A DNA stretch of 63,969 nt, from NCBI GenBank assembly GCA_026710545.1, contig JAPOQU010000004.1, positions 1-63,969 on the forward strand, given 5' to 3'. Source of the DNA: Gammaproteobacteria bacterium. Its GTDB lineage: Bacteria > Pseudomonadota > Gammaproteobacteria > Eutrophobiales > Eutrophobiaceae. The position numbers were made by a program, and so were the translations under genes. Below, one piece after another: positions 1-63,969 of this stretch (positions are counted from its first letter, which is position 1; every line of letters begins with the position of its first letter). The notes beneath the pieces were generated by a model. It did no database searches and was not told the DNA's origin. It saw only the letters and a program-made list of their open reading frames with translations.

Positions 1-1
1 G

Positions 2-2677
2 AGCCTGCTGTTCGGGGTGACGCTCAACCGCGCCGCGACGTACCGGATTGTGGTGAACTACCACACCGAAGACATCACCGCGCAGGCCGGCCTGGACTAC
101 GTGGGCGTGCTCGAGTCCTGGGGCTACGCGCTCATCTTCGAGCCGGGCGAGACGCGCAAGGTGGTGCGGGTCCCGGTCATCGACGACACCATTGAGGACA
201 GCGGCGAGACGCTCAAGCTCGTGCTGACCAACCCGCAGGGCGCGGCGCTGCGGGACCCCGAGGGGATCGGGACCATCCTGAACGACGACCCCCCGCCGGG
301 CGCGGCGCCCACCGATACCGGCGATGCGCCCACCGATACCGGGGATACCAATACTGATACTGACACCGGGAATACCGACAACGGCGGCAATACCGATACC
401 GGGAACAGCAATACTGATACCAACACCGGTGGCAGTACCAATACCGGGAACAGCAATACTGATACCAATACCGGCAATACTGATACCAACACCAATACCG
501 GCGGCGGCACACCCACCAACACCGGCGGCAATACCAACACCGGGAATAGCAACACCAATACCGGGAACAGCAACACCAATACCGGCGGTGGTGGCGGTTG
601 TAGTAGCGGTAGCGGCGGCGGGACGTCCGCGCCCTCTGGCGATGCCGCCCTGTCCGGCCTCAGCGTGCTCGGCAACGACAAGCGTCTCACCGCCCTGGAC
701 CCGGCCTTTGACCCCGATACCACCGGCTACGCCTCAGCGGTGCCCCATGCCGTCAGCGCGGTGCGCCTCATCCCCACCCGCCGGGACCGCGACGCCACGG
801 TCAGCGTCGGCGGGCAGCCCCTCGCGCGCGGGGCGGAAGCCGACTTCATTGCCCTTGACGTGGGCCGCAACGTCATCGCGGTGGTGATGACCGCGGCGGA
901 CGGGACCACCCGCACCTACACCGTGACCCTCACCCGCGCCCCGGCGCCGGCCCCGGACCCCACCCTGCCGGCCCTGGTGGTGACCGGCGAGGATGACGCC
1001 GACGTGACCCTGTCCCCGGCGTTCGACCCCGAGACCACCGACTACGAAGTGTCCCTGGCCCATGACGTCAGCGCGGTCACCCTCACCCCCGCGGCCCCGC
1101 ACGGGCCGGCCCGCATCACCGTGGCCGGCGCGCCCGTCGCCCCCGGCCGGGACAGCGCCCCGGTGCCCCTTAACGTCGGCGGCAACCCCGTCGAGGTGGT
1201 CGTCAGCCACGCGGACGGCAGCGCCGCCCGCACCTATACCGTCACCCTGCACCGGGCCGCGGCCCCGCCACCCCCTGTGGCAGACCGGCGCGCCCTGCCG
1301 GACCTGGCCCGGGCCCTGGCGGACGACACCCAGGACAGTATCGCCACGCGCCTTGAGACCGGACGCCGGGGCGGTGCGCCGTCTGCCGCCACGCCCACCC
1401 TCACCCGGTTGGGACAGGCCCTCAGCCAAGTCCTGCCCGGCCAGTCCCTGCGTACCCCGGCGCCTGCGGCCTTCGACCCCATCCGCGCGGACGCCCGGGT
1501 GGACTCCGGCTGGGTACAACCCACTGCCCCGGTCAACTGGCAGGCGCTTATCGATAATGCCGACTTCGTCCTGCCCTTGAATGCCACCCCGGCTGACGGC
1601 GACCCGCCCACCGGCCTTGACTCCCTCACCCTGTGGAGCGACGGCAGCTATCGGCAGTTACGCGGGCACAGTGACGGGCTTCACTGGGACGGCGACCTCT
1701 TAGGCGCGCGTCTCGGCGCCGAGCTGCGCCTGAGCCCGTCCCTCACCGCCGGGACCGCGGCCGGCTGGCAGCGGGCCGGCTGGGACGAGACAAACCCCGG
1801 CGGGAACGACCGCCACACCCTCACCCTTATCAACGTCAACCCCTACGCCGGCTGGACCGGCGGACGCCTTGACGCCTGGCTCAGCGGCGGGCTCGGCTGG
1901 GGCGAGATTGACAGCCGCCGGGACGAAGCCACCCATAAAGAGGACGTGACCACCCGCACGGTCAGCGGCGGCCTCAACACCCGGCTCTGGGAGACGGCCG
2001 CCCTCACCCTGAAGCTCAAGGCCGAGGGCCTCCTGACCGGCCTTGCGACCGAGTCCCTCAGTACCCACGCCCACCGCCTGCGCCTGGGGCTGGAGGCCGG
2101 GCATACCCGGCCACTGGGCCAGGCCGGCACGCTCGCCCCCACCCTGCAACTGGGCCTGCGCCACGACGGCGGCGACGGGCCGGGCGGCACCGGCCTGGAG
2201 CTGGGCGGGGCCGTGCACTACCGCGGCGGCCCCCTCACCCTGCACGGGCAGGGGCGCACCCTCATCGGGCGCGACGGCTATAAGGAGTGGGGCGTGCAGG
2301 GTACCGCCGAGTGGCGCGCCCGCCTGGATGGGCGCGGCCTGGTGTTCAGCCTCAGTCCCGGGGTTGGCTATGGCAACAGCGGTATCGAGCAACTGTGGAC
2401 CCGGGGCCTGCGCGCGGACACGACCCGTCAAGCGCCGCGGGACTACAGCGCCCGCCTGGACCTGCGCCTCGACTACGGCTGGGACGCCCCGCACCACCGG
2501 GGGCGGCTGACTCCCTACCTGGGCGTGCAGCTGCAACACACCGCGCGTTATCGCGTAGGGACGCGCTGGGCCGCGCCCGGGAACCTGCAACTGCACCTGC
2601 TCGGCGAGCGCACTGACGGGCAGGCCGGCCGGGACGCCGAGCATGCCCTGCTGCTGGAGGGGACGCTGGGGTTTTAG
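2..2677 (+). CDS. Surface protein, Calx-beta/cadherin-like domains with C-terminal outer-membrane barrel (5' truncated by window)
   Basis: The frame is open from the first bases, so the true start lies outside the window. The visible part begins inside a Calx-beta domain (residues ~1-95; FEPGETRKVVRVPVIDD, ETLKLVLTNPQGA). A low-complexity linker of Asn/Thr/Asp/Gly (~100-200) follows, then two cadherin-like beta-sandwich repeats (~208-310 and ~318-412), each with a YTVTL end. The last ~350 residues alternate as amphipathic strands and end in ...EGTLGF, a terminal Phe typical of outer-membrane barrels; together they resemble an autotransporter-type barrel. Likely role is a cell-surface adhesin or display protein. 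The gene is far more GC-rich than its neighbours. The passenger's ligand cannot be told from sequence. Confidence 0.8.
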   Translation, partial: SLLFGVTLNRAATYRIVVNYHTEDITAQAGLDYVGVLESWGYALIFEPGETRKVVRVPVIDDTIEDSGETLKLVLTNPQGAALRDPEGIGTILNDDPPPGAAPTDTGDAPTDTGDTNTDTDTGNTDNGGNTDTGNSNTDTNTGGSTNTGNSNTDTNTGNTDTNTNTGGGTPTNTGGNTNTGNSNTNTGNSNTNTGGGGGCSSGSGGGTSAPSGDAALSGLSVLGNDKRLTALDPAFDPDTTGYASAVPHAVSAVRLIPTRRDRDATVSVGGQPLARGAEADFIALDVGRNVIAVVMTAADGTTRTYTVTLTRAPAPAPDPTLPALVVTGEDDADVTLSPAFDPETTDYEVSLAHDVSAVTLTPAAPHGPARITVAGAPVAPGRDSAPVPLNVGGNPVEVVVSHADGSAARTYTVTLHRAAAPPPPVADRRALPDLARALADDTQDSIATRLETGRRGGAPSAATPTLTRLGQALSQVLPGQSLRTPAPAAFDPIRADARVDSGWVQPTAPVNWQALIDNADFVLPLNATPADGDPPTGLDSLTLWSDGSYRQLRGHSDGLHWDGDLLGARLGAELRLSPSLTAGTAAGWQRAGWDETNPGGNDRHTLTLINVNPYAGWTGGRLDAWLSGGLGWGEIDSRRDEATHKEDVTTRTVSGGLNTRLWETAALTLKLKAEGLLTGLATESLSTHAHRLRLGLEAGHTRPLGQAGTLAPTLQLGLRHDGGDGPGGTGLELGGAVHYRGGPLTLHGQGRTLIGRDGYKEWGVQGTAEWRARLDGRGLVFSLSPGVGYGNSGIEQLWTRGLRADTTRQAPRDYSARLDLRLDYGWDAPHHRGRLTPYLGVQLQHTARYRVGTRWAAPGNLQLHLLGERTDGQAGRDAEHALLLEGTLGF
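310..605 (+). repeat. Low-complexity triplet repeat encoding a Thr/Asn/Asp/Gly linker
   Basis: The DNA is a degenerate tandem of units such as ACCAATACCGGC, GATACCGGGAAC and AGCAATACTGAT, encoding NTNTG, TDTG and SNT runs. It joins the Calx-beta domain to the cadherin-like repeats. Such tracts can expand or contract by slippage and vary between strains. Confidence 0.85.
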
Positions 2678-2724
2678 AATTACGAATTGGGAATTACGAA
2701 TTGCGAATTGGGAATTACGAATGG
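2677..2724. repeat. Short direct repeats of GAATTACGAATTGGGAATTAC type
   Basis: Directly after the stop codon, GAATTACGAATTG and GAATTGGGAATTACGAAT recur about three times in 48 bases. No coding potential is seen. The function is unknown; it may be slippage-derived. Confidence 0.6.
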
Positions 2725-2730
2725 ATAGCC

Positions 2731-2805
2731 GGGGTCAGCGTAAGAAATTCTGCGGCACTTACTCTGACCCCATGCAAATTCTGACGAATTTTTTACTCTG
2801 ACCCC
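2731..2805. repeat. GGGGTCAG...CTCTGACCCC palindromic repeat (family B), one and a half copies
   Basis: GGGGTCAGCGTAAG at 2731 pairs with CTTACTCTGACCCC ending at 2771, forming a long hairpin. A further TTTTTACTCTGACCCC half follows at about 2790-2805. The same arms occur at 8631, 11391, 13965 and 46499. REP-like elements of this kind are often mobilised by RAYT transposases, none of which lies in the window. The remaining ~150 bases up to 2960 hold no gene that I can see. Confidence 0.8.
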
Positions 2806-2959
2806 TGCTTTGGCGGCAGGCGCGGCGGTGACGTTACCCTGTCGATTGATGTTTTATCGGTTGACTGTATCGATTGATACATCTATCTTGACGGCAGCCG
2901 CCCGGCCCGATTAACCTGCCCGCGGCGCTTATCTGTCAGAACCGTAAGGAGTAAAGCTT

Positions 2960-2998
2960 ATGACTGCGTCAAACAGTTGCCGGGGAGATCAACCATGA
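2960..2998 (+). CDS. 12-codon leader ORF overlapping the Rieske oxygenase start
   Basis: ATG at 2960 is preceded by a perfect TAAGGAG (2945-2951) at 8-nt spacing. The frame reads MTASNSCRGDQP and stops at TGA 2996-2998, which overlaps the oxygenase ATG at 2995 as ATGA. Its ribosome site is stronger than the oxygenase's own GGGGAG, so ribosomes ending here could re-initiate on the oxygenase. The peptide is too short for homology and its biological role is inferred only from layout. Confidence 0.5.
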   Translation: MTASNSCRGDQP

Positions 2999-4224
2999 CT
3001 TTAAACTCTGCGCTGCAACAGCTTATTGATGACCACGCAGCCGGTCACGCGCTGGCGCAAGCTTTTTATGCGGACCCGGGGGTGTTTTCGCTGGACCGGG
3101 AAACCATCCTGGATGAATCCTGGCACCTGGCCGGCCACGTTTCCCGCCTCCCGAGGCCGGGCGATTATTTCCTGTTCAATCTTCTCGGGGAAGAAATCAT
3201 CATCAACCGCGGCAGTGACGACGGGCTGTATGCCCACTACAACGTCTGCCGCCACCGCGGCTCGCGGGTGTGCCTGGAACGGGAAGGCCGTAAATCCAGC
3301 TTTGTCTGTCCCTACCATGCCTGGACTTACAACCTGGACGGCAGCCTGCGCGCGGCGCGCCTGATGGACGCCGGCTTCAACCCGCAGGAGTATGGCTTGC
3401 AGCCGTGCCGGCTGCGCGTACTGAACGGCCTGATGTTTGTGTCTCTGGCCGCAGATTCAGAGGAATTTGACGAAAATGCCGGACATTTCCGGAAATACCT
3501 GGATTTTCACGGGATAGAAGACGCAAAGATCGCGCACCGGCTGGAACTGCCGACCGACGCTAACTGGAAGCTGGTGGTGGAGAATTTCATCGAGTGTTAT
3601 CACTGTATTCCCTCCCACCCGGAATATTGTTCGGTACATTCGGAGCTTAAATTGCTCGCCGCCGGCGCCGGTATCGGTTCCGGCCCGGAAGACGCCTGCC
3701 GGGCTTATGAAGCGGAACACAAGGCCTGGCTGGAACGGGTGGAAGCATTGGGGCATCCCTGTGATGAGGGTGACTTCGGCAATGGCGCAGGCATGGTGCG
3801 CATGCCGATCAAGCCGGGTTATTTAACGGAGAGCCAGGACGGCCAGCCGGTCGCTTCATTGATGGGCAGGTTCGAGGAATACGACGGCGGCGTGACGGTG
3901 ATTGCCTTCAATTACATGAACTACATGCTGGCCTCAAACGACCACGCCGCCTTGTTGCGTTTTACCCCGGTCTCCGAATTGAAGACTGAGGTGGAAGCCA
4001 CCTGGCTGGTGGACGGCAAGGCTGAAGCGGGCGTCGATTACGATCCTGAACGCGTGTCCTGGGTCTGGGACGTGACCCTGAAACAGGATGCCGTCATCAC
4101 CGAGAACAACCAGGCGGGAGTGTTGTCCGCCGCTTACCGGCCGGGGCCCTATTCCGGGCAGGAAATGATGAATCGCAAATTCATCGAATGGTACCTGGAA
4201 AAACTGGCGCAACGGGCTGACTGA
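2995..4224 (+). CDS. Rieske non-heme iron oxygenase alpha subunit (CntA/GbcA-like)
   Basis: This 409-residue protein has a complete Rieske site (Cys85-x-His87 ... Cys105-x2-His108; VCRHRG and CPYHAW). The mononuclear iron site is ENFIECYHC-IPSH (His203, His208) with a downstream KQDAVITENNQ Asp. The residue linking the two sites is Glu200 (IECYH) rather than the usual Asp, as known for carnitine and glycine-betaine oxygenases, so an N-dealkylation or quaternary-amine substrate is plausible. ATG 2995 is chosen over an upstream TTG because GGGGAG sits 7 nt before it. It starts a cluster with an MFS transporter and amine-type enzymes. No reductase partner lies next to it. The substrate is inferred. 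Confidence 0.85.
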   Translation: MTLNSALQQLIDDHAAGHALAQAFYADPGVFSLDRETILDESWHLAGHVSRLPRPGDYFLFNLLGEEIIINRGSDDGLYAHYNVCRHRGSRVCLEREGRKSSFVCPYHAWTYNLDGSLRAARLMDAGFNPQEYGLQPCRLRVLNGLMFVSLAADSEEFDENAGHFRKYLDFHGIEDAKIAHRLELPTDANWKLVVENFIECYHCIPSHPEYCSVHSELKLLAAGAGIGSGPEDACRAYEAEHKAWLERVEALGHPCDEGDFGNGAGMVRMPIKPGYLTESQDGQPVASLMGRFEEYDGGVTVIAFNYMNYMLASNDHAALLRFTPVSELKTEVEATWLVDGKAEAGVDYDPERVSWVWDVTLKQDAVITENNQAGVLSAAYRPGPYSGQEMMNRKFIEWYLEKLAQRAD

Positions 4225-4284
4225 CGGCAGCGCAGCAGCTTGATATTCCTGCCGGCAAACTACCGGGAGCCCAGCCCCGTTGAC

Positions 4285-5430
4285 GTGAACTCAATGGGGA
4301 CGCGGCTGTTTACCTACCTGATATTTGCGACCGGGCTTGTGATCTATTACCTGCTGCCCATACTGGCGGGGGTTTTTACCGACACCTACAGTTTCACGCC
4401 CAGACAGGTGGGGTTCCTGCTATCGGCGGACATGACCGCGAATACCCTCTCCGCATTCAGCGCCCGTTACTGGATCCACCGCTGTTACTGGCGCCGGGTC
4501 CTGCTGTTTGGAGTAGTATTAACGGTCATCCCCAACCTGTTGTGCGCCCTGGCGGATGGTTATTGGGGCTTTCTCAGCCTGCGTTGCCTGGCCGGGCTTG
4601 GCGTCGGCATGACGACGGCATTCATGTATGCCACCATCGCAGCGTCGGAAAATCCGGACCGGGAATTTGCCTGCGCCATGGCCATGCAGGTGTTTATCGG
4701 CGCGCTGTTCCTGCAAGGCGCTCCGTATTTGCTGAACGCCCGGGGCGAAGGCGCCCTGTTTATCGCAATGGCCCTGGTCGCAACCTTGCCCCTGTTGTAT
4801 TACCGGGCCGTCCCGCGCTGCAACCCATTGACAACGGCGCAGCGCGCAGGGGCTGAAGCGCCGGCGCCGGGCGCCGGGGCCGAGCGCGCCCTGTTGTTCG
4901 GCTTGCTGGCGGTCGGCGTTTTTTTCGCGTCCATGAACAGTATCTGGTCGTTTATGGAGCGGATCGGGGACGCCGAAGGGTTTGCAACGGAATTCATTGC
5001 GACTGCCCTGGCCGTCTCCCTGTTGTTCAGCTTTGCCGGCGCCTTGCTGCCGGCCTGGCTGGCCGGCAAGGTCAAACGCATCGCGATGATTTTTGCCGGC
5101 TATCTCCTGTTATTCATCGCCATATTCGCAATCGGCCGGCAACCTGCGCCCGGGACCTACCTGGCGGCATTATGCGTCTATAACTTCTTTTACAGTTTTG
5201 TCATCCCGTTCCAGAATGGCTGGATAGCCAGTCTCGATGAATCCGGGCGATCCATTGTACTGCTGCCCGTGTTACAGGGGGTCGGCATCGCGCTTGGCCC
5301 GGCGCTGGCAGGCATGGTGATCGTGGCTGAGCAATATGCCGCCGTCACTTACCTCAGTATGGCCCTGTTAATGTGCAGCCTGGCGCTGTTTTCCCTGGTG
5401 CACAACCAGCGGTCAGGAACTAGTTCCTGA
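4285..5430 (+). CDS. MFS transporter
   Basis: About 380 residues made of roughly twelve hydrophobic segments, with short charged loops and a central hydrophilic loop (~185-205, Ala/Gly/Pro-rich), as in 12-TM major facilitator carriers. It starts ~60 bases after the Rieske oxygenase stop and probably shares its transcript, so it may import the same substrate. GTG 4285 and ATG 4294 are both possible starts (VNSMGTRLFTYL); an upstream TTG at 4240 would add residues that do not look like family sequence. The last 11 bases overlap the convergent aminotransferase gene. Substrate unknown. Confidence 0.8.
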   Translation: MNSMGTRLFTYLIFATGLVIYYLLPILAGVFTDTYSFTPRQVGFLLSADMTANTLSAFSARYWIHRCYWRRVLLFGVVLTVIPNLLCALADGYWGFLSLRCLAGLGVGMTTAFMYATIAASENPDREFACAMAMQVFIGALFLQGAPYLLNARGEGALFIAMALVATLPLLYYRAVPRCNPLTTAQRAGAEAPAPGAGAERALLFGLLAVGVFFASMNSIWSFMERIGDAEGFATEFIATALAVSLLFSFAGALLPAWLAGKVKRIAMIFAGYLLLFIAIFAIGRQPAPGTYLAALCVYNFFYSFVIPFQNGWIASLDESGRSIVLLPVLQGVGIALGPALAGMVIVAEQYAAVTYLSMALLMCSLALFSLVHNQRSGTSS

Positions 5431-6787
5431 CCGCTGCGGCGTTGTCAAAGGCGCGGGCCAGCATCCCCGTCATCTCATCAACATGCTCTTCGGTAAACAC
5501 AAGCGGCGGTGATATGATCAGGCTGGAGCCCAGGTTCCTGATTACCAGGCCTTCCTTGCGCGTCAGCTCCTGCAGGGTATGAAGGTAAGGATCGTCAGGC
5601 GTGAAGGACTCTTTGGCCGCCTTATCCGTCACCAGTTCAATGGCTATCATCAAGCCCTTGCCGCGGATGTCGCCGACAACGTCGTAATCGCCAAGCTCGT
5701 TTTGCAGTTTTTCCACGCAATAGGCGCCCACTTTTGCGGCATTGGCCGGCAGGTCTTCATCTTCCACGATTTGCAGTGCGGCATTGGCGGCGGCGCAGGC
5801 AACGGGGTGGCCCGAGTAGGTATAGCCGTGCAGGATGGCGGCCAGCGGGTGGTCGGAATCCCAGGCCTTGCGCACGCGCTCATTCACCACGGTCGCGCCC
5901 AGGGGGATATAACCGGAGTTGATGCCCTTGGCCAGGCACATCATGTCGGGTTTGACGCCCCAGCCGCGGCAACCGAACATGCTGCCGCTACGGCCGAATC
6001 CGGTAACCACTTCATCGGCAATGAGCAACACCCCGTATTTGTCGCAGACCTCCCGGACCAGCGGCCAGTAATTGTCCGGCGGCACGATCACGCCGCCGGC
6101 GCCCTGCACCGGTTCGGCGATAAACGCCGCGACCGTGTGCGGCCCCTGGTGCACGATTTCCCGCTCCAGCAGGTTGGCGCAGACCTGTCCCAGTTCCTCC
6201 GCGTCTTCCGTGTAGGGATTGCGGTACAACCAGGGGGTATCAACCTGGAAACAGCCCGGCAGCACCGGCTCGTACATGGAGCGCAGGTACATCTGGCCGC
6301 CGATGGAGGTGCCGCCGAAATGCACCCCGTGGTAACCCTGTTTCAGCGAGATAAACTTGGTGCGTTGCGCCTCGCCGGACAGCTTCCAGTATTGCCGGGC
6401 CAGCTTCATGGCCGTTTCATTGGCGTCCGAACCGCCGGAACCAAAAAACGCCCGCTGCATGTCTTCCGGCGCCAGCATGCGTATCAGCCGTTCCGCCAGT
6501 TCGATGACCGGCAGGTTGCTGGTGTCGCCGAAGGTGGTGTAGTAGGGAAGCCGCTCCAACTGCGCGTTGATGGCTTGCTTCACCTCCTTGCGCCCGTGGC
6601 CCACGTTGACGCACCACAGGCCGCCCTGGGAATCCAGGTAGCGCCTGCCCCCGGTGTCGTAGATATAAACGCCCTCTGCGCGCTCGAATACCAGCGGCGC
6701 GGCCTGTTCCGCCGCGCGCGGCGCGGCCATGGGGTGCCAGTGACGGATGTTTGCTCGTGTTTCATTCGATCCAGCGTCGTGTTTCAT
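5420..6787 (-). CDS. Class III pyridoxal-phosphate aminotransferase (omega-amino acid/amine:pyruvate type)
   Basis: 455 residues, typical family length. Fold-type I signs are GSGGSDANETAMKLAR near 115-130, the PLP-ring Asp in IADEVVTGFGRSGS, and the Schiff-base Lys in LAKGINSGYIPLGA. The N-terminal GGLWCVNVGHGR resembles beta-alanine or diamine:pyruvate aminotransferases. It would move an amino group from an omega-amino compound to pyruvate, which fits the neighbouring spermidine-dehydrogenase-like enzyme and acyl-CoA ligase. It is convergent with the MFS gene (11-bp overlap) and separated from the upstream ligase by repeats. Confidence 0.85.
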   Translation of the reverse strand: MKHDAGSNETRANIRHWHPMAAPRAAEQAAPLVFERAEGVYIYDTGGRRYLDSQGGLWCVNVGHGRKEVKQAINAQLERLPYYTTFGDTSNLPVIELAERLIRMLAPEDMQRAFFGSGGSDANETAMKLARQYWKLSGEAQRTKFISLKQGYHGVHFGGTSIGGQMYLRSMYEPVLPGCFQVDTPWLYRNPYTEDAEELGQVCANLLEREIVHQGPHTVAAFIAEPVQGAGGVIVPPDNYWPLVREVCDKYGVLLIADEVVTGFGRSGSMFGCRGWGVKPDMMCLAKGINSGYIPLGATVVNERVRKAWDSDHPLAAILHGYTYSGHPVACAAANAALQIVEDEDLPANAAKVGAYCVEKLQNELGDYDVVGDIRGKGLMIAIELVTDKAAKESFTPDDPYLHTLQELTRKEGLVIRNLGSSLIISPPLVFTEEHVDEMTGMLARAFDNAAAVRN

Positions 6788-6817
6788 TTTAGTTGCCCTT
6801 TATTTTGCTAATGGATT

Positions 6818-6841
6818 GGGGACGGACTTAAGTCCGTCCCC
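6818..6841. repeat. Family A palindrome (GGGGACGGACTT/AAGTCCGTCCCC)
   Basis: A perfect 24-bp palindrome lying between the aminotransferase start and the ligase end. It is a variant (CGG for CAG) of the nine-member family in this window. Confidence 0.9.
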
Positions 6842-6860
6842 GGTGGCTCTTTTATTGAGT

Positions 6861-6940
6861 GGGGACAGATTTAAAATCTGTCCCCAGCAGGCTGATTTGG
6901 ACGCTACCGGGGTGTGCAGTGCCCTGATCATGAAGGTCCG
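6861..6940. repeat. Composite repeat: family A palindrome plus GGGGTGTGC...ATCATGAA segment
   Basis: GGGGACAGATTT/AAATCTGTCCCC (6861-6885) is followed about 20 bases later by CGGGGTGTGCAGTGCC and CTGATCATGAAGGTCC. The same pairing, palindrome then GTGTGC segment, is seen at 60669-60744, 61910-61986 and reversed at 57140-57214. Here it runs into the 3' end of the acyl-CoA ligase gene. Confidence 0.7.
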
Positions 6941-8559
6941 GACGACCGCGGTTGAGCAGCATCGGGCGCAACCGCTTTGCGCGCGGCTGCCTTCAACCTG
7001 CGTTTGTCGGGTTTGTTGTTCGCCAGCACCGGCAATTCATCTTCGATGATTATATGTTTCGGCAGCTTGTAACCGGCGAGCCGGGCGCGGCAATGCTCAA
7101 GCAGGGCCCGGCTGTCAGGGGATTGACCGAGCGCCGGGGTGACAAACGCATAGCCCACCTCGCCGTAAGCAGTGTCCGGTACGCCCACTACGCAAGCAAG
7201 GTTAACACTCGGGTGCGCCTCCAGCGCCTGTTCGATTTCACTGGGATAGACGTTGTAGCCGCCGGACTTGTACATGTCGGACAAACGCCCGACCAGCACG
7301 ATGTTGCCGTCGTCCCGTTCCAGCGCCACGTCTTTGGTGCGCAGCCACCCATCCTCGTCAATCGCCTCACGGGTGGCCTCCGGCAGGCGCCAGTACCCTT
7401 TCATGATGAACGGGCCGCGCAGCTGGATCTCGCCATGCTCTCCCTTTGCCACCGGCTTGCCGGCGTCATCAGCCAGGCGAAATTCACAATCCGCCACCGG
7501 CTTGCCGATGGTCTCCGCCAGCAGCTCCACGTCGTCGGTGGCGGCAACGGCAGTGACGGTCCCCGTCGCTTCGGTCAGGCCGTACATGGTGGCAACGGCA
7601 GGGCAGACGTCCCGCACAATGCGTTCCAGCAGGGCTTTGGAGACCATGCCGCCGCTGTAGGCAACCACCCGGACGGAGGATAAATCCGCGCCGGGGAAAT
7701 CGGGATGGTCCAGCACCCGTTGCAGCATGACGGGGACCCCGCCCCAGGCGCTGATGCGTTTTTCCTCGATCAGCTTCAGCACCGTTGCCGGATCAAATTT
7801 TTCCAGGAAATACGTCGTACCGCCGAATACCAGGCCATATACTGAGCCGGCGATCACCCCGGCAATGTGGTTGATCGGGTAGGCGTTCAGTTGCCGCAGC
7901 TCGCCTGCCGGACGCAGCGACCCCTGCACCTGGCAATGACGTATGGCGCCGTAATGGTGCAACAGCGCGCCCTTCGGTTTGCCTGTTGTCCCGGACGTGT
8001 ACACAAGCAGGGCGGCATCGTCGCTGACGACATTCTTCTGCGCCGCCGCCAGGGCCGCAATGCTGGCTTCCGCCTGGCGCGCAAGAAAATCCCGGTAGGA
8101 AACGGCGCCGGGCAGCCCGGCGTCCTCATCCAGCGTGACAATATGCTTCACACTGTCAATGCGGCCCTGAAAATAGCGCAAGTCCTCCCGGTAGTCGCGC
8201 GCGCCGATACGCGTCCTGGCGAAGATGACACAAGGCTCGGAATCCGCGATAACGTGCTCCAGCTCGGCCCGGGTGTAACGCGAATTGAGACCCACCCAGA
8301 TACCACCGATGGCGCTGGTCGCCAGAAAAATAATGAAATAATCGGGATGCGGCGGGGACAGCGTCGCCACCCGGTCGCCTTTGTTGACGCCCGACGCGAG
8401 CAGTCCCCTGGCGCAGGCCTCCACTTGCAACAACAGTTCCCGGTAGGAGTAGCCAGCGTTCCCGTTGCTGAGCGCCAGCTTGCCGGGCGCGCTGCCGGCG
8501 TGCCGGTACAGGTAATCAAAGATGCGCTTGTCGCGAAATTGCGCGGGATCAACTTTCAT
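6928..8559 (-). CDS. AMP-forming acyl-CoA synthetase / ligase
   Basis: 543 residues of the ANL superfamily: P-loop YTSGTTGKPKGA near 170, YGLTEATGT (A5), GWLRTKDVA with GRLSDMYKSGGYNVYP hinge, and the C-terminal PDKRRLK acyl-adenylation Lys. It activates a carboxylic acid to its CoA thioester; specificity cannot be read. ATG 8559 (MKVDPAQFRDKRIF) is preferred to a GTG 30 bases upstream, although neither has a strong ribosome site. It lies downstream of the enoyl-CoA hydratase on the same strand, giving a short CoA-ester branch. Confidence 0.88.
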   Translation of the reverse strand: MKVDPAQFRDKRIFDYLYRHAGSAPGKLALSNGNAGYSYRELLLQVEACARGLLASGVNKGDRVATLSPPHPDYFIIFLATSAIGGIWVGLNSRYTRAELEHVIADSEPCVIFARTRIGARDYREDLRYFQGRIDSVKHIVTLDEDAGLPGAVSYRDFLARQAEASIAALAAAQKNVVSDDAALLVYTSGTTGKPKGALLHHYGAIRHCQVQGSLRPAGELRQLNAYPINHIAGVIAGSVYGLVFGGTTYFLEKFDPATVLKLIEEKRISAWGGVPVMLQRVLDHPDFPGADLSSVRVVAYSGGMVSKALLERIVRDVCPAVATMYGLTEATGTVTAVAATDDVELLAETIGKPVADCEFRLADDAGKPVAKGEHGEIQLRGPFIMKGYWRLPEATREAIDEDGWLRTKDVALERDDGNIVLVGRLSDMYKSGGYNVYPSEIEQALEAHPSVNLACVVGVPDTAYGEVGYAFVTPALGQSPDSRALLEHCRARLAGYKLPKHIIIEDELPVLANNKPDKRRLKAAARKAVAPDAAQPRSSGPS

Positions 8560-8630
8560 CGGTTCACGTCCACAACCACGCGCCCGCACACCCGGCCGGC
8601 GCTGTACAGTTTTAGCAAATATCTCATAAG

Positions 8631-8646
8631 TTTTTACTCTGACCCC
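8631..8646. repeat. Half copy of family B repeat (TTTTTACTCTGACCCC)
   Basis: Identical to the right arm of the copies at 2790, 11446 and 46549; it lies between the hydratase and the ligase genes. Confidence 0.7.
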
Positions 8647-8658
8647 ACCCGCCTGCTG

Positions 8659-9312
8659 TTAATCGTTGAGTGAGCGCAGCTCTTCGCGACAGGCCGCGCG
8701 CGTGGCCCGCATTGCCTCCTGCGGCAGGGAGAGGATATGCTCACACCACGTCATTGCCGCGTCGACCGCGCCCCCGGGCGCCGCCAGGTCATCGACCAGG
8801 CCGGCCCGGCGCGCCTGTTCCGGGTCGAGCAGGCGTCCCTCGACGCACAACCGTTGGGCGCACTGCGCGCCGGTAAGCCTGGCGAGTACCCGGTATACCC
8901 GGTTTGACAACGGCAGCCCCCGGTTGACCTCCGGCATGCCGATCTTGTAAGCGCCCTGCTCCATCACCCGGTAGTCACACAGCGCCGCGAGCGCCGCGCC
9001 GATGCCCAGGCAGTGCCCGGTGACGGCCGCCGCCATGGGCGCCGGGCAAGCGGCAGCCGCGGCAAGCAGGGCGCGCAGGCGCGCGAATATCTCCGTTCTC
9101 TCCTTCGGCGTGGCCGCGCCCAGTTCCCCGGTATCCAGCCCGGCGCAGAAACGGCCGGGCGTACCACACAGGATAATTGCCTGCCCGTCAACGGCGCCGG
9201 CCCGGGCTATCTCCCCGGCCAGTGTTTCCAGCAACGCCGAATCCAGGGCATTGACCGGCGGGCGCTCCAGCCGGATCAGGCAGACGCGGTTGTTGTGCTC
9301 AACGGATAACAT
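8659..9312 (-). CDS. Enoyl-CoA hydratase/isomerase family protein
   Basis: 217 residues, somewhat shorter than the usual ~255. Crotonase features are present: RLERPPVNALDSALL at the N-terminus, CGTPGRFCAGLDTGEL oxyanion-hole region, and AAVTGHCLGIGAALAALCDYRV. The C-terminal helices seem shortened. Expected to hydrate or isomerise a CoA-bound enoyl intermediate in the cytoplasm. It begins only 5 bases after the stop of the flavoprotein gene and is followed by the ligase, so the three are likely co-transcribed. The catalytic Glu pair is not clearly assigned by eye. Confidence 0.82.
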   Translation of the reverse strand: MLSVEHNNRVCLIRLERPPVNALDSALLETLAGEIARAGAVDGQAIILCGTPGRFCAGLDTGELGAATPKERTEIFARLRALLAAAAACPAPMAAAVTGHCLGIGAALAALCDYRVMEQGAYKIGMPEVNRGLPLSNRVYRVLARLTGAQCAQRLCVEGRLLDPEQARRAGLVDDLAAPGGAVDAAMTWCEHILSLPQEAMRATRAACREELRSLND

Positions 9313-9317
9313 GCGGG

Positions 9318-11282
9318 CTAGGTTAAACTCAGCGCCTGTTTTGCCGCCCGTTCGCCTTCTTCCACCCCGCGCGACCAGAGTTGCTGGCCGGTTAACTCAG
9401 AGTGGCCAAAAGTGATACGACCGTAACCCTCCCGTATCACTTCCCGCGGCGCCGGCGCGCCGTTTCTGCCGAAATAAAACCCGGGTTGCGGCGCGATATA
9501 GGCATGGCCCCAACGGTTCAGGATGATGGCGGCAATGTCGCGCTTGGCGTCAAACCCGGCCATGCCGAATAATTTCTGCATCTGTTTGCGCACCTGGAGC
9601 TCGATATCGCGATAGCTGCCGGCGAATAACTGGTTGCGACCCACGATGGTCTGCGCCTGCAACGGCAAGCCCGGGCTGAGGTACGGCACGTAAAAGGTCA
9701 GCACCGTCGGCTGGTCCGGGTGCAACGGGTCTGCCTGGCCGTCGATGAGCATCTGCCGCCGCAGGTTGGTGTACCAGCCGAAGCCGCTGAACCACTGGGC
9801 CGCGGCAATGCCCAGCCGCTCCATGAACTGCCAGTTACGCACCGCCACGTTCACCGTCAATATCGGCGCGTGGTGGAACTGTTGATACGCTTCCCGGTGC
9901 GGCTTCGGCAGGTCATGCAGGATATGCTTGTTGACCCAGCCGCCGCTGGCCATGACCACGGTCCTTGCCTTGACCCGGTAGAGTTTGCCGCCCCGGTGGT
10001 AAACCACGTTCACAAGGTCGGCGCGGTCCGGTTTGCCGTTGTGTTCGACGTGCACGGCGGTGGCGTCAAGACGAATTCGAACCTGTTGCCCGGGCCGGTC
10101 GAGCGCCTGCCGGTTCACCTTGCCCCATAATACCTCGCGCAGACCGTTCCCGCCGGCAATGGCGTCGGGAATCATGGCCTTGACAAAATGGCGCGCGGTG
10201 CCGGTATTGCCGCCGGGCCAACTGACCAGGGTAATTTTTTCAATCTCAGCCGGGTCAATGCCGCGGGTCTCATAAAACCGGTCGGTGTAGGCGCGCACGC
10301 CCGGCAGGTAAAAATCAAACCCCGTGTAGGCGGATACCTGGTCGCCCCCCAGGCCGCCTCCGGCGGTGGCAAAGGCTTTGTCAACAAACGGCATGACCTC
10401 GGGGGAGCAGTTCAACTCCCTGGTGATGAATTCCCGGTAGGTCATGGAATCCAGCCATTGTTCCCAGTCTTCCCGCTCGGGCGCCTCATAGTAATCATCA
10501 AGACGCACCAGGTCCTGTTTCACCTTGCCGGCCAGCGGCGCGTCCCTGAAGCCGTTGCGCCAGGGGTCAACCACCCATTGTCCGCCATCGTCATTATCGA
10601 AGAAATAGCCGGTGGTGGCGCCGGACCGCTCGCTGTACATGGAGGTGTAATGGTCCGGCGGCACGGCCAGGTCATGGCGGCTGCCGACCACGTCCTGGAA
10701 CTCAAACCTGGCCGGCAGGCCGAGTTCATGCCAGTAGCGGTGAAACAAATCGTATTTTGCCGCGATCTCCGGCGGCCAGACCATGCCGTTGGAGCCCTGC
10801 GGCGCGGTCAGGCGCGTCCCGTCCACCTCGAATTCATTCTGCTTGGCCTCGCCGCCGAAGATGGCGTGATTGTCCAGCAGCAGGCAGGACCGGCCTGCTT
10901 CGGCCTCCTTCATGAAGGTATAGGCGGCGCCCAGGCCGCCGAAGCCGGCGCCGACCACGACCATGTCGAAGGTCTCATCCAGGTCTTCCACGGCCGCGCC
11001 CCGGTAACGGCCCTGGGCGATGCCGTGGGCGGCATTGACCACGTCCGCGGTATTGCCGTTTGCCGCGGCATAATCGCCGGTTCCGCCGTAACCGGTCCAG
11101 TCCGCGCCGAGGTTTGCCGCGGGGGGCATGGCGGCGGCAGCCGGACGCAACAGACCGGGCGCCTGCATCGATAACAGGGCGGCGCCACTGCCGATGAGGC
11201 TGGTATTGATAAAGTCCCGGCGGGTGATGGCGGCATTCAGCCCAAGCCGGTCAGGATCATCCTGTTTACTGCGCATAGTCAT
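9318..11282 (-). CDS. Tat-exported flavoprotein, spermidine dehydrogenase-like
   Basis: 654 residues with a twin-arginine signal (T20-R-R-D-F, then a hydrophobic stretch to ~50). GYGGTGDYAAANGNT at ~64-78 and the dinucleotide motif VVVGAGFGGLGAAY (G111-x-G-x2-G), followed by LLLDNHAIFGGEAKQNEF, match the arrangement of periplasmic spermidine dehydrogenases (SpdH). That enzyme oxidises spermidine to 4-aminobutanal and diaminopropane. Such a product would suit the aminotransferase and ligase downstream. ATG 11282 has AGGGG 8 nt upstream. Other amine or alcohol substrates are possible, so the family call is firmer than the substrate. Confidence 0.78.
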   Translation of the reverse strand: MTMRSKQDDPDRLGLNAAITRRDFINTSLIGSGAALLSMQAPGLLRPAAAAMPPAANLGADWTGYGGTGDYAAANGNTADVVNAAHGIAQGRYRGAAVEDLDETFDMVVVGAGFGGLGAAYTFMKEAEAGRSCLLLDNHAIFGGEAKQNEFEVDGTRLTAPQGSNGMVWPPEIAAKYDLFHRYWHELGLPARFEFQDVVGSRHDLAVPPDHYTSMYSERSGATTGYFFDNDDGGQWVVDPWRNGFRDAPLAGKVKQDLVRLDDYYEAPEREDWEQWLDSMTYREFITRELNCSPEVMPFVDKAFATAGGGLGGDQVSAYTGFDFYLPGVRAYTDRFYETRGIDPAEIEKITLVSWPGGNTGTARHFVKAMIPDAIAGGNGLREVLWGKVNRQALDRPGQQVRIRLDATAVHVEHNGKPDRADLVNVVYHRGGKLYRVKARTVVMASGGWVNKHILHDLPKPHREAYQQFHHAPILTVNVAVRNWQFMERLGIAAAQWFSGFGWYTNLRRQMLIDGQADPLHPDQPTVLTFYVPYLSPGLPLQAQTIVGRNQLFAGSYRDIELQVRKQMQKLFGMAGFDAKRDIAAIILNRWGHAYIAPQPGFYFGRNGAPAPREVIREGYGRITFGHSELTGQQLWSRGVEEGERAAKQALSLT

Positions 11283-11326
11283 GGTTTTTACCCCTGTTCA
11301 ATGAGACCATAATTCCGGTCCCGTTC

Positions 11327-11350
11327 GTCATTCCCGCGAAAGCGGGAATC
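11327..11350. repeat. ATTCCCGCGAAAGCGGGAAT inverted repeat
   Basis: CATTCCCGC-GAAA-GCGGGAATC is a hairpin with a GAAA tetraloop. The arms are a widespread bacterial intergenic repeat type. A single copy was seen here. It could end transcripts or be a mobile repeat. Confidence 0.65.
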
Positions 11351-11390
11351 CAGTGAAAAAACTGTCCCGCAGGGACACTTTATGCCTTCT

Positions 11391-11461
11391 CGGGTCAGGG
11401 TAAAAAACCCATCGGAATGTACAGTTTTACCACACATTTCACGGGATTTTACTCTGACCCC
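11391..11461. repeat. Degenerate family B repeat
   Basis: GGGTCAGGGTAAAA at 11392 and ATTTTACTCTGACCCC ending at 11461 form the arms of a long imperfect hairpin within the 379-base gap between the divergent flavoprotein and TonB receptor genes. Confidence 0.7.
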
Positions 11462-11492
11462 AAACATCCTGCCGAGGTCAGCGGCAACCGAT

Positions 11493-11552
11493 GTTGTATC
11501 ATCACAACACCTGTAATATTTTCTTGACAGCTATATATCGGCATGATACAAC
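11493..11552 (+). promoter_or_regulatory. Putative regulated promoter with inverted GTTGTATCAT/ATGATACAAC half-sites
   Basis: GTTGTATCAT (11493-11502) and its exact reverse complement ATGATACAAC (11543-11552) are centred 50 bases apart, about five helical turns. A consensus -35 TTGACA (11524-11529) lies between them, and a -10-like (A)TACAAC at 16-17 bases falls inside the second half-site. The layout suggests a repressor or looping site controlling the TonB receptor at 11662. The binding protein is not known. Confidence 0.5.
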
Positions 11553-11661
11553 AAACATATCAGTATATGGACGTATAACGTTCATTAGTGCGTGTTGCGT
11601 ACTTTTTCAGTTTAATTAACCCGGCGCGGTATTTCAAGCGCTATTTATACGGAGACGGATA

Positions 11662-13947
11662 ATGATGAGTTTCTCATTGGATACAGTGACAAAAATCAGG
11701 TTCATCGCCGGCCTGTTGCTGTGCGCCTGCGCGGTTGCCTTGCCGGCCCGGGCGCAGCTGGTGCTGGAAGAAGTCGTGGTGACGGCGCAGAAACGCGAGC
11801 AGAGCCTGCAGGACGTGGGCATTTCCGTAACGGCTTTCAGTGGTACCCAGATCCGCGAACTGGGTTACACGAATACCATCGATATCGCCGCGCAGACACC
11901 CGGCCTCGGCATCATCCAGTATCATCCGACATTGACTACGACCAATATCCGCGGCATTTCACAAAACGATTTTGCCGATCACCTTGAGCCGCCCATCGCG
12001 ATGTATGTGGATGAAGCTTATGTCAGCGCCATGGGCGCGGGACATACACAGTTATATGACCTGCAGCGAGTGGAAGTATTACGCGGTCCGCAGGGAACCC
12101 TGTTCGGCCGCAACGCAACCGGCGGTTTGCTTCACTATATCAGCGCCAAGCCCACTGAGGACCCCGAAGGTTATCTTGAATTTACCTATGGGTCTTACGA
12201 TCAAAAGAAGTTTGAAGGGGCAATCAGCGGACCACTGGCCGACAACCTCCTGGCGCGGGTGTCGTTCGCGGGTAATTTTCATGACGGGGTGGCGGAAAAC
12301 AGAATCGGATCTGATATGCGCGGCAGTGACCACTATGCCTTACGCGGCCAACTGGAATTTCGACCCTCCGAAGATGTGACGCTGAACCTGAAAGCGCATT
12401 ATGCCAATGACGATGATGAACACGGCAACGCTTACACGCATACGCCCATCTCGGCGGATGAAGACGGACTCGGTTATGAAATCAGTCCGGATTCATTTGT
12501 AAACGGTTTCTGCCCGGGATGTGACTTCTACGGTTACCGGGACCCCGATGACGATCCCTTTACCGGCTCCTACGATTATATCGGGGAATTCCGCCGCTCG
12601 ATTGCCGGCATTACCGGCAGGTTGACCTGGGATATGGGCAACGTCACCGTGACGTCGATCACCGATTACCTGCAAATGAATAAAAACTACGGCGAAGACA
12701 CGGACGGTTCCCCTAACCCCGTATTCGTATTTATTACCGACCAGGATTTTGAACAGTTCTCCCAGGAGTTGAGATTAAACGGTGATGTGGGTGAGAACCT
12801 GCGCTGGACGACAGGGTTTTATTACCTGGATATCGAACATGCCGGCAACCTGAATTACTTTCTGGACCTGCCCTTTTACTCACCGACCTATTCCTTCGGA
12901 GAACCCACTTCTTATATTTCAGGGCCGACGACCAATAATGTAGAAACGGAGTCCTGGGCCGTGTTCGGGCACCTGGAGTATGACTTTAACGAAAACTGGG
13001 GAATCATTGCGGCCTTGCGCTATACGGAAGATCAGAAGGATACGGTATTTCAATCGGCAGATGTGCTGGGTGGTAACGTTACCGGCCTCGGCTTTACCCT
13101 CACTATCCCGTTTGACCTGGCTGCCCATCCGGATTTCGACCTGTTCGACCAGAGTTTCGAAAACGTATCCGCAAAGTTCGAAATTGACTGGCAACCCACC
13201 GATGACACCCTGATATTTGCCAGCTTCAATCGCGGCCATAAAGCCGGAGGGTCACGAGTGGTGGCGGGCGGCAATCCCACCACGGCCATACCGACGTTTC
13301 CACATGATGAAGAGGTCCTGCACAGTTGGGAGATAGGTATCAAAACCACTTTCATGGAGGGGCGCGCCCAGTTGAATGCCAGTGCCTTTTATTACGATTA
13401 CCAGGACTACCAGGCTTTTGTTGTCATTCCGGGCGCGATACCGGCCTCACTGACCATTATCAACCTGGATGCAGAGGCAGTCGGTGGCGAAGTGGAATTG
13501 ACGCTGCAACCGACGGAACGCTGGGGTTTCCGTTTCGGCGCATCATTTGAAGACAGTGAGGTGAAGGACGTGCTGCTGCCCAGCGGACGCTTCGTCGATA
13601 ATGATCTGCCCTATGCCCCATCGTTTACTTTGAATGGTCTGGCCCGCTATGAATGGCCGGCCTTGGGCGGCACCATGGCGATCCAGGGTGATTTCAACTA
13701 TTCGGAGGATTTCTGTTTCAGCGTGCTGTGCGCGCCGCTGGACCAGGAAGATTCCTTTGTCATCGGAAACTTCCGTGTCAGCTATACCAGCGGAGACGAA
13801 AACTGGAAGCTGGCTGCCTTTGTCAATAACGTGAGTGATACGGAATACCGTCTGTACACGCTGGACATCAGTGGATTATCCATCGGAAACGACGCCTACG
13901 CCAACCCGCGCTGGGCCGGCGGCACCATCTCCTTCAACTGGAAGTAA
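11662..13947 (+). CDS. TonB-dependent outer-membrane receptor
   Basis: 761 residues. A cleavable signal (to about ALPARA-Q) is followed by the TonB-box-like LEEVVVTAQKREQSLQDV, a plug with RVEVLRGPQGTLFGRNATGG, and a large beta-barrel ending in ISFNWK. ATG 11662 has GGAG upstream (ACGGAGACGGATA). It would bind and import a large or scarce substrate across the outer membrane. It heads a + strand run with the PYROXD2-like enzyme, reductive dehalogenase, sulfatase and MetF-MetV, so its ligand may be the compound those enzymes process. Ligand inferred only. Confidence 0.92.
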   Translation: MMSFSLDTVTKIRFIAGLLLCACAVALPARAQLVLEEVVVTAQKREQSLQDVGISVTAFSGTQIRELGYTNTIDIAAQTPGLGIIQYHPTLTTTNIRGISQNDFADHLEPPIAMYVDEAYVSAMGAGHTQLYDLQRVEVLRGPQGTLFGRNATGGLLHYISAKPTEDPEGYLEFTYGSYDQKKFEGAISGPLADNLLARVSFAGNFHDGVAENRIGSDMRGSDHYALRGQLEFRPSEDVTLNLKAHYANDDDEHGNAYTHTPISADEDGLGYEISPDSFVNGFCPGCDFYGYRDPDDDPFTGSYDYIGEFRRSIAGITGRLTWDMGNVTVTSITDYLQMNKNYGEDTDGSPNPVFVFITDQDFEQFSQELRLNGDVGENLRWTTGFYYLDIEHAGNLNYFLDLPFYSPTYSFGEPTSYISGPTTNNVETESWAVFGHLEYDFNENWGIIAALRYTEDQKDTVFQSADVLGGNVTGLGFTLTIPFDLAAHPDFDLFDQSFENVSAKFEIDWQPTDDTLIFASFNRGHKAGGSRVVAGGNPTTAIPTFPHDEEVLHSWEIGIKTTFMEGRAQLNASAFYYDYQDYQAFVVIPGAIPASLTIINLDAEAVGGEVELTLQPTERWGFRFGASFEDSEVKDVLLPSGRFVDNDLPYAPSFTLNGLARYEWPALGGTMAIQGDFNYSEDFCFSVLCAPLDQEDSFVIGNFRVSYTSGDENWKLAAFVNNVSDTEYRLYTLDISGLSIGNDAYANPRWAGGTISFNWK

Positions 13948-13964
13948 CTGCGAGACAGATATAC

Positions 13965-13990
13965 GGGGTCAGAGCATTTGCTCTGACCCC
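13965..13990. repeat. Family B palindrome in a 5' leader (GGGGTCAGAG-CATTTG-CTCTGACCCC)
   Basis: Perfect 10-bp arms with a 6-base loop, ending 7 bases before the next ATG. It takes the place where a ribosome binding site would be expected. It may also act as a terminator-like hairpin for the receptor gene. Confidence 0.85.
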
Positions 13991-13997
13991 AAATATC

Positions 13998-15590
13998 ATG
14001 AATAAAACGTATGATGCAGTCGTCATCGGGGCGGGACACAACGGACTGACCTGCGCCAACTACCTGGCGCGTAAAGGGCTGAAAGTGAAGGTGGTTGAAC
14101 GCCGCCACGTGGTCGGCGGCGCGGTCGTCACGGAAGAGTTCCATCCCGGTTATCGCAACTCAACCTGTTCCTATGCGGTAAGCCTGCTCAATCCGAAGGT
14201 GATCCGTGACCTGGAACTGCAGAAATACGGACTGGAGATAAAAGACAGGGAGTTTACCGCCCTGGTACTGGGTTCAAAAGATTCATACCTGTTCATCGAC
14301 AGCAATCTCGAACAGTTCTTTGCGCAGTTACGGCAAGCCTGTCCGGGAGATGACGAGTCTTACCGCGCATACGAGAAGGTGATCCAGCAGGTTGCCGACG
14401 TATTGCGGGATATCGTGCTGGAGACGCCGCCGAATATCGGTGGCGGGTTAACGGACCTGTGGCGCGCCGGGAAACTGGCCAACAGGATGCGCCGGCTGGA
14501 CCCCGCGCTGCAACGGGAAACGATCAAGCTGTTTACCATGAGTGTGGCGGATTACCTGAAACAGTGGTTCGGCGGGGACCTGATACTCGCGCTGGAAAGC
14601 TATATCGCCATGGTGGGAAACATGCAGTCGGTTTATGCCGGCGGTTCGGCCTACGTGTTGCTGCACCACATGTTCGGGGAAGTGAACGGGAAAAAGGGAG
14701 CCTGGGGGCACGTTACGGGCGGGATGGGCGGCATCACCCAGGCAATGGCGAAGTCTGCCGAGGCGCAGGGCGTCGAGATTGAAGTCAGCGCGCCGGTGAA
14801 TGGTGTAATCGTGAAGGATAATCGAGCCTGTGGCGTCAGACTCGAAGACGGGCGGGAGATCCACGCAAAAGTCACTGCGGCGAATGTCAATCCGAAGTTA
14901 CTGTTCCAGAAATTGGTAAGACAGGAAGATGTGGATGCGGATTTCAGCCGCCAGATCGATCATTACCGCTGCGTCTCCGGCACGTTCCGCATGAACGTGG
15001 CGCTGGATGAACTGCCGCGCTTCCGTTGTCTCGATGGCAAACCGGATTACGAGCGCTACCTGCAGGGCAGCGTGTTCGTCACCAACTCGATGCAGTACAA
15101 CGAGCGGGCCTGGCAGGACGCCGTGAACCTGGGCTGGTCGCAAAAACCCATCGTCCACATGATGATTCCCTCCCTCTATGACGACACCCTGGCGCCTGAA
15201 GGCAAACACGTGGCCAGTATGTTTTGCCAGCACTTCAACCCGGTATTGCCCAACGGCGGGAACTGGGACGACGTCAGGGAACAGGTCGCGGACTTAATCA
15301 TTGATACCGTCAATGACTACGCGCCCAATTTCAGGCAGGCCGTCAGCGGTCGTATGGCGCTCAGCCCGCTGGACCTGGAACGGGAGTTCGGGCTGACAGG
15401 CGGCGATATCTTCCATGGTTGTGTCCAGCCGGACCAATTGTTCTCATTGAGACCCGTAGCCGGGTATGCCGATTACCGGATGCCGGTTAAAGGTCTTTAC
15501 CTGTGCGGTTCCGGCGCACACCCCGGCGGCGGGGTAACGGGCTGCCCGGGACACAACGCCGCACGTGAGATCCTGAAGGATATCCGGTAG
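13998..15590 (+). CDS. FAD-dependent oxidoreductase, phytoene desaturase/PYROXD2-like
   Basis: 530 residues. The N-terminal dinucleotide fold is DAVVIGAGHNGLTCANYLA with a following VVERRHVVGGAVVTEE, and the C-terminal FAD motif is GLYLCGSGAHPGGGVTGCPGHNAA, as in CrtI-type and PYROXD2-like proteins. The usual reaction is a dehydrogenation or isomerisation of an unsaturated lipid-like or cyclic substrate; the exact one is unknown. It follows the TonB receptor by 50 bases, with a family B hairpin directly in front of the ATG and no visible Shine-Dalgarno sequence. Confidence 0.83.
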   Translation: MNKTYDAVVIGAGHNGLTCANYLARKGLKVKVVERRHVVGGAVVTEEFHPGYRNSTCSYAVSLLNPKVIRDLELQKYGLEIKDREFTALVLGSKDSYLFIDSNLEQFFAQLRQACPGDDESYRAYEKVIQQVADVLRDIVLETPPNIGGGLTDLWRAGKLANRMRRLDPALQRETIKLFTMSVADYLKQWFGGDLILALESYIAMVGNMQSVYAGGSAYVLLHHMFGEVNGKKGAWGHVTGGMGGITQAMAKSAEAQGVEIEVSAPVNGVIVKDNRACGVRLEDGREIHAKVTAANVNPKLLFQKLVRQEDVDADFSRQIDHYRCVSGTFRMNVALDELPRFRCLDGKPDYERYLQGSVFVTNSMQYNERAWQDAVNLGWSQKPIVHMMIPSLYDDTLAPEGKHVASMFCQHFNPVLPNGGNWDDVREQVADLIIDTVNDYAPNFRQAVSGRMALSPLDLEREFGLTGGDIFHGCVQPDQLFSLRPVAGYADYRMPVKGLYLCGSGAHPGGGVTGCPGHNAAREILKDIR

Positions 15591-15697
15591 TTCATGGAGC
15601 ACTGACTAGTACTCTTTTGTCGGTCTTTGGGCTGACAGGAATTTGGTTGAAAGTTTGATAAGCTGTTGACCCGCAACAGAGCGTTGGCCTTGACCTG

Positions 15698-17848
15698 ATG
15701 ATATTTAAATCAAAGAATGATTCCCGGCCTTACCACTACGGCCCATTCCCTTTTGAAGACCTGGCAACCGATGCGGCGCGGATACAGGCGGAAGCAGACA
15801 GCCCGGCTGTCAATAGTTCTGTGTTACGGCCATCGCCGACAACCTATGGCGCGGCAAACAAACGCTACTACGATTTGTTTACCACGATGCGCACACCTTC
15901 TCCGCTACCGCTCAGGGCGCCGGTACCGGATGACCTGGAACGGCGCGTCATCGACCTTAAGGGGATGGCGTATTTTCTTGATTCCGCTCACGCCGGCACC
16001 TGTTCCGTACCGGAGAATGCCTGGTGTGAAGGGTCGGATCGGGCAGAACATGACTATGCGATTGTCATCGCCGTAGAACACGGCCGCATCCCGGAACCGG
16101 ATAATCCCGCTCATGACTGGCTCAAGGACAGCGCGCATGAAACCGCAGTGATGCGCGGCATGGAAATAGCCGCTTGTATTGCCATATATATCTGCCAACT
16201 GGGATACAAGGCGCACGCGCATGCGGCCGGGGCGACGGACGTGGACCTGCAACGGCTGGCGGTATTGGCGGGTATCGCGTCCCGGCATGGCGATAAGGCA
16301 GTCAGCCCCTACCTCGACGACAACGTGTCCTTTGCCGCCGTGACGACGGATTACGAGCTGGCGACAGACAAGCCGCTGGCGCCTGTCAGACGCGCAGACA
16401 AGGGGCTGCGCTACTGGTTGGGAATCAACGGCGCGGAATCAGGCGCGGAGCGGAAGCGCCGGCGCAACAGGCCGTCCCATGCGAGCCGCTATCCGATGGA
16501 GCAGGTAAAACGGGTTGATCGTCCGACCACGCTTATCCTGGACGATGAAGTGCCCCGGGTGCCCAAACGCGCCGCCTTTTTTGAGCGCGCCCTGCGCGGC
16601 GACCTGGGTGAAAAGACGCGCCAGGAGCGCTTGCGCTTCGCCTTCAAACATCCCCTTTCCTTCGGCATGCTGGAGCCGATTCGCGCCATGCAACCCCTGC
16701 AGGACGGCCCTGTCAACGGCGGCGGCAATACGGATTTCAGCGACCCGGTCGCGAATGCCAGGGCGATCAAATCCCTGTCGTATTTTCTCGGTTCGGATTT
16801 AACCGGCATCTGTAAGGTCCCGGATTACGCCTGGTTTTCACACCATGCCGACGGCAAGCCTATAGAGCCTTACCATAAGTATGCCGTAGTGATGTTGATC
16901 GACCAGGGCTTTGACACCATGGAGGGCGCCAGCGGCGATGACTGGATCTCCGGTTGCCAGTCCATGCGCGCCTACATGCGCGGCGCCGAGATTGCCGGGA
17001 TCATGGCCGAATTCCTGCGCGCCGAAGGCATCCCGGCCAGGCCGCAAACCAATATCGACAGCGACGTGTTGCAGATACCGCTGCTCCTGCTGGCGGGACT
17101 GGGCGAGTTGAGCCGCATCGGCGAACTGGTGTTGAATCCGTATGTCGGCCCGCGCTTCAAGTCCGTCGTGCTGACGACCGACCTGCCCCTGGAAGTGGAT
17201 CAACCCATCGACTTCGGTTTGCAATATTTTTGCTCCAATTGCCTTAAATGCGCCCGCGAATGCCCCTGTGACGCCATCCCGGTGACCAATAAAAAAGTCA
17301 TGTTCAACGGTTATGAGATATGGAAACCGGATGTCGAACGCTGTACCCGCTATCGCGTCATAAACCAGAAGGGGTCGGCCTGCGGCCGTTGCATGAAAAC
17401 CTGCCCGCTCAATAAGGTCGTCACCGCGGACGGACCGCTGACACATAAAATCGGCACCTGGCTGGGCGTGAACGCAATGTGGTTGAAACCGCTGATGGTG
17501 CCGATCGCGGTCTGGCTTGACGACAGGCTGGGCTACGGCATGCGCAACCTCAACAAAAAGTGGTGGCTGGACCTGGAAGTGGTGGATGGGAGAACCGTCA
17601 AACCCGAGGCCACCAACCAGCGGGATATCGATATCAACCATCCGATGAACCTGAAACGGGAGAAAATTGCTTATCACCATGCCAACATGATGCCGCCGCC
17701 GGATGCCGACGAACCGGTCCCGGTTGACCGCAAGGCGGCAAAGGAATCGGTCTCGGTGCTGGAAACACCCGCTGAAGCACTGGCGCGCAAGGCAAAAGGC
17801 GGGGCAACGCCGGCGCATTACATCCCGATTAAATACGTCTCCGGCTGA
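15698..17848 (+). CDS. rdhA: Cytosolic-type reductive dehalogenase (RdhA), no reductase domain
   Basis: 716 residues with no Tat signal, unlike respiratory RdhA. Two related halves are visible (MAYFLDSAHAGTCSV ~90 and LSYFLGSDLTGICKV ~365), as expected for a decayed cobalamin-binding half plus the catalytic half. Fe-S ligands are Cys512-x2-Cys-x2-Cys-x3-Cys (CSNCLKCARECP) and Cys562-x2-Cys-x3-Cys-Pro (CGRCMKTCP) with Cys549 nearby. This is the layout of catabolic, oxygen-tolerant enzymes such as NpRdhA and BhbA, which remove halogens from phenols using cobalamin. It lacks the C-terminal reductase found in the paralogue at 47929-51156, so it must take electrons from another protein. No anchor protein RdhB and no cobalamin riboswitch were seen. 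Confidence 0.85.
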   Translation: MIFKSKNDSRPYHYGPFPFEDLATDAARIQAEADSPAVNSSVLRPSPTTYGAANKRYYDLFTTMRTPSPLPLRAPVPDDLERRVIDLKGMAYFLDSAHAGTCSVPENAWCEGSDRAEHDYAIVIAVEHGRIPEPDNPAHDWLKDSAHETAVMRGMEIAACIAIYICQLGYKAHAHAAGATDVDLQRLAVLAGIASRHGDKAVSPYLDDNVSFAAVTTDYELATDKPLAPVRRADKGLRYWLGINGAESGAERKRRRNRPSHASRYPMEQVKRVDRPTTLILDDEVPRVPKRAAFFERALRGDLGEKTRQERLRFAFKHPLSFGMLEPIRAMQPLQDGPVNGGGNTDFSDPVANARAIKSLSYFLGSDLTGICKVPDYAWFSHHADGKPIEPYHKYAVVMLIDQGFDTMEGASGDDWISGCQSMRAYMRGAEIAGIMAEFLRAEGIPARPQTNIDSDVLQIPLLLLAGLGELSRIGELVLNPYVGPRFKSVVLTTDLPLEVDQPIDFGLQYFCSNCLKCARECPCDAIPVTNKKVMFNGYEIWKPDVERCTRYRVINQKGSACGRCMKTCPLNKVVTADGPLTHKIGTWLGVNAMWLKPLMVPIAVWLDDRLGYGMRNLNKKWWLDLEVVDGRTVKPEATNQRDIDINHPMNLKREKIAYHHANMMPPPDADEPVPVDRKAAKESVSVLETPAEALARKAKGGATPAHYIPIKYVSG

Positions 17849-17926
17849 ACAGCGGATCCGGAAAACGCTGGTTCGACCCGGAAACGACGAAACCACTGTG
17901 AACATCTCTTTGATAACGGGTATTCA

Positions 17927-19351
17927 ATGACTATCATCCGCCTCGTACTTTTGGGCATTCAGGCAGTCGTACTTTGTATTGCAACACTTTCCGGTGTTGC
18001 CGCAGCAGAAAAAGACCGGCCGAATATCATCATCATCATGACTGACAACCTGGGTTATGGTGACCTGGGTGTCTATGGCGGCATGCGTGCGCCAACACCA
18101 AGAATTGATAAATTCGCCGCTGAAGGCGTCCGCTTCAGGGATTTTCAGGTGGAACCGAAATGTACGCCCACACGGGCGGCCTTAATGACGGGCCGGCTAC
18201 CCATACGAAGTGGTATCCACAGCGTCGATGTCCCGGGTGAACCAGGTGGACTGCACCCCAAAGAAATTACCCTGGCCGAGTTACTGAAGGATGCAGGTTA
18301 TCGAACCGCGTTGTTTGGCAAGTGGCATATTGGCGAAGCACCTGAACGCCAACCACAAAATCAGGGTTTCGATGAATTCATGGGTATGCTGAACGTCATG
18401 CTGCCGCCCGATCCTTCCTCGCCGGGCTATGACGGGAAGTTTGCTGAAATCAATCCAATCATCTCGGTGGAGAAAGGAGGAAAACCAGAAAAACTGGCTG
18501 ATATGGACATCAATTATCGGGGCAGGTTTGATAGCGACATTACAGACAAATCGGTCGCCTATATAAGGAAGCATTCGAAATCAGGACAACCGTTTTTTCT
18601 ATGGGTCTCGTTTACCAACCCACATCACCCGGTCATTCCCCATCCCCATTTTGCCGGGAAATCCGGTGGCGGCGCCTACGCAGACGTACTCATGGAAATA
18701 GATTTCAATACCGGCCGTGTGCTCGATGCCATCAATAAATCAGGGATCAAGGATGACACTATCGTCGTCTGGATGAGCGATAACGGTCCTACCATGTATT
18801 CCGAACCCGACCAGAATGGTGACCCGGGACCCTGGACAGGCCAACTGGGTTCGACCTGGGAGGGCGGTTTGCGCACGGCCGGCATGATGCGTTGGCCGAA
18901 ACGTATCAAGGCAAACTGGATATCGGATGAGATCTTTCATGTGCTGGATTTGAACGTGACCCTGGCAACGCTGGCCGGTGCAAAAGTCCCTCAGGATCGA
19001 CCTGTCGATGGCATCGATCAATCGGATTATCTGTTGGGCAAACAGGCAAATTCCAATCGTGACCATTCCATTATTTTCGATAATGGCCAATTGGCTGCAG
19101 TGCGCTGGCGTCAATTCAAAATACACTTTATCAAGCACGACAAGGAACAAGGTATCATGGAAGTCAATACTCCCCACCAGGTGCCTAATGTATTTAATCT
19201 AAGGACAGATCCAAAAGAACGTCACAACATGACGGGAAACAAGGGCGGCGGCTTTACCTTTTTGTTTCCGGTGATGAATAAGGTAGTCGGTCCCTATATG
19301 AAAAGTTTTCAGCAATATCCCCATGCCGATTATTCAAAATTTGAAAATTAA
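17927..19351 (+). CDS. Type I (formylglycine) sulfatase, secreted
   Basis: 474 residues with a signal peptide (about residues 1-26, ending VAAAEKD). The activation motif is Cys79-T-P-T-R (KCTPTRAALMTGR), where Cys becomes formylglycine. Metal-site pieces are IMTDNLGYGD at the N-terminus and VWMSDNGP later; K-W-H-I-G supplies catalytic Lys/His. It hydrolyses sulfate esters in the periplasm or outside. The maturase is not in the window. It is 78 bases after the dehalogenase and before MetF-MetV, suggesting sulfated aromatics, though carbohydrate sulfates remain possible. Confidence 0.9.
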   Translation: MTIIRLVLLGIQAVVLCIATLSGVAAAEKDRPNIIIIMTDNLGYGDLGVYGGMRAPTPRIDKFAAEGVRFRDFQVEPKCTPTRAALMTGRLPIRSGIHSVDVPGEPGGLHPKEITLAELLKDAGYRTALFGKWHIGEAPERQPQNQGFDEFMGMLNVMLPPDPSSPGYDGKFAEINPIISVEKGGKPEKLADMDINYRGRFDSDITDKSVAYIRKHSKSGQPFFLWVSFTNPHHPVIPHPHFAGKSGGGAYADVLMEIDFNTGRVLDAINKSGIKDDTIVVWMSDNGPTMYSEPDQNGDPGPWTGQLGSTWEGGLRTAGMMRWPKRIKANWISDEIFHVLDLNVTLATLAGAKVPQDRPVDGIDQSDYLLGKQANSNRDHSIIFDNGQLAAVRWRQFKIHFIKHDKEQGIMEVNTPHQVPNVFNLRTDPKERHNMTGNKGGGFTFLFPVMNKVVGPYMKSFQQYPHADYSKFEN

Positions 19352-19356
19352 ACGGA

Positions 19357-19379
19357 CCCCCGCTTACAACATGCGGGGG
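19357..19379 (+). terminator. Hairpin after the sulfatase gene
   Basis: CCCCCGC-TTACAACAT-GCGGGGG gives a 7-bp GC stem immediately after the stop codon. No U-run follows, so it may be a weak terminator or an mRNA-stabilising hairpin. Confidence 0.5.
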
Positions 19380-19425
19380 CATGCTTAAGTCCGCCCTCGT
19401 TTAAGAAACAGTCGTGCAACCAGAC

Positions 19426-20937
19426 ATGAACACAGTCCAGAACAGGATCGTCCGGTCGTTGCAAAACAAGGAGTTTTTCTGGACTGTTGAAATGGTCATA
19501 TCAGCAAAACATTTGCAGGACGCTGAAATAGTCGTGCTGGATGATTTTGTCAATGAATTGGCCTCGCGTCCGGAAGTTGCAGGATTCTCCCTGACCGACA
19601 GGGTCGCTTCCGACACGGATCCAAGCCCGGTTGACCTGTCGGAACACGTCGCCGGCCAGACCAGAATGCAACCACTGCTGCACTGGTCGGGCAAAGACCG
19701 GGATATTCGGGACTTGCGCGCGTCCCTGGAACAGTTCAGGGAGAGAGGCGTTGAAAATGTCCTGTTTTTGACCGGCGACAAACTCAAATCGCCCCCCGCC
19801 GGTCGCAGACCTCGTTACCTGGAATCCGTTGCCGCCATTCAACTGGCGAGAGAGGTGTTACCGGGTTTATTCATAGCCGCCGCGCTGAATCCATTCAAGT
19901 ACTGCGAAGAAGAATCCATGGCGCAATACCTGAAACTGGGCAAGAAAATCGCGGCCGGGGCCGATTGTATTATCACCCAAATCGGCTTCGACCTGGTCAA
20001 GCACGAGGAAGCCATGTACTGGATGCATGCGCAGGACTGCCGGGTGCATGCGATTGCCAATGTCATGGCCTTGAGCGCCGTGCGCGCCCGCTACATACGC
20101 AAACACCAGCTGGCCGGCGTCACCATTACCGACTCGTTCATGGAACTGCTGGAACGGGATGAGGCGGTCCTGGGCAAGGAACAGGCCGAGCGCCGCGTCA
20201 TGCGCCGGTTGGCGTTACAGATACAGGCCATAAAGTACCTTGACTATGCGGGTGTGCAATTGACCGGGTTGCACTCGGTGCAACGGCTGAAAATACTCAA
20301 ATCTGCAGTTGATGCGGTAAGGATCGAAATAACAGACCGGCTCACCTGGAACGAGGCCTGGCGCGAAGTCATGAGACTGCCGGGCAATCATGCGCGCAAC
20401 AGCGCACACAGCGCGCCTCGGGGCGGATGGTATCTTACCCATAAAGACAGGCAAAAACACACCTTCGTAACCCTCAAGGATTTGCTGCAGTATCGCGTCA
20501 TGGAGAAGGCGCACAGGTATATCTTTGAACAGGGTCCGCTCGCCGGGCTGTTAGCGCGGGTTATCGGCAACGTCGAGCGGTTCAGCCGCAGGGATAAATT
20601 ACTGCTTAAACTGGAGCGCGGCATCAAGGCGCCGCTGTTCGGTTGCGAGACCTGCGGGATGTGCCGCCTGGCGGTAACACAATATATCTGTCCGGAAACC
20701 TGCCCGAAGGGTCTGGCCAACGGCGCCTGTGGCGGCACTACGATGAATCGCTGCGAATACGGCGACCGGGAGTGCATTCACAGCCGAAAGTACCGCGTGG
20801 CCAGGAATAATCGAATCCTGTACCAATTGGAAAAGTGGCTGATACCGGCGGTCCCGGAGAAGTGGCGAAATTCTTCATCCTGGCCCCCTTACCTGAGAAA
20901 GGAAGCGCCGAAAATCAGGCAACAAGGCAGGCTTTAA
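19426..20937 (+). CDS. Methylenetetrahydrofolate reductase-like MetF-MetV fusion
   Basis: 503 residues from ATG 19426 (a GTG 12 bases upstream is an alternative). The N-terminal ~300 residues resemble a MetF TIM barrel (EFFWTVEMVISAKH, VLFLTGDKLKSPP, IAAALNPF, GADCIITQIGFD). The C-terminal part carries the Cys-rich domain seen in MetV/MTHFR C-terminal proteins (FGCETCGMCRLAVTQ, CPETCPKGLANGACGG), usually a separate zinc or Fe-S protein. It should interconvert methylene- and methyl-THF. With the LigM-type O-demethylase at 62012, it could oxidise or use methyl-THF released from methoxy-aromatics. Confidence 0.8.
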   Translation: MNTVQNRIVRSLQNKEFFWTVEMVISAKHLQDAEIVVLDDFVNELASRPEVAGFSLTDRVASDTDPSPVDLSEHVAGQTRMQPLLHWSGKDRDIRDLRASLEQFRERGVENVLFLTGDKLKSPPAGRRPRYLESVAAIQLAREVLPGLFIAAALNPFKYCEEESMAQYLKLGKKIAAGADCIITQIGFDLVKHEEAMYWMHAQDCRVHAIANVMALSAVRARYIRKHQLAGVTITDSFMELLERDEAVLGKEQAERRVMRRLALQIQAIKYLDYAGVQLTGLHSVQRLKILKSAVDAVRIEITDRLTWNEAWREVMRLPGNHARNSAHSAPRGGWYLTHKDRQKHTFVTLKDLLQYRVMEKAHRYIFEQGPLAGLLARVIGNVERFSRRDKLLLKLERGIKAPLFGCETCGMCRLAVTQYICPETCPKGLANGACGGTTMNRCEYGDRECIHSRKYRVARNNRILYQLEKWLIPAVPEKWRNSSSWPPYLRKEAPKIRQQGRL

Positions 20938-21033
20938 AACCCCTCGCCTGTCAACTTCTGGGATGACAGCAGCCTGCCCCTCGTTGGTTATATACTGCCG
21001 CTTCAAGTAAAAATCTTTCCAGAGGGCGGAGCC

Positions 21034-23370
21034 ATGACTGTTCATCAAAAAATTCTCCTGAACTGCGTTGCGACCCTGCTGTTTTTCACGCCGGTTCTCG
21101 CCGCGGCACAGCAGGTGCTTGAAGAAATTACCGTGACCGCGCAGAAACGGGCCGAGAGTGTGCAGGACGTCCCGATTGCCATTTCCGCGTTCACCGGGGA
21201 ACAGATCGAGGAACTTGCCATCGGCGACCTGCGGGAATTGATCGAATTTATCCCGGGAGTGGAAATGTACGACGACCGTGGCATATCCAGTCAACCGACC
21301 TGGATCATCCGCGGCGTCGGACTGGCGGACCTGAATGCCAACAACACTCCCACGGCAGCCATTTACCACGACGAATTTTACCTGACGTCCAATATCATGG
21401 GCGGCATCGGCATGTTCGATATCGAACGCATCGAGGTTCTGAAGGGCGCCCAGGGCGGCCTCTACGGTCGCAACACCACCGGCGGCGCGGTGCGCGTCGA
21501 ATCGGTGAAACCCGATCTCGAGGGAGCCAACGGTTATGCGACCGGCAGTTACGGCCGTTATGACGCCTGGAGCCTGGAAGGAGCGGCGGGAGTCCCGCTG
21601 GGCGAACGGGCGGCGCTGCGCGTCGCGGCGCTGACCAACCAGGGCGGCGGCTACCAGGATTCCCTGGCGACGGCCGCTGACGATAACTACGCGGACCGGG
21701 ATTTCTGGGCGCTGCGCGGTCAATTGCTGTTTGAACCCAGCGCGGACCTCAGCATTCTGTTCAAGGTGGAAGCCGGGGAGGACAATTCGGAAATCCTGCT
21801 GGGTCACGGCGTGGGATGGCTGGATCCGATGATCCCGTTTACCATGCTGGGGCCACAGCCCTGCGCGCCGGCGCTGGCCGGCCGCCAGGACAACAATAAC
21901 TGCATCACCATTGCCCCGTTGGTAAATGGAATACTGGGCCGGCCGGGAGGGGCTACGGTTGCCGACCAGTCCGGCGACGGCAAGCGGGTGACGACCAGCC
22001 CGGTCAATGCAATGGATAACGACTGGTTGTCGTTCAACGGGCGCATTGACTGGGACCTGGGCCCGGCCACGCTGACGTCGATTACCGGTTACATCGATTA
22101 TACCAACCAACAGGTGCACGACTTTGACGCCAGCCCCCTGACGCTGGCGCACGAAGTCAATACGTCCCCCATTGAGGCCTGGTCGCAGGAGCTGCGCCTG
22201 ATCTCCAACGACGACGGCGGCCCCTTATCCTGGCTGGCCGGGTTCCTGTATGCCGAGGATGAGCTGAACGAATTGCGCTTTTTTGAGTTCCAGGACCATG
22301 CGTTGCTTCCCGTATTCGGTTTGCACAGCTTCCAGCGTGGCTTTGACCAGAAAACGGAAGCCTGGTCTGTTTACGGCCAGGCCGGCTGGCGCGCCAATGA
22401 ACAATGGAAGGTGCATGGTTCCCTGCGTTACACGGATGAGAGCAAGGAGTTGAGCAACGGCCTGTTTGTGTTCAGGCTCACCCCCGAGATTCCGCTGCCG
22501 CCCGTGGTCGGCCCGGGCACGGCCAAGAGCTATGACCTGGGCAAGAACTGGTCGGGCCACTTCGGCATTGACTGGACGCCGACGGACAAGTCCCTGATCT
22601 ACGCCAAGGTGAGCCGGGGAACCAAGTCAGGCGGTTTCTTCGGTGGCTTTGTCACCGATGAATCGGCCTTGAATGCGTACGTCGAGGAAACGGTGTGGGC
22701 CTGGGAAGCCGGCTTCAAGAGCGACTGGCTGGCGCAGACCCTGAGGCTTAACGGCACGGTATTTTATTATGATTACACCGACGTACAGTCGGTTCACGCC
22801 GAGTTTAACGAGACCGCCGGCAGTCCTGTCCCGACCGTGGCAAACATCGCTGACGCAGAGCACCTGGGCGTTGAGTTGGACCTGACCTGGCTGCCGCCGG
22901 CCCTGCCCGGTTTCAGTGTAAGCGGCGCCATCGCCTGGCTGGATACCGAGGTGGAATCCGACCTCAGCTTTGATTCCGAGGATGGAACGACGGTCCCCTA
23001 CGACGGACTGGAGCGCATCTTTGCCCCCGATTTCAGTTACAGCATTACCGGGCGCTACCAGCGCGCCTTGACGGATAGCCTGGCGGGTTACGCGCAACTG
23101 ACCTGGTCCTGGCGCAACGACCTGCGCCACCTGGATACCGCGGGCACACTCTTCCAGACTGCCATGTTGGGCATTGCCGATTACGGCATCCTGAACGCGC
23201 GGGTACAGGTGGGCGCGCAGGACGGGCGCTGGAACGTGGCGTTTGTCGGCAAAAATCTCACGGACAAGGCGTACCTGGCCTCTACCGTCCCGTCCGGTCT
23301 CCTGGGTTTTTCAAATACCTACGGCCGGCCGTTCAGTTGGGCCGTGGAGCTCACGACTCACTGGGAGTAA
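21034..23370 (+). CDS. TonB-dependent outer-membrane receptor
   Basis: 778 residues: signal peptide to about AAAQQ, LEEITVTAQKRAESVQDV plug start, IERIEVLKGAQGGLYGRNTTGG, and a barrel ending ...WAVELTTHWE with a late aromatic residue. ATG 21034 has AGAGGGCGGAG upstream. It ends the + strand run that begins at 11662 and gives that run a second receptor, perhaps for a related ligand or for cobalamin needed by the dehalogenase; neither is shown by the sequence. Confidence 0.9.
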   Translation: MTVHQKILLNCVATLLFFTPVLAAAQQVLEEITVTAQKRAESVQDVPIAISAFTGEQIEELAIGDLRELIEFIPGVEMYDDRGISSQPTWIIRGVGLADLNANNTPTAAIYHDEFYLTSNIMGGIGMFDIERIEVLKGAQGGLYGRNTTGGAVRVESVKPDLEGANGYATGSYGRYDAWSLEGAAGVPLGERAALRVAALTNQGGGYQDSLATAADDNYADRDFWALRGQLLFEPSADLSILFKVEAGEDNSEILLGHGVGWLDPMIPFTMLGPQPCAPALAGRQDNNNCITIAPLVNGILGRPGGATVADQSGDGKRVTTSPVNAMDNDWLSFNGRIDWDLGPATLTSITGYIDYTNQQVHDFDASPLTLAHEVNTSPIEAWSQELRLISNDDGGPLSWLAGFLYAEDELNELRFFEFQDHALLPVFGLHSFQRGFDQKTEAWSVYGQAGWRANEQWKVHGSLRYTDESKELSNGLFVFRLTPEIPLPPVVGPGTAKSYDLGKNWSGHFGIDWTPTDKSLIYAKVSRGTKSGGFFGGFVTDESALNAYVEETVWAWEAGFKSDWLAQTLRLNGTVFYYDYTDVQSVHAEFNETAGSPVPTVANIADAEHLGVELDLTWLPPALPGFSVSGAIAWLDTEVESDLSFDSEDGTTVPYDGLERIFAPDFSYSITGRYQRALTDSLAGYAQLTWSWRNDLRHLDTAGTLFQTAMLGIADYGILNARVQVGAQDGRWNVAFVGKNLTDKAYLASTVPSGLLGFSNTYGRPFSWAVELTTHWE

Positions 23371-23384
23371 GCAGCGCGCGTTGC

Positions 23385-23410
23385 GGGGACAGGTTTCAAA
23401 CCTGTCCTCC
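23385..23410. repeat. Family A palindrome, divergent copy
   Basis: GGGGACAGGTTT/CAAACCTGTCCTCC, slightly imperfect, lies just after the receptor stop between convergent genes and may help end transcription. Confidence 0.75.
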
Positions 23411-23495
23411 GTAAATAAAGGTGGAGAAGTCTCTAAATGACTTTTTCAGTTCCGTCGAACCTTTGTTGCGCCATACCAGGGCAACTGGGGTTGCG

Positions 23496-24611
23496 TTAAT
23501 TTTTTAATGCTTCTGCCGGCGGCGCATAGTTATAACCCAACGCGTCACTGACAGCCTGGTAGGTAACCTGGCCTTTATGCACATTAAGTCCATTCAACAA
23601 GTGCTCGTCATCCAGTAGCGCCTGAACACCCTTATTCGCAAGCGCCATTGTAAACGGCAGTGTCGAATTATTCAGCGCTATCGTAGCAGTACGGGCAACA
23701 GCCCCCGGCATATTAGCGACACAGTAATGCACCACATTATCTACAACATAGACCGGATCCTGGTGGGTAGTCGCTTTTGAGGTTTCGAAACAGCCACCCT
23801 GGTCTATGGCGACATCGACAACAACACTGCCCGGCTTCATACGGCTGATGTGATCCCTGGTCAGCAACTTAGGCGCTTCAGCGCCTGGCACCAGCACTGC
23901 ACCGATAACCAGATCGGCTTCCAGAACATGCTCTTCGATAGTACGCGCCGTTGAATATATACAACGAGCACGGCCCTCATATTCGAAATCCAATTGCGTC
24001 AAGCGCGCTAATGAACGATCAAGAATGGTCACGTCGGCCCCCATGCCAACGGCCATATACGCCGCATTTTCACCCACGACACCACCACCAATTATCGTGA
24101 CTTTAGCAGGAGCAACACCTGGAACACCGGACAGCAGGACGCCTTGTCCACCCTGGGCTTTTTCCAGGTAATGTGCGCCCGCCTGTATCGACATTCGCCC
24201 GGCCACTACACTCATAGGCGCCAACAGCGGCAATGTGCCTGCGTCATCAGTTACCGTCTCATAGGCCACACAGGTAGCGCCTGAAGCCACCAGGAGTTCA
24301 GTTTGTATGGGGTCCGGCGCGAGATGCAGGTAGGTGAACAAAAGCTGGCCTTCACGAAGCATTTTGCATTCATCGGGTTGGGGTTCCTTGACTTTAACGA
24401 TCATTTCAGAAGCCGAAAAAATTTGTGCGGCGCTATCGATAATTTGTGCGCCCGCGCCTGCATAGTCGTCATTGGAAAACCCGATAGCTGCCCCGGCATT
24501 ATTTTCAACCATTACCTCATGTCCCTTATTGCTTAACTCGTTAACAGAAGTGGGAGTCAGACCAACCCGGTATTCATGATTTTTAATTTCTTCAGGCACT
24601 CCGATTAACAT
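23496..24611 (-). CDS. ald: Alanine dehydrogenase
   Basis: 371 residues, exactly the family length. [38 protein letters not shown] and the NAD-binding [17 protein letters not shown] are all diagnostic. It catalyses NAD-dependent alanine to pyruvate plus ammonia. ATG 24611 has GTAAGAG 8 nt upstream. Next to several pyruvate-dependent type aminotransferases, it would recycle alanine to pyruvate and release nitrogen. It lies downstream of the - strand TonB receptor (gap ~90 bases) and could share its promoter. Confidence 0.96.
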
Positions 24612-24699
24612 GTGTTTTCTCTTACACAATAATAAACAAGCAGGGATGAGCAGGGGGCCTGTTCCAAAACAGCCGGGAGACCCCCTTTATGGAAAGGGT

Positions 24700-27108
24700 T
24701 TAGAAGTAGTTATACCGCAGCGTTGCGCCTGCCCAACGCGGCTTACCGAACAGCTGCTCATCACAACCACAGTAAGTGGCCAGGTTAAATTGGTCAGTCA
24801 CATATTCCTCATCAAACATGTTGTTGACGAAGGCGCTGAGTTCCCAGGTTTCTTCATCGCTGACCCAGGATATACGCGCATTAGTGACCGTGTAGCTATC
24901 CAGTTTGTGCGAGGTGAAGTTCCTGATATTGGCCCAACGACTCGCCGCATAGCTCGCATCAGCCTGTATTGCCAACTCTCCACCAAGTGCCGGCCAGCCA
25001 TATCGCGCCAGGATATTGAATTGAGCATCCGGCGCAAAGGTTGGTTCTACATCTCTCAACACACCTGGCGCAACTTCAATATTCTCTACCTCTGCATCGT
25101 GGAAAGAAGCCCCAATGAGCAAATCAAGACCGTCTACAGGTGAAGCAACCAAGTCCACTTCAATGCCTTTGACCGTTGCATCTCCGTTTTCTACTCTTCC
25201 GGAGATACCTTCAAAGGTAAATACCTGGTAATCCTTGTAATCATAGTAGAAAGCCGCCATGTTAAATCTTGCCAAGCCATTGAATAATGTCGATTTAAAA
25301 CCAGCTTCATAGGAAAGCAACGTCTCGTCATCGTAGGGCAGAACACTATCGGGAAAAGCGCCTGGAACCGCTAAAGGCGCATTAAAACTACCTGCTTTCA
25401 CGCCTCTGTTGATGCCTGCATAGATCAGCCAGTCATCATTGGGACGCCAATCAAGCTGCACTTTAGCTGCCACAAGATCTTCGGAGCTGTCATCTATGAA
25501 AGGGTTGGATTCGCCCGGGCCGGTTCGATGCGGGAAAAAGATGGCGCCGGTATCATTCGTCAAGTCATTCTCATTCACATAAGCGTTCAAGCTGTACGAG
25601 AATTCTTTATCTTCCCGAACAAAGCGCAACCCGGCAACCAGGGCCAACTGCTCGCTTAGATCGTAATCGATTTGCCCGAAAACAGAGTAGGATTGGGTAT
25701 CCAGAGAAGATATGCCGACTTCGTCAATACCTACCCCGGGGGCGCCGAATATAGGCGAAAAAATCGAGTTGGTAGGCGAGAAAACGCCATTTTGAGTGTC
25801 GCTGGCGATATCAAGATAGTAAACACCCGCTTGCCAGTTGAGCCGTTCTGTGTCGCCACTGATCCGCAATTCCTGAGAAAAGCTGGTGTTTTCCGATTCC
25901 CCGATATATGTCTGCTGTGAAGCTGGATTAGCGCCGAAATCCAATCCCTGAATTTTTTCAGAGGTCTTGTAATCAGTCACTGAAGTGAGCGTAAAAGCGT
26001 CAAAGCTCCATTCTAATTTAGCGGTTGCGCCATAAACCTCAGTTTCATTCAGATCATCAATAGCAAAGTCATGGCTGCTTCTGAAATCGCCTAAATCTGA
26101 ATCCCTGAACCCAAACAAATCGCCACCTGCAGGTCGCACTGTATCTCCGAACTCACCATCAACAAAATCAAGCGCTACCGGTACGCCTCCCGGGCCAAAG
26201 GCTTCCCGGGTTTCCGTCGCAGAAGCGACATATGAATTGATATGGCGGCCTTGCGCATCAAACTCCGCAATAGACGGTCTGACTTCGTAGCCTGGAGTGT
26301 CGAAAGTCGCTTCGGCGCCATGTATTGACAACAATAAATCGGCGCTGTCATTCAGCTTGAATGCGGTATGCAATCGCAGGCCCCAGGAATCTGTTGCGCC
26401 AACATCCTGACCATCACCAGGAATCCGTGGACCGGTACTGACCGACCCTTGTGGGAAGTCGTTATCGAAGTAGTCATCATTCGACTTGTAGAAGCCTGAA
26501 ATCCGGGCCGCAACGGTGTCAGAGATTGGCCCGCCAAAGGCAGCTTCAAAATCCTGCCTCCAATAGGATCCGACAGTAATTTCAGCATAGCCTTCAGTTT
26601 CATCAAAACTGGGCTTATTAGTAATGTAATGTACCAGGCCGCCCGTCGCGTTGCGACCGAACAGCGTTCCCTGTGGCCCCTTCAATACTTCCACGCGCTC
26701 TATATCAAACAGACCAAAGATTGTGCCTTGTTGCGCTGCTATATAACCCTCGTCAACATACACGGCAACCGGCCCTTCGACGCCATCGTAGAAATCGTTT
26801 TGCGTCACCCCGCGAACCGTAAATTGCAACAATTGTCCGCCGGAACTGGACGCCAGGTGAACACCTGGAGAAAAAGCTGCAACATCCGTACTGTTTTGAA
26901 ACCCTAAAGCCTTCATCTGGTCACCGCTGAATGCAGTCACTGCAATACCAACATCCTGCAAAGCCTGCTCGCGCTTTTGTGCCGTAACGATAACCTCTTC
27001 CAAAACATTGGAATACGCCGCTGGCGCGATGAGCGTTGCGGCCAATGCCAGATGAATTACGGATCTTCTGAAGTCATTAATATATGCATCATCAGACATA
27101 TTATTCAC
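24700..27108 (-). CDS. TonB-dependent outer-membrane receptor (LuxR-box promoter)
   Basis: 802 residues with signal segment, LEEVIVTAQKREQALQDV, plug motif IERVEVLKGPQGTLFGRNATGG and a barrel ending ATLRYNYF. Its start is 70 bases downstream of a TACCCTGATAAGGTA site that is repeated at the aminotransferase promoter at about 40987. This ties the receptor to the amine/guanidino catabolic block and suggests it imports that pathway's substrate across the outer membrane. Confidence 0.92.
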   Translation of the reverse strand: MNNMSDDAYINDFRRSVIHLALAATLIAPAAYSNVLEEVIVTAQKREQALQDVGIAVTAFSGDQMKALGFQNSTDVAAFSPGVHLASSSGGQLLQFTVRGVTQNDFYDGVEGPVAVYVDEGYIAAQQGTIFGLFDIERVEVLKGPQGTLFGRNATGGLVHYITNKPSFDETEGYAEITVGSYWRQDFEAAFGGPISDTVAARISGFYKSNDDYFDNDFPQGSVSTGPRIPGDGQDVGATDSWGLRLHTAFKLNDSADLLLSIHGAEATFDTPGYEVRPSIAEFDAQGRHINSYVASATETREAFGPGGVPVALDFVDGEFGDTVRPAGGDLFGFRDSDLGDFRSSHDFAIDDLNETEVYGATAKLEWSFDAFTLTSVTDYKTSEKIQGLDFGANPASQQTYIGESENTSFSQELRISGDTERLNWQAGVYYLDIASDTQNGVFSPTNSIFSPIFGAPGVGIDEVGISSLDTQSYSVFGQIDYDLSEQLALVAGLRFVREDKEFSYSLNAYVNENDLTNDTGAIFFPHRTGPGESNPFIDDSSEDLVAAKVQLDWRPNDDWLIYAGINRGVKAGSFNAPLAVPGAFPDSVLPYDDETLLSYEAGFKSTLFNGLARFNMAAFYYDYKDYQVFTFEGISGRVENGDATVKGIEVDLVASPVDGLDLLIGASFHDAEVENIEVAPGVLRDVEPTFAPDAQFNILARYGWPALGGELAIQADASYAASRWANIRNFTSHKLDSYTVTNARISWVSDEETWELSAFVNNMFDEEYVTDQFNLATYCGCDEQLFGKPRWAGATLRYNYF

Positions 27109-27172
27109 CCTCCCCTTTTCAGGTGTTGCCAGCTAAATGCTATATGTAAGCTTAGGCAAGAGGGTGAAGGGA

Positions 27173-27199
27173 GTACATACCCTGATAAGGTAGTTTTTT
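27173..27199. promoter_or_regulatory. Putative LuxR-type operator 1 (TACCCTGATAAGGTA)
   Basis: The 15-bp core is at 27178-27192 inside a 27-bp segment that matches 40982-41008 at 25 of 27 positions. Core arms are TACC(C/T)T and AAGGTA around a 3-base centre. It lies 70 bases upstream of the TonB receptor start; a weak -10-like TACATA on the - strand is ~43 bases downstream. Confidence 0.65.
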
Positions 27200-27255
27200 G
27201 CTGATGGAAATTATGTCGGCCTGGAATTACCACCGGCTCCTGGCGCTTCCTTGTG

Positions 27256-28032
27256 TCAACCTTCATTCGCCTCAAGGTAGGTGTTACAGATTTCAATCAA
27301 GCGTTCGCGGCCAAAGTCCCCATCATGCCCGCCATGCACAACAGAAACAGGGAGCGATCGAAGACGCCGCATGGTCGCGCAGTATTTTGCTGTATCGGCT
27401 CCGGGAAGCCTGTCGAGCAAAGGCCCATCATAGATCGCATCGCCGGAAAAGAGCGTGCCGGTAGCCGCTTCCCAAAGACCAATAGAACCCGGGGAATGGC
27501 CCGGCAGGTGAATTACCTCGAACGCGCGATTGCCCAAATCAATGATGTCGCCCTCATCGATGAGGCGGGTGGGAGGGGCGGCTTTCTGTCGATGGGAGAC
27601 ACAAGACCAATTGGCCGTCGGCGCTGCGGTGACCAGTATGTCCGGGACATCATAATCCCCCAGAATTTCGTCCGGCCAATCCAGTTCGCTGCGCAGCAAA
27701 GGCGCTGCGTTATCGGTATTCATACGCCCGGCTTCAGCGGGATGCATAGCGCGATCATCGAACTCGCCAAATCCTCCGACGTGGTCGTAATGTGAGTGGG
27801 TGGCGACTGCGGTAAGCGCGCGCTCGAAAAGGTGACGAGCGGCCTGGCGCAGGGAGACAACGCCAACGCCGGAGTCCACCAGCACGTCCCGGTCCCGTCC
27901 ACGGATATGCCAGACGTTACATCTCAGCAGGGGGGCGACATGGGGCTCACGCAACATGGTGATGTCATTACTCACTTGTGTTATCTGCCACCACTGCTCT
28001 GCAACGGGAAGGGTTGCCACTCGTTTTGTCAA
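27256..28032 (-). CDS. Metallo-beta-lactamase-fold hydrolase
   Basis: 258 residues. Zinc ligands are visible as THSHYDHVGG (HxHxDH), a later HLPGHSPGS and FSGDAIYDG Asp, and VHGGHD. This is the glyoxalase II/lactonase-type layout, so hydrolysis of a thioester, lactone or other ester is likely. The start is a TTG preceded by GAGGGCAGG; internal GTG codons are alternatives. It is the last gene of the - strand run from the Rieske-type gene, 67 bases after the VOC gene. Substrate unknown. Confidence 0.85.
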   Translation of the reverse strand: MTKRVATLPVAEQWWQITQVSNDITMLREPHVAPLLRCNVWHIRGRDRDVLVDSGVGVVSLRQAARHLFERALTAVATHSHYDHVGGFGEFDDRAMHPAEAGRMNTDNAAPLLRSELDWPDEILGDYDVPDILVTAAPTANWSCVSHRQKAAPPTRLIDEGDIIDLGNRAFEVIHLPGHSPGSIGLWEAATGTLFSGDAIYDGPLLDRLPGADTAKYCATMRRLRSLPVSVVHGGHDGDFGRERLIEICNTYLEANEG

Positions 28033-28099
28033 CTGCCTGCCCTCAAACTATTCTCTATTAATAAGCTCATGCCTTATAACTTTATTGATTTACAAACTG

Positions 28100-28933
28100 C
28101 TATCTAAAATATTCACCCCAGCCCCGCAATGTGTAAATTTCAAACAACTTGCCACCGGGCACGAAAAAGAATGCCCATTCAAGATCACCAAATCCGCCTA
28201 TAGCAGTAAGATATAATCGACCCCTTAAAACCGCTTTTACATCATCAAACTTATCCGGGGCAACACCGAACCCGACGATCGGTTCGTAATAGTCCTTAAC
28301 CTCAACCAGCCCTTTTGACAATTCAAGTTGCCTTTTTGTCGGCAACAAATAAAAGGCTGAAAATTCATCGGGTTCCTGGTCCTGGGGTTCTGATCCGCCA
28401 CCGAAAAAATCGGGCACATCCGGTGATGCCCTTAATTTGCAACCGGTTCCCATTATGTTGTCCCAGAACAGTGTGGATACCTTGATATCCTGAACTTCAT
28501 GTCCGATCCATAAAATATTATCAATCAAGGATGTTTTGTTTGTGACGGCAGCTGTTTCGGGCTGCTTGTTTCCAGTGTTGACAAAGGCATGGGTGTAGCC
28601 GTCAGGGTCGTAAAACTCCAGCCGACTAATGTTATCGACCGTGACTATCTCATCCTTGAAGCTGATATTGTTTTCTTCCAGTAATTTTTTGCCCTCTTCC
28701 AGGTTATCTACTTCATAGCCCACTAATGTATTATTCAAGGCGTGGCTGTTTTTGTTTAAGACATACAATAACTGCCCCGATGGTACTGAAAAGGCTGCAA
28801 ATTCTTCATCTCTCGTGACCAGGTCCAGCTCCAGCATGTCACTGAAAAACGCTATTGCGTCTTCCAGTACCGGAACATCGATGGCTGTATATGAAATATC
28901 TTTTACCAGTGACTGGTGAATACTACCGGTCAT
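28100..28933 (-). CDS. VOC-superfamily (glyoxalase/extradiol dioxygenase fold) protein
   Basis: 277 residues with two VOC-like halves: YTAIDVPVLEDAIAFFSDMLELDL at the N-terminus and DNILWIGHEVQDIKVSTLFWDNIMG near 148. Candidate metal residues (His163 region, Glu near the ends) are not certain by eye, so it may be a dioxygenase, isomerase or binding protein. Its ATG overlaps the permease stop as ATGA, showing tight coupling. In this run it may open or rearrange the intermediate made by upstream enzymes. Confidence 0.75.
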   Translation of the reverse strand: MTGSIHQSLVKDISYTAIDVPVLEDAIAFFSDMLELDLVTRDEEFAAFSVPSGQLLYVLNKNSHALNNTLVGYEVDNLEEGKKLLEENNISFKDEIVTVDNISRLEFYDPDGYTHAFVNTGNKQPETAAVTNKTSLIDNILWIGHEVQDIKVSTLFWDNIMGTGCKLRASPDVPDFFGGGSEPQDQEPDEFSAFYLLPTKRQLELSKGLVEVKDYYEPIVGFGVAPDKFDDVKAVLRGRLYLTAIGGFGDLEWAFFFVPGGKLFEIYTLRGWGEYFR

Positions 28934-30288
28934 TTTGCTTTTTCTTTTTCCGCATAGCGAATAAACAATTCACCCACAATAACCAAAGTCACCACACCGA
29001 TTAATACCGGCCATTGGATTCCCTCACCCGGTATGTAGGTGAACAGGATAATGGAAACAGCCAGGATACCGGAGCATACAAAGGCAAACAGGTACGCCGC
29101 CGGCGGACCACCGGGCACTCGGAAGGGGCGGTGGCGGTCAGGGTCTGCGCGCCGCATTTTAATAAAGGCGGCAAACAAGCCCAGGTAGGGCAGGAAAAAA
29201 ATGACTGCGCCAAAGGCAAACACAGACCAGAACAGGTCCTCGTTAGAGTTGGCTAATACCCCATAAAGGATCATCAGCACGGTGGCGGAAGAGCCCAGCG
29301 CAATGGCGGCGCCCACAGGTGTCTGATTGGTTTTGCTTTCGATACCGAAGAAGGAGGGTAGCTCGCGGTCCTGGGCGGCTTGGGCCGCGGCGCGGTTGGC
29401 GCCCATCGCCCAGGTCACTGAGTTGGACAGCAGGGTGAACAGCAGGGCGACCCCCAGCGCCAGGACAACGCCTTTACCCATAGCGGAAGCGCCCATAAAC
29501 AGGCTCAGGGTGTCAATCAGCCCTTCCACCAGGTTAATCTCTGCAACGGGAATAGCGGCCAGCACGGCGGCAGTTCCAAACAAATAGCAGAGAATGATAA
29601 TCAGGCCGGAAATCAGGATAGAGGACGGTACATCGCGCGCCGGGTCCTTCATTTCCTCACTGCCCGCACTGACCAGTTCAAAGCCCAGGATGCCGTAAAT
29701 TATCACTGGCAGGTACTGCAGGCCGCTGCCCCAGTCCGGTGTCAGGGATGCCAGGCTGATTTCATTAGCCATGCCGTTATTGAGTGCGTAATTAATTCCA
29801 CCAGCGCCAAGGGCGATAAATATTACTATTTTCAGTATGGCGCCGAGGTTGGGTATCCACTTGCCGATATCGAGGGAAATGATGTTGATAAAGACGGTAA
29901 TCCAGGTCAGGGTAATGCAGATGGCGACTTGCCAGAACAGGGAAAGCGCGGGGAAGAACAACTGACGAAAGATTCCGGCGAATAGAATAAAGGTCGCCGA
30001 AAGGTACAGCGCGTTGTTTACCCAGTAACTCCAGGACACGCGTGAACCCCAGCGGCCGCCAAAGGCATTACGTACCCAGGCGTAGATACCTCCCTGTTCC
30101 GGATAGGCGCAGCCCATTTCGGCACAGACCAATCCAAACGGCAGAAAAAAGATGAGGCCGGCGGCTACCCACCAAAACAAACTGGCCACACCAATCGAAG
30201 CGGAGGCGGCCACTGTGTCCAGCAACAGAATGGCTGACACGGTGAACAGCACCATATCCTTGCGCCCCAGTGTTTTATGTGTATACAT
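28930..30288 (-). CDS. APC-superfamily amino acid/amine permease
   Basis: 452 residues, about twelve hydrophobic segments, with the APC-type start LGRKDMVLFTVSAILLLDTVAA, GAAYPEQGGIYAWVRNAFG-like helix 2 region, and a GILGFELVSAGSEEM segment. It imports an amino acid, polyamine or related compound through the inner membrane by proton or sodium symport. It is co-transcribed with the VOC gene (4-bp overlap) and lies 122 bases after the cyclase gene. It fits the aminotransferases and ureohydrolase of this block. Confidence 0.88.
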   Translation of the reverse strand: MYTHKTLGRKDMVLFTVSAILLLDTVAASASIGVASLFWWVAAGLIFFLPFGLVCAEMGCAYPEQGGIYAWVRNAFGGRWGSRVSWSYWVNNALYLSATFILFAGIFRQLFFPALSLFWQVAICITLTWITVFINIISLDIGKWIPNLGAILKIVIFIALGAGGINYALNNGMANEISLASLTPDWGSGLQYLPVIIYGILGFELVSAGSEEMKDPARDVPSSILISGLIIILCYLFGTAAVLAAIPVAEINLVEGLIDTLSLFMGASAMGKGVVLALGVALLFTLLSNSVTWAMGANRAAAQAAQDRELPSFFGIESKTNQTPVGAAIALGSSATVLMILYGVLANSNEDLFWSVFAFGAVIFFLPYLGLFAAFIKMRRADPDRHRPFRVPGGPPAAYLFAFVCSGILAVSIILFTYIPGEGIQWPVLIGVVTLVIVGELFIRYAEKEKAK

Positions 30289-30410
30289 AGTTCTGGCGCC
30301 GAAGCAAAATGAAAACTAACGCTCGATTACGTTTGATGCGCACATTTTATTTTTCAACATTACGATTGTCATTCGCCGGATCAGTACAAGAATGGTTGGG
30401 CCGAGTCTCT

Positions 30411-31403
30411 TCAAGGGTAGTCCTGCTGGTGTTCGCGGGATTCACATACAGCGATAACCCTGGACGGAACTCCGGCCGCGTTTGCTATCTTTAACGCGCC
30501 GACAAACAGGCTGCATGAACCCGGCTTTGCGTTTGAAAGCCGGCCAAGGTTAGCAGCATTCTCAACCAATAACCAACCCCGCTGTATTCCGCGAATATGG
30601 CAGTGCCAGGCATCAATCCAGTCATCCTTCGGACCCGTGCCATTGTCACCGGATCCAACACTCATATTGTCCATCACGATACCGTCAATCCGAATGCCCT
30701 TCCTGTCTTCTATTTCGATCAGCTTATCACAGGCCCCTGCGCTGAAACCGGGGTAATTCCAATTATTGATATAGGGAGATTTTTTCTTGTCTTCTTCATA
30801 AAAAAACTTTGACCAGTTTGTATTAACGACAATCCAGACACCCTCTTTAATCTTGTCCTCTATGGCCTCGATATCAGTTGCGGTAATACCAACCTTCGAT
30901 TCATCGGAAAAATCCGTTACCGAAATCGGTCCCGGAATACCGTTATTGTTGTCTAACTCGGCCTGTACGCGCGCGCTGATATCCAGGTAGACAACGGGGC
31001 CGTACAAGTCTTCTGCAGTCAGCTCTTCTGCAGTGCGAAGATCCGGGTTACCTGATTCCCGGGTTGCTTCATTGTTTTCCACATGTGCAGGGGCATCAAC
31101 GTGAGTGCCAAAATGTTCATGCACTACAAAACGGCCCTCTATGAACGGGCCATTATTCGTCGGGTAGTCAGGCAATCTCTCCTGCACACCCTGCAGACCA
31201 AAAACAGGAACTGCCACACTGCCTTTATGGGGTTTCGACATATCAGGCTGCCCGATGTCCCCATCCTTTGGCGTGTACGTTCCGTGAATATGCGATAAGT
31301 CTGCCACAAATGTTTCTGCTGCGGCGTTTGAGGTGATGCCTGTAAACAACAAACCGAATAAAACAGACAATGCTTTATTATCTGACTGCTTGCACTTATT
31401 CAT
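30411..31403 (-). CDS. Cyclase-family hydrolase (kynurenine formamidase-like), exported
   Basis: 330 residues with a signal peptide (cleavage near NAAAET). The metal motif HEHFGTHVDAPAH matches the HxGTHxDxPxH signature of the cyclase/KynB family, and a C-terminal IDGIVMDNMSVG region follows. Members hydrolyse N-formyl-kynurenine, isatin or other cyclic amides. Being periplasmic, it would act on the imported compound before inner-membrane transport. It starts 5 bases after the binding-protein stop, so the two are surely one transcript. Confidence 0.85.
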   Translation of the reverse strand: MNKCKQSDNKALSVLFGLLFTGITSNAAAETFVADLSHIHGTYTPKDGDIGQPDMSKPHKGSVAVPVFGLQGVQERLPDYPTNNGPFIEGRFVVHEHFGTHVDAPAHVENNEATRESGNPDLRTAEELTAEDLYGPVVYLDISARVQAELDNNNGIPGPISVTDFSDESKVGITATDIEAIEDKIKEGVWIVVNTNWSKFFYEEDKKKSPYINNWNYPGFSAGACDKLIEIEDRKGIRIDGIVMDNMSVGSGDNGTGPKDDWIDAWHCHIRGIQRGWLLVENAANLGRLSNAKPGSCSLFVGALKIANAAGVPSRVIAVCESREHQQDYP

Positions 31404-31408
31404 GTTAC

Positions 31409-32143
31409 CTACCTGTGATCATTGTTGTTTCCTGAAATTCGCGCCAATTCACCACTGCTTTCCAGTTTACCAAGCCCTTCATTGAACCGGTTAACGATTG
31501 TCTTACCCTTTTCATTTGCACGGCAAACAAGGGAATCTTCATGTACGGCAATCGGATTATCCACATCGTGTGGCAATTCAGGGATCCCCATGACATCAAA
31601 AACGGAATAGGCATCTGGCCAATAAGCCAAAAAAGCATCAATACGGCCGTCTTCCAGATTCTTGATATTGGCTTCGATGGTAAGAGCAGCCACCGGCCTG
31701 ATAGCAGAATTTTTAACCTTGTTACCATAGCTTATGCCACTGCGTACACCGACTTTCCTTCCAGCAAACAGAGACAGGTCATGCGTTGGTTGGCTGCCCG
31801 TTTTGGTAAATAAGTAGATTTTTGCCTCAGCCAAAGATTTACTGGCAACCGTATCAATAGAAAGATTATAAAAATCCGGATTTATATTGGCAGGTGCTAA
31901 ACAATCACGCTCACCGCTTTCAAAACTCGCCAAAGCCAGCTTTGGTGTCAATGGCACAACCTCATACCGTATGCCATCAGTTCGACCCACAGCACTTATG
32001 ATCTGGTCATATAATCCCTTGCCATCTTCTTGCAGCAGTCCGTCAATCTTGACTGCTGCAATTGATACAACGTCTGCTTTCGCCAGCGTACTGATGACGA
32101 ACATCAGTCCTAAAGCAATAAACGTAACGGTATTTTTCGTCAT
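31409..32143 (-). CDS. Periplasmic solute-binding protein, SBP family 3-like
   Basis: 244 residues with a signal peptide (STLAKA-D). The body follows the type-3 amino acid-binding pattern: PLTPKLALASFESGERDC, LFAGRKVGVRSGISYGN and NIKNLEDGRIDAFLAYWPDAY. No ABC permease or ATPase is adjacent, so it may pass ligand to the APC permease, act as a sensor, or serve an ABC system elsewhere. It is flanked by the alpha/beta hydrolase (gap 64) and the cyclase (gap 5) on the same strand. Confidence 0.8.
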   Translation of the reverse strand: MTKNTVTFIALGLMFVISTLAKADVVSIAAVKIDGLLQEDGKGLYDQIISAVGRTDGIRYEVVPLTPKLALASFESGERDCLAPANINPDFYNLSIDTVASKSLAEAKIYLFTKTGSQPTHDLSLFAGRKVGVRSGISYGNKVKNSAIRPVAALTIEANIKNLEDGRIDAFLAYWPDAYSVFDVMGIPELPHDVDNPIAVHEDSLVCRANEKGKTIVNRFNEGLGKLESSGELARISGNNNDHR

Positions 32144-32207
32144 TTTATAATTGCACCATCACCGACTTGGTGTTCAGAACATGTTCAGGGTGACGCTATT
32201 CATAATT

Positions 32208-33158
32208 TTATTCTCTTTTTATCCCGTTTTTGCCCCGACAATCCAGGGTGTGTTCGGCAAAATCCTTGAGCGCTGCGGCGATTATGGGTTGCAGCGAAGC
32301 CGGGTGGTTGTGTCCGGCGCCGGGTAGAACAGTAAGCTCGGCATTGCCGAGGCGACGAGCCATATCTTCTCCATGCTCAATAGAGAAGATCGGATCCTCA
32401 TCAGCATGCAATATGAGCGCAGGGCATTTAATGGCGCCGGTTTTGTCTGCGAAGGGTGGGGTAGCCAGCCGCGAGAGTACCATTCTCCCGGTACCGAGAG
32501 GGTAATACATTCGCTTCACGGACACTTCCGCACTGCGCCTCGCTTCCGACTTGTCCATAGCAAAAGCTGAACCGTTAGTGGCAATACGCAAGGCTTCGAT
32601 GGCGTTGATTTGCGCCTCGAGTGAATCGTACTCACGGGTTGCATTTATCATGGCCTGGTTGACGCGGGCTTGTCTCGGCGGCAGGGCAGGGTCGTAATTC
32701 GTGCCCTGCAAGCAAACCAGCGCTGCGACTCGTGAAGGGGCTTCGAGCGCCAATGACTGCGCCACCGCGCTCCCGTATGAGTAACCCACTACACAGGCCC
32801 GTTCTACAGACAAACAGTCGAGCAGCAACAAGGCGTCTTTGGCGACGTCATGAATCGTATAAGGGGCATCCGGTAGCTCTCCTGACTCCAGCAAGGCTTG
32901 CGCAGCCGGAAGATCTGCGGGACCAAAGCGCTCAATTTTTGTCGACAGGCCGGAATCGCGTAATTCATGGCAAATTACACAGAACCCGGCGTCCACCAGC
33001 GGCTGGTACAGACCGGGTGGCCAATCGGTGATATTGTCCGTGATACCAAGGATAGGAAATATGACGGGTGACGCCGGATCACCGTGTATCTCGAACGCAA
33101 GTTCGATACCATTGCCAAGCTTAGCGTGATTCATGATGGGCATTTCTCCGTTAGTCAT
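32208..33158 (-). CDS. Alpha/beta hydrolase
   Basis: 316 residues from ATG 33158. The nucleophile elbow is GYSYGS (VVGYSYGSAVAQSLALEAP), the acid is probably in LILHADEDPIF, and the His in LPGAGHNHPAS. This is the layout of MhpC-like and epoxide/ester hydrolases. ATG 33158 overlaps the last 8 bases of the upstream Rieske-type gene (ATGACTAA); ATG 33134, with GGAG 11 bases before it, is an alternative. Probably hydrolyses a C-C, ester or amide bond in the same pathway. Confidence 0.85.
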   Translation of the reverse strand: MTNGEMPIMNHAKLGNGIELAFEIHGDPASPVIFPILGITDNITDWPPGLYQPLVDAGFCVICHELRDSGLSTKIERFGPADLPAAQALLESGELPDAPYTIHDVAKDALLLLDCLSVERACVVGYSYGSAVAQSLALEAPSRVAALVCLQGTNYDPALPPRQARVNQAMINATREYDSLEAQINAIEALRIATNGSAFAMDKSEARRSAEVSVKRMYYPLGTGRMVLSRLATPPFADKTGAIKCPALILHADEDPIFSIEHGEDMARRLGNAELTVLPGAGHNHPASLQPIIAAALKDFAEHTLDCRGKNGIKRE

Positions 33159-34410
33159 TGCTTGCGCGCCTTTCGCCTTCTTCCAACCGCGATAACACAA
33201 GGTTGCTCAACGTATAGTGCATGTTGTCCCAGAACGGGGAGTAAAATTGCGCGGAAACTGCCGGTGAGCGGCGCGCCCGCTGGATGGATTCACAAATTGC
33301 ATTGTCTTCTTTACGAGCCCTGATTCCCTGTTGTTCCGATCGCTTCCGTTCTTCGAGAAGTGAGGCCCTGCCTGCGGCATCGACATCGAAAAATGTTGCC
33401 AGCCTCTGGGCGCCCCTGCCGACCTCATGGGGCAGGAACAATGCGATCCTGGCACAGTTGTGGATTACCGTGACGGCCCAGTTGGGAAACACGTTGATGA
33501 TACAGTTGCGGTCATTTGCAGAGCCATCCCTGAGACGTATGGGAGGCAGGCCGGAGTCGCCGTAGAACGAAGCGCCGATACTATTATCGTAGTGAATGCC
33601 CAGCAAGCCGCTGGGATCGTTGACCTCGGTGTAGGTCTTGTTTCCACCAGCGTCCACGCGTGGAACGTGAGGCGATTTGTGGTACATCGCATGGACAAAA
33701 TGCTCGTGGTACACGTTGACGGCATAGTTCTCGTAAACAGTCTTCCAGTTAGCGTCGATCCGAAATTCGCTGATTTGTGGGTGATTGTTCTCATCACGTC
33801 CAACGCGCAACCGGTCAATATCCACCCGGCTGCAGAATTCCATGACTGCGCGATTCGCGCTGTCGAAGGCCTGCGCTTCACCCTCCAGCCAGACAAATAC
33901 CGTACCGAACCATTCCGTACAGGGGACCGGATGCAAATCTGCTCCCAACGCGCGCAGGTCCAGGCTTGCTGCAGCCTCAGTGCCGTCCCAGTAGCCGGCC
34001 GCGCATAGTGTTCCGTCCAGGCCATACTGCCAGCCATGATAGGGAGTGGTGAGGTATGCCAGCCCTTTCTTTGGAGTGATCAGAACCTCACATCCATCGT
34101 AGGGACAGACATTGTGGAACGCTCGTAATTGGCTATCGGACCCGCGCATCAGCAGTATGGGATATCCCAACACTTCCAGCGGTACGCAGTCACCTGGCGC
34201 CGCCAGTTCGCTCGAGAATGCAACGGCAAACCAGCTGCGCCGCAAGATATGTTTTTTTTCATATTGAAAAAAGCCGGTATCGATGAACGCGCGACGCGGC
34301 AGCGTTTGTGCGTTCTCAATGGGCGCGCGAATGGCAGCACGCTCCTCGTCGCTGATCAACTCGCACAGGGACTGTGATTGTGTGCCGGTTTTTTGATTTT
34401 GCTTGTTCAT
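33151..34410 (-). CDS. Rieske-type oxygenase homologue with degenerate Fe-S site
   Basis: 419 residues from ATG 34410, which has AGGAG at 7-nt spacing. The fold signals match ring-hydroxylating oxygenase alpha subunits, but the cluster ligands are altered: Cys102-Pro-Tyr104 (normally C-x-H) and Thr122-Pro-Tyr-His125 (normally C-x2-H). The iron site keeps His235 and His240 (NVYHEHFVH) and a downstream KEDNAICESIQRA Asp, while the bridging Asp is Asn232. The frame is intact and operonic, arguing against simple decay. It may use iron without a Rieske cluster or have a non-redox role. It heads the run down to 27256. Confidence 0.85.
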   Translation of the reverse strand: MNKQNQKTGTQSQSLCELISDEERAAIRAPIENAQTLPRRAFIDTGFFQYEKKHILRRSWFAVAFSSELAAPGDCVPLEVLGYPILLMRGSDSQLRAFHNVCPYDGCEVLITPKKGLAYLTTPYHGWQYGLDGTLCAAGYWDGTEAAASLDLRALGADLHPVPCTEWFGTVFVWLEGEAQAFDSANRAVMEFCSRVDIDRLRVGRDENNHPQISEFRIDANWKTVYENYAVNVYHEHFVHAMYHKSPHVPRVDAGGNKTYTEVNDPSGLLGIHYDNSIGASFYGDSGLPPIRLRDGSANDRNCIINVFPNWAVTVIHNCARIALFLPHEVGRGAQRLATFFDVDAAGRASLLEERKRSEQQGIRARKEDNAICESIQRARRSPAVSAQFYSPFWDNMHYTLSNLVLSRLEEGERRASND

Positions 34411-34530
34411 CAATAGCGCTCCTGTCAATGTGATTGCTTGTTTTCCTCCCGGCGCTCACCAGGCGCGGCCAGAGACAGATTAGAAACCTGGCAGCTCCTG
34501 GTTCGAATGATTACATAGAGAAATCATCTG

Positions 34531-34556
34531 ACATATACCCTGATAAAGGTGGATTT
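34531..34556. promoter_or_regulatory. Putative LuxR-type operator 2 in the divergent Rieske-type/luxR promoter
   Basis: ATATACCCTGATAAAGGTGG aligns with the other two sites with one extra A. It lies 126 bases upstream of the Rieske-type ATG and 84 upstream of the regulator ATG. On the + strand a TATGAT -10 (34571-34576) is ~31 bases past the site centre, the spacing expected for activation or autoregulation of the regulator gene. Confidence 0.55.
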
Positions 34557-34634
34557 GCTCCCAAGTCTAATATGATATAGTGCGTTATCAACAGAAAAAA
34601 GCCGGCAAGCAGTGAGACTCGGGGCGGGAAATTT

Positions 34635-35492
34635 ATGACTTCTATTACCTCAGAGGAATTTTTACGCTGGAATGAGTCTATCATCCATTTAATTGGCTCA
34701 GATAATGTTGAGCGTTTCCCTGAAAGTCTCGTATATGCTATTGAAGGATTGACGCATTTGGATAACGGGCTTATTGTTTTTTATGGGAAGAATACAAAAC
34801 CCGTTAACATTTACGATAATGCCGAAGAGTCTTTGAGATACCAGAACATTGATGCGTATTTCGAGGGAGCCTATCTTTTGGATCCCTATTACCGTGCCGG
34901 TCTCGAAGGAATTAAGACAGGCCTGTATCATTTGTCAGATATCTCACCTCCAGGCTTTTATAACAGTGAATACTATAAGCGTTTCTTCAGGTCCTCCATG
35001 ATTAGTGACGAAGTAGGGTTTATCGTTCATCTTGAGGAAAACTGTTTTGCCAATGTATCTTTAGTTAACCTGTTCGGTTCGCCGGCTTTTTCAAAGACTG
35101 AAATAAATCGCTTGAGACTTGCTCTGCCGGTGGTCAGGGACATACTGGAAAAATATCGGGGTCACCAAAAGGAGCAGGTGGGGGAAGACGCACCGCAGCT
35201 ACACTCGCAGCTGGAGGCAGCATTGAGCGTCTTTGGTTCATCTGTGTTAACCAGGCGGGAGTGTGAAATTGTTCGGATGTATCTTCACGGGCACAGCACC
35301 AAATCGATTGCGGAGCGATTGTTTATTTCGGATCACACTGTCTCATTGCATCGGAAGAACCTTTACGCCAAACTGAAAGTCTCTTCACAGGCAGAGCTCT
35401 TTCACCTCTTTATCGAGTCGTTGTCGTGTGTCGATAAAGAATTAAAATACGACCCTTTGGAGTTGTATCTGCATAATAAGGCGCTCCCTTAA
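34635..35492 (+). CDS. LuxR-family transcriptional regulator
   Basis: 285 residues. The C-terminal GerE-type helix-turn-helix is clear: LTRRECEIVRMYLHGHSTKSI, AERLFISDHTVSLHRKNLYAKL (~205-265). The N-terminal ~185 residues form a GAF/PAS-like sensory domain (GLIVFYGKNTKPVN, LLDPYYRAGLEG) without the conserved residues of acyl-homoserine-lactone sensors that I can recognise. It is the only regulator inside the - strand catabolic block and lies divergent from the Rieske-type gene, with a candidate operator between them. Confidence 0.88.
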   Translation: MTSITSEEFLRWNESIIHLIGSDNVERFPESLVYAIEGLTHLDNGLIVFYGKNTKPVNIYDNAEESLRYQNIDAYFEGAYLLDPYYRAGLEGIKTGLYHLSDISPPGFYNSEYYKRFFRSSMISDEVGFIVHLEENCFANVSLVNLFGSPAFSKTEINRLRLALPVVRDILEKYRGHQKEQVGEDAPQLHSQLEAALSVFGSSVLTRRECEIVRMYLHGHSTKSIAERLFISDHTVSLHRKNLYAKLKVSSQAELFHLFIESLSCVDKELKYDPLELYLHNKALP

Positions 35493-35527
35493 AACAGATC
35501 TGAATAAAACGCAGCCTTGCTCTTTGG

Positions 35528-36754
35528 CTAGTATTCATTGGCGAGGCTTAACACCGATCCAAGCAATACGTCCACACCGGCACAGGCATGTTCCGGTGTG
35601 ATTGATTCAGCAGGATTGTGACTGATGCCTCCTTTACAAGGGATAAATATCATGCCGGCAGGGCAAACCTGGTTGATGTAGACGGCATCATGGCCGGCGC
35701 CGCTGACAATATCACAGTGTCGATAGTTTCCGGCCTGCGCGGCTGCGCGAATGGCCTGCGTACAACACTGGTCGAAGACCTGAACCTCAGCGGCGCCAAA
35801 CTCTTCCCGCACAACGTCAAAGCCCAGTTGGCGTTCGGCTTCAGCCGCATCATCGAAATCGGCGACCAGCTCGTTCAGTATCTCCTGGTCCGGATGCCGC
35901 AGATCCAGCGTCAATTCGACACGATGGGGAACCGTGCTGTGAGAACCGGGATAAGCGTTCATCACACCGATAGTGGTGCAGGCTCCTTCAATGGCGTTGC
36001 CTTTTTCGTAGGCCCGGTTGAGAAGGCGTGTGGTTGCGGCCAGTGCGTCCAGCCGGTCAGGCATGGGCGTGGTGCCGGCATGGGCAGCCCGCCCTTTGAC
36101 GATGACATTACTCCAGTTCATCGCCTGGGAGCCAGTGACGACACCGACCTCCATCCCTTTGTCTTCCAGCACTGGGCCCTGTTCTATATGCAGTTCCAGA
36201 AAGGCGTGAAATTTCCTTTCGCCGACGGACTCTGACCCCTTATATCCAATGGTTTCCAATGCCTGGCCCATGGTGATGCCGGCGCTGTCTTTCTCCGCCA
36301 GCACATCTCGTTCCTTAAAAATGCCTGCGTAAACGCCGGAGGCCGCCATAGACGGAAGGAATCGGCTACCTTCTTCATTGGTCCAGTTGACAAGCTGGAC
36401 CGGGCGCCGTGTGGTGATGCCCGCGTCGTTGAGCGCCCTGACGACTTCAAGACCGCCGAGCACACCCAGGATGCCATCGTATTTGCCGCCGGTGGGTTGT
36501 GTATCCAGATGGCTTCCCATTGCGACAGGCGCCAGGCTGTTATCTGTCCCCGGGCGAGTTGCATAGATTGTCCCTAATGAATCTATTGCAATCTCCATAT
36601 TGGCTTCCCGGCACCAGGCGATAAACTGATCGCGGCCTTGTTTGTCAACTTCGGTCAGAGCTTCGCGATTGACTCCCCCAGGTTCGGCGCCGCCAATAGC
36701 GCCGTGAGTTTCAAGAGATTTCCACAGGCGGTCTTTATCTACTTTGGCGGACAT
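35528..36754 (-). CDS. M20-family N-carbamoyl-amino acid hydrolase / allantoate amidohydrolase-like
   Basis: 408 residues from ATG 36754, the usual length. Metal motifs GSHLDTQPTGGKYDGILGVL (His, Asp) and WTNEEGSRF (Glu-Glu), plus HIEQGPVLE, are those of ureidopropionase/carbamoylase/allantoate amidohydrolases. These cleave the ureido group to release CO2 and ammonia. The ATG lies inside the 3' end of the upstream aminotransferase (20-bp overlap). With the ureohydrolase in the same operon it suggests a guanidino or ureido substrate. Confidence 0.9.
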   Translation of the reverse strand: MSAKVDKDRLWKSLETHGAIGGAEPGGVNREALTEVDKQGRDQFIAWCREANMEIAIDSLGTIYATRPGTDNSLAPVAMGSHLDTQPTGGKYDGILGVLGGLEVVRALNDAGITTRRPVQLVNWTNEEGSRFLPSMAASGVYAGIFKERDVLAEKDSAGITMGQALETIGYKGSESVGERKFHAFLELHIEQGPVLEDKGMEVGVVTGSQAMNWSNVIVKGRAAHAGTTPMPDRLDALAATTRLLNRAYEKGNAIEGACTTIGVMNAYPGSHSTVPHRVELTLDLRHPDQEILNELVADFDDAAEAERQLGFDVVREEFGAAEVQVFDQCCTQAIRAAAQAGNYRHCDIVSGAGHDAVYINQVCPAGMIFIPCKGGISHNPAESITPEHACAGVDVLLGSVLSLANEY

Positions 36755-38096
36755 GGTTCGGCTCGCCCTGCGCCGATTGTGACTGGCCTTGATTTCTGAC
36801 GTACTCGCTGTCAGCAACACTGAGCGCTTCATCGAGGATAGCGAGCAGCTGCTTCAGCTCTTGTTCCGTCATGATCAATGGCGGCGCTAAAAACAGGGAG
36901 GTTTGCTCGCCTGAAGTGCCAATCATGGCGCCCAGTTCCAACGCCTTGTCGGAAACTTTGGAGGCGACAGGCGTTTCCGCCGTGGCAATCTGCCAATCAC
37001 GCCAGTCCGGACCGTGCAGTTCGACTGTCCAGTGCAGACCGCGACCATCTACCCTGTAAACGCTCGGATGCTTTTCAGCAATTTCGAGCAGTTGTTTGTG
37101 CATGACTTTCTCAAGCGCCTGTACGTTGTCCAGTAGCTGTTCCTCTTCAAGAGCGCGCAGGTAAGCGCGTATGGCTGCCACCTGCATGGGATTGCCCCGG
37201 AATGTGGAGTAGGTTTGCCAGCTCTTGTCAGACATATTGTCCATAATGGTTTTCGACAATATCACCGCGCCGCCAGGCATAGCGCCCCCGGCAACAGGCT
37301 TGCCCAGTGTTACTATATCCGGCCGGCTGGCGCCTCCCTGGAACGCGAACATGCTGCTGCCGTGGCGCCCCAGTCCGGTGATTACCTCGTCGGCAATCCA
37401 TAGCGAACCGGTTTTACGGGCGGCGCCGGCTATTGTGTCCTGGTACTCCGACAGGTAATACTTACCGCCTTGTGTGTAGTCGATAATGGTGGCCGCCGTT
37501 TCCTTGAGTGTGTCAGCCGCATTGGCGAGATATTCCGGCATGGAGGCCGGAGGCTCTTCACCCCCGTAAATCGCGCTGACCGGCGGCGGAAGAATTCTTA
37601 CGTCATAAGGGCGGGGCACCGGACTGTTATTGCCATCAGCCACGGATAACCCACCATGCCAGTGCGGCTGAACGGTCATGTGCAAGGCCAAACCAGTCAT
37701 GCCATGGTAAGCCCGCTCCCGGGTGGCCAGGGCTGTTCGGCCTGTGTAAGCCTGTGAGAAGGAAAGAGCCAGGTCATTGGCCTCAGAGCCGGACAAAAAG
37801 AAGCGCACGCCACCGATCCAGTCTTCTTCGCCCTTAAATGCAATATTGATCAAGTCTTCAGCGGCTTGTTCCCGCTCGGCCCAGAACCATCCTTCGTTGA
37901 TGACCGGACAGCGTCCCGCAGCGTCCTGTACCGCTTCAACCATACGCGGGTGAAGGTGGCCCAGCGGACCACCGGTATTACTGCCATCAAGCACCTTGCG
38001 ACCGTCTTCGAGGTGGAAATACACGCCTTTGCCACCCACTACTCTGGTGATTTTACCTTTACCGGCATTCAATCCTGTGTATATCAATTTGCTCAT
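36735..38096 (-). CDS. Class III aminotransferase
   Basis: 453 residues. LSGSEANDLALSFSQ, IADEVITGLGRHGSSMF and the PLP Lys in TLGKPVAGGAMPGGAV give the fold-type I class III assignment. N-terminal GGPLGHLHPRMVEAV replaces the GLW(C)xNxG motif seen in the other two class III enzymes here, suggesting different substrate choice. It sits between the SnoaL-like gene and the M20 hydrolase (20-bp overlap) in one - strand operon. Its substrate may be an omega-amino acid or 2-aminoalkanoate. Confidence 0.87.
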   Translation of the reverse strand: MSKLIYTGLNAGKGKITRVVGGKGVYFHLEDGRKVLDGSNTGGPLGHLHPRMVEAVQDAAGRCPVINEGWFWAEREQAAEDLINIAFKGEEDWIGGVRFFLSGSEANDLALSFSQAYTGRTALATRERAYHGMTGLALHMTVQPHWHGGLSVADGNNSPVPRPYDVRILPPPVSAIYGGEEPPASMPEYLANAADTLKETAATIIDYTQGGKYYLSEYQDTIAGAARKTGSLWIADEVITGLGRHGSSMFAFQGGASRPDIVTLGKPVAGGAMPGGAVILSKTIMDNMSDKSWQTYSTFRGNPMQVAAIRAYLRALEEEQLLDNVQALEKVMHKQLLEIAEKHPSVYRVDGRGLHWTVELHGPDWRDWQIATAETPVASKVSDKALELGAMIGTSGEQTSLFLAPPLIMTEQELKQLLAILDEALSVADSEYVRNQGQSQSAQGEPNHVRQSR

Positions 38097-38138
38097 AGTC
38101 TTGCTCCAACTGCAGAGTTGTCAAGTTGATTGCCGGAA

Positions 38139-38513
38139 TCAATCCAACAGCTCAAAATCCCAGGTTTTCGCAATAATTTTCCACTCGCCATCGAATTTCA
38201 TCAGCGTCAGCTCATCGGTAAAGTGTTTGGGTAAAAATACTTCGCGGGTGCGCAGAACTGCGGTGGTTGGTGTTTCTCGAATAATTGCCAGCACCTCATC
38301 CTGACGTTCCTCGTTGCGGTCGACAGGGTTGCTGCGATTTCGTACCAGGTCCATGTACTGCTCGACAGTCATGCTGACGAACTCGTTATCATGATTGCAA
38401 AACAAAGCCGCCTGGGGATGGAATATTTCCGCAAACAAATCCGCGTCGCCATTGTATAGCGCATCAAAGTATTTCTGTGCCAGTTCGGCAATAGCCGGGA
38501 TGTCCTGATCCAT
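38139..38513 (-). CDS. SnoaL/NTF2-like small protein
   Basis: 124 residues with the NTF2-like pattern: MDQDIPAIAELAQKYFDALYNGDADLFAEIFHPQAALF, then a WKIIAKTWDFELLD end. Such cone-shaped folds act as isomerases, dehydratases or binding proteins. It lies 23 bases after the ureohydrolase and 42 before the second aminotransferase, so it is part of this operon and may act on a pathway intermediate. No catalytic residue can be named. Confidence 0.78.
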   Translation of the reverse strand: MDQDIPAIAELAQKYFDALYNGDADLFAEIFHPQAALFCNHDNEFVSMTVEQYMDLVRNRSNPVDRNEERQDEVLAIIRETPTTAVLRTREVFLPKHFTDELTLMKFDGEWKIIAKTWDFELLD

Positions 38514-38536
38514 GGTTTTTTTCGTTTTAAACCGCG

Positions 38537-39496
38537 TTATTGGTCGCGACGCGCAACATAATCAGCTGCGACACATAGAATCTCGAACATAAGATTGGCA
38601 ACGGTTATGCAGGTAATGCCCGTCGGGTCAAAACAGGGTGAAATTTCCGAGAAGTCTGCGCCGATAATCTCTTTCCCTTGCAGGGAGCGGATAATGACCT
38701 GCAGGTCACGCGGCAGAATGCCGCCAATCTCGGGAACGCCGGTGCCGGGCATATAGGCAGGATCCAGCCCATCGATATCACAAGAAATATAGATGGGACC
38801 TTCACCCAGCACAGAACGGACCTGCTCGATGACGGCGTTGCGCCCCATCTCTTCGTATTCATCCATGGTGATGACGTTGTAGCCGACGTCATAGCTGTAC
38901 TTGACATCGTCGGCGCTGAAACGACTGCCGCGCATGCCAATTTGAATGACGCGATCCTTGTCGACCAGGCCCTCTTCCAGTGCGCGGCGCATAAAGGTAG
39001 CGTGATTGATTTTGTCGTCACACAGGGAGTCGAGAACATCCGCATGCGCGTCAATGTGCAGGATGCCTGCAGGCCGATCCCCGGCCACGGCACGCAGGAT
39101 GGGCAGAGGAATCGTGTGGTCACCACCCACGGCAATAGGGATAATGCCCTTAGCGGTAAGTTCATCAAAAAACGCTTGAATCTGCTCAATCGACTTGTCC
39201 TTGCTCATCGGGTTGACTGGAGCATCCCCCAGGTCAGCCACATTAGCAATTTCAAACGGCTTGATGCCGCTCGATGGGTGAGTGCGGCGGATAAGGCGGG
39301 AGGCCTCACGTACAGCCGACGGTCCCTGGCGGGCGCCCGTTCTGTAGTTCAGGCCCAAGTCGAACGGAACGCCCACCAAGCCGATATCAACGTCTTCGGT
39401 AATGTCATGGCGAAGGGTGCGAAGGAAGGTTGCAACGTCGGCAAAACGGGGTACAACAGCCGGGTCAACGGGCTGAAATTTTTTGTTTTCAGGCAT
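38537..39496 (-). CDS. Arginase/agmatinase-family ureohydrolase
   Basis: 319 residues from ATG 39496. The Mn-binding motifs are all present: VGGDHTIPLP, HIDAHADVLD and SCDIDGLDPAYMPGTG. It hydrolyses a guanidino group to urea plus amine. Length and the GTGVPEIGG segment fit agmatinase, guanidinobutyrase or guanidinopropionase better than arginase. The ATG overlaps the upstream aminotransferase stop by 8 bases and has GGAG upstream. Flanking aminotransferases could take the amine it releases. Confidence 0.93.
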   Translation of the reverse strand: MPENKKFQPVDPAVVPRFADVATFLRTLRHDITEDVDIGLVGVPFDLGLNYRTGARQGPSAVREASRLIRRTHPSSGIKPFEIANVADLGDAPVNPMSKDKSIEQIQAFFDELTAKGIIPIAVGGDHTIPLPILRAVAGDRPAGILHIDAHADVLDSLCDDKINHATFMRRALEEGLVDKDRVIQIGMRGSRFSADDVKYSYDVGYNVITMDEYEEMGRNAVIEQVRSVLGEGPIYISCDIDGLDPAYMPGTGVPEIGGILPRDLQVIIRSLQGKEIIGADFSEISPCFDPTGITCITVANLMFEILCVAADYVARRDQ

Positions 39497-40916
39497 GATG
39501 ATGTTCTCCAAAATGTCCCTCATCGCGCAGTTCTTCGACGGTTTCCAGGATGGCTTCGCGTAGTACCTTGACCACGAAGTCGACGTCCTCTTTGGTCATG
39601 ATCAGCGGTGGTGACATGATGTTAAGATTAACCAGCGGGCGTACGATCAGCCCTTTGGGATCGGCGTTGTTTGCTATACGCTTGCCGATATCCAGATCTT
39701 CCGGAAACAGCTCTTTGGTCTCTTTGTTTTTCACAAACTCAATGCACTGCATTAATTGGCGACCGCGCACCTGACCGACGACAGGCAGGTCCAGGAGTGT
39801 TTCCAGCTGTGCGCGGAAGTAGGGACCTGTTTCTTTAACATTATCAAAGATTCTTTCATCTTCCATAATCCGGATGTTTTTCAGTGCAGCGGCACAGGCT
39901 ACCGGGTGACCAGAGTAGGTGTAGCCGTTGGTAAAGCAATCACCGTGACCGGTTTCGTGGACGACTTCAGCAATTTTGTCGCTGTATATTGCCGCGCCGA
40001 GCGGGAGGTAACCTGAAGTGAGGCCTTTGGCGCAAGTAATGATGTCAGGCTGAATGTCAAACTCGGCCTCAGAAGCGAACCAGTGGCCCAGGCGGCCGAA
40101 GGCGGTCACGACTTCATCGGACACGTACAGAATGTCGTATTTTCGGCAGCTCTCCCACATACGTTTATTGTAGCCTTCCGGGGGCACAATCACGCCGCCG
40201 GCGCCCATCACGGGTTCGGCGAAATATGCCATCACCTTCTCTGCGCCGCCAAGCTCGATGATTTTATCTTCGAATTCCCGTACCAGCGTATCGACGAATT
40301 CCGGTTCGCTCATACCCTCAGGCGCTTTGTAGTAATCCGGGCAGCCGACGTGGTGAATGAGTTTGTCCTCATAGTCAAATGCCGGTGACTTGTCGCCCGG
40401 CTTGCCACCGATGGACATGGCAATATAGGTGGAGCCGTGGTAGGAGTTGATCCGGGAGATAACATGTTTTTTGTCCCGCTTGCCGCGCTTGTTGTTGTAG
40501 AAGTGCATCAAACGATAGGCCGAGTCGTTGGCGGTCGAACCGCCGCAGGTGAATATGACGTGGTTCAGGTCGCCCGGCGCTATGGAAGCCAGCTTGGCCG
40601 CCAGCTCTGCCGCCGCCGGATTGGTGATATCGACGAAGCCCGATGCGTAAGCCAGCTCGTAGGCCTGCCTGGCGATGGCGTCAGCCATTTCTTTGCGTCC
40701 CAGGCCGATGTTGTTGCACCATAACCCGCCAACGGCATCGAAATACCTGTTGCCGTCAGTATCCCAGATATGGCAACCCTCACCCTTTGCAATCGGCAGC
40801 GCTCCTGCTTCAGGAAAAGTGTCGAATATCTGCCACGGATGCGTAAAGTGAGCTTTGTCTTTTTCTACGATCTCTTGTGTATTGAAGCGTGCAGACAGTT
40901 GGTTGTGAGAGTTCAT
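39489..40916 (-). CDS. Class III aminotransferase (LuxR-box promoter)
   Basis: 475 residues from ATG 40916, which has GGAAGG 5 nt upstream; a longer reading to 41048 would cross the promoter. GGLWCNNIGLGRKEMADA, FTCGGSTANDSAYRL, VSDEVVTAFGRLGHW and CAKGLTSGYLPLGA mark an omega-amine:pyruvate or putrescine-type aminotransferase. It is the first gene of the operon aminotransferase - ureohydrolase - SnoaL - aminotransferase - M20 hydrolase, and lies 71 bases downstream of a TACCTTAATAAGGTA site. Confidence 0.9.
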   Translation of the reverse strand: MNSHNQLSARFNTQEIVEKDKAHFTHPWQIFDTFPEAGALPIAKGEGCHIWDTDGNRYFDAVGGLWCNNIGLGRKEMADAIARQAYELAYASGFVDITNPAAAELAAKLASIAPGDLNHVIFTCGGSTANDSAYRLMHFYNNKRGKRDKKHVISRINSYHGSTYIAMSIGGKPGDKSPAFDYEDKLIHHVGCPDYYKAPEGMSEPEFVDTLVREFEDKIIELGGAEKVMAYFAEPVMGAGGVIVPPEGYNKRMWESCRKYDILYVSDEVVTAFGRLGHWFASEAEFDIQPDIITCAKGLTSGYLPLGAAIYSDKIAEVVHETGHGDCFTNGYTYSGHPVACAAALKNIRIMEDERIFDNVKETGPYFRAQLETLLDLPVVGQVRGRQLMQCIEFVKNKETKELFPEDLDIGKRIANNADPKGLIVRPLVNLNIMSPPLIMTKEDVDFVVKVLREAILETVEELRDEGHFGEHHHA

Positions 40917-40981
40917 ATGCGCCTTCCGTTTAACTGATAGTTGTTCATATAATATGGAATGTAGCCAAGCGCGTGAAGTGG

Positions 40982-41008
40982 GTACATACCTTAATAAGGT
41001 AGTTTTTT
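40982..41008. promoter_or_regulatory. Putative LuxR-type operator 3 (TACCTTAATAAGGTA)
   Basis: The core at 40987-41001 has perfect TACCTT/AAGGTA arms. A - strand -10-like TATTAT (40949-40954) is ~43 bases past its centre. Position relative to the aminotransferase ATG (71 bases) nearly equals that at the TonB receptor (70). Confidence 0.65.
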
Positions 41009-41022
41009 CCGGGATTTCTCCC

Positions 41023-41068
41023 GAACCCTCATGACCGGGTTTCCGCACACCCCGACAGCATGTAACTC
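41023..41068. repeat. AACCCTCATGACC...CACCCCG...ATGTAACTC repeat (family C)
   Basis: A ~45-bp segment that recurs at 57140-57185 and, reversed, at 60697-60744, 61939-61986 and partly 6901-6940. Here it stands without the family A palindrome and abuts the end of the Ldh-type gene. Confidence 0.7.
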
Positions 41069-42143
41069 AGCTTGCTTCCGCCACTTCGACGCCCAGTTGT
41101 TTCGCTAACTCAAGGCTGTCAGCCCAGCACAGGGTGTCGATTTGTACTTCACCGGTTTCCAGCGCTTTGCGACGACGGGAGAAGCTGCCTTCACCCGGCA
41201 TACGAATGGCATCAACACCGGGCGCTTTCCTGGAGTTGCGAACGTAATCCATACGAGCCTTGACGGCATCCTGGAACACGGACAGTGAACCAAAGGCATT
41301 TGGGTCGATCGCAAACATGATATGCCCTTTGGTCGAATCCTGCCTGGTAACGTGATCCATACCCATGTCGGCGCCAACCAGCGCACCGGAGATGAAATCA
41401 ATGAACATCAGCATGCCGTAACCTTTGTGGCCGCCCGGATCAATCGCGCCGGTGTCCAGGGAGTGGCCGATACCGGTACAGACCTTGAACGGATCGGTGG
41501 TCGGATTACCCTCCGCGTCGTGAACCAGGCCCGGTTCCATTTCTGCCTTGTACTTCTGAGAGTAGCGAACGTAGGTGGGCAAGGTTGCACAGGGAGTAAA
41601 GTCGAGCAAAAAGGGATCGTCACCTGTTGGCACCGCCCAGGCTAAAGGGTTACTGCCAATGACCGGCTGAGCGCCGCCCAACGGGTGAACCACAGGCACA
41701 ACATCATCAGAAAATATCATTGACACCAGGCCTTCGCGGGCGATCATTTCCGCATAAAGGCCGGCTTGAAAAAGATCGTTACTGTTGTTAATGCCGATTA
41801 CCGAGGCGCCGGAATCTTTTGCCTTTTTAATGGCGACATCGCAGGCCATCAGAGCCGCGAGGGGGCCGGGACCATTGTTGCCGTTGATCAAGGCATAGCT
41901 GGCGCCTTCCCTGGTAATTTCAGGCTTTCCGCCAGGGTCGGCTTTACCTTCCATATACTTTTGCAGGTGGGTATAAACCAGGTGGTTGAATCCCTGAACA
42001 GACACTCCGCGCAGGTCGGATTCCAGGTGAATACCTGCAACAATTCTGGCGGTTTCTTCATCAAAACCGACGGCGGCAAGCAAGTCTTCCATCATTTTGG
42101 TGAGTGTGCCGATCTTCACCGGACGGCTGGTATGGTTAAGCAT
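41067..42143 (-). CDS. Ldh-family (malate/L-lactate dehydrogenase-type) NAD(P)-dependent oxidoreductase
   Basis: 358 residues. GFDEETARIVAGIHLESDLRG, SNDLFQAGLYAE, VVHPLGGAQPVIGSNPLAWAVP and GAIDPGGHKGYGMLMFID-type stretches are those of the non-Rossmann Ldh2 family, which includes ureidoglycolate, delta-1-piperideine-2-carboxylate and 2-hydroxyacid dehydrogenases. It could reduce a keto acid made by a transaminase or oxidise a hydroxyacid. It follows the Nramp-like gene; the operon at 40916 starts downstream with its own promoter. Confidence 0.88.
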   Translation of the reverse strand: MLNHTSRPVKIGTLTKMMEDLLAAVGFDEETARIVAGIHLESDLRGVSVQGFNHLVYTHLQKYMEGKADPGGKPEITREGASYALINGNNGPGPLAALMACDVAIKKAKDSGASVIGINNSNDLFQAGLYAEMIAREGLVSMIFSDDVVPVVHPLGGAQPVIGSNPLAWAVPTGDDPFLLDFTPCATLPTYVRYSQKYKAEMEPGLVHDAEGNPTTDPFKVCTGIGHSLDTGAIDPGGHKGYGMLMFIDFISGALVGADMGMDHVTRQDSTKGHIMFAIDPNAFGSLSVFQDAVKARMDYVRNSRKAPGVDAIRMPGEGSFSRRRKALETGEVQIDTLCWADSLELAKQLGVEVAEAS

Positions 42144-42169
42144 TGTCTCAATCCTCGCTGGTACTCTTT

Positions 42170-42259
42170 TCAGTTAATATTGGCATGTTCAGGGCTGACC
42201 GGCGGCGCCCGCACTTTCGCGGTTTGCTCTTCCATCAACAATTCATGTAGTCGGTTCAT
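42170..42259 (-). CDS. Possible 29-residue small protein
   Basis: ATG 42259 has AGGTGA at 9-nt spacing, 20 bases after the Nramp-like stop; the frame ends at TGA 42170. The peptide begins MNRLHELLMEEQTAKV and has an amphipathic, charged N-terminal half. It lies between two genes of a - strand run. No homology is recognised, and it could be chance. Confidence 0.3.
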   Translation of the reverse strand: MNRLHELLMEEQTAKVRAPPVSPEHANIN

Positions 42260-42279
42260 ATCTATCTCTCACCTGGAAG

Positions 42280-43587
42280 TTAGCGGCCCAGGCCCAGTAT
42301 GCCGAAACAGATATAGCTCAGAGCGAACAGCCCCATGGACAAAATACCCAGCCAACTCCATGATTCTATTATTTTACCGGGGCGATGTGCCGGCGGGACA
42401 TCCGCTGAAAACATGGCGCGATGATTCAAAAACGCTATCAATGGGCTCGTAACGAAGGCGATGCTGGTGGCAAAATCGATGAATGCTCTGAAGGAGCTTG
42501 CAAACAGCATGAGTAAAATCGCGGCGCCGATGCATTGGATGAAGATAAACAGCGCATAGTGCTTGTTTTCCTGGGCCACTAATTCCCCAAAGCGGAACTG
42601 CGGCGTCTGGCCTGCCTTTTCTGCCCCGGTATGTTTTCGATAGCTAATCAATGCGCCGATGACGCGGGGGCAGGCATCGATAACCGCTAACAAGGAAGAC
42701 ACCATTACAACGACTACGACCAAAGAGATAATCGGGTAGGCAAAGCCGCCAATCGAAGATGTAAACAGGGAGATCAGTTGCGCGGCAAAACCATTGGGCG
42801 AATCCACCACGGTAATGTCCGGTTGGTACATGAGTACGGTTCCCAAAATCAGGAAGCCGAAAGCCAGGAGAGTTGTTACTACATAGCCGAGGTTAAAATC
42901 AAAATGCGCATCCGTGGGGTTAAACCGCGCGCCCATATCCTTTGACTTGGCGCAGACCCACAGGGACTGAAATACCGATACAATCATAGCGGAAGGCATG
43001 ACGCCTGACAGCGCAATAATAAACAGCAAGGTAGCCCGGTCAAACTCCCCGGGCAGCGTTAACGACGCTTCCCCCCAGTTGATGTCAGGCAACACCAGGA
43101 TGGTGGCCACTATTATCAGGACCAGCAACAGTCCAACAAACCCCTTGGAGACCTGTTCGAAAAGACGGTATCTGCCCCCGATCAGCAACGCCGAGCAAAG
43201 CGCCAGGAGGATCATTACGACCAGTTTCGGGTCGAGGCTCAGCGACAGGGCGCTGCCGACCAGCCCGGCGCTGACCAGCGCAAGGGCAGCCGTGCCGACA
43301 AACATGCTGATGGTCAGGTCAAGGCCCAGCACCAGGAGCGCCCAACGTCCCTGGCGGAAATAGCTGTCAACCAGGCTTTGCCCTGTCGCCGCGGCATATT
43401 CAGAGCCGAAACGGAAAGCCGGATATTTGATGGCGCAGGCAAGCAGGATGAAGCCGGCCAGCGCCAGGCCGAAATCCGCGCCGGCCCGGGTCGCCTGCAC
43501 CAGGTGTGAGATGCCTATGGCGGTGGCGGCAAAAATTATGCCGGGGCCGAGCTTGGCGACCAGGGCATTGAGAGACGATTCGTTCAT
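42280..43587 (-). CDS. Nramp-fold transporter lacking the metal-binding DPGN motif
   Basis: 435 residues, about eleven hydrophobic segments. KLGPGIIFAATAIGISHLVQ aligns with Nramp helix 1, but the DPGN metal-site motif is replaced by AIGISH. Helix 6 reads SGVMPSAMIVSVFQS rather than MPHNxxLHS. It therefore belongs to a divergent branch of the family, and transport of manganese or iron is doubtful. In this context an organic amine or acid is an alternative. It lies 13 bases after the aldolase-family gene. Confidence 0.8.
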   Translation of the reverse strand: MNESSLNALVAKLGPGIIFAATAIGISHLVQATRAGADFGLALAGFILLACAIKYPAFRFGSEYAAATGQSLVDSYFRQGRWALLVLGLDLTISMFVGTAALALVSAGLVGSALSLSLDPKLVVMILLALCSALLIGGRYRLFEQVSKGFVGLLLVLIIVATILVLPDINWGEASLTLPGEFDRATLLFIIALSGVMPSAMIVSVFQSLWVCAKSKDMGARFNPTDAHFDFNLGYVVTTLLAFGFLILGTVLMYQPDITVVDSPNGFAAQLISLFTSSIGGFAYPIISLVVVVVMVSSLLAVIDACPRVIGALISYRKHTGAEKAGQTPQFRFGELVAQENKHYALFIFIQCIGAAILLMLFASSFRAFIDFATSIAFVTSPLIAFLNHRAMFSADVPPAHRPGKIIESWSWLGILSMGLFALSYICFGILGLGR

Positions 43588-43600
43588 AGTGCTTTAAACG

Positions 43601-44371
43601 CTACCCGAGCGACACCTGTTCATCGATAAAATCTCTTGCCCAGGCTTCAAACGAGGCTTTGACGACACCGGGCTTGAGCAGGAAGTCATGCGCCTCCCGG
43701 GCATGTTCCGGCGCAATTTTCCGTATTGTGCCCACGGATTGCGCGAGCAGCTGCATGCGCGCCGCGCGCTCCAGCAGCACAGCCAGGTAAACAGCTTCCT
43801 CAATCGAGGCGCCGGTTGTCAATATGCCGTGGTGCGCCAGTAGAATCGACCTTTTGGCGCCGATGGCTGCGGAAATAATCCGCCCTTCCTCATCGGAGAA
43901 CGGCACCCCGGGCCACTCCGCCAGGTACGCGCAATCCTCGTAGAACATGGCGCTGTCCATGTGGGCGACTTCCAGGGGTTGTCCGGTCATCGACAACGCC
44001 GCGGCGTACGGCGGGTGCGTATGAACCAGGCAGCGTATTTCCGGCCTGGCGCGATACAACCATATATGGAAATTGATGGCCGGGTTGACGGCGCGCGCGC
44101 TGTCAATGACGTTAAGCTCGTCGTCGATCAGGCAGATATCCTCGTCCCTGACCTGGTTGAAAGCGGGGCCCATGCGCGGCGTGAGAAAGCAGCCGGGTTT
44201 TTCATCCGCGCGCACAGTGATCTGCCCAGCGAGGTTTTCCCCGTGCCCGTTGGCGCCGAGAATCTTGCAGGCAAGCGCCAGTTTTTCCCGAACGGAACAG
44301 GATTGCTGCGTTCGCCCGGGCGTCTCCTCATTGAATTGTTCGTAGATTTCTGCTTTGTTTTCTCTGGCCAT
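43601..44371 (-). CDS. Class II aldolase/adducin-family protein
   Basis: 256 residues. GHGENLAGQITVR, VHTHPPYAAALS and LLAHHGILTTG carry the zinc His residues of class II aldolases such as fuculose-phosphate aldolase and of decarboxylases such as those for 3-oxo acids. It would perform a retro-aldol or decarboxylation on a pathway product. It is the first gene of the - strand run that continues with the Nramp-like transporter and Ldh-type dehydrogenase. The 307-base gap upstream to the Fic gene shows no gene and no repeat that I recognise. Confidence 0.86.
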   Translation of the reverse strand: MARENKAEIYEQFNEETPGRTQQSCSVREKLALACKILGANGHGENLAGQITVRADEKPGCFLTPRMGPAFNQVRDEDICLIDDELNVIDSARAVNPAINFHIWLYRARPEIRCLVHTHPPYAAALSMTGQPLEVAHMDSAMFYEDCAYLAEWPGVPFSDEEGRIISAAIGAKRSILLAHHGILTTGASIEEAVYLAVLLERAARMQLLAQSVGTIRKIAPEHAREAHDFLLKPGVVKASFEAWARDFIDEQVSLG

Positions 44372-44678
44372 ATTAATATCTTTTGCGCTGATCGATCCAC
44401 GCAGGTATTTTAGAGAGTTGCCGGGAAGGTCGTTGTCATCCCGGAGGTTGACGGATCTGCGCCGGCATCGTCCTGGTTTTCTGAGATAGTCGCCAGGTTA
44501 ATTTTTTCTCTTATCCATAGCAATTCCGCCGATAGTCACCCCTGTCGGTATTCGGGTCTTCCCGACATTCGACTATTTTATCTCAAATATTCCCGCATCT
44601 GCTAAAATACCCAATCCTGCTTGCCAATCTCACAGGTTTACCGACAGAAGACAGCTTCATAGTCTAAAATTTCAATTG

Positions 44679-45671
44679 ATGAAAAGCTCCGAAAAGACAA
44701 CCTGGAAACCCATCATCGGTCTTCCTGACAATGCCAACACCTGGGGATTGCCCGAATACGCAAACCTGGTCTCAGAATGGCATCAGCTTGTAAAAGAGAT
44801 AACAGATAAAAACCATGACAAAACCAATCTCAACATTTGGCTGAGAGAACGACGCAGGGCATTCGCTATCGAAACGGGCCAAATTGAGGGTCTCTATACC
44901 TTAAAAAGAGGCATCACTGAACAATTAATCACCGAAGGACTCAGCTCCGCTGTCTCCTCGCATACCGAAGAGGGGATCGACGACAAGATCATCAAGGGGC
45001 TTCTCACGGATCAGCAAACTGCCCTCGAAGCTATCTTCAGCGAAATCAAAGATCGGCGTCCCTTAAGCCACTTTACCCTGAAGTCCTGGCACCAGTTACT
45101 GACCCGCCACCAGGAAACAGTCACGGGACTGCGTCCGCAAGGGGACCGCATGGTAAAAGTACAGGTTGAATTCAAACGCAAGGGCGAATACAAACTCCAT
45201 CCAAACAATCCGCGCCGGCCGGACGGCACAATACACGAATACTGCCCCCCCGAGCACGTTCAATCGGAAATGGACCGGTTTTTCGACCTCTACGACAACA
45301 TCCGCAGACAAAACCTTCCTACTGAAGTTGAAGCTGCCTGGCTGCATCATCGTTTTGTGGCCATACATCCCTTCCAGGACGGTAACGGAAGGGTATCACG
45401 CCTGCTCATGGCTCATGTCTACTCAAGAAAAAATGAACTCCCGCCGGTCATTTCAACTGAGAATAAAGCTATCTATATAGACGCACTTGAAAATGCAGAC
45501 AGAGGCGATCTCAGAGCATTCAGCGACCTGCTTGGCGGTTTGGCTTCCGTTCAGACCAGGTCAGCGGTACGAGCTGCTAAAAATATATTGGAAGGAAAGC
45601 ACAGCTACTCACACGCCAACGGCGCCATTACCAGTAACGGAATCTACTACCCGCCCGAAAATGCCCAATAA
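44679..45671 (+). CDS. Fic-family AMP-transferase with N-terminal inhibitory motif
   Basis: 330 residues from ATG 44679. The active-site loop HPFQDGNGRVSRLL (~230) is the full HPFx(D/E)GNGR signature, so transfer of AMP to a protein hydroxyl is expected. An inhibitory helix motif [S/T]xxxE[G/N] is present as T66-G-Q-I-E70-G71, which marks class II self-inhibited Fic proteins. No antitoxin-like ORF precedes it. Its last 11 bases overlap the IclR regulator start, an odd pairing. It could be a self-regulated modifier or a domesticated toxin. Confidence 0.9.
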   Translation: MKSSEKTTWKPIIGLPDNANTWGLPEYANLVSEWHQLVKEITDKNHDKTNLNIWLRERRRAFAIETGQIEGLYTLKRGITEQLITEGLSSAVSSHTEEGIDDKIIKGLLTDQQTALEAIFSEIKDRRPLSHFTLKSWHQLLTRHQETVTGLRPQGDRMVKVQVEFKRKGEYKLHPNNPRRPDGTIHEYCPPEHVQSEMDRFFDLYDNIRRQNLPTEVEAAWLHHRFVAIHPFQDGNGRVSRLLMAHVYSRKNELPPVISTENKAIYIDALENADRGDLRAFSDLLGGLASVQTRSAVRAAKNILEGKHSYSHANGAITSNGIYYPPENAQ

Positions 45672-46452
45672 AAAGTCAGAGACAGCGCCCCTGCAAACAC
45701 TGAAAAACGGCATTGACGTGTTGGCCGTTCTCGCCGACAACGGCAAGCCGATGCTGCTGACGGAAATTGCCGCCGCCGTAAACATGCAGCCGGGCAAGGC
45801 GCATCGTTACCTGGGCAGCCTGGTGGCTACGGGAATGCTTGAACAGTATGAGTCCGGAGGAAAGTATGACTTCGGCCCCGGCCTGTTAAACCTGGGACTT
45901 GCCGCTTTGGGCCGGCTTGAGCCTTTGAAAGTTGTGCGCTTCCACCTGGAACAGCTGAGCGATAAAATAAACGAGTCCGTGTTATTTGCCATCTGGACCG
46001 AACAGGGGCCAACCATTGTCCTGATGAAAGAGTCCGGGCACGCAGTCAGTCTCAACGTGCGCGTCGGGTCGGTCATGCCCTTGTTGACGACTTCCACGGG
46101 CCTGGTTTTTTCGGCGCTTATGCCGGCGCATGAAACCAGCTCCTTTATCGACGCTGAACTTGAATTTCATCGACAGGCGGAAACACAGGGCTTGCCGGAA
46201 AACCACAATGAAGTGGCGGCAATCCAGGCCGGCATTCAAAAACGCGGGCTGGCCCGGGTGCTGGGCGCTTATCGCGCCGGCATCAACGCGTTCAGCGCTC
46301 CCGTGTTTAATTACGAAACGCGACTTGAAGGCGTCATTACCGGCGTGGGGCCTGCCGGCGCGTTTGACACCAACTGGAGCGGAGCCTTCGCCCGCGAGAT
46401 CAAGGAGACGGCAAAAGAGATCAGCAAACGGCTGGGATACGACGATAATTGA
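45661..46452 (+). CDS. IclR-family transcriptional regulator
   Basis: 263 residues from ATG 45661, inside the Fic gene end. The N-terminal winged helix reads TLKNGIDVLAVLADNGKPML, LTEIAAAVNMQPGKAHRYLGSL; the C-terminal effector domain follows (GAYRAGINAFSAPVFNYE, LEGVITGVGPAG). IclR proteins often govern aromatic or acid catabolism; the FAH-family gene at 46794 and the dehalogenase/transhydroxylase locus beyond are candidate targets. Confidence 0.9.
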   Translation: MPNKKSETAPLQTLKNGIDVLAVLADNGKPMLLTEIAAAVNMQPGKAHRYLGSLVATGMLEQYESGGKYDFGPGLLNLGLAALGRLEPLKVVRFHLEQLSDKINESVLFAIWTEQGPTIVLMKESGHAVSLNVRVGSVMPLLTTSTGLVFSALMPAHETSSFIDAELEFHRQAETQGLPENHNEVAAIQAGIQKRGLARVLGAYRAGINAFSAPVFNYETRLEGVITGVGPAGAFDTNWSGAFAREIKETAKEISKRLGYDDN

Positions 46453-46498
46453 GCAGCAGATCCCGCTGAATTCCGAAATGCCGGAATGCCGGAATGCC

Positions 46499-46600
46499 GG
46501 GGTCAGAGTAAAATCACCACCGATCGTGCTATCGTCAATGTTCTTCAAGATTTTACTCTGACCCCACCTGTCGATATATCATCAATGGTTTTTACCCTGA
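46499..46600. repeat. Family B palindrome with 17-bp perfect arms
   Basis: GGGGTCAGAGTAAAATC (46499-46515) and GATTTTACTCTGACCCC (46549-46565) are exact reverse complements around a 33-base loop; a further TTTTTACCCTGACCCC follows to about 46604. Just upstream, CCGGAATG is repeated three times. The rest of the 341-base gap to 46794 shows no gene. Confidence 0.85.
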
Positions 46601-46793
46601 CCCCACCTGTCCGACCGGAGTCAGCGGGAACTACTGATAGCTGAACATGGCAATATCACCTGGAAAGAGTACTGGCTTTGTCAACCTCACGGATGACAGC
46701 AATCCCTGCTTTAATCTGGTAGCCTGTCAACCCGCATCAGGATAGCCTGAGCATTCAGGCTTGCAACGATAAAAACACCGGTAATGAGATGAT

Positions 46794-47774
46794 ATGAAAC
46801 TTGCTTCCATGAAAAACGGCCGTGACGGCGCGCTGGTTGTCGTCAGCCGCGATGTTAAAACAGCCGTTGACGCCAGCGCCGTCGCGCCGACCATGCAGGC
46901 GGCGCTGGATGACTGGGAAACGCTTGAACCGGCGTTGCAGGCGCTGTTCGCGGCGCTCAACAACGGCACGGCAGAGAATGCCTTTGCCCTGGATTTCAAT
47001 GCCCTGGCCGCGCCGTTGCCGCGCGCTTACCAGTACCTCGACGGCGCCTGTTACATCAGCCATATCAGCCGCAACCGCGCGGCCCGGGGCGACAGCCTGC
47101 CTGAAGACATTCTTGACGCGCCGCTGATCTACCAGGGAATCTCCCATGGATTTATGGCGTGGAACGACCCCGTGCGCCTGCCCCGGGAGGACCTGGGCAT
47201 CGATTTTGAAGCGGAGATTGCCGCGCTTACCGGCAGGGTCCCGATGGGGGTTGGCGCCGGTGAGGCAACCAGGCATATTAAACTGTTCACGTTGTTGAAC
47301 GATATTTCCCTGCGCGCGCTGATACCGGCGGAGCTGAAGCGCACCTTCGGCTTTCTTACCGGCAAGCCCGCCTCGGCCCTGGGCCCGCTGGCGGTCACAC
47401 CCGATGAACTGGGCGGGTTGTGGGACGGAAAACTGGTATCGGGGAAAATGCATTGCTGGGTGCGCGGGGAAAAATTCGCAGAGATTGAAGCGGGCATCGA
47501 CACGCCGTTCCATTACGGCGACATGATCGCCCACGTGGCGCAGACCCGGGAATTCGAACCGGGGACCATTATCGGCCTGGGCACTGTTTCCAACGAGGAT
47601 GAAAGCGTCGGCTGCGGCTGTATCGGCGAACAACGGGCGCTGGAAATCATCGCCGGCGGAAAGGCGTCAACCGAGCTGCTGAAGTTCGGCGACAGCGTGA
47701 AACTGGACCACCGGGATTACCGGGGCAATTCCGTTTTTGGATGTATCGAGCAGACTGTGGCTCCATACGCGTGA
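46794..47774 (+). CDS. Fumarylacetoacetate hydrolase-family protein
   Basis: 326 residues. The FAH metal signature is visible as LGIDFEAEIAALTG (ExE), with MAWNDPVRLPRED before it and FHYGDMIAHVAQTREFEPGTIIGLGTV after it. Length suits the two-domain bacterial FAH-like hydrolases that cleave acylpyruvates or 2,4-diketo acids formed from aromatic rings. It lies next to the IclR gene and convergent with the self-sufficient dehalogenase, so it may serve the lower part of a phenol pathway. Confidence 0.87.
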   Translation: MKLASMKNGRDGALVVVSRDVKTAVDASAVAPTMQAALDDWETLEPALQALFAALNNGTAENAFALDFNALAAPLPRAYQYLDGACYISHISRNRAARGDSLPEDILDAPLIYQGISHGFMAWNDPVRLPREDLGIDFEAEIAALTGRVPMGVGAGEATRHIKLFTLLNDISLRALIPAELKRTFGFLTGKPASALGPLAVTPDELGGLWDGKLVSGKMHCWVRGEKFAEIEAGIDTPFHYGDMIAHVAQTREFEPGTIIGLGTVSNEDESVGCGCIGEQRALEIIAGGKASTELLKFGDSVKLDHRDYRGNSVFGCIEQTVAPYA

Positions 47775-47795
47775 TTTATGAATATTTGTAAATTC

Positions 47796-47871
47796 GGGGA
47801 CAGATTTAAAATCTGTCCCCAGCGTCCCCATAATCTTCGGTAAATTCGGGGACAGATTTAAATCTGTCCCC
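47796..47871. repeat. Two family A palindromes in tandem
   Basis: GGGGACAGATTT/AAATCTGTCCCC copies at 47796-47820 (25 bp) and 47848-47871 (24 bp, perfect) sit between the convergent FAH and dehalogenase genes, both preceded by GTAAATTC. Confidence 0.9.
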
Positions 47872-47928
47872 GGTGGTTCGGCAGTTATGTAACAGCGGGA
47901 ACAGTTGGCCCCTGGCCTCCGTCCTCTG

Positions 47929-50900
47929 TCAAAACGAAATGGTAATTTCCCCGCCGGGTTCCTGCGCCCGGGATTGGCAGGTGATGATGGTGTGTTCCCG
48001 TTGCGCCTTTGAGAGGACATAATCCCGGTGTTCCACCTCGCCGGCAACAAGCCGGCAGCCGCATACTCCGCATAAACCGTCGCTGCATTTCATATCGATA
48101 TGGATGCCGGCCTTGAGCAGCGCTTCGGCGGCGCTGCTGTGCGCGCCGACTTCGATCACCTGGCCGGTGTTTTCGACCTTTACGGTAAACGGGTGGTTTT
48201 CATATTGCGGCGCCTCGGGGATGGAAAAATACTCCTTATGCAGGGCTTCCTCGGGCCAGTTCCACCTTTCTCCGGCTGCCAGCGTCGCCTTCATGTAGCG
48301 GTCCGACCCACAGGTGTAGAGGTGGTAGCCGTCCTCGTAACGGGACAGCAGGGCATCAAGATCAGCGCGTGAACCTTCTTGCGAAAAATGCAGGTGGACC
48401 TTGTCGAACCAGGGGAAGTCCGCCAGGTCGCGCAGGAAGCCGGCTACCTCCCGGTTGCGGCAGGAATAATGCAATTCGAACTCACGCCCCAGGGTATGCA
48501 GGCGGTGGCCCATGGCAATCATGGGGGTGATGCCGATACCGCCGCCCAGCAGGAATGAACGCCTGGCGTCTTCGCGCAAGGGGAAGTGATTCACCGGGCG
48601 GGAGATAAAAATACGCCGCCCCTCTATGAAAATATCGTGCAGCAGTTTCGACCCCCCTCGCCCTTCTTCCTCTTTCAGCACGCCGACCTGGTATTTGCTG
48701 CGGTCCGCCGGGTCGCCGGACAGGCTGTACTGGCGAAAATATTCCGGCGCGACCACGACGTCGATATGGGCGCCCGCGTCAAAGGCCGGCAGGTCGTCTC
48801 CGGTCTGGGAGGAAAATTCATATTTTGTCACGTGGTCCGTCATTTTTTCAACCTTGCTGATGACCACCCGAAGCACGGGTGAAGGACCCGCGGGCGGGAC
48901 AGCTTTATGAGCGATATTTTCCGCGTCACCCTGCCTGAGTCTTTGTTTGTATTGTTGCGGCGTCAACAGCTCCCGGTAGGCCTTGATGCCTTTTTCCCGA
49001 TCCATCGGCGCCGGGTAGGGGTAGGGATGCGGCGCCAGGTTGGCCGGATAGACTGCCAGGGTCTGGTCTTCGTATTTCAAGTCCAGCCCGGTTTGCAGTT
49101 CGCGCCGGTTTGCCGGCTTGCCGGCGGGCCGGTACGGCCCTTCGTCCGTCATTTCAATATCCCACCACCATTTTTTGACCGGGTTGACGCTGCCGTTGCC
49201 CAGTTTGTCGTCCAGCGCCGCGAGGCGCTTCGCCGCCGCCGGCACGTTGGACGCGAGCCAGCGGAACGGCGCTTCCGCGAACAGTCCCTCCAGGTTCCAG
49301 GGGCAGGTTTTCATGCAGCGCCCGCACATGGCGCCGCCGGGTTGCGATAGCCGGTAAGTGGCGCATTTCTGGCTGTCGGATTTCCAGGTCTCATAACCGT
49401 TGAACATGAGTTTCGGGCCGGCGGTGATGGCGCCCGACGGACACTCGCGCGCGCACTTGTTGCAGTTGTTGCAGAAGTTCTGCAAGCCGAAATCCACGGG
49501 TTTGTCGTGAGTCAGCGGCATATTGGTGGTGATGACCCCGGTTTTCAGCCTGGGGCCGAGATAGGGGTTGAGTATGACCTCACCGATGCGGCTGACTTCC
49601 CCCAGCCCCGACAACAGCAGCAAGGGGGGTTGCAGCACCTCGCCGTCCATGACGGTATGGACCCTGGCCGAGTAGCCCAGGTTGCGGATCTGTTCGCCGA
49701 TGACCCCGCCCAGGACGGAGAAACGCAGGTAGGCGCGCATGGATTGCGCGCATGCGATCCAGTCATCCCCGGAAGCTCCTTCCATGGTTTCATGCCCCTG
49801 GTCGATAATCACGTTGACGGCATTCTCATGGTACGGCGTGATGGGTTCGCCGATGGCGTCGTGGGAGTAGTACACCCAGTCCGGGCAGCGGGATATCCCC
49901 ACCGCGTCGGCGCCAAGAAAATACAACGCGGCCTTGACATTGTCCGCGTTGCGTTGCGAGTCCTGCGCGCATGGGGATATTTTTTCCGCGGCCGGGCCGT
50001 CCTGCAGCAGGACAAAGGCGCCAAGGGGACGCCTGTGGGCAAAACTGGCAGGACTTTTGCGCACGAAATTACCGTTTTTGGCGGCCTCCTGCACCGGTTT
50101 GCCCATGTCGCCGAATATGGCCCGGGCAAACATGTCCGTGCGTTTCGGCACCCGCGGGATACGCGCTTCATCGATAAACGTGGTGGGCTCATCCACCCGT
50201 TTGCTGCGCTCAAACGGATAAGCGCCGTCCTTGAATTTCCGGCGGCTGTATGGCGTATTGTTGAACCTGCTTTTGGCAAAACCCTTGCCAAGCCACCAGC
50301 CCGGCCCATGGCTGCGCACCCGGTCTGCCAGCTTGCGGCTTGCCAGTGGCCGGTCCGGCGCCAGTTCCAGGGTGGTGGTGACGGCCGCCAGGCCGAAGCG
50401 CGCGCCGGTGTAGGGATTCCGCAGCGCGGGACCATCCGCAGTTTCAACGATTTCGGCGAGCCCGGCCGCTATGGCCAGTTTATTCAGGTCAACGTCGCTG
50501 GCGGAACCCGTGTGCGCCCGCGCGTCAAAGCCCAGTTGCCGGATATAGTTGGAGATGATAACCGCGGTCTCGGCCGCGCGCAGGCTCGCGCGTTGCGGCT
50601 GGCAGTCCTGTATCCAGTCGCAGCCCGGCTCGTCCCGCGCCGGGTCCCGGGGGTATTCATGAAGACAGACCAGCGCATGGGTATGGTGATCAACCTGGGA
50701 CGGCGGCGCGTCCATGGACTTTTTCAGTTCCGCCATGATCATATCAATGCCGGCGGCCAGCGTTTTTGTCTGTTTGGTCCGGAGTTCCTGGGCCAATTGC
50801 TCAATATCGGGATTGACAACGGGTTCGGAGAGGAAAAAAGAACTGTCCAGCCGGCACACGCCTGCCTGCCCGGCATCCTGGTAATACCCGAACGATTTGA

Positions 50901-51156
50901 GATGATTCGAGCGTTCCTCCAGGTCGCCGGGAATGCTGGCGCGTTCCTTTTTCACCAGGCCGTCGCGGATGGCGTCCAGCATGGCTTCATAACGGCGCAT
51001 GGCATTGGCAAGGCTCTCCGGCGCCTCGTCGTGAAACGACACGGGCTGCATGGCCGGCGCCCGGGACAGGTCCGGCATTTCATCTCTGCGGCGCAGTGTT
51101 TCCAGCGGGTACGGCCCCAGGTGAAAGGGCCGATCTTTGTAGGAAAATAATCTCAC
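47929..51156 (-). CDS. rdhA: Self-sufficient reductive dehalogenase (RdhA fused to PDR-type reductase)
   Basis: About 1075 residues from GTG 51156, chosen by alignment with the paralogue (VRLFSYKDRPFHLGPYP versus SKNDSRPYHYGPFP); the frame remains open to 51276 but that would overlap the divergent gene. Residues ~1-740 are RdhA with Fe-S motifs CNNCNKCARECP (~560) and CGRCMKTCP (~608). From ~758 an FMN domain (RQYSLSGDP), an NAD domain (LLGGGIGITPMIAM) and a C-terminal plant-type [2Fe-2S] domain (CSDGLCGVCGCRL, ~1020) form a phthalate-dioxygenase-reductase module. BhbA-like enzymes of this build use NAD(P)H directly for cobalamin-dependent dehalogenation. No Tat signal. Confidence 0.9.
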   Translation of the reverse strand: MRLFSYKDRPFHLGPYPLETLRRRDEMPDLSRAPAMQPVSFHDEAPESLANAMRRYEAMLDAIRDGLVKKERASIPGDLEERSNHLKSFGYYQDAGQAGVCRLDSSFFLSEPVVNPDIEQLAQELRTKQTKTLAAGIDMIMAELKKSMDAPPSQVDHHTHALVCLHEYPRDPARDEPGCDWIQDCQPQRASLRAAETAVIISNYIRQLGFDARAHTGSASDVDLNKLAIAAGLAEIVETADGPALRNPYTGARFGLAAVTTTLELAPDRPLASRKLADRVRSHGPGWWLGKGFAKSRFNNTPYSRRKFKDGAYPFERSKRVDEPTTFIDEARIPRVPKRTDMFARAIFGDMGKPVQEAAKNGNFVRKSPASFAHRRPLGAFVLLQDGPAAEKISPCAQDSQRNADNVKAALYFLGADAVGISRCPDWVYYSHDAIGEPITPYHENAVNVIIDQGHETMEGASGDDWIACAQSMRAYLRFSVLGGVIGEQIRNLGYSARVHTVMDGEVLQPPLLLLSGLGEVSRIGEVILNPYLGPRLKTGVITTNMPLTHDKPVDFGLQNFCNNCNKCARECPSGAITAGPKLMFNGYETWKSDSQKCATYRLSQPGGAMCGRCMKTCPWNLEGLFAEAPFRWLASNVPAAAKRLAALDDKLGNGSVNPVKKWWWDIEMTDEGPYRPAGKPANRRELQTGLDLKYEDQTLAVYPANLAPHPYPYPAPMDREKGIKAYRELLTPQQYKQRLRQGDAENIAHKAVPPAGPSPVLRVVISKVEKMTDHVTKYEFSSQTGDDLPAFDAGAHIDVVVAPEYFRQYSLSGDPADRSKYQVGVLKEEEGRGGSKLLHDIFIEGRRIFISRPVNHFPLREDARRSFLLGGGIGITPMIAMGHRLHTLGREFELHYSCRNREVAGFLRDLADFPWFDKVHLHFSQEGSRADLDALLSRYEDGYHLYTCGSDRYMKATLAAGERWNWPEEALHKEYFSIPEAPQYENHPFTVKVENTGQVIEVGAHSSAAEALLKAGIHIDMKCSDGLCGVCGCRLVAGEVEHRDYVLSKAQREHTIITCQSRAQEPGGEITISF

Positions 51157-51215
51157 GGCAGTTTCGTCATGTAATCGGCAAAAATGAGTATGACCCGATT
51201 TGACATCATTTACAT

Positions 51216-51231
51216 TTACACTATAGTATAA
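51216..51231. promoter_or_regulatory. Near-perfect palindrome in the divergent promoter region
   Basis: TTACACTATAGTATAA has one mismatch between 8-bp arms. It lies in an AT-rich island between the dehalogenase (-) and molybdenum enzyme (+) starts and contains TATAGT and TATACT, possible -10 boxes for the two directions. One regulator could control both genes here. Confidence 0.5.
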
Positions 51232-51266
51232 CGTTTCAATATAATAGGAACAACCGACAAGCTCCG

Positions 51267-54242
51267 ATGCGCGCATTCAGGGATTCTCTTTACCGGCTGG
51301 CCTTCGCCGTCATCCTGCTTGGCATTTATATGCTGGTCAGGCTCACGGCGCTGTTGCAGCCGGCCTACCGCAACCGGCTCAAACAGCAGAACCTGATTGT
51401 GCAAATCAAAGCGCTCGACAAGCCCATGGGCAGGCACTACCGGTTCGCTGACGGCAAAGTAACAACGGGAGCCGGAATTCACCCGGGGGCGCGCGCAAGC
51501 ATGGTGTTCAAGTCCGCCGAAACCGCCGTCCGGCTGCTTGTTTTTTCCCATGACCACCAGGCCTTCATCAACGCCGCCAAGATGTTCAGGGTGGACCTGG
51601 AAGGGTCGCAGGAGGCAGGCGCCTGGTTTACCGAAACCCTGAGCATGCTGAAGACCACGTGGTGGAAATTCGGCACGAAAATGGACGATGGAACCGTGCG
51701 CTATACCAACAATACCAACGGCGGCCCGGTGTTTGTCTATGTGAAAGACAACCGGATCGTCAGGATGACACCCATTGATTTTGACGGCAAGGACGCGCCG
51801 TCCTGGTCCCTGACGGCCCGGGGCAGGACCTTCACCCCGCCGCGCAAGACCTCCCTCAGCCCCCATGGACTGGCGTCCAAGTCGCTGGTCTATTCCCCGG
51901 ACCGCCTGCTGTATCCCATGAAACGGGTGGACTTCGACCCGCACGGCGCACGCAACTGCGACCAACGCGGCATCTCGGGCCACGAACGCATCAGCTGGGA
52001 TGAGGCCCTGGATATTGTCGCCGGGGAAATTGAACGGGTAAAACGGGAGCACGGCCACGGCGCCATCCTGAGCAGCCACAGCTCGCACCACACCTGGGGC
52101 AACATCGGCTATTACCTGAGCGCCAACTTCCGCTTTATGAACGCCATCGGCCATACCAAGATGGTGATCAACCCGGACAGCTGGGAAGGCTGGTACTGGG
52201 GCGCCATGCACCATTACGGCAACAGCATGCGCAACGCCGCGGCCGAACCCTACGGCGGCGTGGAGGATTGCCTCAGGGAATGCGAGCTGATCGTCTATTG
52301 GTCCAGCGACCCGGAAAAAACCAACGGCAACTACGGCGGTTTTGAAGGCACCATCCGGCGCCGCTGGGCGCAGGAACTGGGCATCAAGACGATCCACATC
52401 GACCCCTACCTGAACGACACGGCGGGGTTCTGGGGAGGCAAGTGGATCCCGGTGCGCCCCGGCACGAGTCCGGCCCTGGCCCATGCCATCACTTACGTCT
52501 GGATGACGGAAGGTTTATACGACAAGGACTACGTGCGCGACCGCACCACCGGGTTTGACAAGTGGCAGGATTACATCCTGGGCAGGGAAGACAACGTGCC
52601 CAAGACACCCGAATGGCAGGAACCGGAAACCGGCGTGCCGGCCCACGCGGCGCGCGCGCTGGCGCGCGAGTGGGGCAGCAAAAAGACTTACCTCTCGGCC
52701 GGCGGCAAAGGCAACACCTTCGGCGGCGCCTGCCGCTCCGCGACGGGCTCCCAATGGGCGCGTTCCATGGTCTGTCTCATGGCCATGCAGGGCCTGGGAA
52801 AACCCGGGGTCAACTTCGGCAACCTGCAATTCGGCGCGCCGGTCGATTATAACTTTTATTTTCCCGGTTACGCCGACGGCGGCATCTCCGGCGATATCGA
52901 GGGCACCGCCAGCGCGGTCAACCTCTACCAGCGCATGCCGCACCTGGTCAGCATGAACAGCGTCGGGCAGAAACTCTCGCGCATGCGTATCCCGGAAGCC
53001 ATCCTGGACGGCGAAACCGAGTTTTACCCCACCGACCCGCGCGCGCTGGAAAGACAGTTTGCCAAATCCCGTTTCCCCGCGCCCGGCGGCTCGGGGGTGA
53101 AGATGATGTACAAGTACGGCGGCTCCCATTTCGGCACCACCATGAACGCAAACCGGTTGGCGCGGGCCTACCAGTCCGATTCCCTTGAGTTCGTCGTAAA
53201 CCAGTCCATCTGGAATGAAGGCGAGGTCCGGTTCGCCGACATAATTTTCCCGGCCTGCACCAATTTTGAACGCTGGGACATCGGTGAAGCGGCCAACTGC
53301 GGCGGCTATTCGCTGCACAACGAAGGGCAGCTGAACCATCGCGTTGTCACCATGCAGCACAAGTGCATCGAACCCCTGGGCGAATCGAAATCGGATTGGC
53401 AGATTTACCATGACCTGTCAAAACGGCTTGGGCTCGGGGCCTATTATTCGGAGGGGCTGACCGAACTCGACTGGTGCAAGAAAATATTTCAGGCCTGTGA
53501 CGCCGGCAAACACATCTCCTGGCGCGAATTCCTGCGCAAGGGTTACTTTGTCGTGCCCGCCGAGCGGGAGGAGCTCAGGGCGCCCACTGCGTTCCGCTGG
53601 TTTGCGGAAGGCCGGCAGAAAGACGTGCCGGAGCCGTTTCCGCTGCCGTCGGAATACGGCGGTAAATTTCGCGAAGGGTTGCAGACCCGGTCCGGCAAGA
53701 TAGAGTTTGAGCCATCCAGCCTGAAGCGCTTTGACGACCCATTACGGCCGCCCATCAACCGCTACATCCCTTCCTGGGAAGGGCCGGCCAACAAGGAACT
53801 GTCCGGGAAATATCCCTTGCAACTGCTTACTCCGCACCCGCGCTACAGCTTTCACACCAAGGGCGACGGCAAGGACAGCAGCATCAACGACATCGGGCAA
53901 CACCGCCTGCTCATCGATGGGTATTATTACTGGATCGCGCGTATCAACCCGGCGCAAGCCGCGGCGCGCGGGATCAACAGCCGCGACCTGGTGCGTCTCT
54001 ACAATGACCGGGCCTCGGTCATCTGCGCCGCCCTGGTGACCGAACGCATCATGCCGGGCGTGGTGCATGCCTGCGAATCCAGCGCCGTCTATGACCCGGT
54101 CGGTGAACCGGGCAAGTCCCCCGACCGCGGCGGCTGCGTCAACCTGCTGACGCCGCACCGCAGCCAGACCGATAAAACCACCGCGTCCGCGCCCAATTCC
54201 TGTCTTATAGAGCTGGAGAAATGCAACAGTCAGGGTACATAA
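51267..54242 (+). CDS. Molybdopterin enzyme, pyrogallol:phloroglucinol transhydroxylase-like large subunit with N-terminal extension
   Basis: 991 residues. From ~140 (VRYTNNTNGGPVFVYVKDN) to the end it follows transhydroxylase AthL, including SSHSSHHTWGN (His), NPDSWEGWYWG (Asp-Ser-Trp; Ser is the Mo ligand), FYFPGYADGG (Tyr) and the C-terminal DRGGCVNLLTP. As in AthL there is no N-terminal Fe-S cysteine motif. AthL moves hydroxyls between trihydroxybenzenes; resorcinol hydroxylase is a related option. The first ~135 residues are extra: a hydrophobic segment (~8-32) and an SCP2-like domain (GAGIHPGARASMVFKSAETA, FRVDLEGSQEAGAWF). No Tat signal is seen, so it is probably anchored on the cytoplasmic face. 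Confidence 0.85.
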   Translation: MRAFRDSLYRLAFAVILLGIYMLVRLTALLQPAYRNRLKQQNLIVQIKALDKPMGRHYRFADGKVTTGAGIHPGARASMVFKSAETAVRLLVFSHDHQAFINAAKMFRVDLEGSQEAGAWFTETLSMLKTTWWKFGTKMDDGTVRYTNNTNGGPVFVYVKDNRIVRMTPIDFDGKDAPSWSLTARGRTFTPPRKTSLSPHGLASKSLVYSPDRLLYPMKRVDFDPHGARNCDQRGISGHERISWDEALDIVAGEIERVKREHGHGAILSSHSSHHTWGNIGYYLSANFRFMNAIGHTKMVINPDSWEGWYWGAMHHYGNSMRNAAAEPYGGVEDCLRECELIVYWSSDPEKTNGNYGGFEGTIRRRWAQELGIKTIHIDPYLNDTAGFWGGKWIPVRPGTSPALAHAITYVWMTEGLYDKDYVRDRTTGFDKWQDYILGREDNVPKTPEWQEPETGVPAHAARALAREWGSKKTYLSAGGKGNTFGGACRSATGSQWARSMVCLMAMQGLGKPGVNFGNLQFGAPVDYNFYFPGYADGGISGDIEGTASAVNLYQRMPHLVSMNSVGQKLSRMRIPEAILDGETEFYPTDPRALERQFAKSRFPAPGGSGVKMMYKYGGSHFGTTMNANRLARAYQSDSLEFVVNQSIWNEGEVRFADIIFPACTNFERWDIGEAANCGGYSLHNEGQLNHRVVTMQHKCIEPLGESKSDWQIYHDLSKRLGLGAYYSEGLTELDWCKKIFQACDAGKHISWREFLRKGYFVVPAEREELRAPTAFRWFAEGRQKDVPEPFPLPSEYGGKFREGLQTRSGKIEFEPSSLKRFDDPLRPPINRYIPSWEGPANKELSGKYPLQLLTPHPRYSFHTKGDGKDSSINDIGQHRLLIDGYYYWIARINPAQAAARGINSRDLVRLYNDRASVICAALVTERIMPGVVHACESSAVYDPVGEPGKSPDRGGCVNLLTPHRSQTDKTTASAPNSCLIELEKCNSQGT

Positions 54243-54330
54243 CCGCCGGGGACAAACCGCAGGGACCCCCAAACCGCCGGGGATACTCCACCCCGCCGGG
54301 GACAGATTTAAATCTGTCCCCAATGACCCC
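54241..54330. repeat. AACCGCCGGGGA direct repeats plus family A palindrome between subunit genes
   Basis: AACCGCCGGGGA occurs at 54241 and 54272 with a third variant at 54291; a perfect palindrome (GGGGACAGATTT/AAATCTGTCCCC) follows at 54298-54321. It separates two subunits expected to be made together, which is unusual. Confidence 0.8.
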
Positions 54331-54366
54331 TGACTCCAGGGCGCATAACCGCCAGGGGTTCATACC

Positions 54367-55248
54367 ATGAACAAGTGGAACATGATCGTCGATGTGAAGA
54401 AATGCGTCGGCTGCTACAACTGCTTCCTGTCGTGCAAGGATGAGCACGTCGGCAACGAATACCCCGGTTATGCCAAAGCGCAACCCGCGCACGGCCATAA
54501 CTGGATTGACATAGAGCTGGTCGAGCGCGGCCAGGTTCCCATGGTGGACATGACCTACGTGCCAAAGATGTGCAACCACTGCGACGATGCGCCGTGCATC
54601 AAGGCCGGCAAGGGCGCCGTGTATAAACGCGCAGACGGCATTGTGATGATCGACCCCGACAAGGCGAAAGGGCGCAAGGATATTGTGGACTCCTGCCCCT
54701 ACGGCGCCATCCACTGGAACGAAGAGGAGCAGGTACCCCAGGCCTGGTACTTCGACGCGCACCTGCTGGACCAGGGTTGGCGGGAACCCCGTTGTGTCCA
54801 GGCCTGCCCCACCGGCGCGCTGAAAGCGTTCAAGGTATCTGACAATGAAATGCAACAACTGGTAAAAACAGAAAATCTCAGTGATATAGAACCTGAATAT
54901 CAAACACGTCCGCGGGTTCATTACAAGAACCTGGAACAGGTCAGGCGCCGCTTTGTTGCCGGAACTGTCATTACTGAAGGTAACGATATTCAGGAAGCAG
55001 TTGAAGATGCTGAAATTTACTTGCTGCGTGGCGCTGAAAATGTGGGGGAAACTAAAACTGATAATTACGGGGATTTCAAGCTCGATGGCGTCTCAGGCAG
55101 CGGAACCTGCCGGCTGGTAATCGATAAAGAAGGTTATAACAGCCAGTCATACGATATTGAATTAAGTGAGAGCATTAATGTTGGCGCGGTAATGCTGCTG
55201 CCTGTAGAACCTCGGACACATCAACATGCTGAATCAGTTGCGAGCTGA
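54367..55248 (+). CDS. Transhydroxylase-like small subunit (polyferredoxin plus beta-barrel domain) with altered cluster site
   Basis: 293 residues, ATG preceded by CAGGGG at 8 nt. It follows transhydroxylase subunit BthL: CVGCYNCFLSC (Cys13-23), CNHCDDAPC, CPYGAIHWNEEEQVPQ, and a C-terminal transthyretin-like domain (VAGTVITEGNDIQEA, TKTDNYGDFKLDG). The expected C-x2-C after VPQ is replaced by Trp127-Tyr-Phe-Asp130, while the later CVQAC remains, leaving 10 of 12 ligands. One cluster is therefore probably missing or unusual. It pairs with the large subunit upstream. Confidence 0.87.
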   Translation: MNKWNMIVDVKKCVGCYNCFLSCKDEHVGNEYPGYAKAQPAHGHNWIDIELVERGQVPMVDMTYVPKMCNHCDDAPCIKAGKGAVYKRADGIVMIDPDKAKGRKDIVDSCPYGAIHWNEEEQVPQAWYFDAHLLDQGWREPRCVQACPTGALKAFKVSDNEMQQLVKTENLSDIEPEYQTRPRVHYKNLEQVRRRFVAGTVITEGNDIQEAVEDAEIYLLRGAENVGETKTDNYGDFKLDGVSGSGTCRLVIDKEGYNSQSYDIELSESINVGAVMLLPVEPRTHQHAESVAS

Positions 55249-55267
55249 GTAATAAGTAAATATCACG

Positions 55268-55420
55268 ATGTTTGCGCAAGATGACGCGGCGCCGGAGGAG
55301 ATAGTCGTTACCGCAATCATGCGCAACGAATCCCTGCAGGACGCGCCCATTTCCATTACCGTAGTATCTGACGAGGACGTTCAATCCAGCGGCGTCACAT
55401 GCGCCTGCTTTTTCTCATAG
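55268..55420 (+). pseudogene. TonB-dependent receptor remnant (N-terminal fragment)
   Basis: A 50-codon frame begins MFAQDDAAPEEIVVTAIMR and NESLQDAPISITVVSDEDV, the unmistakable start of a TonB receptor plug, then reads into CACFFS and stops where it enters the 3' end of the convergent amidohydrolase (55381). The signal peptide and the rest of the receptor are gone. The break at about 55381-55390 marks a past deletion or rearrangement. Confidence 0.8.
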
Positions 55421-57069
55421 ACAATCTTCCCGTCAAGAATGGTTTTCAACACCTCAGTACTACTGATGCGCCATGACCAGGTATCCAGCAAGTCTCTGTC
55501 CAAAACCGCCATATTAGCGATCTTTCCGACTTCTATTGAACCCATATCCCTAAAGCGACCCATTGAGATTGCGCCATTACGGGTATACAACTCGAGCGCT
55601 TTTTCTATTGGCAAAGACTCTCCGGTAAAGAAACGAATAAAACTGCTCACCATACCCTCAAGTGGCGGGTAAGGGTTGAAGGACGGCACGGAAGGGTTGT
55701 CGGAACCGACGGTCATTAATGCGTTGTTTTCATCCAGCGAAGCAAATTGATATCCAAAGCCACCCAATAAGGTGTGCCAGAAATAGGGGGACATTTCGGC
55801 CACTGTCCGCAATTTTTCGAAGCGCGGCAGATCGGCGTCTGAAATATCATAAGCATGGACGATTTCGTGCCAAATGCCACTGTCGCCATTGGCTTTACGC
55901 GCCGCTTCTATGGCATCCAGTCCGATACGCGCAGAGCCATCAGCAGCAGTGTGCATTTTGATCTTAAGCCCCTGCCTGTCCCATTCGATATATTTTTCTG
56001 CCAGAACATCTCGTTGAATTAACAAGTGGGTATCATCAATGGTGCCATCGTCCCGAATTGGCACATGAGTGGGTTTGGGCGGGATGGGAACACCATCAAG
56101 AAAGACCTTGATGGCCCGGGTCGACAAATGCTCGGTATCATATTGCTGACGGTTGCGGATCATTTCTTCAACGCGGGTCCGGGTCTCACCTTCATGCGGG
56201 TACCAGACCTGGTGAGTCAACACATAAGGTATGGGGAAACCTTCCTTATCCAACGCTGACACAGTCTGCAATACTTCTTCATCGAATACGGACGCATCCT
56301 GGATAGAGGTTACGCCATAGGACAGGAGTTCCCGGAAGACTTTTTTCATTTCCTTATGAACGACGTCCTTTGGGTAAGGCGGAAATCTTTCCCGTACCAG
56401 AAAACCAGCGGCCAGTTCTATCAATAAACCGTTGGGTTCCCCTGTTTCCGGATCGCGCCCAATCTCCCCGCCGCTGGGGTCAGGTGTGTTTTTATCGATG
56501 CCCGCCAATGCCAGCGCCTTGTCGTTAACCAGGCGATTGTGGCCGGAGAAACCGCGAACCAGTACCGGTGTGTCGGGGAACATTTCGTTAAGGAGATCAT
56601 TATTGATTTTTTTAACGTCTTCCTCGAACTCCATCCCATGGACAATTAACCATGGGTAACCGGGCACTTCGGGATTTGCCTTGCAGTCCTCTAAAATCTC
56701 ACGCAGGTCTTCCTGGTCGAAGTTACCGGGCGTGCATTCCAGGTTCATCATCGCGACCATCAGGTGAAAGTGCGCATCATGTAATCCCGGTAGCGTCATA
56801 CTGCCCGCAAGATCAATTTTTTCAGTATCCGGTCCAGCTGCTGACAGTACTTGTTTATCACTCCCCACGGCGATAAACCTTCCGTCCTTAACGGCTACAG
56901 CTTGCGCCCGGGAACGTTGCTCATCCATGGTGTAGATCTTGCCGTTATGATAAACAACGTCGGCGTGTTCCTGTGCCGGGCCGGCGGCAGCCAGCCCTGA
57001 CCCGAAACCGAATAAACAAATAACTGCAACTATACGCACCGCTAATCTTTTACTTATATTTCCAAACAC
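55381..57069 (-). CDS. Exported amidohydrolase, YtcJ-like
   Basis: 562 residues with a signal peptide (cleaved near AAAGPA). The amidohydrolase pattern is YHNGKIYTMDEQRSRAQAVAVKDG, the metal-binding DAHFHLM, and a late MTVGSDNPSVP Asp; NMAVLDRDLL is the usual composite-domain end. YtcJ-type enzymes hydrolyse amide or imide bonds of varied compounds. Its stop coincides with the TonB-receptor remnant break. It is followed by a serine hydrolase gene in the same direction upstream (start 58569), separated by a composite repeat. Confidence 0.87.
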   Translation of the reverse strand: MFGNISKRLAVRIVAVICLFGFGSGLAAAGPAQEHADVVYHNGKIYTMDEQRSRAQAVAVKDGRFIAVGSDKQVLSAAGPDTEKIDLAGSMTLPGLHDAHFHLMVAMMNLECTPGNFDQEDLREILEDCKANPEVPGYPWLIVHGMEFEEDVKKINNDLLNEMFPDTPVLVRGFSGHNRLVNDKALALAGIDKNTPDPSGGEIGRDPETGEPNGLLIELAAGFLVRERFPPYPKDVVHKEMKKVFRELLSYGVTSIQDASVFDEEVLQTVSALDKEGFPIPYVLTHQVWYPHEGETRTRVEEMIRNRQQYDTEHLSTRAIKVFLDGVPIPPKPTHVPIRDDGTIDDTHLLIQRDVLAEKYIEWDRQGLKIKMHTAADGSARIGLDAIEAARKANGDSGIWHEIVHAYDISDADLPRFEKLRTVAEMSPYFWHTLLGGFGYQFASLDENNALMTVGSDNPSVPSFNPYPPLEGMVSSFIRFFTGESLPIEKALELYTRNGAISMGRFRDMGSIEVGKIANMAVLDRDLLDTWSWRISSTEVLKTILDGKIVYEKKQAHVTPLD

Positions 57070-57139
57070 TGATTTTTACCTTTACTCTTCACATTCTTAA
57101 ATTTCTCATTCACTACTGTCTTTTGATAATCCATTAACC

Positions 57140-57214
57140 AAACCCTCATGACCAGGTCTCTGCGCACCCCGGCGAAATGTAACTCGGGCGGGGGACAGAC
57201 TTAAGTCTGTCCCC
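57140..57214. repeat. Composite repeat (family C plus family A), reversed copy
   Basis: AAACCCTCATGACCAGG through CACCCCGGCG and ATGTAACTC (family C) then GGGGACAGACTT/AAGTCTGTCCCC (57191-57214). It is the reverse orientation of the copies at 60669 and 61910. Confidence 0.8.
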
Positions 57215-57231
57215 GGAATTTACACATCAAA

Positions 57232-58569
57232 TTATGGATTGGGAACCACTGCCTTGGCGACCGCCCGGGCATAATCCTGCCAGTCGAGCGGTGAAGTGGA
57301 AAAATAGGCGATAACCAGGTCACGAGCGGGTGAAACGTAGAGTCCCTGACCGTGAGAACCACTTTTAAACATGTCTCCATCTTTATACAACGCATCCCAT
57401 TGTCGTGAATTACAGTGTACGTCTTTATCTACACTGAAAAACCAATTCCCTGCTTTCAGCGCCGCTTTTTTAGTGCGCTGGTAAATTTCGGGACGGCACC
57501 CTTTCTGAATTTTCTCAATCAACGAAGCTGAAATAATCTGCTCATCACTAACCTTGCTCCAACTTGGTGTGTAGAGCATCGCATAGCGAGCTTTGTCCCT
57601 TAGTCGGGTGGACATCATAGCGAAAATACCGGCGCCACCTGAATCATTGAGACCAAGCATAGCATCGCCCTCGGCGCCGATTTTTGACCAGATTCGCTCA
57701 CTGATGATGTCGGATAAAAGTTTACCCTCCATATGTTCCACCAGGAAACCCAGCACCTGGGTATTCATGGAAGCATAGTGGAACATCTGACCGGGCCCGA
57801 AATCTTCCTTATTGACCGCCAGGATTGCCTGCTTGGAATTCATGGGTTTCAGGTCTTTACCGCCATGGAGAACCAATCTTTGCCAGTGACTCACCGGATG
57901 ATACTGGTTCGCCATGTTGGGAAAATTTTCAGAGGAATCGAGACCATTTGACATATCCAATATGTCTATAATTCTGACACCTTCCCAGTTGCTCCCCTTG
58001 AACTCATCCAAATAAGAATCGATAGGTTTGTTGACATCAATTTTACCTTCTTCCTCCAGTAATCCGACCAAAAGGCCAGCGATGGTTTTTGATGTTGACA
58101 TCCAGATATGGTTGTCGGTTTTGCGCATCCCCGGGTACGCCTCGTAGGCAATTTTTCCTTTATGCACGACAATGAAACCCTGTACCCGTGAATGAGGGTG
58201 TTTAATTAACTCATCCAGTGTAAGCTCGCCCAGCTTTGTCCTGGCTTTGGCCTGATCGGCTTTCTTGTTGAGTTGATATTCCAATTCGCTGATACCCCCG
58301 GCGCGGGATACCACGTGGTGAGGAATAAACTCCGGCCAGTGCAAGTGGTAATAAAGGTTATGATCAGTAGCAGGAAAGATTGCCGAAGGCCTGAAACCTT
58401 TACGCAACTCTCTGGCGACTTCAACCGGCATGGCCTTGGTGGCAAAGGAAACATGTTTCAATGGGGGCTGCTGATTGGGATTATCCTGTGCTGTTGCAGA
58501 ACCTGTAATCAGAACAATTATCAGGCCTGAGATGACAGTTTTGACCAGGCCGGCAAGTGTGGTATGCAT
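57232..58569 (-). CDS. Exported serine hydrolase, class C beta-lactamase-like
   Basis: 445 residues from ATG 58569, which has GGAG at 8 nt; longer readings would overlap the next gene. A signal peptide ends near ATAQD. The nucleophile motif is S-T-S-K (IWMSTSKTIAGLLVG), followed by a YASMNTQVLG Tyr motif and GSGHGQGLYVSP-like GSHGQGLY near the end. This is the 6-aminohexanoate-dimer hydrolase/esterase branch of the fold, so ester or amide hydrolysis in the periplasm is expected. Confidence 0.88.
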   Translation of the reverse strand: MHTTLAGLVKTVISGLIIVLITGSATAQDNPNQQPPLKHVSFATKAMPVEVARELRKGFRPSAIFPATDHNLYYHLHWPEFIPHHVVSRAGGISELEYQLNKKADQAKARTKLGELTLDELIKHPHSRVQGFIVVHKGKIAYEAYPGMRKTDNHIWMSTSKTIAGLLVGLLEEEGKIDVNKPIDSYLDEFKGSNWEGVRIIDILDMSNGLDSSENFPNMANQYHPVSHWQRLVLHGGKDLKPMNSKQAILAVNKEDFGPGQMFHYASMNTQVLGFLVEHMEGKLLSDIISERIWSKIGAEGDAMLGLNDSGGAGIFAMMSTRLRDKARYAMLYTPSWSKVSDEQIISASLIEKIQKGCRPEIYQRTKKAALKAGNWFFSVDKDVHCNSRQWDALYKDGDMFKSGSHGQGLYVSPARDLVIAYFSTSPLDWQDYARAVAKAVVPNP

Positions 58570-58586
58570 GAAAAATTCTCCATAAT

Positions 58587-59171
58587 CTAGCGATCTTCCC
58601 GCCAACTCTCCGCGAAGGCCAGACCGCCGGTGCTTAACGGGTATCCGTTTACGTCCATCGGCCATAGCCGGCCACCCGCACTCTTGCCGTTGAGCGTTAA
58701 TTGGGCGCCGCCCGCGGGAACCATCACCACGCTCACGCCGTAAGGCCTGTCCGGCAAATCGCTGGCATCCTGGTGGCTCATCAGCACAGGCTCCCTGATA
58801 TCGCGCCACGTAATGGCAATCTCGTCCTCATCACTTTTGATTTCCTCGGTCCAGGAATCCCTGGCATCACCGTGTCTTGAAAATACTGCTTTAATAACGG
58901 GAATCGATGGGTCGGCAGATTCCGGGTTGAGCATCCCTTGTACAGTCGATTGCAACCAACGGCTCAGCTCAACGTTATCGGTGTATATGCGCCATTCGTC
59001 ACCGGTCAGTTCGCTCTTGATAAACAGCGCGTGCCCCGCGCCTTTTTCCGAATAAACAATGGTCCAGACACTTGCCTGTGTGGTCATGGGACCACCCTGG
59101 GTTTCGCTGAGCCAGACGTATGGATTTTCGCCGATCAATAAGATGGCGCCGGGATTTGCTGAGGGTAGCAT
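58587..59171 (-). CDS. Protein of unknown function
   Basis: 194 residues from ATG 59171, preceded by AAGGAGG at 9 nt. The product begins MLPSANPGAILLIGENPYVW with no signal peptide; it contains VWTIVYSEKGAGHALFIKSE and ends AFAESWREDR. Mixed beta content and acidic loops suggest a soluble globular protein. I do not recognise a family. It lies 17 bases before the serine hydrolase start, so the two are probably co-translated. Confidence 0.7.
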   Translation of the reverse strand: MLPSANPGAILLIGENPYVWLSETQGGPMTTQASVWTIVYSEKGAGHALFIKSELTGDEWRIYTDNVELSRWLQSTVQGMLNPESADPSIPVIKAVFSRHGDARDSWTEEIKSDEDEIAITWRDIREPVLMSHQDASDLPDRPYGVSVVMVPAGGAQLTLNGKSAGGRLWPMDVNGYPLSTGGLAFAESWREDR

Positions 59172-59203
59172 AAATGTAATCCTCCTTAGATATTCCAAAA
59201 ACA

Positions 59204-59224
59204 CGCGCCGCAAAAATCGGCGCG
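59204..59224 (-). terminator. Rho-independent terminator after the MFS gene
   Basis: CGCGCCG and CGGCGCG form a perfect 7-bp stem around a 7-base loop; on the - strand the stem is followed by TGTTTTTGG. It would end the MFS transcript just before the unknown gene. Confidence 0.7.
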
Positions 59225-59318
59225 CAACTCAATTATTTTCGTCCAATGCCTCAAGTGGCATGGCCCCGTCAATTCTACTAAAATTGCACCGGTCAGTACA
59301 TATAAAATTTGAACCGAT

Positions 59319-60638
59319 CTAGGCAGAAGCCTGCGCAACCTCGGCGGCATACATCTTTCGGCAACTCCACAATAACAGCAGCGCCAAGGGGCCGAAAACA
59401 GCGCCGAACAGGGCAAGCGACAAACCCAGTTTTTGCTCGGACATGAATACATAATCCGTAAAGAAGGCGATGATCATCGGACCGAGACCGGCGCCGACCA
59501 GGTTGACGATAAGCAGGTAAAAAGCCGTCACTTGCCCGCGCATACGGTTGGGAGTGATCAATTGGATGGATGCCGCAGCCACCCCGACCGGCGCCCCGGC
59601 AATAAATTGAACGACACCGAACGCGACATAGACCAAGGCCTCGCTGGGCATCAAGGGGTACAACGGAATCGACACGCACAAGCCTGCCGCCACGGCCATC
59701 ATCGTCAAAATGTGTGCGTCATTTCTGCCGCGGGAGTACAGCCTGTCGGCGAACCACCCGCCGCAGTACACGCCGGCGCCGCCGCAGACCAGGAGAATGC
59801 CGCCAAGTTTCACTCCCAGAGCGCCGATTCCGGTATCGAATTCACGCATGAAAAAGGCGGGAGTCCAGGCATGAATTCCGTATACCATCATCGCAATCAG
59901 CGCCAAACCGGAAAACAGCAAGACAAACATAAGGAGGCGCGAGCGAATAAATGTTAACACCGCCTTGATGCTCAGGTCGTCCTGCCGGGCATCATGTCCC
60001 AGGTGACGTTCAGGTTCCTTGATCGTGGCAAGCAGTACCAGCATCATCAGGCCGAGCGGGCCGCCGACCAACAGAAAGCAAAACGCCCACGGCGCCACCT
60101 GCCCGAATACAGGAAGCGAGATATTGTCGATACTATATGCCCATTCCACGACTTTGCCACCCACCATATAGGCCAGCCCGCCGCCGACAAAAATTCCGGC
60201 GCCGAAAACGCCCATCGGCTTGGCCATTCGATTTTTGGGAAACAAGTCAGCGACCATCGAATAGGCCGCCGGTGACAAAGAGCTCTCTCCAACTCCAACC
60301 AGCATTCTTGCCGTAAACAACCCGGTAAACGTCTTCGCGAGACCACAGGCGGCAGTCGCAATGCTCCAGCAGGCCACACCCAGCGATATGATGAGCTTGC
60401 GCGATGACAGGTCGGCCAACCGCGCTATCGGGATGCCCATGGTGGCGTAGAACAGCGCAAACGCGATTCCCTGAAGCGCCGAAATTTGTACGTCGGTAAA
60501 CCCTAGATCAGCCTTAATCGGCTCAACGAGCAAATTGAGAATCTGGCGATCGACAAACGAGACTGTGTTCGCCAACATCAGGACGGTAACTACGTACCAT
60601 GCGTAGACAGGCCTTGTCTCCGAAACGTAGTGACTCAC
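59319..60638 (-). CDS. MFS transporter (Spinster/ACS-like)
   Basis: 439 residues with about twelve hydrophobic segments. NTVSFVDRQILNLLVEPIK in helix 1, ARLADLSSRKLIISLG in the 2-3 loop and GVGESSLSPAAYSMVADLFP in helix 4-5 are typical of the Spinster-like/aromatic acid-type MFS branch. Probably imports an organic acid or aromatic compound. Its ATG follows a composite repeat, and a strong terminator follows the stop, so it may be a single-gene unit. Confidence 0.88.
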   Translation of the reverse strand: MSHYVSETRPVYAWYVVTVLMLANTVSFVDRQILNLLVEPIKADLGFTDVQISALQGIAFALFYATMGIPIARLADLSSRKLIISLGVACWSIATAACGLAKTFTGLFTARMLVGVGESSLSPAAYSMVADLFPKNRMAKPMGVFGAGIFVGGGLAYMVGGKVVEWAYSIDNISLPVFGQVAPWAFCFLLVGGPLGLMMLVLLATIKEPERHLGHDARQDDLSIKAVLTFIRSRLLMFVLLFSGLALIAMMVYGIHAWTPAFFMREFDTGIGALGVKLGGILLVCGGAGVYCGGWFADRLYSRGRNDAHILTMMAVAAGLCVSIPLYPLMPSEALVYVAFGVVQFIAGAPVGVAAASIQLITPNRMRGQVTAFYLLIVNLVGAGLGPMIIAFFTDYVFMSEQKLGLSLALFGAVFGPLALLLLWSCRKMYAAEVAQASA

Positions 60639-60668
60639 GTTGGCTTTGTTTTGCTATGTGTAAATTAA

Positions 60669-60744
60669 GGGGACAGACTTAAGTCTGTCCCCGGCCGGAG
60701 TTGCATTTTATCGGGGTGTGCGGAACCATGATCATGAAAGTTCA
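60669..60744. repeat. Composite repeat copy (family A palindrome plus family C)
   Basis: GGGGACAGACTT/AAGTCTGTCCCC, then GGCCGGAGTTGCATTTTATC, GGGGTGTGCGGAACC, ATGATCATGAAAGTTC. It matches 61910-61986 at nearly every base over ~76 bp and supplies the stop codon of the cupin gene. Confidence 0.85.
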
Positions 60745-61095
60745 GTTTGAATCCGGGCTGTCGCCTGGAACGAAATCGTATTCTCCCAACCCTTGAAGTA
60801 CCAGAAAGGTAGCGAGGCCCGGTCCCTTCGTAACGATGCGATGCGGCCGTCCCGGCCCCAAAACGCAGGTATCACCCGGGCCCAGTTCAACTTCCTCCGT
60901 TGGTTCCCTGACGGACACAACGAGGTCGCCATCAAGAACATACATTGTGTCGGTAATATTGGAATGGGAATGCCACGGAATTTCCTGCCCCTCGGCAATG
61001 AGTATTTCGACGATCCTGAATCCGGGGCGTTCTGCATAAGTTGCCACATGTCTGGCGGCGCTCAAATGGGCGCCGCTTTTCAAGGCCCTGGTCAT
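60742..61095 (-). CDS. Cupin-domain protein
   Basis: 117 residues. Cupin motif 1 is IPWHSHSNITDTMYVLDGDL (two His, one Glu-like position occupied by Asp/Thr) and motif 2 is LGPGDTCVLGPGRPH. Small single-domain cupins act as dioxygenases, isomerases or ligand-binding proteins. It sits with Dabb and EthD proteins, a combination common in aromatic and polyketide-like pathways. No specific reaction can be given. Confidence 0.85.
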   Translation of the reverse strand: MTRALKSGAHLSAARHVATYAERPGFRIVEILIAEGQEIPWHSHSNITDTMYVLDGDLVVSVREPTEEVELGPGDTCVLGPGRPHRIVTKGPGLATFLVLQGLGEYDFVPGDSPDSN

Positions 61096-61165
61096 ACGCG
61101 TTCACCCGTTACGCCGCAACCGGCGCGACCGGTAACTATGTCAATACACATTTCGCGGTCGCAGC

Positions 61166-61483
61166 TCATTGCGGTAAATCGTAATCAAATATGATCGCCG
61201 ACTTCACCCCGTTCTCTAACGCGGGCATTACCTTCTCTTGTGCGACCGCGACGTGCGCAGGATGCTCCAGGTATAGCGCCCGCTCTTCGGCATTGTTGAA
61301 TGTCATGACAAAACAATACTCAAATCCCTGGCTAAGGCCTTCGGGGCTGTTGTTTTTGCCGTAGGTGCACGACCGGATCTGTGGAATAGTATCCTGAAGT
61401 TTCTTCATTTCCGCGAGCAGGCCGAGCGCTTCGGGTTCTGAAACAGACGGCTTGAAAGACACCAGTACTATGTGTTGAATCAT
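61166..61483 (-). CDS. Dabb-family (stress-responsive A/B barrel) protein
   Basis: 105 residues: MIQHIVLVSFKPSVSEPEAL start, CTYGKNNSPEGLSQGFEYCF and LEHPAHVAVAQEKVMPAL are the dimeric alpha/beta-barrel pattern. Relatives bind or convert aromatic or polyketide-like small molecules. It lies 48 bases after the EthD gene and 70 before the cupin on the same strand. Confidence 0.87.
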   Translation of the reverse strand: MIQHIVLVSFKPSVSEPEALGLLAEMKKLQDTIPQIRSCTYGKNNSPEGLSQGFEYCFVMTFNNAEERALYLEHPAHVAVAQEKVMPALENGVKSAIIFDYDLPQ

Positions 61484-61531
61484 TTTGAACTTCCTGACTG
61501 TGCAAATGGTAGTATAACCTGATATCGTCGG

Positions 61532-61882
61532 TCACTCGCCAATATCACTGGGACATTCCTCAGCAACAAGAACCTGCATGCGGCTGCGGTCCATGAATGT
61601 CTCTTCGTCCGGAATCAATACCTTTCCCAGTTCGCCTTCAAGGTACTGCTTGCTGACCTCGTCCCAGACTTCCTTGGAGTCGTAATAGAACTCAACCACG
61701 GCGTCGTATCCTGGCGGCTCACCCTCAAAACCTTCTATCGGGCTGATATAGTTACGGATATAACCCCGAAACTGGGGCACGTGCTTAACCGCGAGCGGCG
61801 CGTGGTTATTCTCGTAATAGTTGCGAAACTCTTCGTGGGTGAGGCCTGGTTTGCGTGGAATCAGCGCTATCACTTTGAACAT
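61532..61882 (-). CDS. EthD-domain protein
   Basis: 116 residues starting MFKVIALIPRKPGLTHEEFR, then YYENNHAPLAVKHVPQFRGY, the EthD ferredoxin-like dimeric barrel. Members include ring-cleavage helpers, dehydrochlorinase-like and methylmuconolactone isomerases. A short 5' fragment of a paralogue lies at 63361-63480, so the gene family has been duplicated here. Confidence 0.87.
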   Translation of the reverse strand: MFKVIALIPRKPGLTHEEFRNYYENNHAPLAVKHVPQFRGYIRNYISPIEGFEGEPPGYDAVVEFYYDSKEVWDEVSKQYLEGELGKVLIPDEETFMDRSRMQVLVAEECPSDIGE

Positions 61883-61909
61883 TTTTCTCTCCTGTTTTGT
61901 GTAAATTCA

Positions 61910-61986
61910 AGGGACAGACTTAAGTCTGTCCCCGGCCGGAGTTACATTTTATCGGGGTGTGCAGAACCATGATCATGAAAGTTCAG
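61910..61986. repeat. Composite repeat copy
   Basis: GGGACAGACTT/AAGTCTGTCCC followed by GGCCGGAGTTACATTTTATC, GGGGTGTGCAGAACC, ATGATCATGAAAGTTC. It lies between the LigM-type gene end and the EthD gene start. Confidence 0.85.
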
Positions 61987-62011
61987 ATATTTGAGTTACT
62001 TTCTTAAACAA

Positions 62012-63364
62012 CTAACCACGTTTAACCGGTTTGGCGTCAACGGTTACGCGGATTGCCTTTTGTACGTGACGTTCAACCGTAGGCTTGGCGGAACCGCCGT
62101 CCCGCTCACCCCAGGTGACGACCAGTTCTTTCCCGTCTGCGGCCAGGTCCTCCCGCACGCAGGCCAGGGAAATCCAGGCGCGCAGGTTGTCGGAATAGGC
62201 GGGAACGAAAGACATGCCCACACGTTCGCCATCCAGCAACACCTCGTCACAGGAGAAGGTAGAGTAATTGGCTACCGGCATTTCCATATATTTGTAACGT
62301 TCAGCGCCAGGTCTGAACTGGCTGGCGTAGACCTCATTGGTATCTTCAGCATTCCAGACCAGGCGCACCTTTTTGCGCTTGGGCTGTTCTGCCATCTTTT
62401 CCAGCGCCTCACGACCGATAAACTCGTGGTCAAACTTGATCATGAAACCGTACCCCAGCTCATAAGGGGTCAGGTACAGATCTTCGATGTCGTGCTCTTC
62501 GCTATAGTAACTGCCACCGATGGAACCGGACCCTTCAGGGCTCTTCGCAGGCAGCCACTCACGATATTCTTTCGTCTTTTCCCCTGTGTAAACCGCGGGA
62601 ACCGCGCCGCCAAACCAACCGGACTCAGCCGACGTGCACGGATAGATGCGACCGCCGACAGGTGTCAGGTCATACTTCTCACCGGCTTCGAACACCAGTG
62701 CGCGCACGGCCTCACCTTCTTCACTTGAGCCCCAGAACTCATAACCCGGCGCGCCGGACATGCGGTGGTTCAAGGCCGTGGCCTGGTAGCTGCCTATCCT
62801 GAATTTACCCATTTTGAAAAACGGGATATCGGGTAACGGGCCGCCGTTTACGGCTTCCAGGATTTTGTTGGCATTGGGACCTTGAACCTGGTAGCGATAC
62901 AACTGTCTGTCGGCCAGGTTTGGCGACGGCTTGTCGATACAAAGGGTCTCCACGTCGTAGCCGCCGGTTGCCGCGTGGTAGGCAATCCACATTATCGAGC
63001 TCGGCCGGCCCAGGATATGGACCTTGTTCTCCGTTTCGCAAGTCAGGATTGCATCGCCGATCATGAAACCGTCATAGCTACAGACGACCAACTGTTTGGC
63101 CTTCATTGCGCCGAAGTTGCCGAAACTGTTTATTGCCAGGCCTTGGAGCAGTTTGGAGACACCGGGGCCTTGCAATTGCAAGTCTGTCATGTGGTGGGAC
63201 ATGTCCTGGAAAATTGCGGCGTTTTTCCAGGCCGCCTGTTCGTCACGAAAGTTGCTGAATTCGGGTTTTACCGGGAACTGAAAAGGGCTTGCAGGCGCAT
63301 TGTAAAGCATCTCGAAGGGACTGGCATAGCCCTGCAGTTTTTGTTCCAGGGTTTGATCGGTCAT
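62012..63364 (-). CDS. Tetrahydrofolate-dependent aromatic O-demethylase (LigM/DesA-type, GcvT fold)
   Basis: 450 residues of the aminomethyltransferase fold. PEFSNFRDEQAAWKNAAIF, DMSHHMTDLQLQGPGV, GRPSSIMWIAYHAATGGYDV, ALNHRMSGAPGYEFWG, REWLPAKSPEGSGSIGGSYY and YELGYGFMIKFDHEFIGREAL track the vanillate/3-O-methylgallate demethylase LigM and syringate DesA closely. It transfers an aryl O-methyl group to THF, giving a phenol and methyl-THF. Its ATG overlaps a short EthD-like ORF stop (ATGA) and has AGAGGAA 8 nt upstream. The MetF-MetV fusion at 19426 could handle the methyl-THF. A glycine-betaine-type demethylase is a less likely alternative. Confidence 0.86.
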   Translation of the reverse strand: MTDQTLEQKLQGYASPFEMLYNAPASPFQFPVKPEFSNFRDEQAAWKNAAIFQDMSHHMTDLQLQGPGVSKLLQGLAINSFGNFGAMKAKQLVVCSYDGFMIGDAILTCETENKVHILGRPSSIMWIAYHAATGGYDVETLCIDKPSPNLADRQLYRYQVQGPNANKILEAVNGGPLPDIPFFKMGKFRIGSYQATALNHRMSGAPGYEFWGSSEEGEAVRALVFEAGEKYDLTPVGGRIYPCTSAESGWFGGAVPAVYTGEKTKEYREWLPAKSPEGSGSIGGSYYSEEHDIEDLYLTPYELGYGFMIKFDHEFIGREALEKMAEQPKRKKVRLVWNAEDTNEVYASQFRPGAERYKYMEMPVANYSTFSCDEVLLDGERVGMSFVPAYSDNLRAWISLACVREDLAADGKELVVTWGERDGGSAKPTVERHVQKAIRVTVDAKPVKRG

Positions 63365-63480
63365 GACTGGGGTTCCTCTTGGAAAATAATTAATCTCGAT
63401 AGCAGAAGGGTTAAACGCCGGCGAAATTCTTCGTGGGTCAGGCCGGGTTTTCGACGTACCAGCATCATGACTTTAAACAT
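63361..63480 (-). pseudogene. Truncated EthD-like ORF (39 codons) coupled to the O-demethylase
   Basis: ATG 63480 has GGAG at 6 nt. The product MFKVMMLVRRKPGLTHEEFR matches the first 20 residues of the EthD protein at 61882 (MFKVIALIPRKPGLTHEEFR), then diverges to RRLTLLLSRLIIFQ and ends at a TGA overlapping the next ATG. Either it is the remnant of a deleted EthD gene or a kept leader that now feeds ribosomes to the O-demethylase. The ~210 bases upstream of it show no gene. Confidence 0.7.
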
Positions 63481-63694
63481 TCGGGGCTCCAATTGTTACT
63501 TTTCTTTTTTCAGTTATTTTTCTGATACTGAAAAAATTTTCCTTCATTTTCAAGAAAAATGCGAGTCTCCCATGTCGGCCTGGAGGATGACAACCGGAGG
63601 GGTAAATTGACAAATCAAATTATTTTGCTCGCCCGCCGATACTACCGGAGATTTCGCCCGCGGTAAAATGGGCGCCGGTATTTGCAGCCGCCGG

Positions 63695-63969
63695 TTACCC
63701 CTGTTCAAAAGAGGTCAGTACCTGGGTGTATTCACTCGGGTACAGGTTCGGGATGGCGACTTCCCTGCGTGTCATCTTGATCAGGCCGACCTCCGGCGCA
63801 TACCACTGTGTCTGCTCAACCTTGAACCTGCGGATCCCCAGCATGATGCGCTGCGGCAGGTCGAGAAACCCGACCGCATCGATGCGCAGGCACCGGGAAA
63901 AATGGCCTGCGGGCACGTTTACGGTTTCGTCCAGGCTGGTGATGGTATAGTCCATGGTCATGTAACGGC
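63695..63969 (-). CDS. Partial protein of unknown function (5' end outside the window)
   Basis: The frame is open to the window edge, so the ATG at 63961 may be internal. Visible residues include DETVNVPAGHFSRCLRIDAV and QTQWYAPEVGLIKMTRRE. The pattern 'VxVPAGxFxxCLR...WYAPxVGLIK' is that of small lipoprotein-like/DUF3108-type beta proteins. No function can be given. Confidence 0.6.
   Translation of the reverse strand, partial: RYMTMDYTITSLDETVNVPAGHFSRCLRIDAVGFLDLPQRIMLGIRRFKVEQTQWYAPEVGLIKMTRREVAIPNLYPSEYTQVLTSFEQG

Follow-up and report, generated by a model that had tools for sequence, protein, structure and literature searches.

A BhbA-type reductive dehalogenase gene divergent from genes of a resorcinol-hydroxylase-like molybdenum enzyme in a gammaproteobacterium

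Genes and features of the locus

The window, i.e., the whole analysed stretch of 63,969 nucleotides, carries a gene for a fused catabolic reductive dehalogenase (RdhA) that lies back to back with the genes for the large (RhL) and small (RhS) subunits of a molybdopterin enzyme, together termed RhLS. All three genes were confirmed where an earlier note on this DNA had placed them. The features discussed below are:

15698..17848, plus strand: unfused RdhA of 716 aa, the second catabolic one of the window
46794..47774, plus strand: fumarylacetoacetate (FAA)-hydrolase-family gene (PF18288 and PF01557)
47848..47871: palindrome of 24 bp in the gap that separates RdhA from the FAA hydrolase gene, an identical copy of that at 54298..54321
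47929..51156, minus strand: fused catabolic RdhA of 1075 aa, read from a GTG start (51156)
47932..48900, minus strand: phthalate-dioxygenase-reductase module of RdhA (flavin/NAD/[2Fe-2S]), approximately residues 753-1075
51157..51266: divergent spacer of 110 bp, with a sigma-70-like site toward the molybdenum enzyme
51267..54242, plus strand: large subunit, RhL-like molybdopterin enzyme, 991 aa
51267..51692, plus strand: N-terminal extension of RhL, residues 1-142, a predicted long helix and SCP2-like domain
54298..54321: REP-like perfect palindrome of 24 bp in the gap between the RhL and RhS genes
54367..55248, plus strand: small iron-sulfur subunit, RhS/BthL-like, 293 aa

The starts of RdhA and RhL are separated by the 110-bp spacer, in which a sigma-70-like site (TTGACA-16-TATAGT, 51200-51227) agrees at 11 of 12 positions, as a consensus match only, and reads toward the molybdenum enzyme gene; no such site was found in the spacer for the RdhA strand. 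RhL and RhS lie 124 bp apart, which is unusual: among 39 co-directional RhL-RhS pairs, whose gaps are lower bounds because they were counted from longest-frame starts, the median is -4 and only one gap reaches at least 100 bp. The window contains five REP-like palindromes, while shuffled sequence gives none, and similar palindromes occur on three other contigs. The FAA hydrolase, RdhA and RhL genes share a GC content of 0.61-0.62 that also recurs in other window genes, whereas RhS, at 0.53, differs from RhL; across the window the values per gene are patchy (0.44 to 0.69). The FAA hydrolase is possibly a hydrolase of ring-cleavage products, weakly linked to the pair.

The fused reductive dehalogenase

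RdhA scores 205 bits against the NCBIfam profile TIGR02486 (RDH; cut-off 160) and matches NpRdhA of Nitratireductor (6zxu, 4ras) with an E-value of ~1e-161 in phmmer. The Pfam profile Dehalogenase (PF13486) has no match anywhere in the genome, nor in 14 control genomes. In long-frame numbering, residues 793-1105 resemble phthalate dioxygenase reductase and P450 reductase tails (2pia, 6kbh, 6laa), with the 2pia match covering residues 801-1106; Fer2 is matched as well. RQYSLS at 808, GGGIGITP at 871 and CSDGLCGVC at 1024 are taken here to be the flavin, NAD and [2Fe-2S] reductase motifs of this tail. Two 4Fe-4S motifs start at residues 562 and 598, and Y476, K538 and R602 align with Y426, K488 and R552 of NpRdhA, all three being kept; the catalytic roles of the latter are given in PMC10463259.

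The ATG listed for RdhA (51276) would overlap the start of the molybdenum enzyme gene by 10 bp. We favour the GTG at 51156 because of the alignment with the start of NpRdhA (4ras) and the 1075-aa length of both P0121, the database's own protein prediction for RdhA, and close homologues. With this start a 110-bp spacer remains. The short divergent arrangement described in the earlier note is real. Its description of RdhA as a BhbA-like fusion with a reductase module also held: in a tree of 31 rows, 16 fused RdhAs, including BhbA of Comamonas and that of the window, fall on one side of a branch with 100/100 support.

By sequence, RdhA is a self-sufficient reductive dehalogenase of the BhbA type in which the reductase tail and the catalytic residues are intact. 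It shares domain order, the Tyr-Lys-Arg set, both 4Fe-4S motifs and the reductase tail with BhbA (Comamonas sp. 7D-2; 51% identical) and with JtRdhA (Jhaorihella thermophila), the latter not being among the tree rows. An insertion relative to NpRdhA is present in both the window protein and, according to PMC10463259, JtRdhA. The same paper describes an NADPH-dependent dehalogenation of brominated and iodinated phenols by JtRdhA, and ortho-halogenated phenols as the substrates of the catabolic RdhAs characterised so far. The window RdhA, a vitamin-B12 enzyme, likely strips halogens from phenols too. The genetic context differs: bhbA lies on plasmid pBHB with ligA, extradiol dioxygenase and transporter genes, whereas the window RdhA is accompanied by RhLS and the FAA hydrolase.

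The molybdenum enzyme and its N-terminal extension

The large subunit matches PF21423, PF00384 and PF01568 and, over residues 143-987, the large subunit of Pelobacter pyrogallol hydroxytransferase (4v4c_A) with 984 bits; the small subunit matches 4v4c_B with 237 bits, and both scores are far beyond chance. The small subunit also matches PF13247 and ends in a CarboxypepD_reg-like stretch (PF13620, 29.7 bits, just below the cut-off of 32.3). Alignment with AthL shows His144, Asp174, Ser175 and Tyr404, which we take to be its active-site residues, all conserved in the large subunit. The resemblance to AthL/BthL (Pelobacter acidigallici, 4v4c) proposed in the earlier note stands for fold family and active site; as to the closest relative, the enzyme belongs with another branch. 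A clade of 36 rows joins it with the homologue of Aromatoleum anaerobium LuFRes1, a degrader of resorcinol (SH-aLRT 97), placing it within the resorcinol hydroxylase branch, while Pelobacter AthL, itself on a long branch, falls outside the RhL-type rows (SH-aLRT 94 and 97). Identity is 59.6% to the A. anaerobium homologue (991 columns) and 53.6% to AthL (841 columns). Strain and plasmid suggest that the LuFRes1 locus carries the characterised rhL gene.

Judged by sequence relationships, the enzyme is better named resorcinol-hydroxylase-like (RhLS) than AthL-like. Like the RhLS of LuFRes1 (Aromatoleum/Azoarcus anaerobius), it has two subunits, an N-terminal extension and the same active site and clade; it differs in being 60% identical, in its partner genes and in its host, which from its gene content is probably aerobic or facultative. 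Since it groups with the LuFRes1 homologue and not with AthL, a net oxidative hydroxylation is more probable than a transhydroxylation, and the enzyme is predicted to add a ring hydroxyl without oxygen. PMC10100899 gives hydroxyhydroquinone as the product that RhL forms from resorcinol by hydroxylation.

AthL has no equivalent of residues 1-142, the N-terminal part of the large subunit, on which the earlier note was silent. Counted from longest-frame starts, an extension of at least 113 residues ahead of the AthL start is present in 88 of 88 RhL-type rows, compared to 8 residues in L091 and 0 in 4v4c_A. The AlphaFold model of residues 1-147 (pLDDT 90.9) consists of a long helix and an SCP2-like fold, with UbiJ-SCP2 as the best PDB match (E 2.6e-5, TM 0.54/0.65, 14% identity). 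This modelled domain suggests a way for a resorcinol hydroxylase to make contact with the quinone pool. Residues 12-30 form a hydrophobic stretch. Nonetheless, a membrane anchor is not general in RhL, as only 16 of 74 relatives attain an N-terminal hydrophobicity of 1.6 over 19 residues and RhL is entered as cytoplasmic in the table of PMC10100899.

Occurrence of the pair and its possible role

The flanks retrieved for 80 RhL loci (at most 10 kb, nearly full for only 27 of the loci) showed no fused RdhA, and none was found anywhere in 50 RhL genomes (0/50). Likewise, no RhL was found in three other gammaproteobacterial genomes with the RdhA fusion, and in the four plasmid matches examined out of eight the gene table, which is incomplete, shows none next to the fused RdhA. 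No conserved RdhA-RhLS adjacency was found in these loci and genomes, and the exact pair looks unusual. The sole RDH-like gene adjoining RhLS among the 80 loci is a short one (L018). The refuting condition named in the earlier note, that the two never occur together elsewhere, had a mixed outcome, as unfused RdhA and RhL do occur together at the genome level: in one draw of 150 genomes from the order, RdhA is present in 13 of 19 RhL genomes and in 4 of 131 others (p = 3e-11, with kinship and habitat uncorrected). These RdhAs are of the unfused catabolic kind and lie on other contigs than RhL or ~100 kb or more away. In six congeners neither the fused RdhA nor RhL was found, consistent with joint arrival. 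An FAA hydrolase 43% identical to that of the window lies ~4 kb past RhL in L010; the other RhL-adjacent ones are 22-26% identical or give no match.

Within the genome, two of five long catabolic RdhAs adjoin other ring-oxidation genes, which suggests use of RdhA as a plug-in front end. On contig C114, an RdhA lies next to genes for an HpaB-2-like protein (670 bits) and for an intradiol dioxygenase (210 bits), both scoring below the equivalog cut-offs and the dioxygenase scoring best as a catechol enzyme; another RdhA lies upstream of paa genes. A congener (G004) similarly carries an HpaB-2-like gene and a dioxygenase gene within ~6 kb of an RdhA. The C114 and G004 clusters resemble the window in that an RdhA lies near a ring hydroxylase gene, but there the RdhA is unfused, and the hydroxylase belongs to the HpaB-2 flavin monooxygenase family, which is O2-dependent. 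In the 31-row tree the C114 type of RdhA falls within the group that is sister to the fused enzymes.

The explanation we put first, tentatively and at somewhat below even probability, is a route predicted from the genes in which RdhA and RhLS act in series, i.e., dehalogenation followed by hydroxylation with water-derived oxygen. In the first step RdhA, driven by NAD(P)H, would take off a halogen adjacent to a phenolic hydroxyl, electrons presumably passing from NAD(P)H through flavin, [2Fe-2S] and 4Fe-4S clusters to cobalamin. RhLS would then add a water-derived hydroxyl to a meta-dihydroxylated or similar phenol, so that a hydroxyquinol-type ring results. The electrons from RhLS would exit by way of the small subunit and might go to the quinone pool, the SCP2-like domain being a putative membrane or quinone contact. 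Intradiol dioxygenases encoded on contigs C114 and C11 could cleave the ring, and one of the products may be a substrate of the FAA hydrolase next door. Should the two enzymes indeed act in series, natural halogenated phenols would have a route that uses no oxygenase for either dehalogenation or hydroxylation. A fuller version, which we consider rather unlikely, has NADPH-driven B12 dehalogenation followed by membrane-anchored, quinone-linked molybdenum hydroxylation with water, so that both steps preparing the ring for opening would be O2-free in a bacterium otherwise able to respire O2; the SCP2-like domain would be what made a respiratory hydroxylase out of a transhydroxylase fold. Phlorotannin or bromophenol units as substrates are a guess. 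Both enzyme families are already known; in the literature searched, no report was found that joins them.

The identities of RdhA (with its catalytic residues) and RhL, the N-terminal domain, the genome-level co-occurrence and the finding of neither gene in the congeners argue for the serial route, as does the same logic on C114 and upstream of paa. A near-equal rival, hardly less probable, is that two separately acquired catabolic modules for unrelated phenolic substrates became neighbours by chance in a mosaic degradation contig. The adjacency not being found in the other loci and genomes, neither gene being found in the six congeners, the palindromes and the patchy GC fit this rival; the short divergent spacer, the co-occurrence in the order and the two RdhAs beside ring-oxidation genes speak against it. 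Against the serial route itself count the exact pair not being found elsewhere, the distance between the genes in the uncorrected order draw, the GC of RhS and the palindrome separating it from RhL, the sub-cut-off scores on C114 and the membrane anchor not being general. The FAA hydrolase is weakly matched beside other RhLs, and a homogentisate pathway, whose dioxygenase lies on contig C69, could use it instead.

The order of the steps might also be reversed, with RhLS hydroxylating a halogenated phenol and so making the ortho-hydroxyl that RdhA needs. Given the ortho-halogenated substrates described in PMC10463259, prior hydroxylation could be a prerequisite; gene order, however, gives no direction, and we regard this order as improbable. 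Least probable, and by our estimate quite improbable, is that the molybdenum enzyme works as a genuine transhydroxylase of the Pelobacter pyrogallol:phloroglucinol type: the 54% identity to AthL and the four retained active-site residues would suit it, but the clade shared with the A. anaerobium homologue and the SCP2-like domain missing from AthL do not.

The unfused RdhA at 15698-17848, which the earlier note had passed over, scores 173.5 bits against TIGR02486 (cut-off 160) and is 59% identical to an RdhA on contig C47.

Identity of the fused dehalogenase and the molybdenum enzyme

The window corresponds to contig C4 in a genome of 4.4 Mb and 129 contigs. The gene identities of the divergent pair that it carries are firm:

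47929-51156, minus strand: reductive dehalogenase (RdhA) fused to a phthalate-dioxygenase-reductase module, from profile and homologue matches
51267-54242, plus strand: RhL, large subunit of a resorcinol-hydroxylase-like molybdenum enzyme
54367-55248, plus strand: RhS, its small subunit

The RdhA-reductase fusion reported in the earlier note is borne out. Its proposed start, ATG 51276, would overlap the neighbouring gene and is replaced by GTG 51156, which aligns with the start of the Nitratireductor enzyme NpRdhA; the protein then counts 1075 residues, and close homologues about as many. Y426, K488 and R552, and also S422 and M423, are described as common to NpRdhA and the characterised fusion JtRdhA of Jhaorihella thermophila (PMC10463259, excerpts). 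In an alignment to NpRdhA, their equivalents are all kept in the window protein (Y476, K538, R602, S472 and M473), as are both 4Fe-4S motifs. About 50 residues of the window protein (146-196, numbered from the ATG) find no equivalent in NpRdhA, which agrees with an insertion reported for JtRdhA as specific to the fusions (PMC10463259, excerpts). A tree of 31 rows sets 16 fused proteins, including Comamonas BhbA, on one side of a fully supported branch; the nearest unfused group includes the type found on contig C114 of this genome. TIGR02486 was taken as the RdhA profile because PF13486 gave zero matches in the own genome and was silent in control genomes too.

RhL matches AthL with 984 bits and RhS matches BthL with 237 bits, these being the subunits of the Pelobacter acidigallici transhydroxylase. 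The active-site comparison suggested earlier turned out positive: S175 of AthL is invariant across the 90 aligned rows, H144, D174 and Y404 are each conserved in 89 (the exceptions being loci L091 for H and Y, and L053 for D), and all four are present in the aligned window RhL. Identity to AthL is 53.6% over 841 columns, and 59.6% over 991 columns to a protein of plasmid pLuFRes1 from Aromatoleum anaerobium LuFRes1. The latter shares a 36-row clade (support 97) with the window RhL, in a quick tree whose Pelobacter and L091 outgroup sits on long branches that meet. Alignment and tree took in 76 of the 80 RhL loci; L020, L059, L079 and L085 were left out. Hence, the AthL/BthL assignment of the earlier note stands as a family match, while its transhydroxylase label does not: the enzyme falls inside the resorcinol hydroxylase branch with Pelobacter outside, and should rather be named resorcinol-hydroxylase-like. 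Catechol dehydroxylase identity was considered and rejected, as that family clusters apart from the pyrogallol enzyme (PMC7028382, excerpts) and the window protein scores so highly against AthL.

The N-terminal domain of RhL

At least 113 residues precede the AthL start in 88 out of 88 RhL-type rows (longest-frame starts), and the window extension counts 142. An AlphaFold model of this N-terminus, built from a 46-row alignment, reached a pLDDT of 90.9. Against the PDB it matches best the UbiJ SCP2 domain (E 2.6e-5; TM 0.54/0.65; 14% identity), which has been proposed to bind ubiquinone intermediates by their isoprenoid tail (PMC9499169, excerpts). Since RhL is described as an electron donor enzyme in anaerobic respiration and the transhydroxylase as fermentative (PMC10100899, excerpts), a quinone or membrane role may be predicted for the domain. 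This prediction is weakened because the excerpts of the same source tabulate both enzymes as cytoplasmic and because an N-terminal hydrophobicity of at least 1.6 over 19 residues occurs in only 16 of 74 RhLs (2.3 in the window). Among the papers listed by a literature search, none mentions SCP2 or UbiJ alongside pyrogallol hydroxytransferase or resorcinol hydroxylase.

Adjacency and co-occurrence in other genomes

The RhL loci represent the best 80 of 275 relatives from a genome-contig search with the molybdenum large subunit, fetched with flanks of up to 10 kb (27 loci of at least 22 kb, 20 under 10 kb). A usable RhL frame is present in 77 of them and a small subunit was found in 59. Close database relatives of the window genes include a 95%-identical RhL (P0001, on a contig of 1.13 Mb) and RdhAs at 91-92% identity (P0122, P0123). 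Within these flanks, a fused RdhA lies beside RhL in none of the 80 loci, 27 of which span at least 22 kb. Conserved RhL neighbours beyond RhS were sought and rejected, the next commonest gene cluster occurring in 20 loci only, at scattered places. The FAA hydrolase flanking RdhA (46794-47774, plus strand) was first suggested as linked to RhL by three plasmid regions out of eight matches; the link is weak, with an FAA hydrolase near RhL in five of the 80 loci, of which L010 alone has a member of the window's subfamily. Locus L018, from a Rhodospirillaceae MAG, carries a 326-aa RDH-like gene (13905-14885) around 48 bp after RhS on the same strand. The protein reaches 101 bits against TIGR02486, below the cut-off, and the RDH profile that re-found it was built with that protein, an earlier tblastn match being independent. 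It may be a small RDH that works with RhLS.

The window RdhA was also used as a query against 50 RhL genomes, hand-picked and thus non-random, from the 80. It matched at E ≤ 1e-10 in 34 (reductase-only matches included) and at E ≤ 1e-80 in 26; a match spanning both RdhA and reductase occurred in 0 of the 50. Six congeners, some with incomplete assemblies (77-97%), yielded neither RhL nor the fused RdhA, and other RdhAs are common in them. Across 369 genomes of the window's class, catalytic-range RdhA occurs in at least seven, RhL in at least two and both only in the window's genome (p = 0.04, this genome counted); at most two candidates per genome were scored in these draws, so that the counts are lower bounds, and reductase-only matches were removed according to the part of the query that they covered. 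A draw of 150 genomes at the order level, centred on a Rhodospirillales MAG that itself carries RhL and searched with the window's unfused RdhA, gave RhL (≥1000 bits) in 19, RdhA (E ≤ 1e-40) in 17 and both in 13 (Fisher one-sided p = 3e-11, kinship uncorrected). That the same 150 genomes stand behind both searches was judged from the listed handles, and five further genomes with weaker molybdenum-enzyme matches (≤390 bits) were left out of the RhL count. In the 13 double carriers, the listed RdhA and RhL are separated by about 100 kb or more where they share a contig at all; the association is thus one of repertoires, not of gene pairs, and could stem from a common habitat or common ancestry. 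The neighbourhood check proposed earlier had a mixed outcome: no adjacency of RhL with the fused RdhA (0/80 loci), but co-occurrence of RhL with RdhA of the unfused kind at genome level (13/19 RhL genomes in one order draw). Several order-draw genomes (e.g., G522, G421, G600) hold three or more RhL-type paralogues. In genome G171 (L125/L173), a distant DMSO-reductase-family frame, 23% identical to RhL, adjoins an RdhA.

The locus within its genome

The genome holds five long RdhA frames (728-1115 aa) by TIGR02486, two of which reach the cut-off; lesser matches are a 324-aa relative on C44 and a weak one on C13 (48.9 bits). The window itself includes a second dehalogenase:

15698-17848: unfused RdhA, 716 aa, TIGR02486 173.5 bits as whole protein, above the cut-off

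No Pfam family matched this protein at E ≤ 1e-5. A CrtO-like FAD enzyme is encoded upstream of it, and genes for a sulfatase and a MetF-like protein lie downstream. On C114 (L175), the genes next downstream of RdhA, in the same orientation, encode an HpaB-2-like hydroxylase, a DUF1329 protein, an intradiol dioxygenase and a CaiB-family isomerase-like protein; congener G004 (L188) has an RdhA with a dioxygenase gene and an HpaB-2-like gene no more than about 6 kb away. On C47 (L176), RdhA precedes, on the same strand, two PaaA/PaaC-family genes, a PaaD-like gene, a PaaE-like reductase, PaaX and a ligase (paa names inferred from Pfam). This position directly upstream of paa-like genes hints at the use of halogenated phenylacetate. 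Among the genes around the C19 RdhA are two for glutathione transferases and one for a short-chain dehydrogenase. Two of the genome's four other long RdhAs thus adjoin genes for hydroxylating or oxidising aromatic rings, and RhLS could analogously act as hydroxylase partner to the fused RdhA. Elsewhere, C11 carries the genome's second PF04444 dioxygenase and C69 a homogentisate dioxygenase.

GC content is 0.61-0.62 in the FAA hydrolase, RdhA and RhL, 0.53 in RhS and 0.50 in the two genes after RhS. Genes of the window span 0.44 to 0.69 and several elsewhere also reach 0.61 or more, which makes the shared value a weak sign. A perfect 24-bp palindrome occupies two gaps, FAA hydrolase/RdhA and RhL/RhS. 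With up to three mismatches allowed, the window holds five copies versus none expected. REP-like palindromes were noted at these positions:

6861, 47796, 47848, 54298, 57191, 60669, 61910: REP-like palindromes around GGGGACAGATTTAAATCTGTCCCC

Similar palindromes are found on C114, C47 and C19. The RhL-RhS gap of 124 bp is rare (median -4; at least 100 in 1 of 39 co-directional pairs).

A single route in which RdhA would dehalogenate and RhLS then hydroxylate is tentatively predicted and narrowly preferred, at somewhat below even odds. That the two are chance neighbours is a serious competitor, held with nearly the same confidence: the shared GC of FAA hydrolase, RdhA and RhL proved not distinctive, and the FAA hydrolase could instead belong to the homogentisate dioxygenase pathway of C69. 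Together with the few hydrophobic RhL N-termini, these points slightly raised the odds of chance, slightly lowered those of the joint route and lowered those of its more specific form, in which a membrane-anchored, quinone-linked RhLS would use water and both steps would proceed without O2. We consider this form unlikely. The substrates put forward in the earlier note, phlorotannin units included, gain no support from these analyses.

The remainder of the window contains, besides two Rieske oxygenases and three TonB receptors:

19414-20937: MetF-like protein with DUF5981
35528-44371: agmatinase (above its cut-off), class III aminotransferases, M20 peptidase, Ldh2 and class II aldolase, in a row
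62012-63364: DesA/LigM-like tetrahydrofolate-dependent aryl O-demethylase, 483 bits, below the cut-off

An Rfam search of the window at gathering scores gave zero matches. The demethylase and the MetF-like protein on one contig suggest the use of methoxylated aromatics. The gene row at 35528-44371 appears to be an amine or guanidine catabolic cluster.
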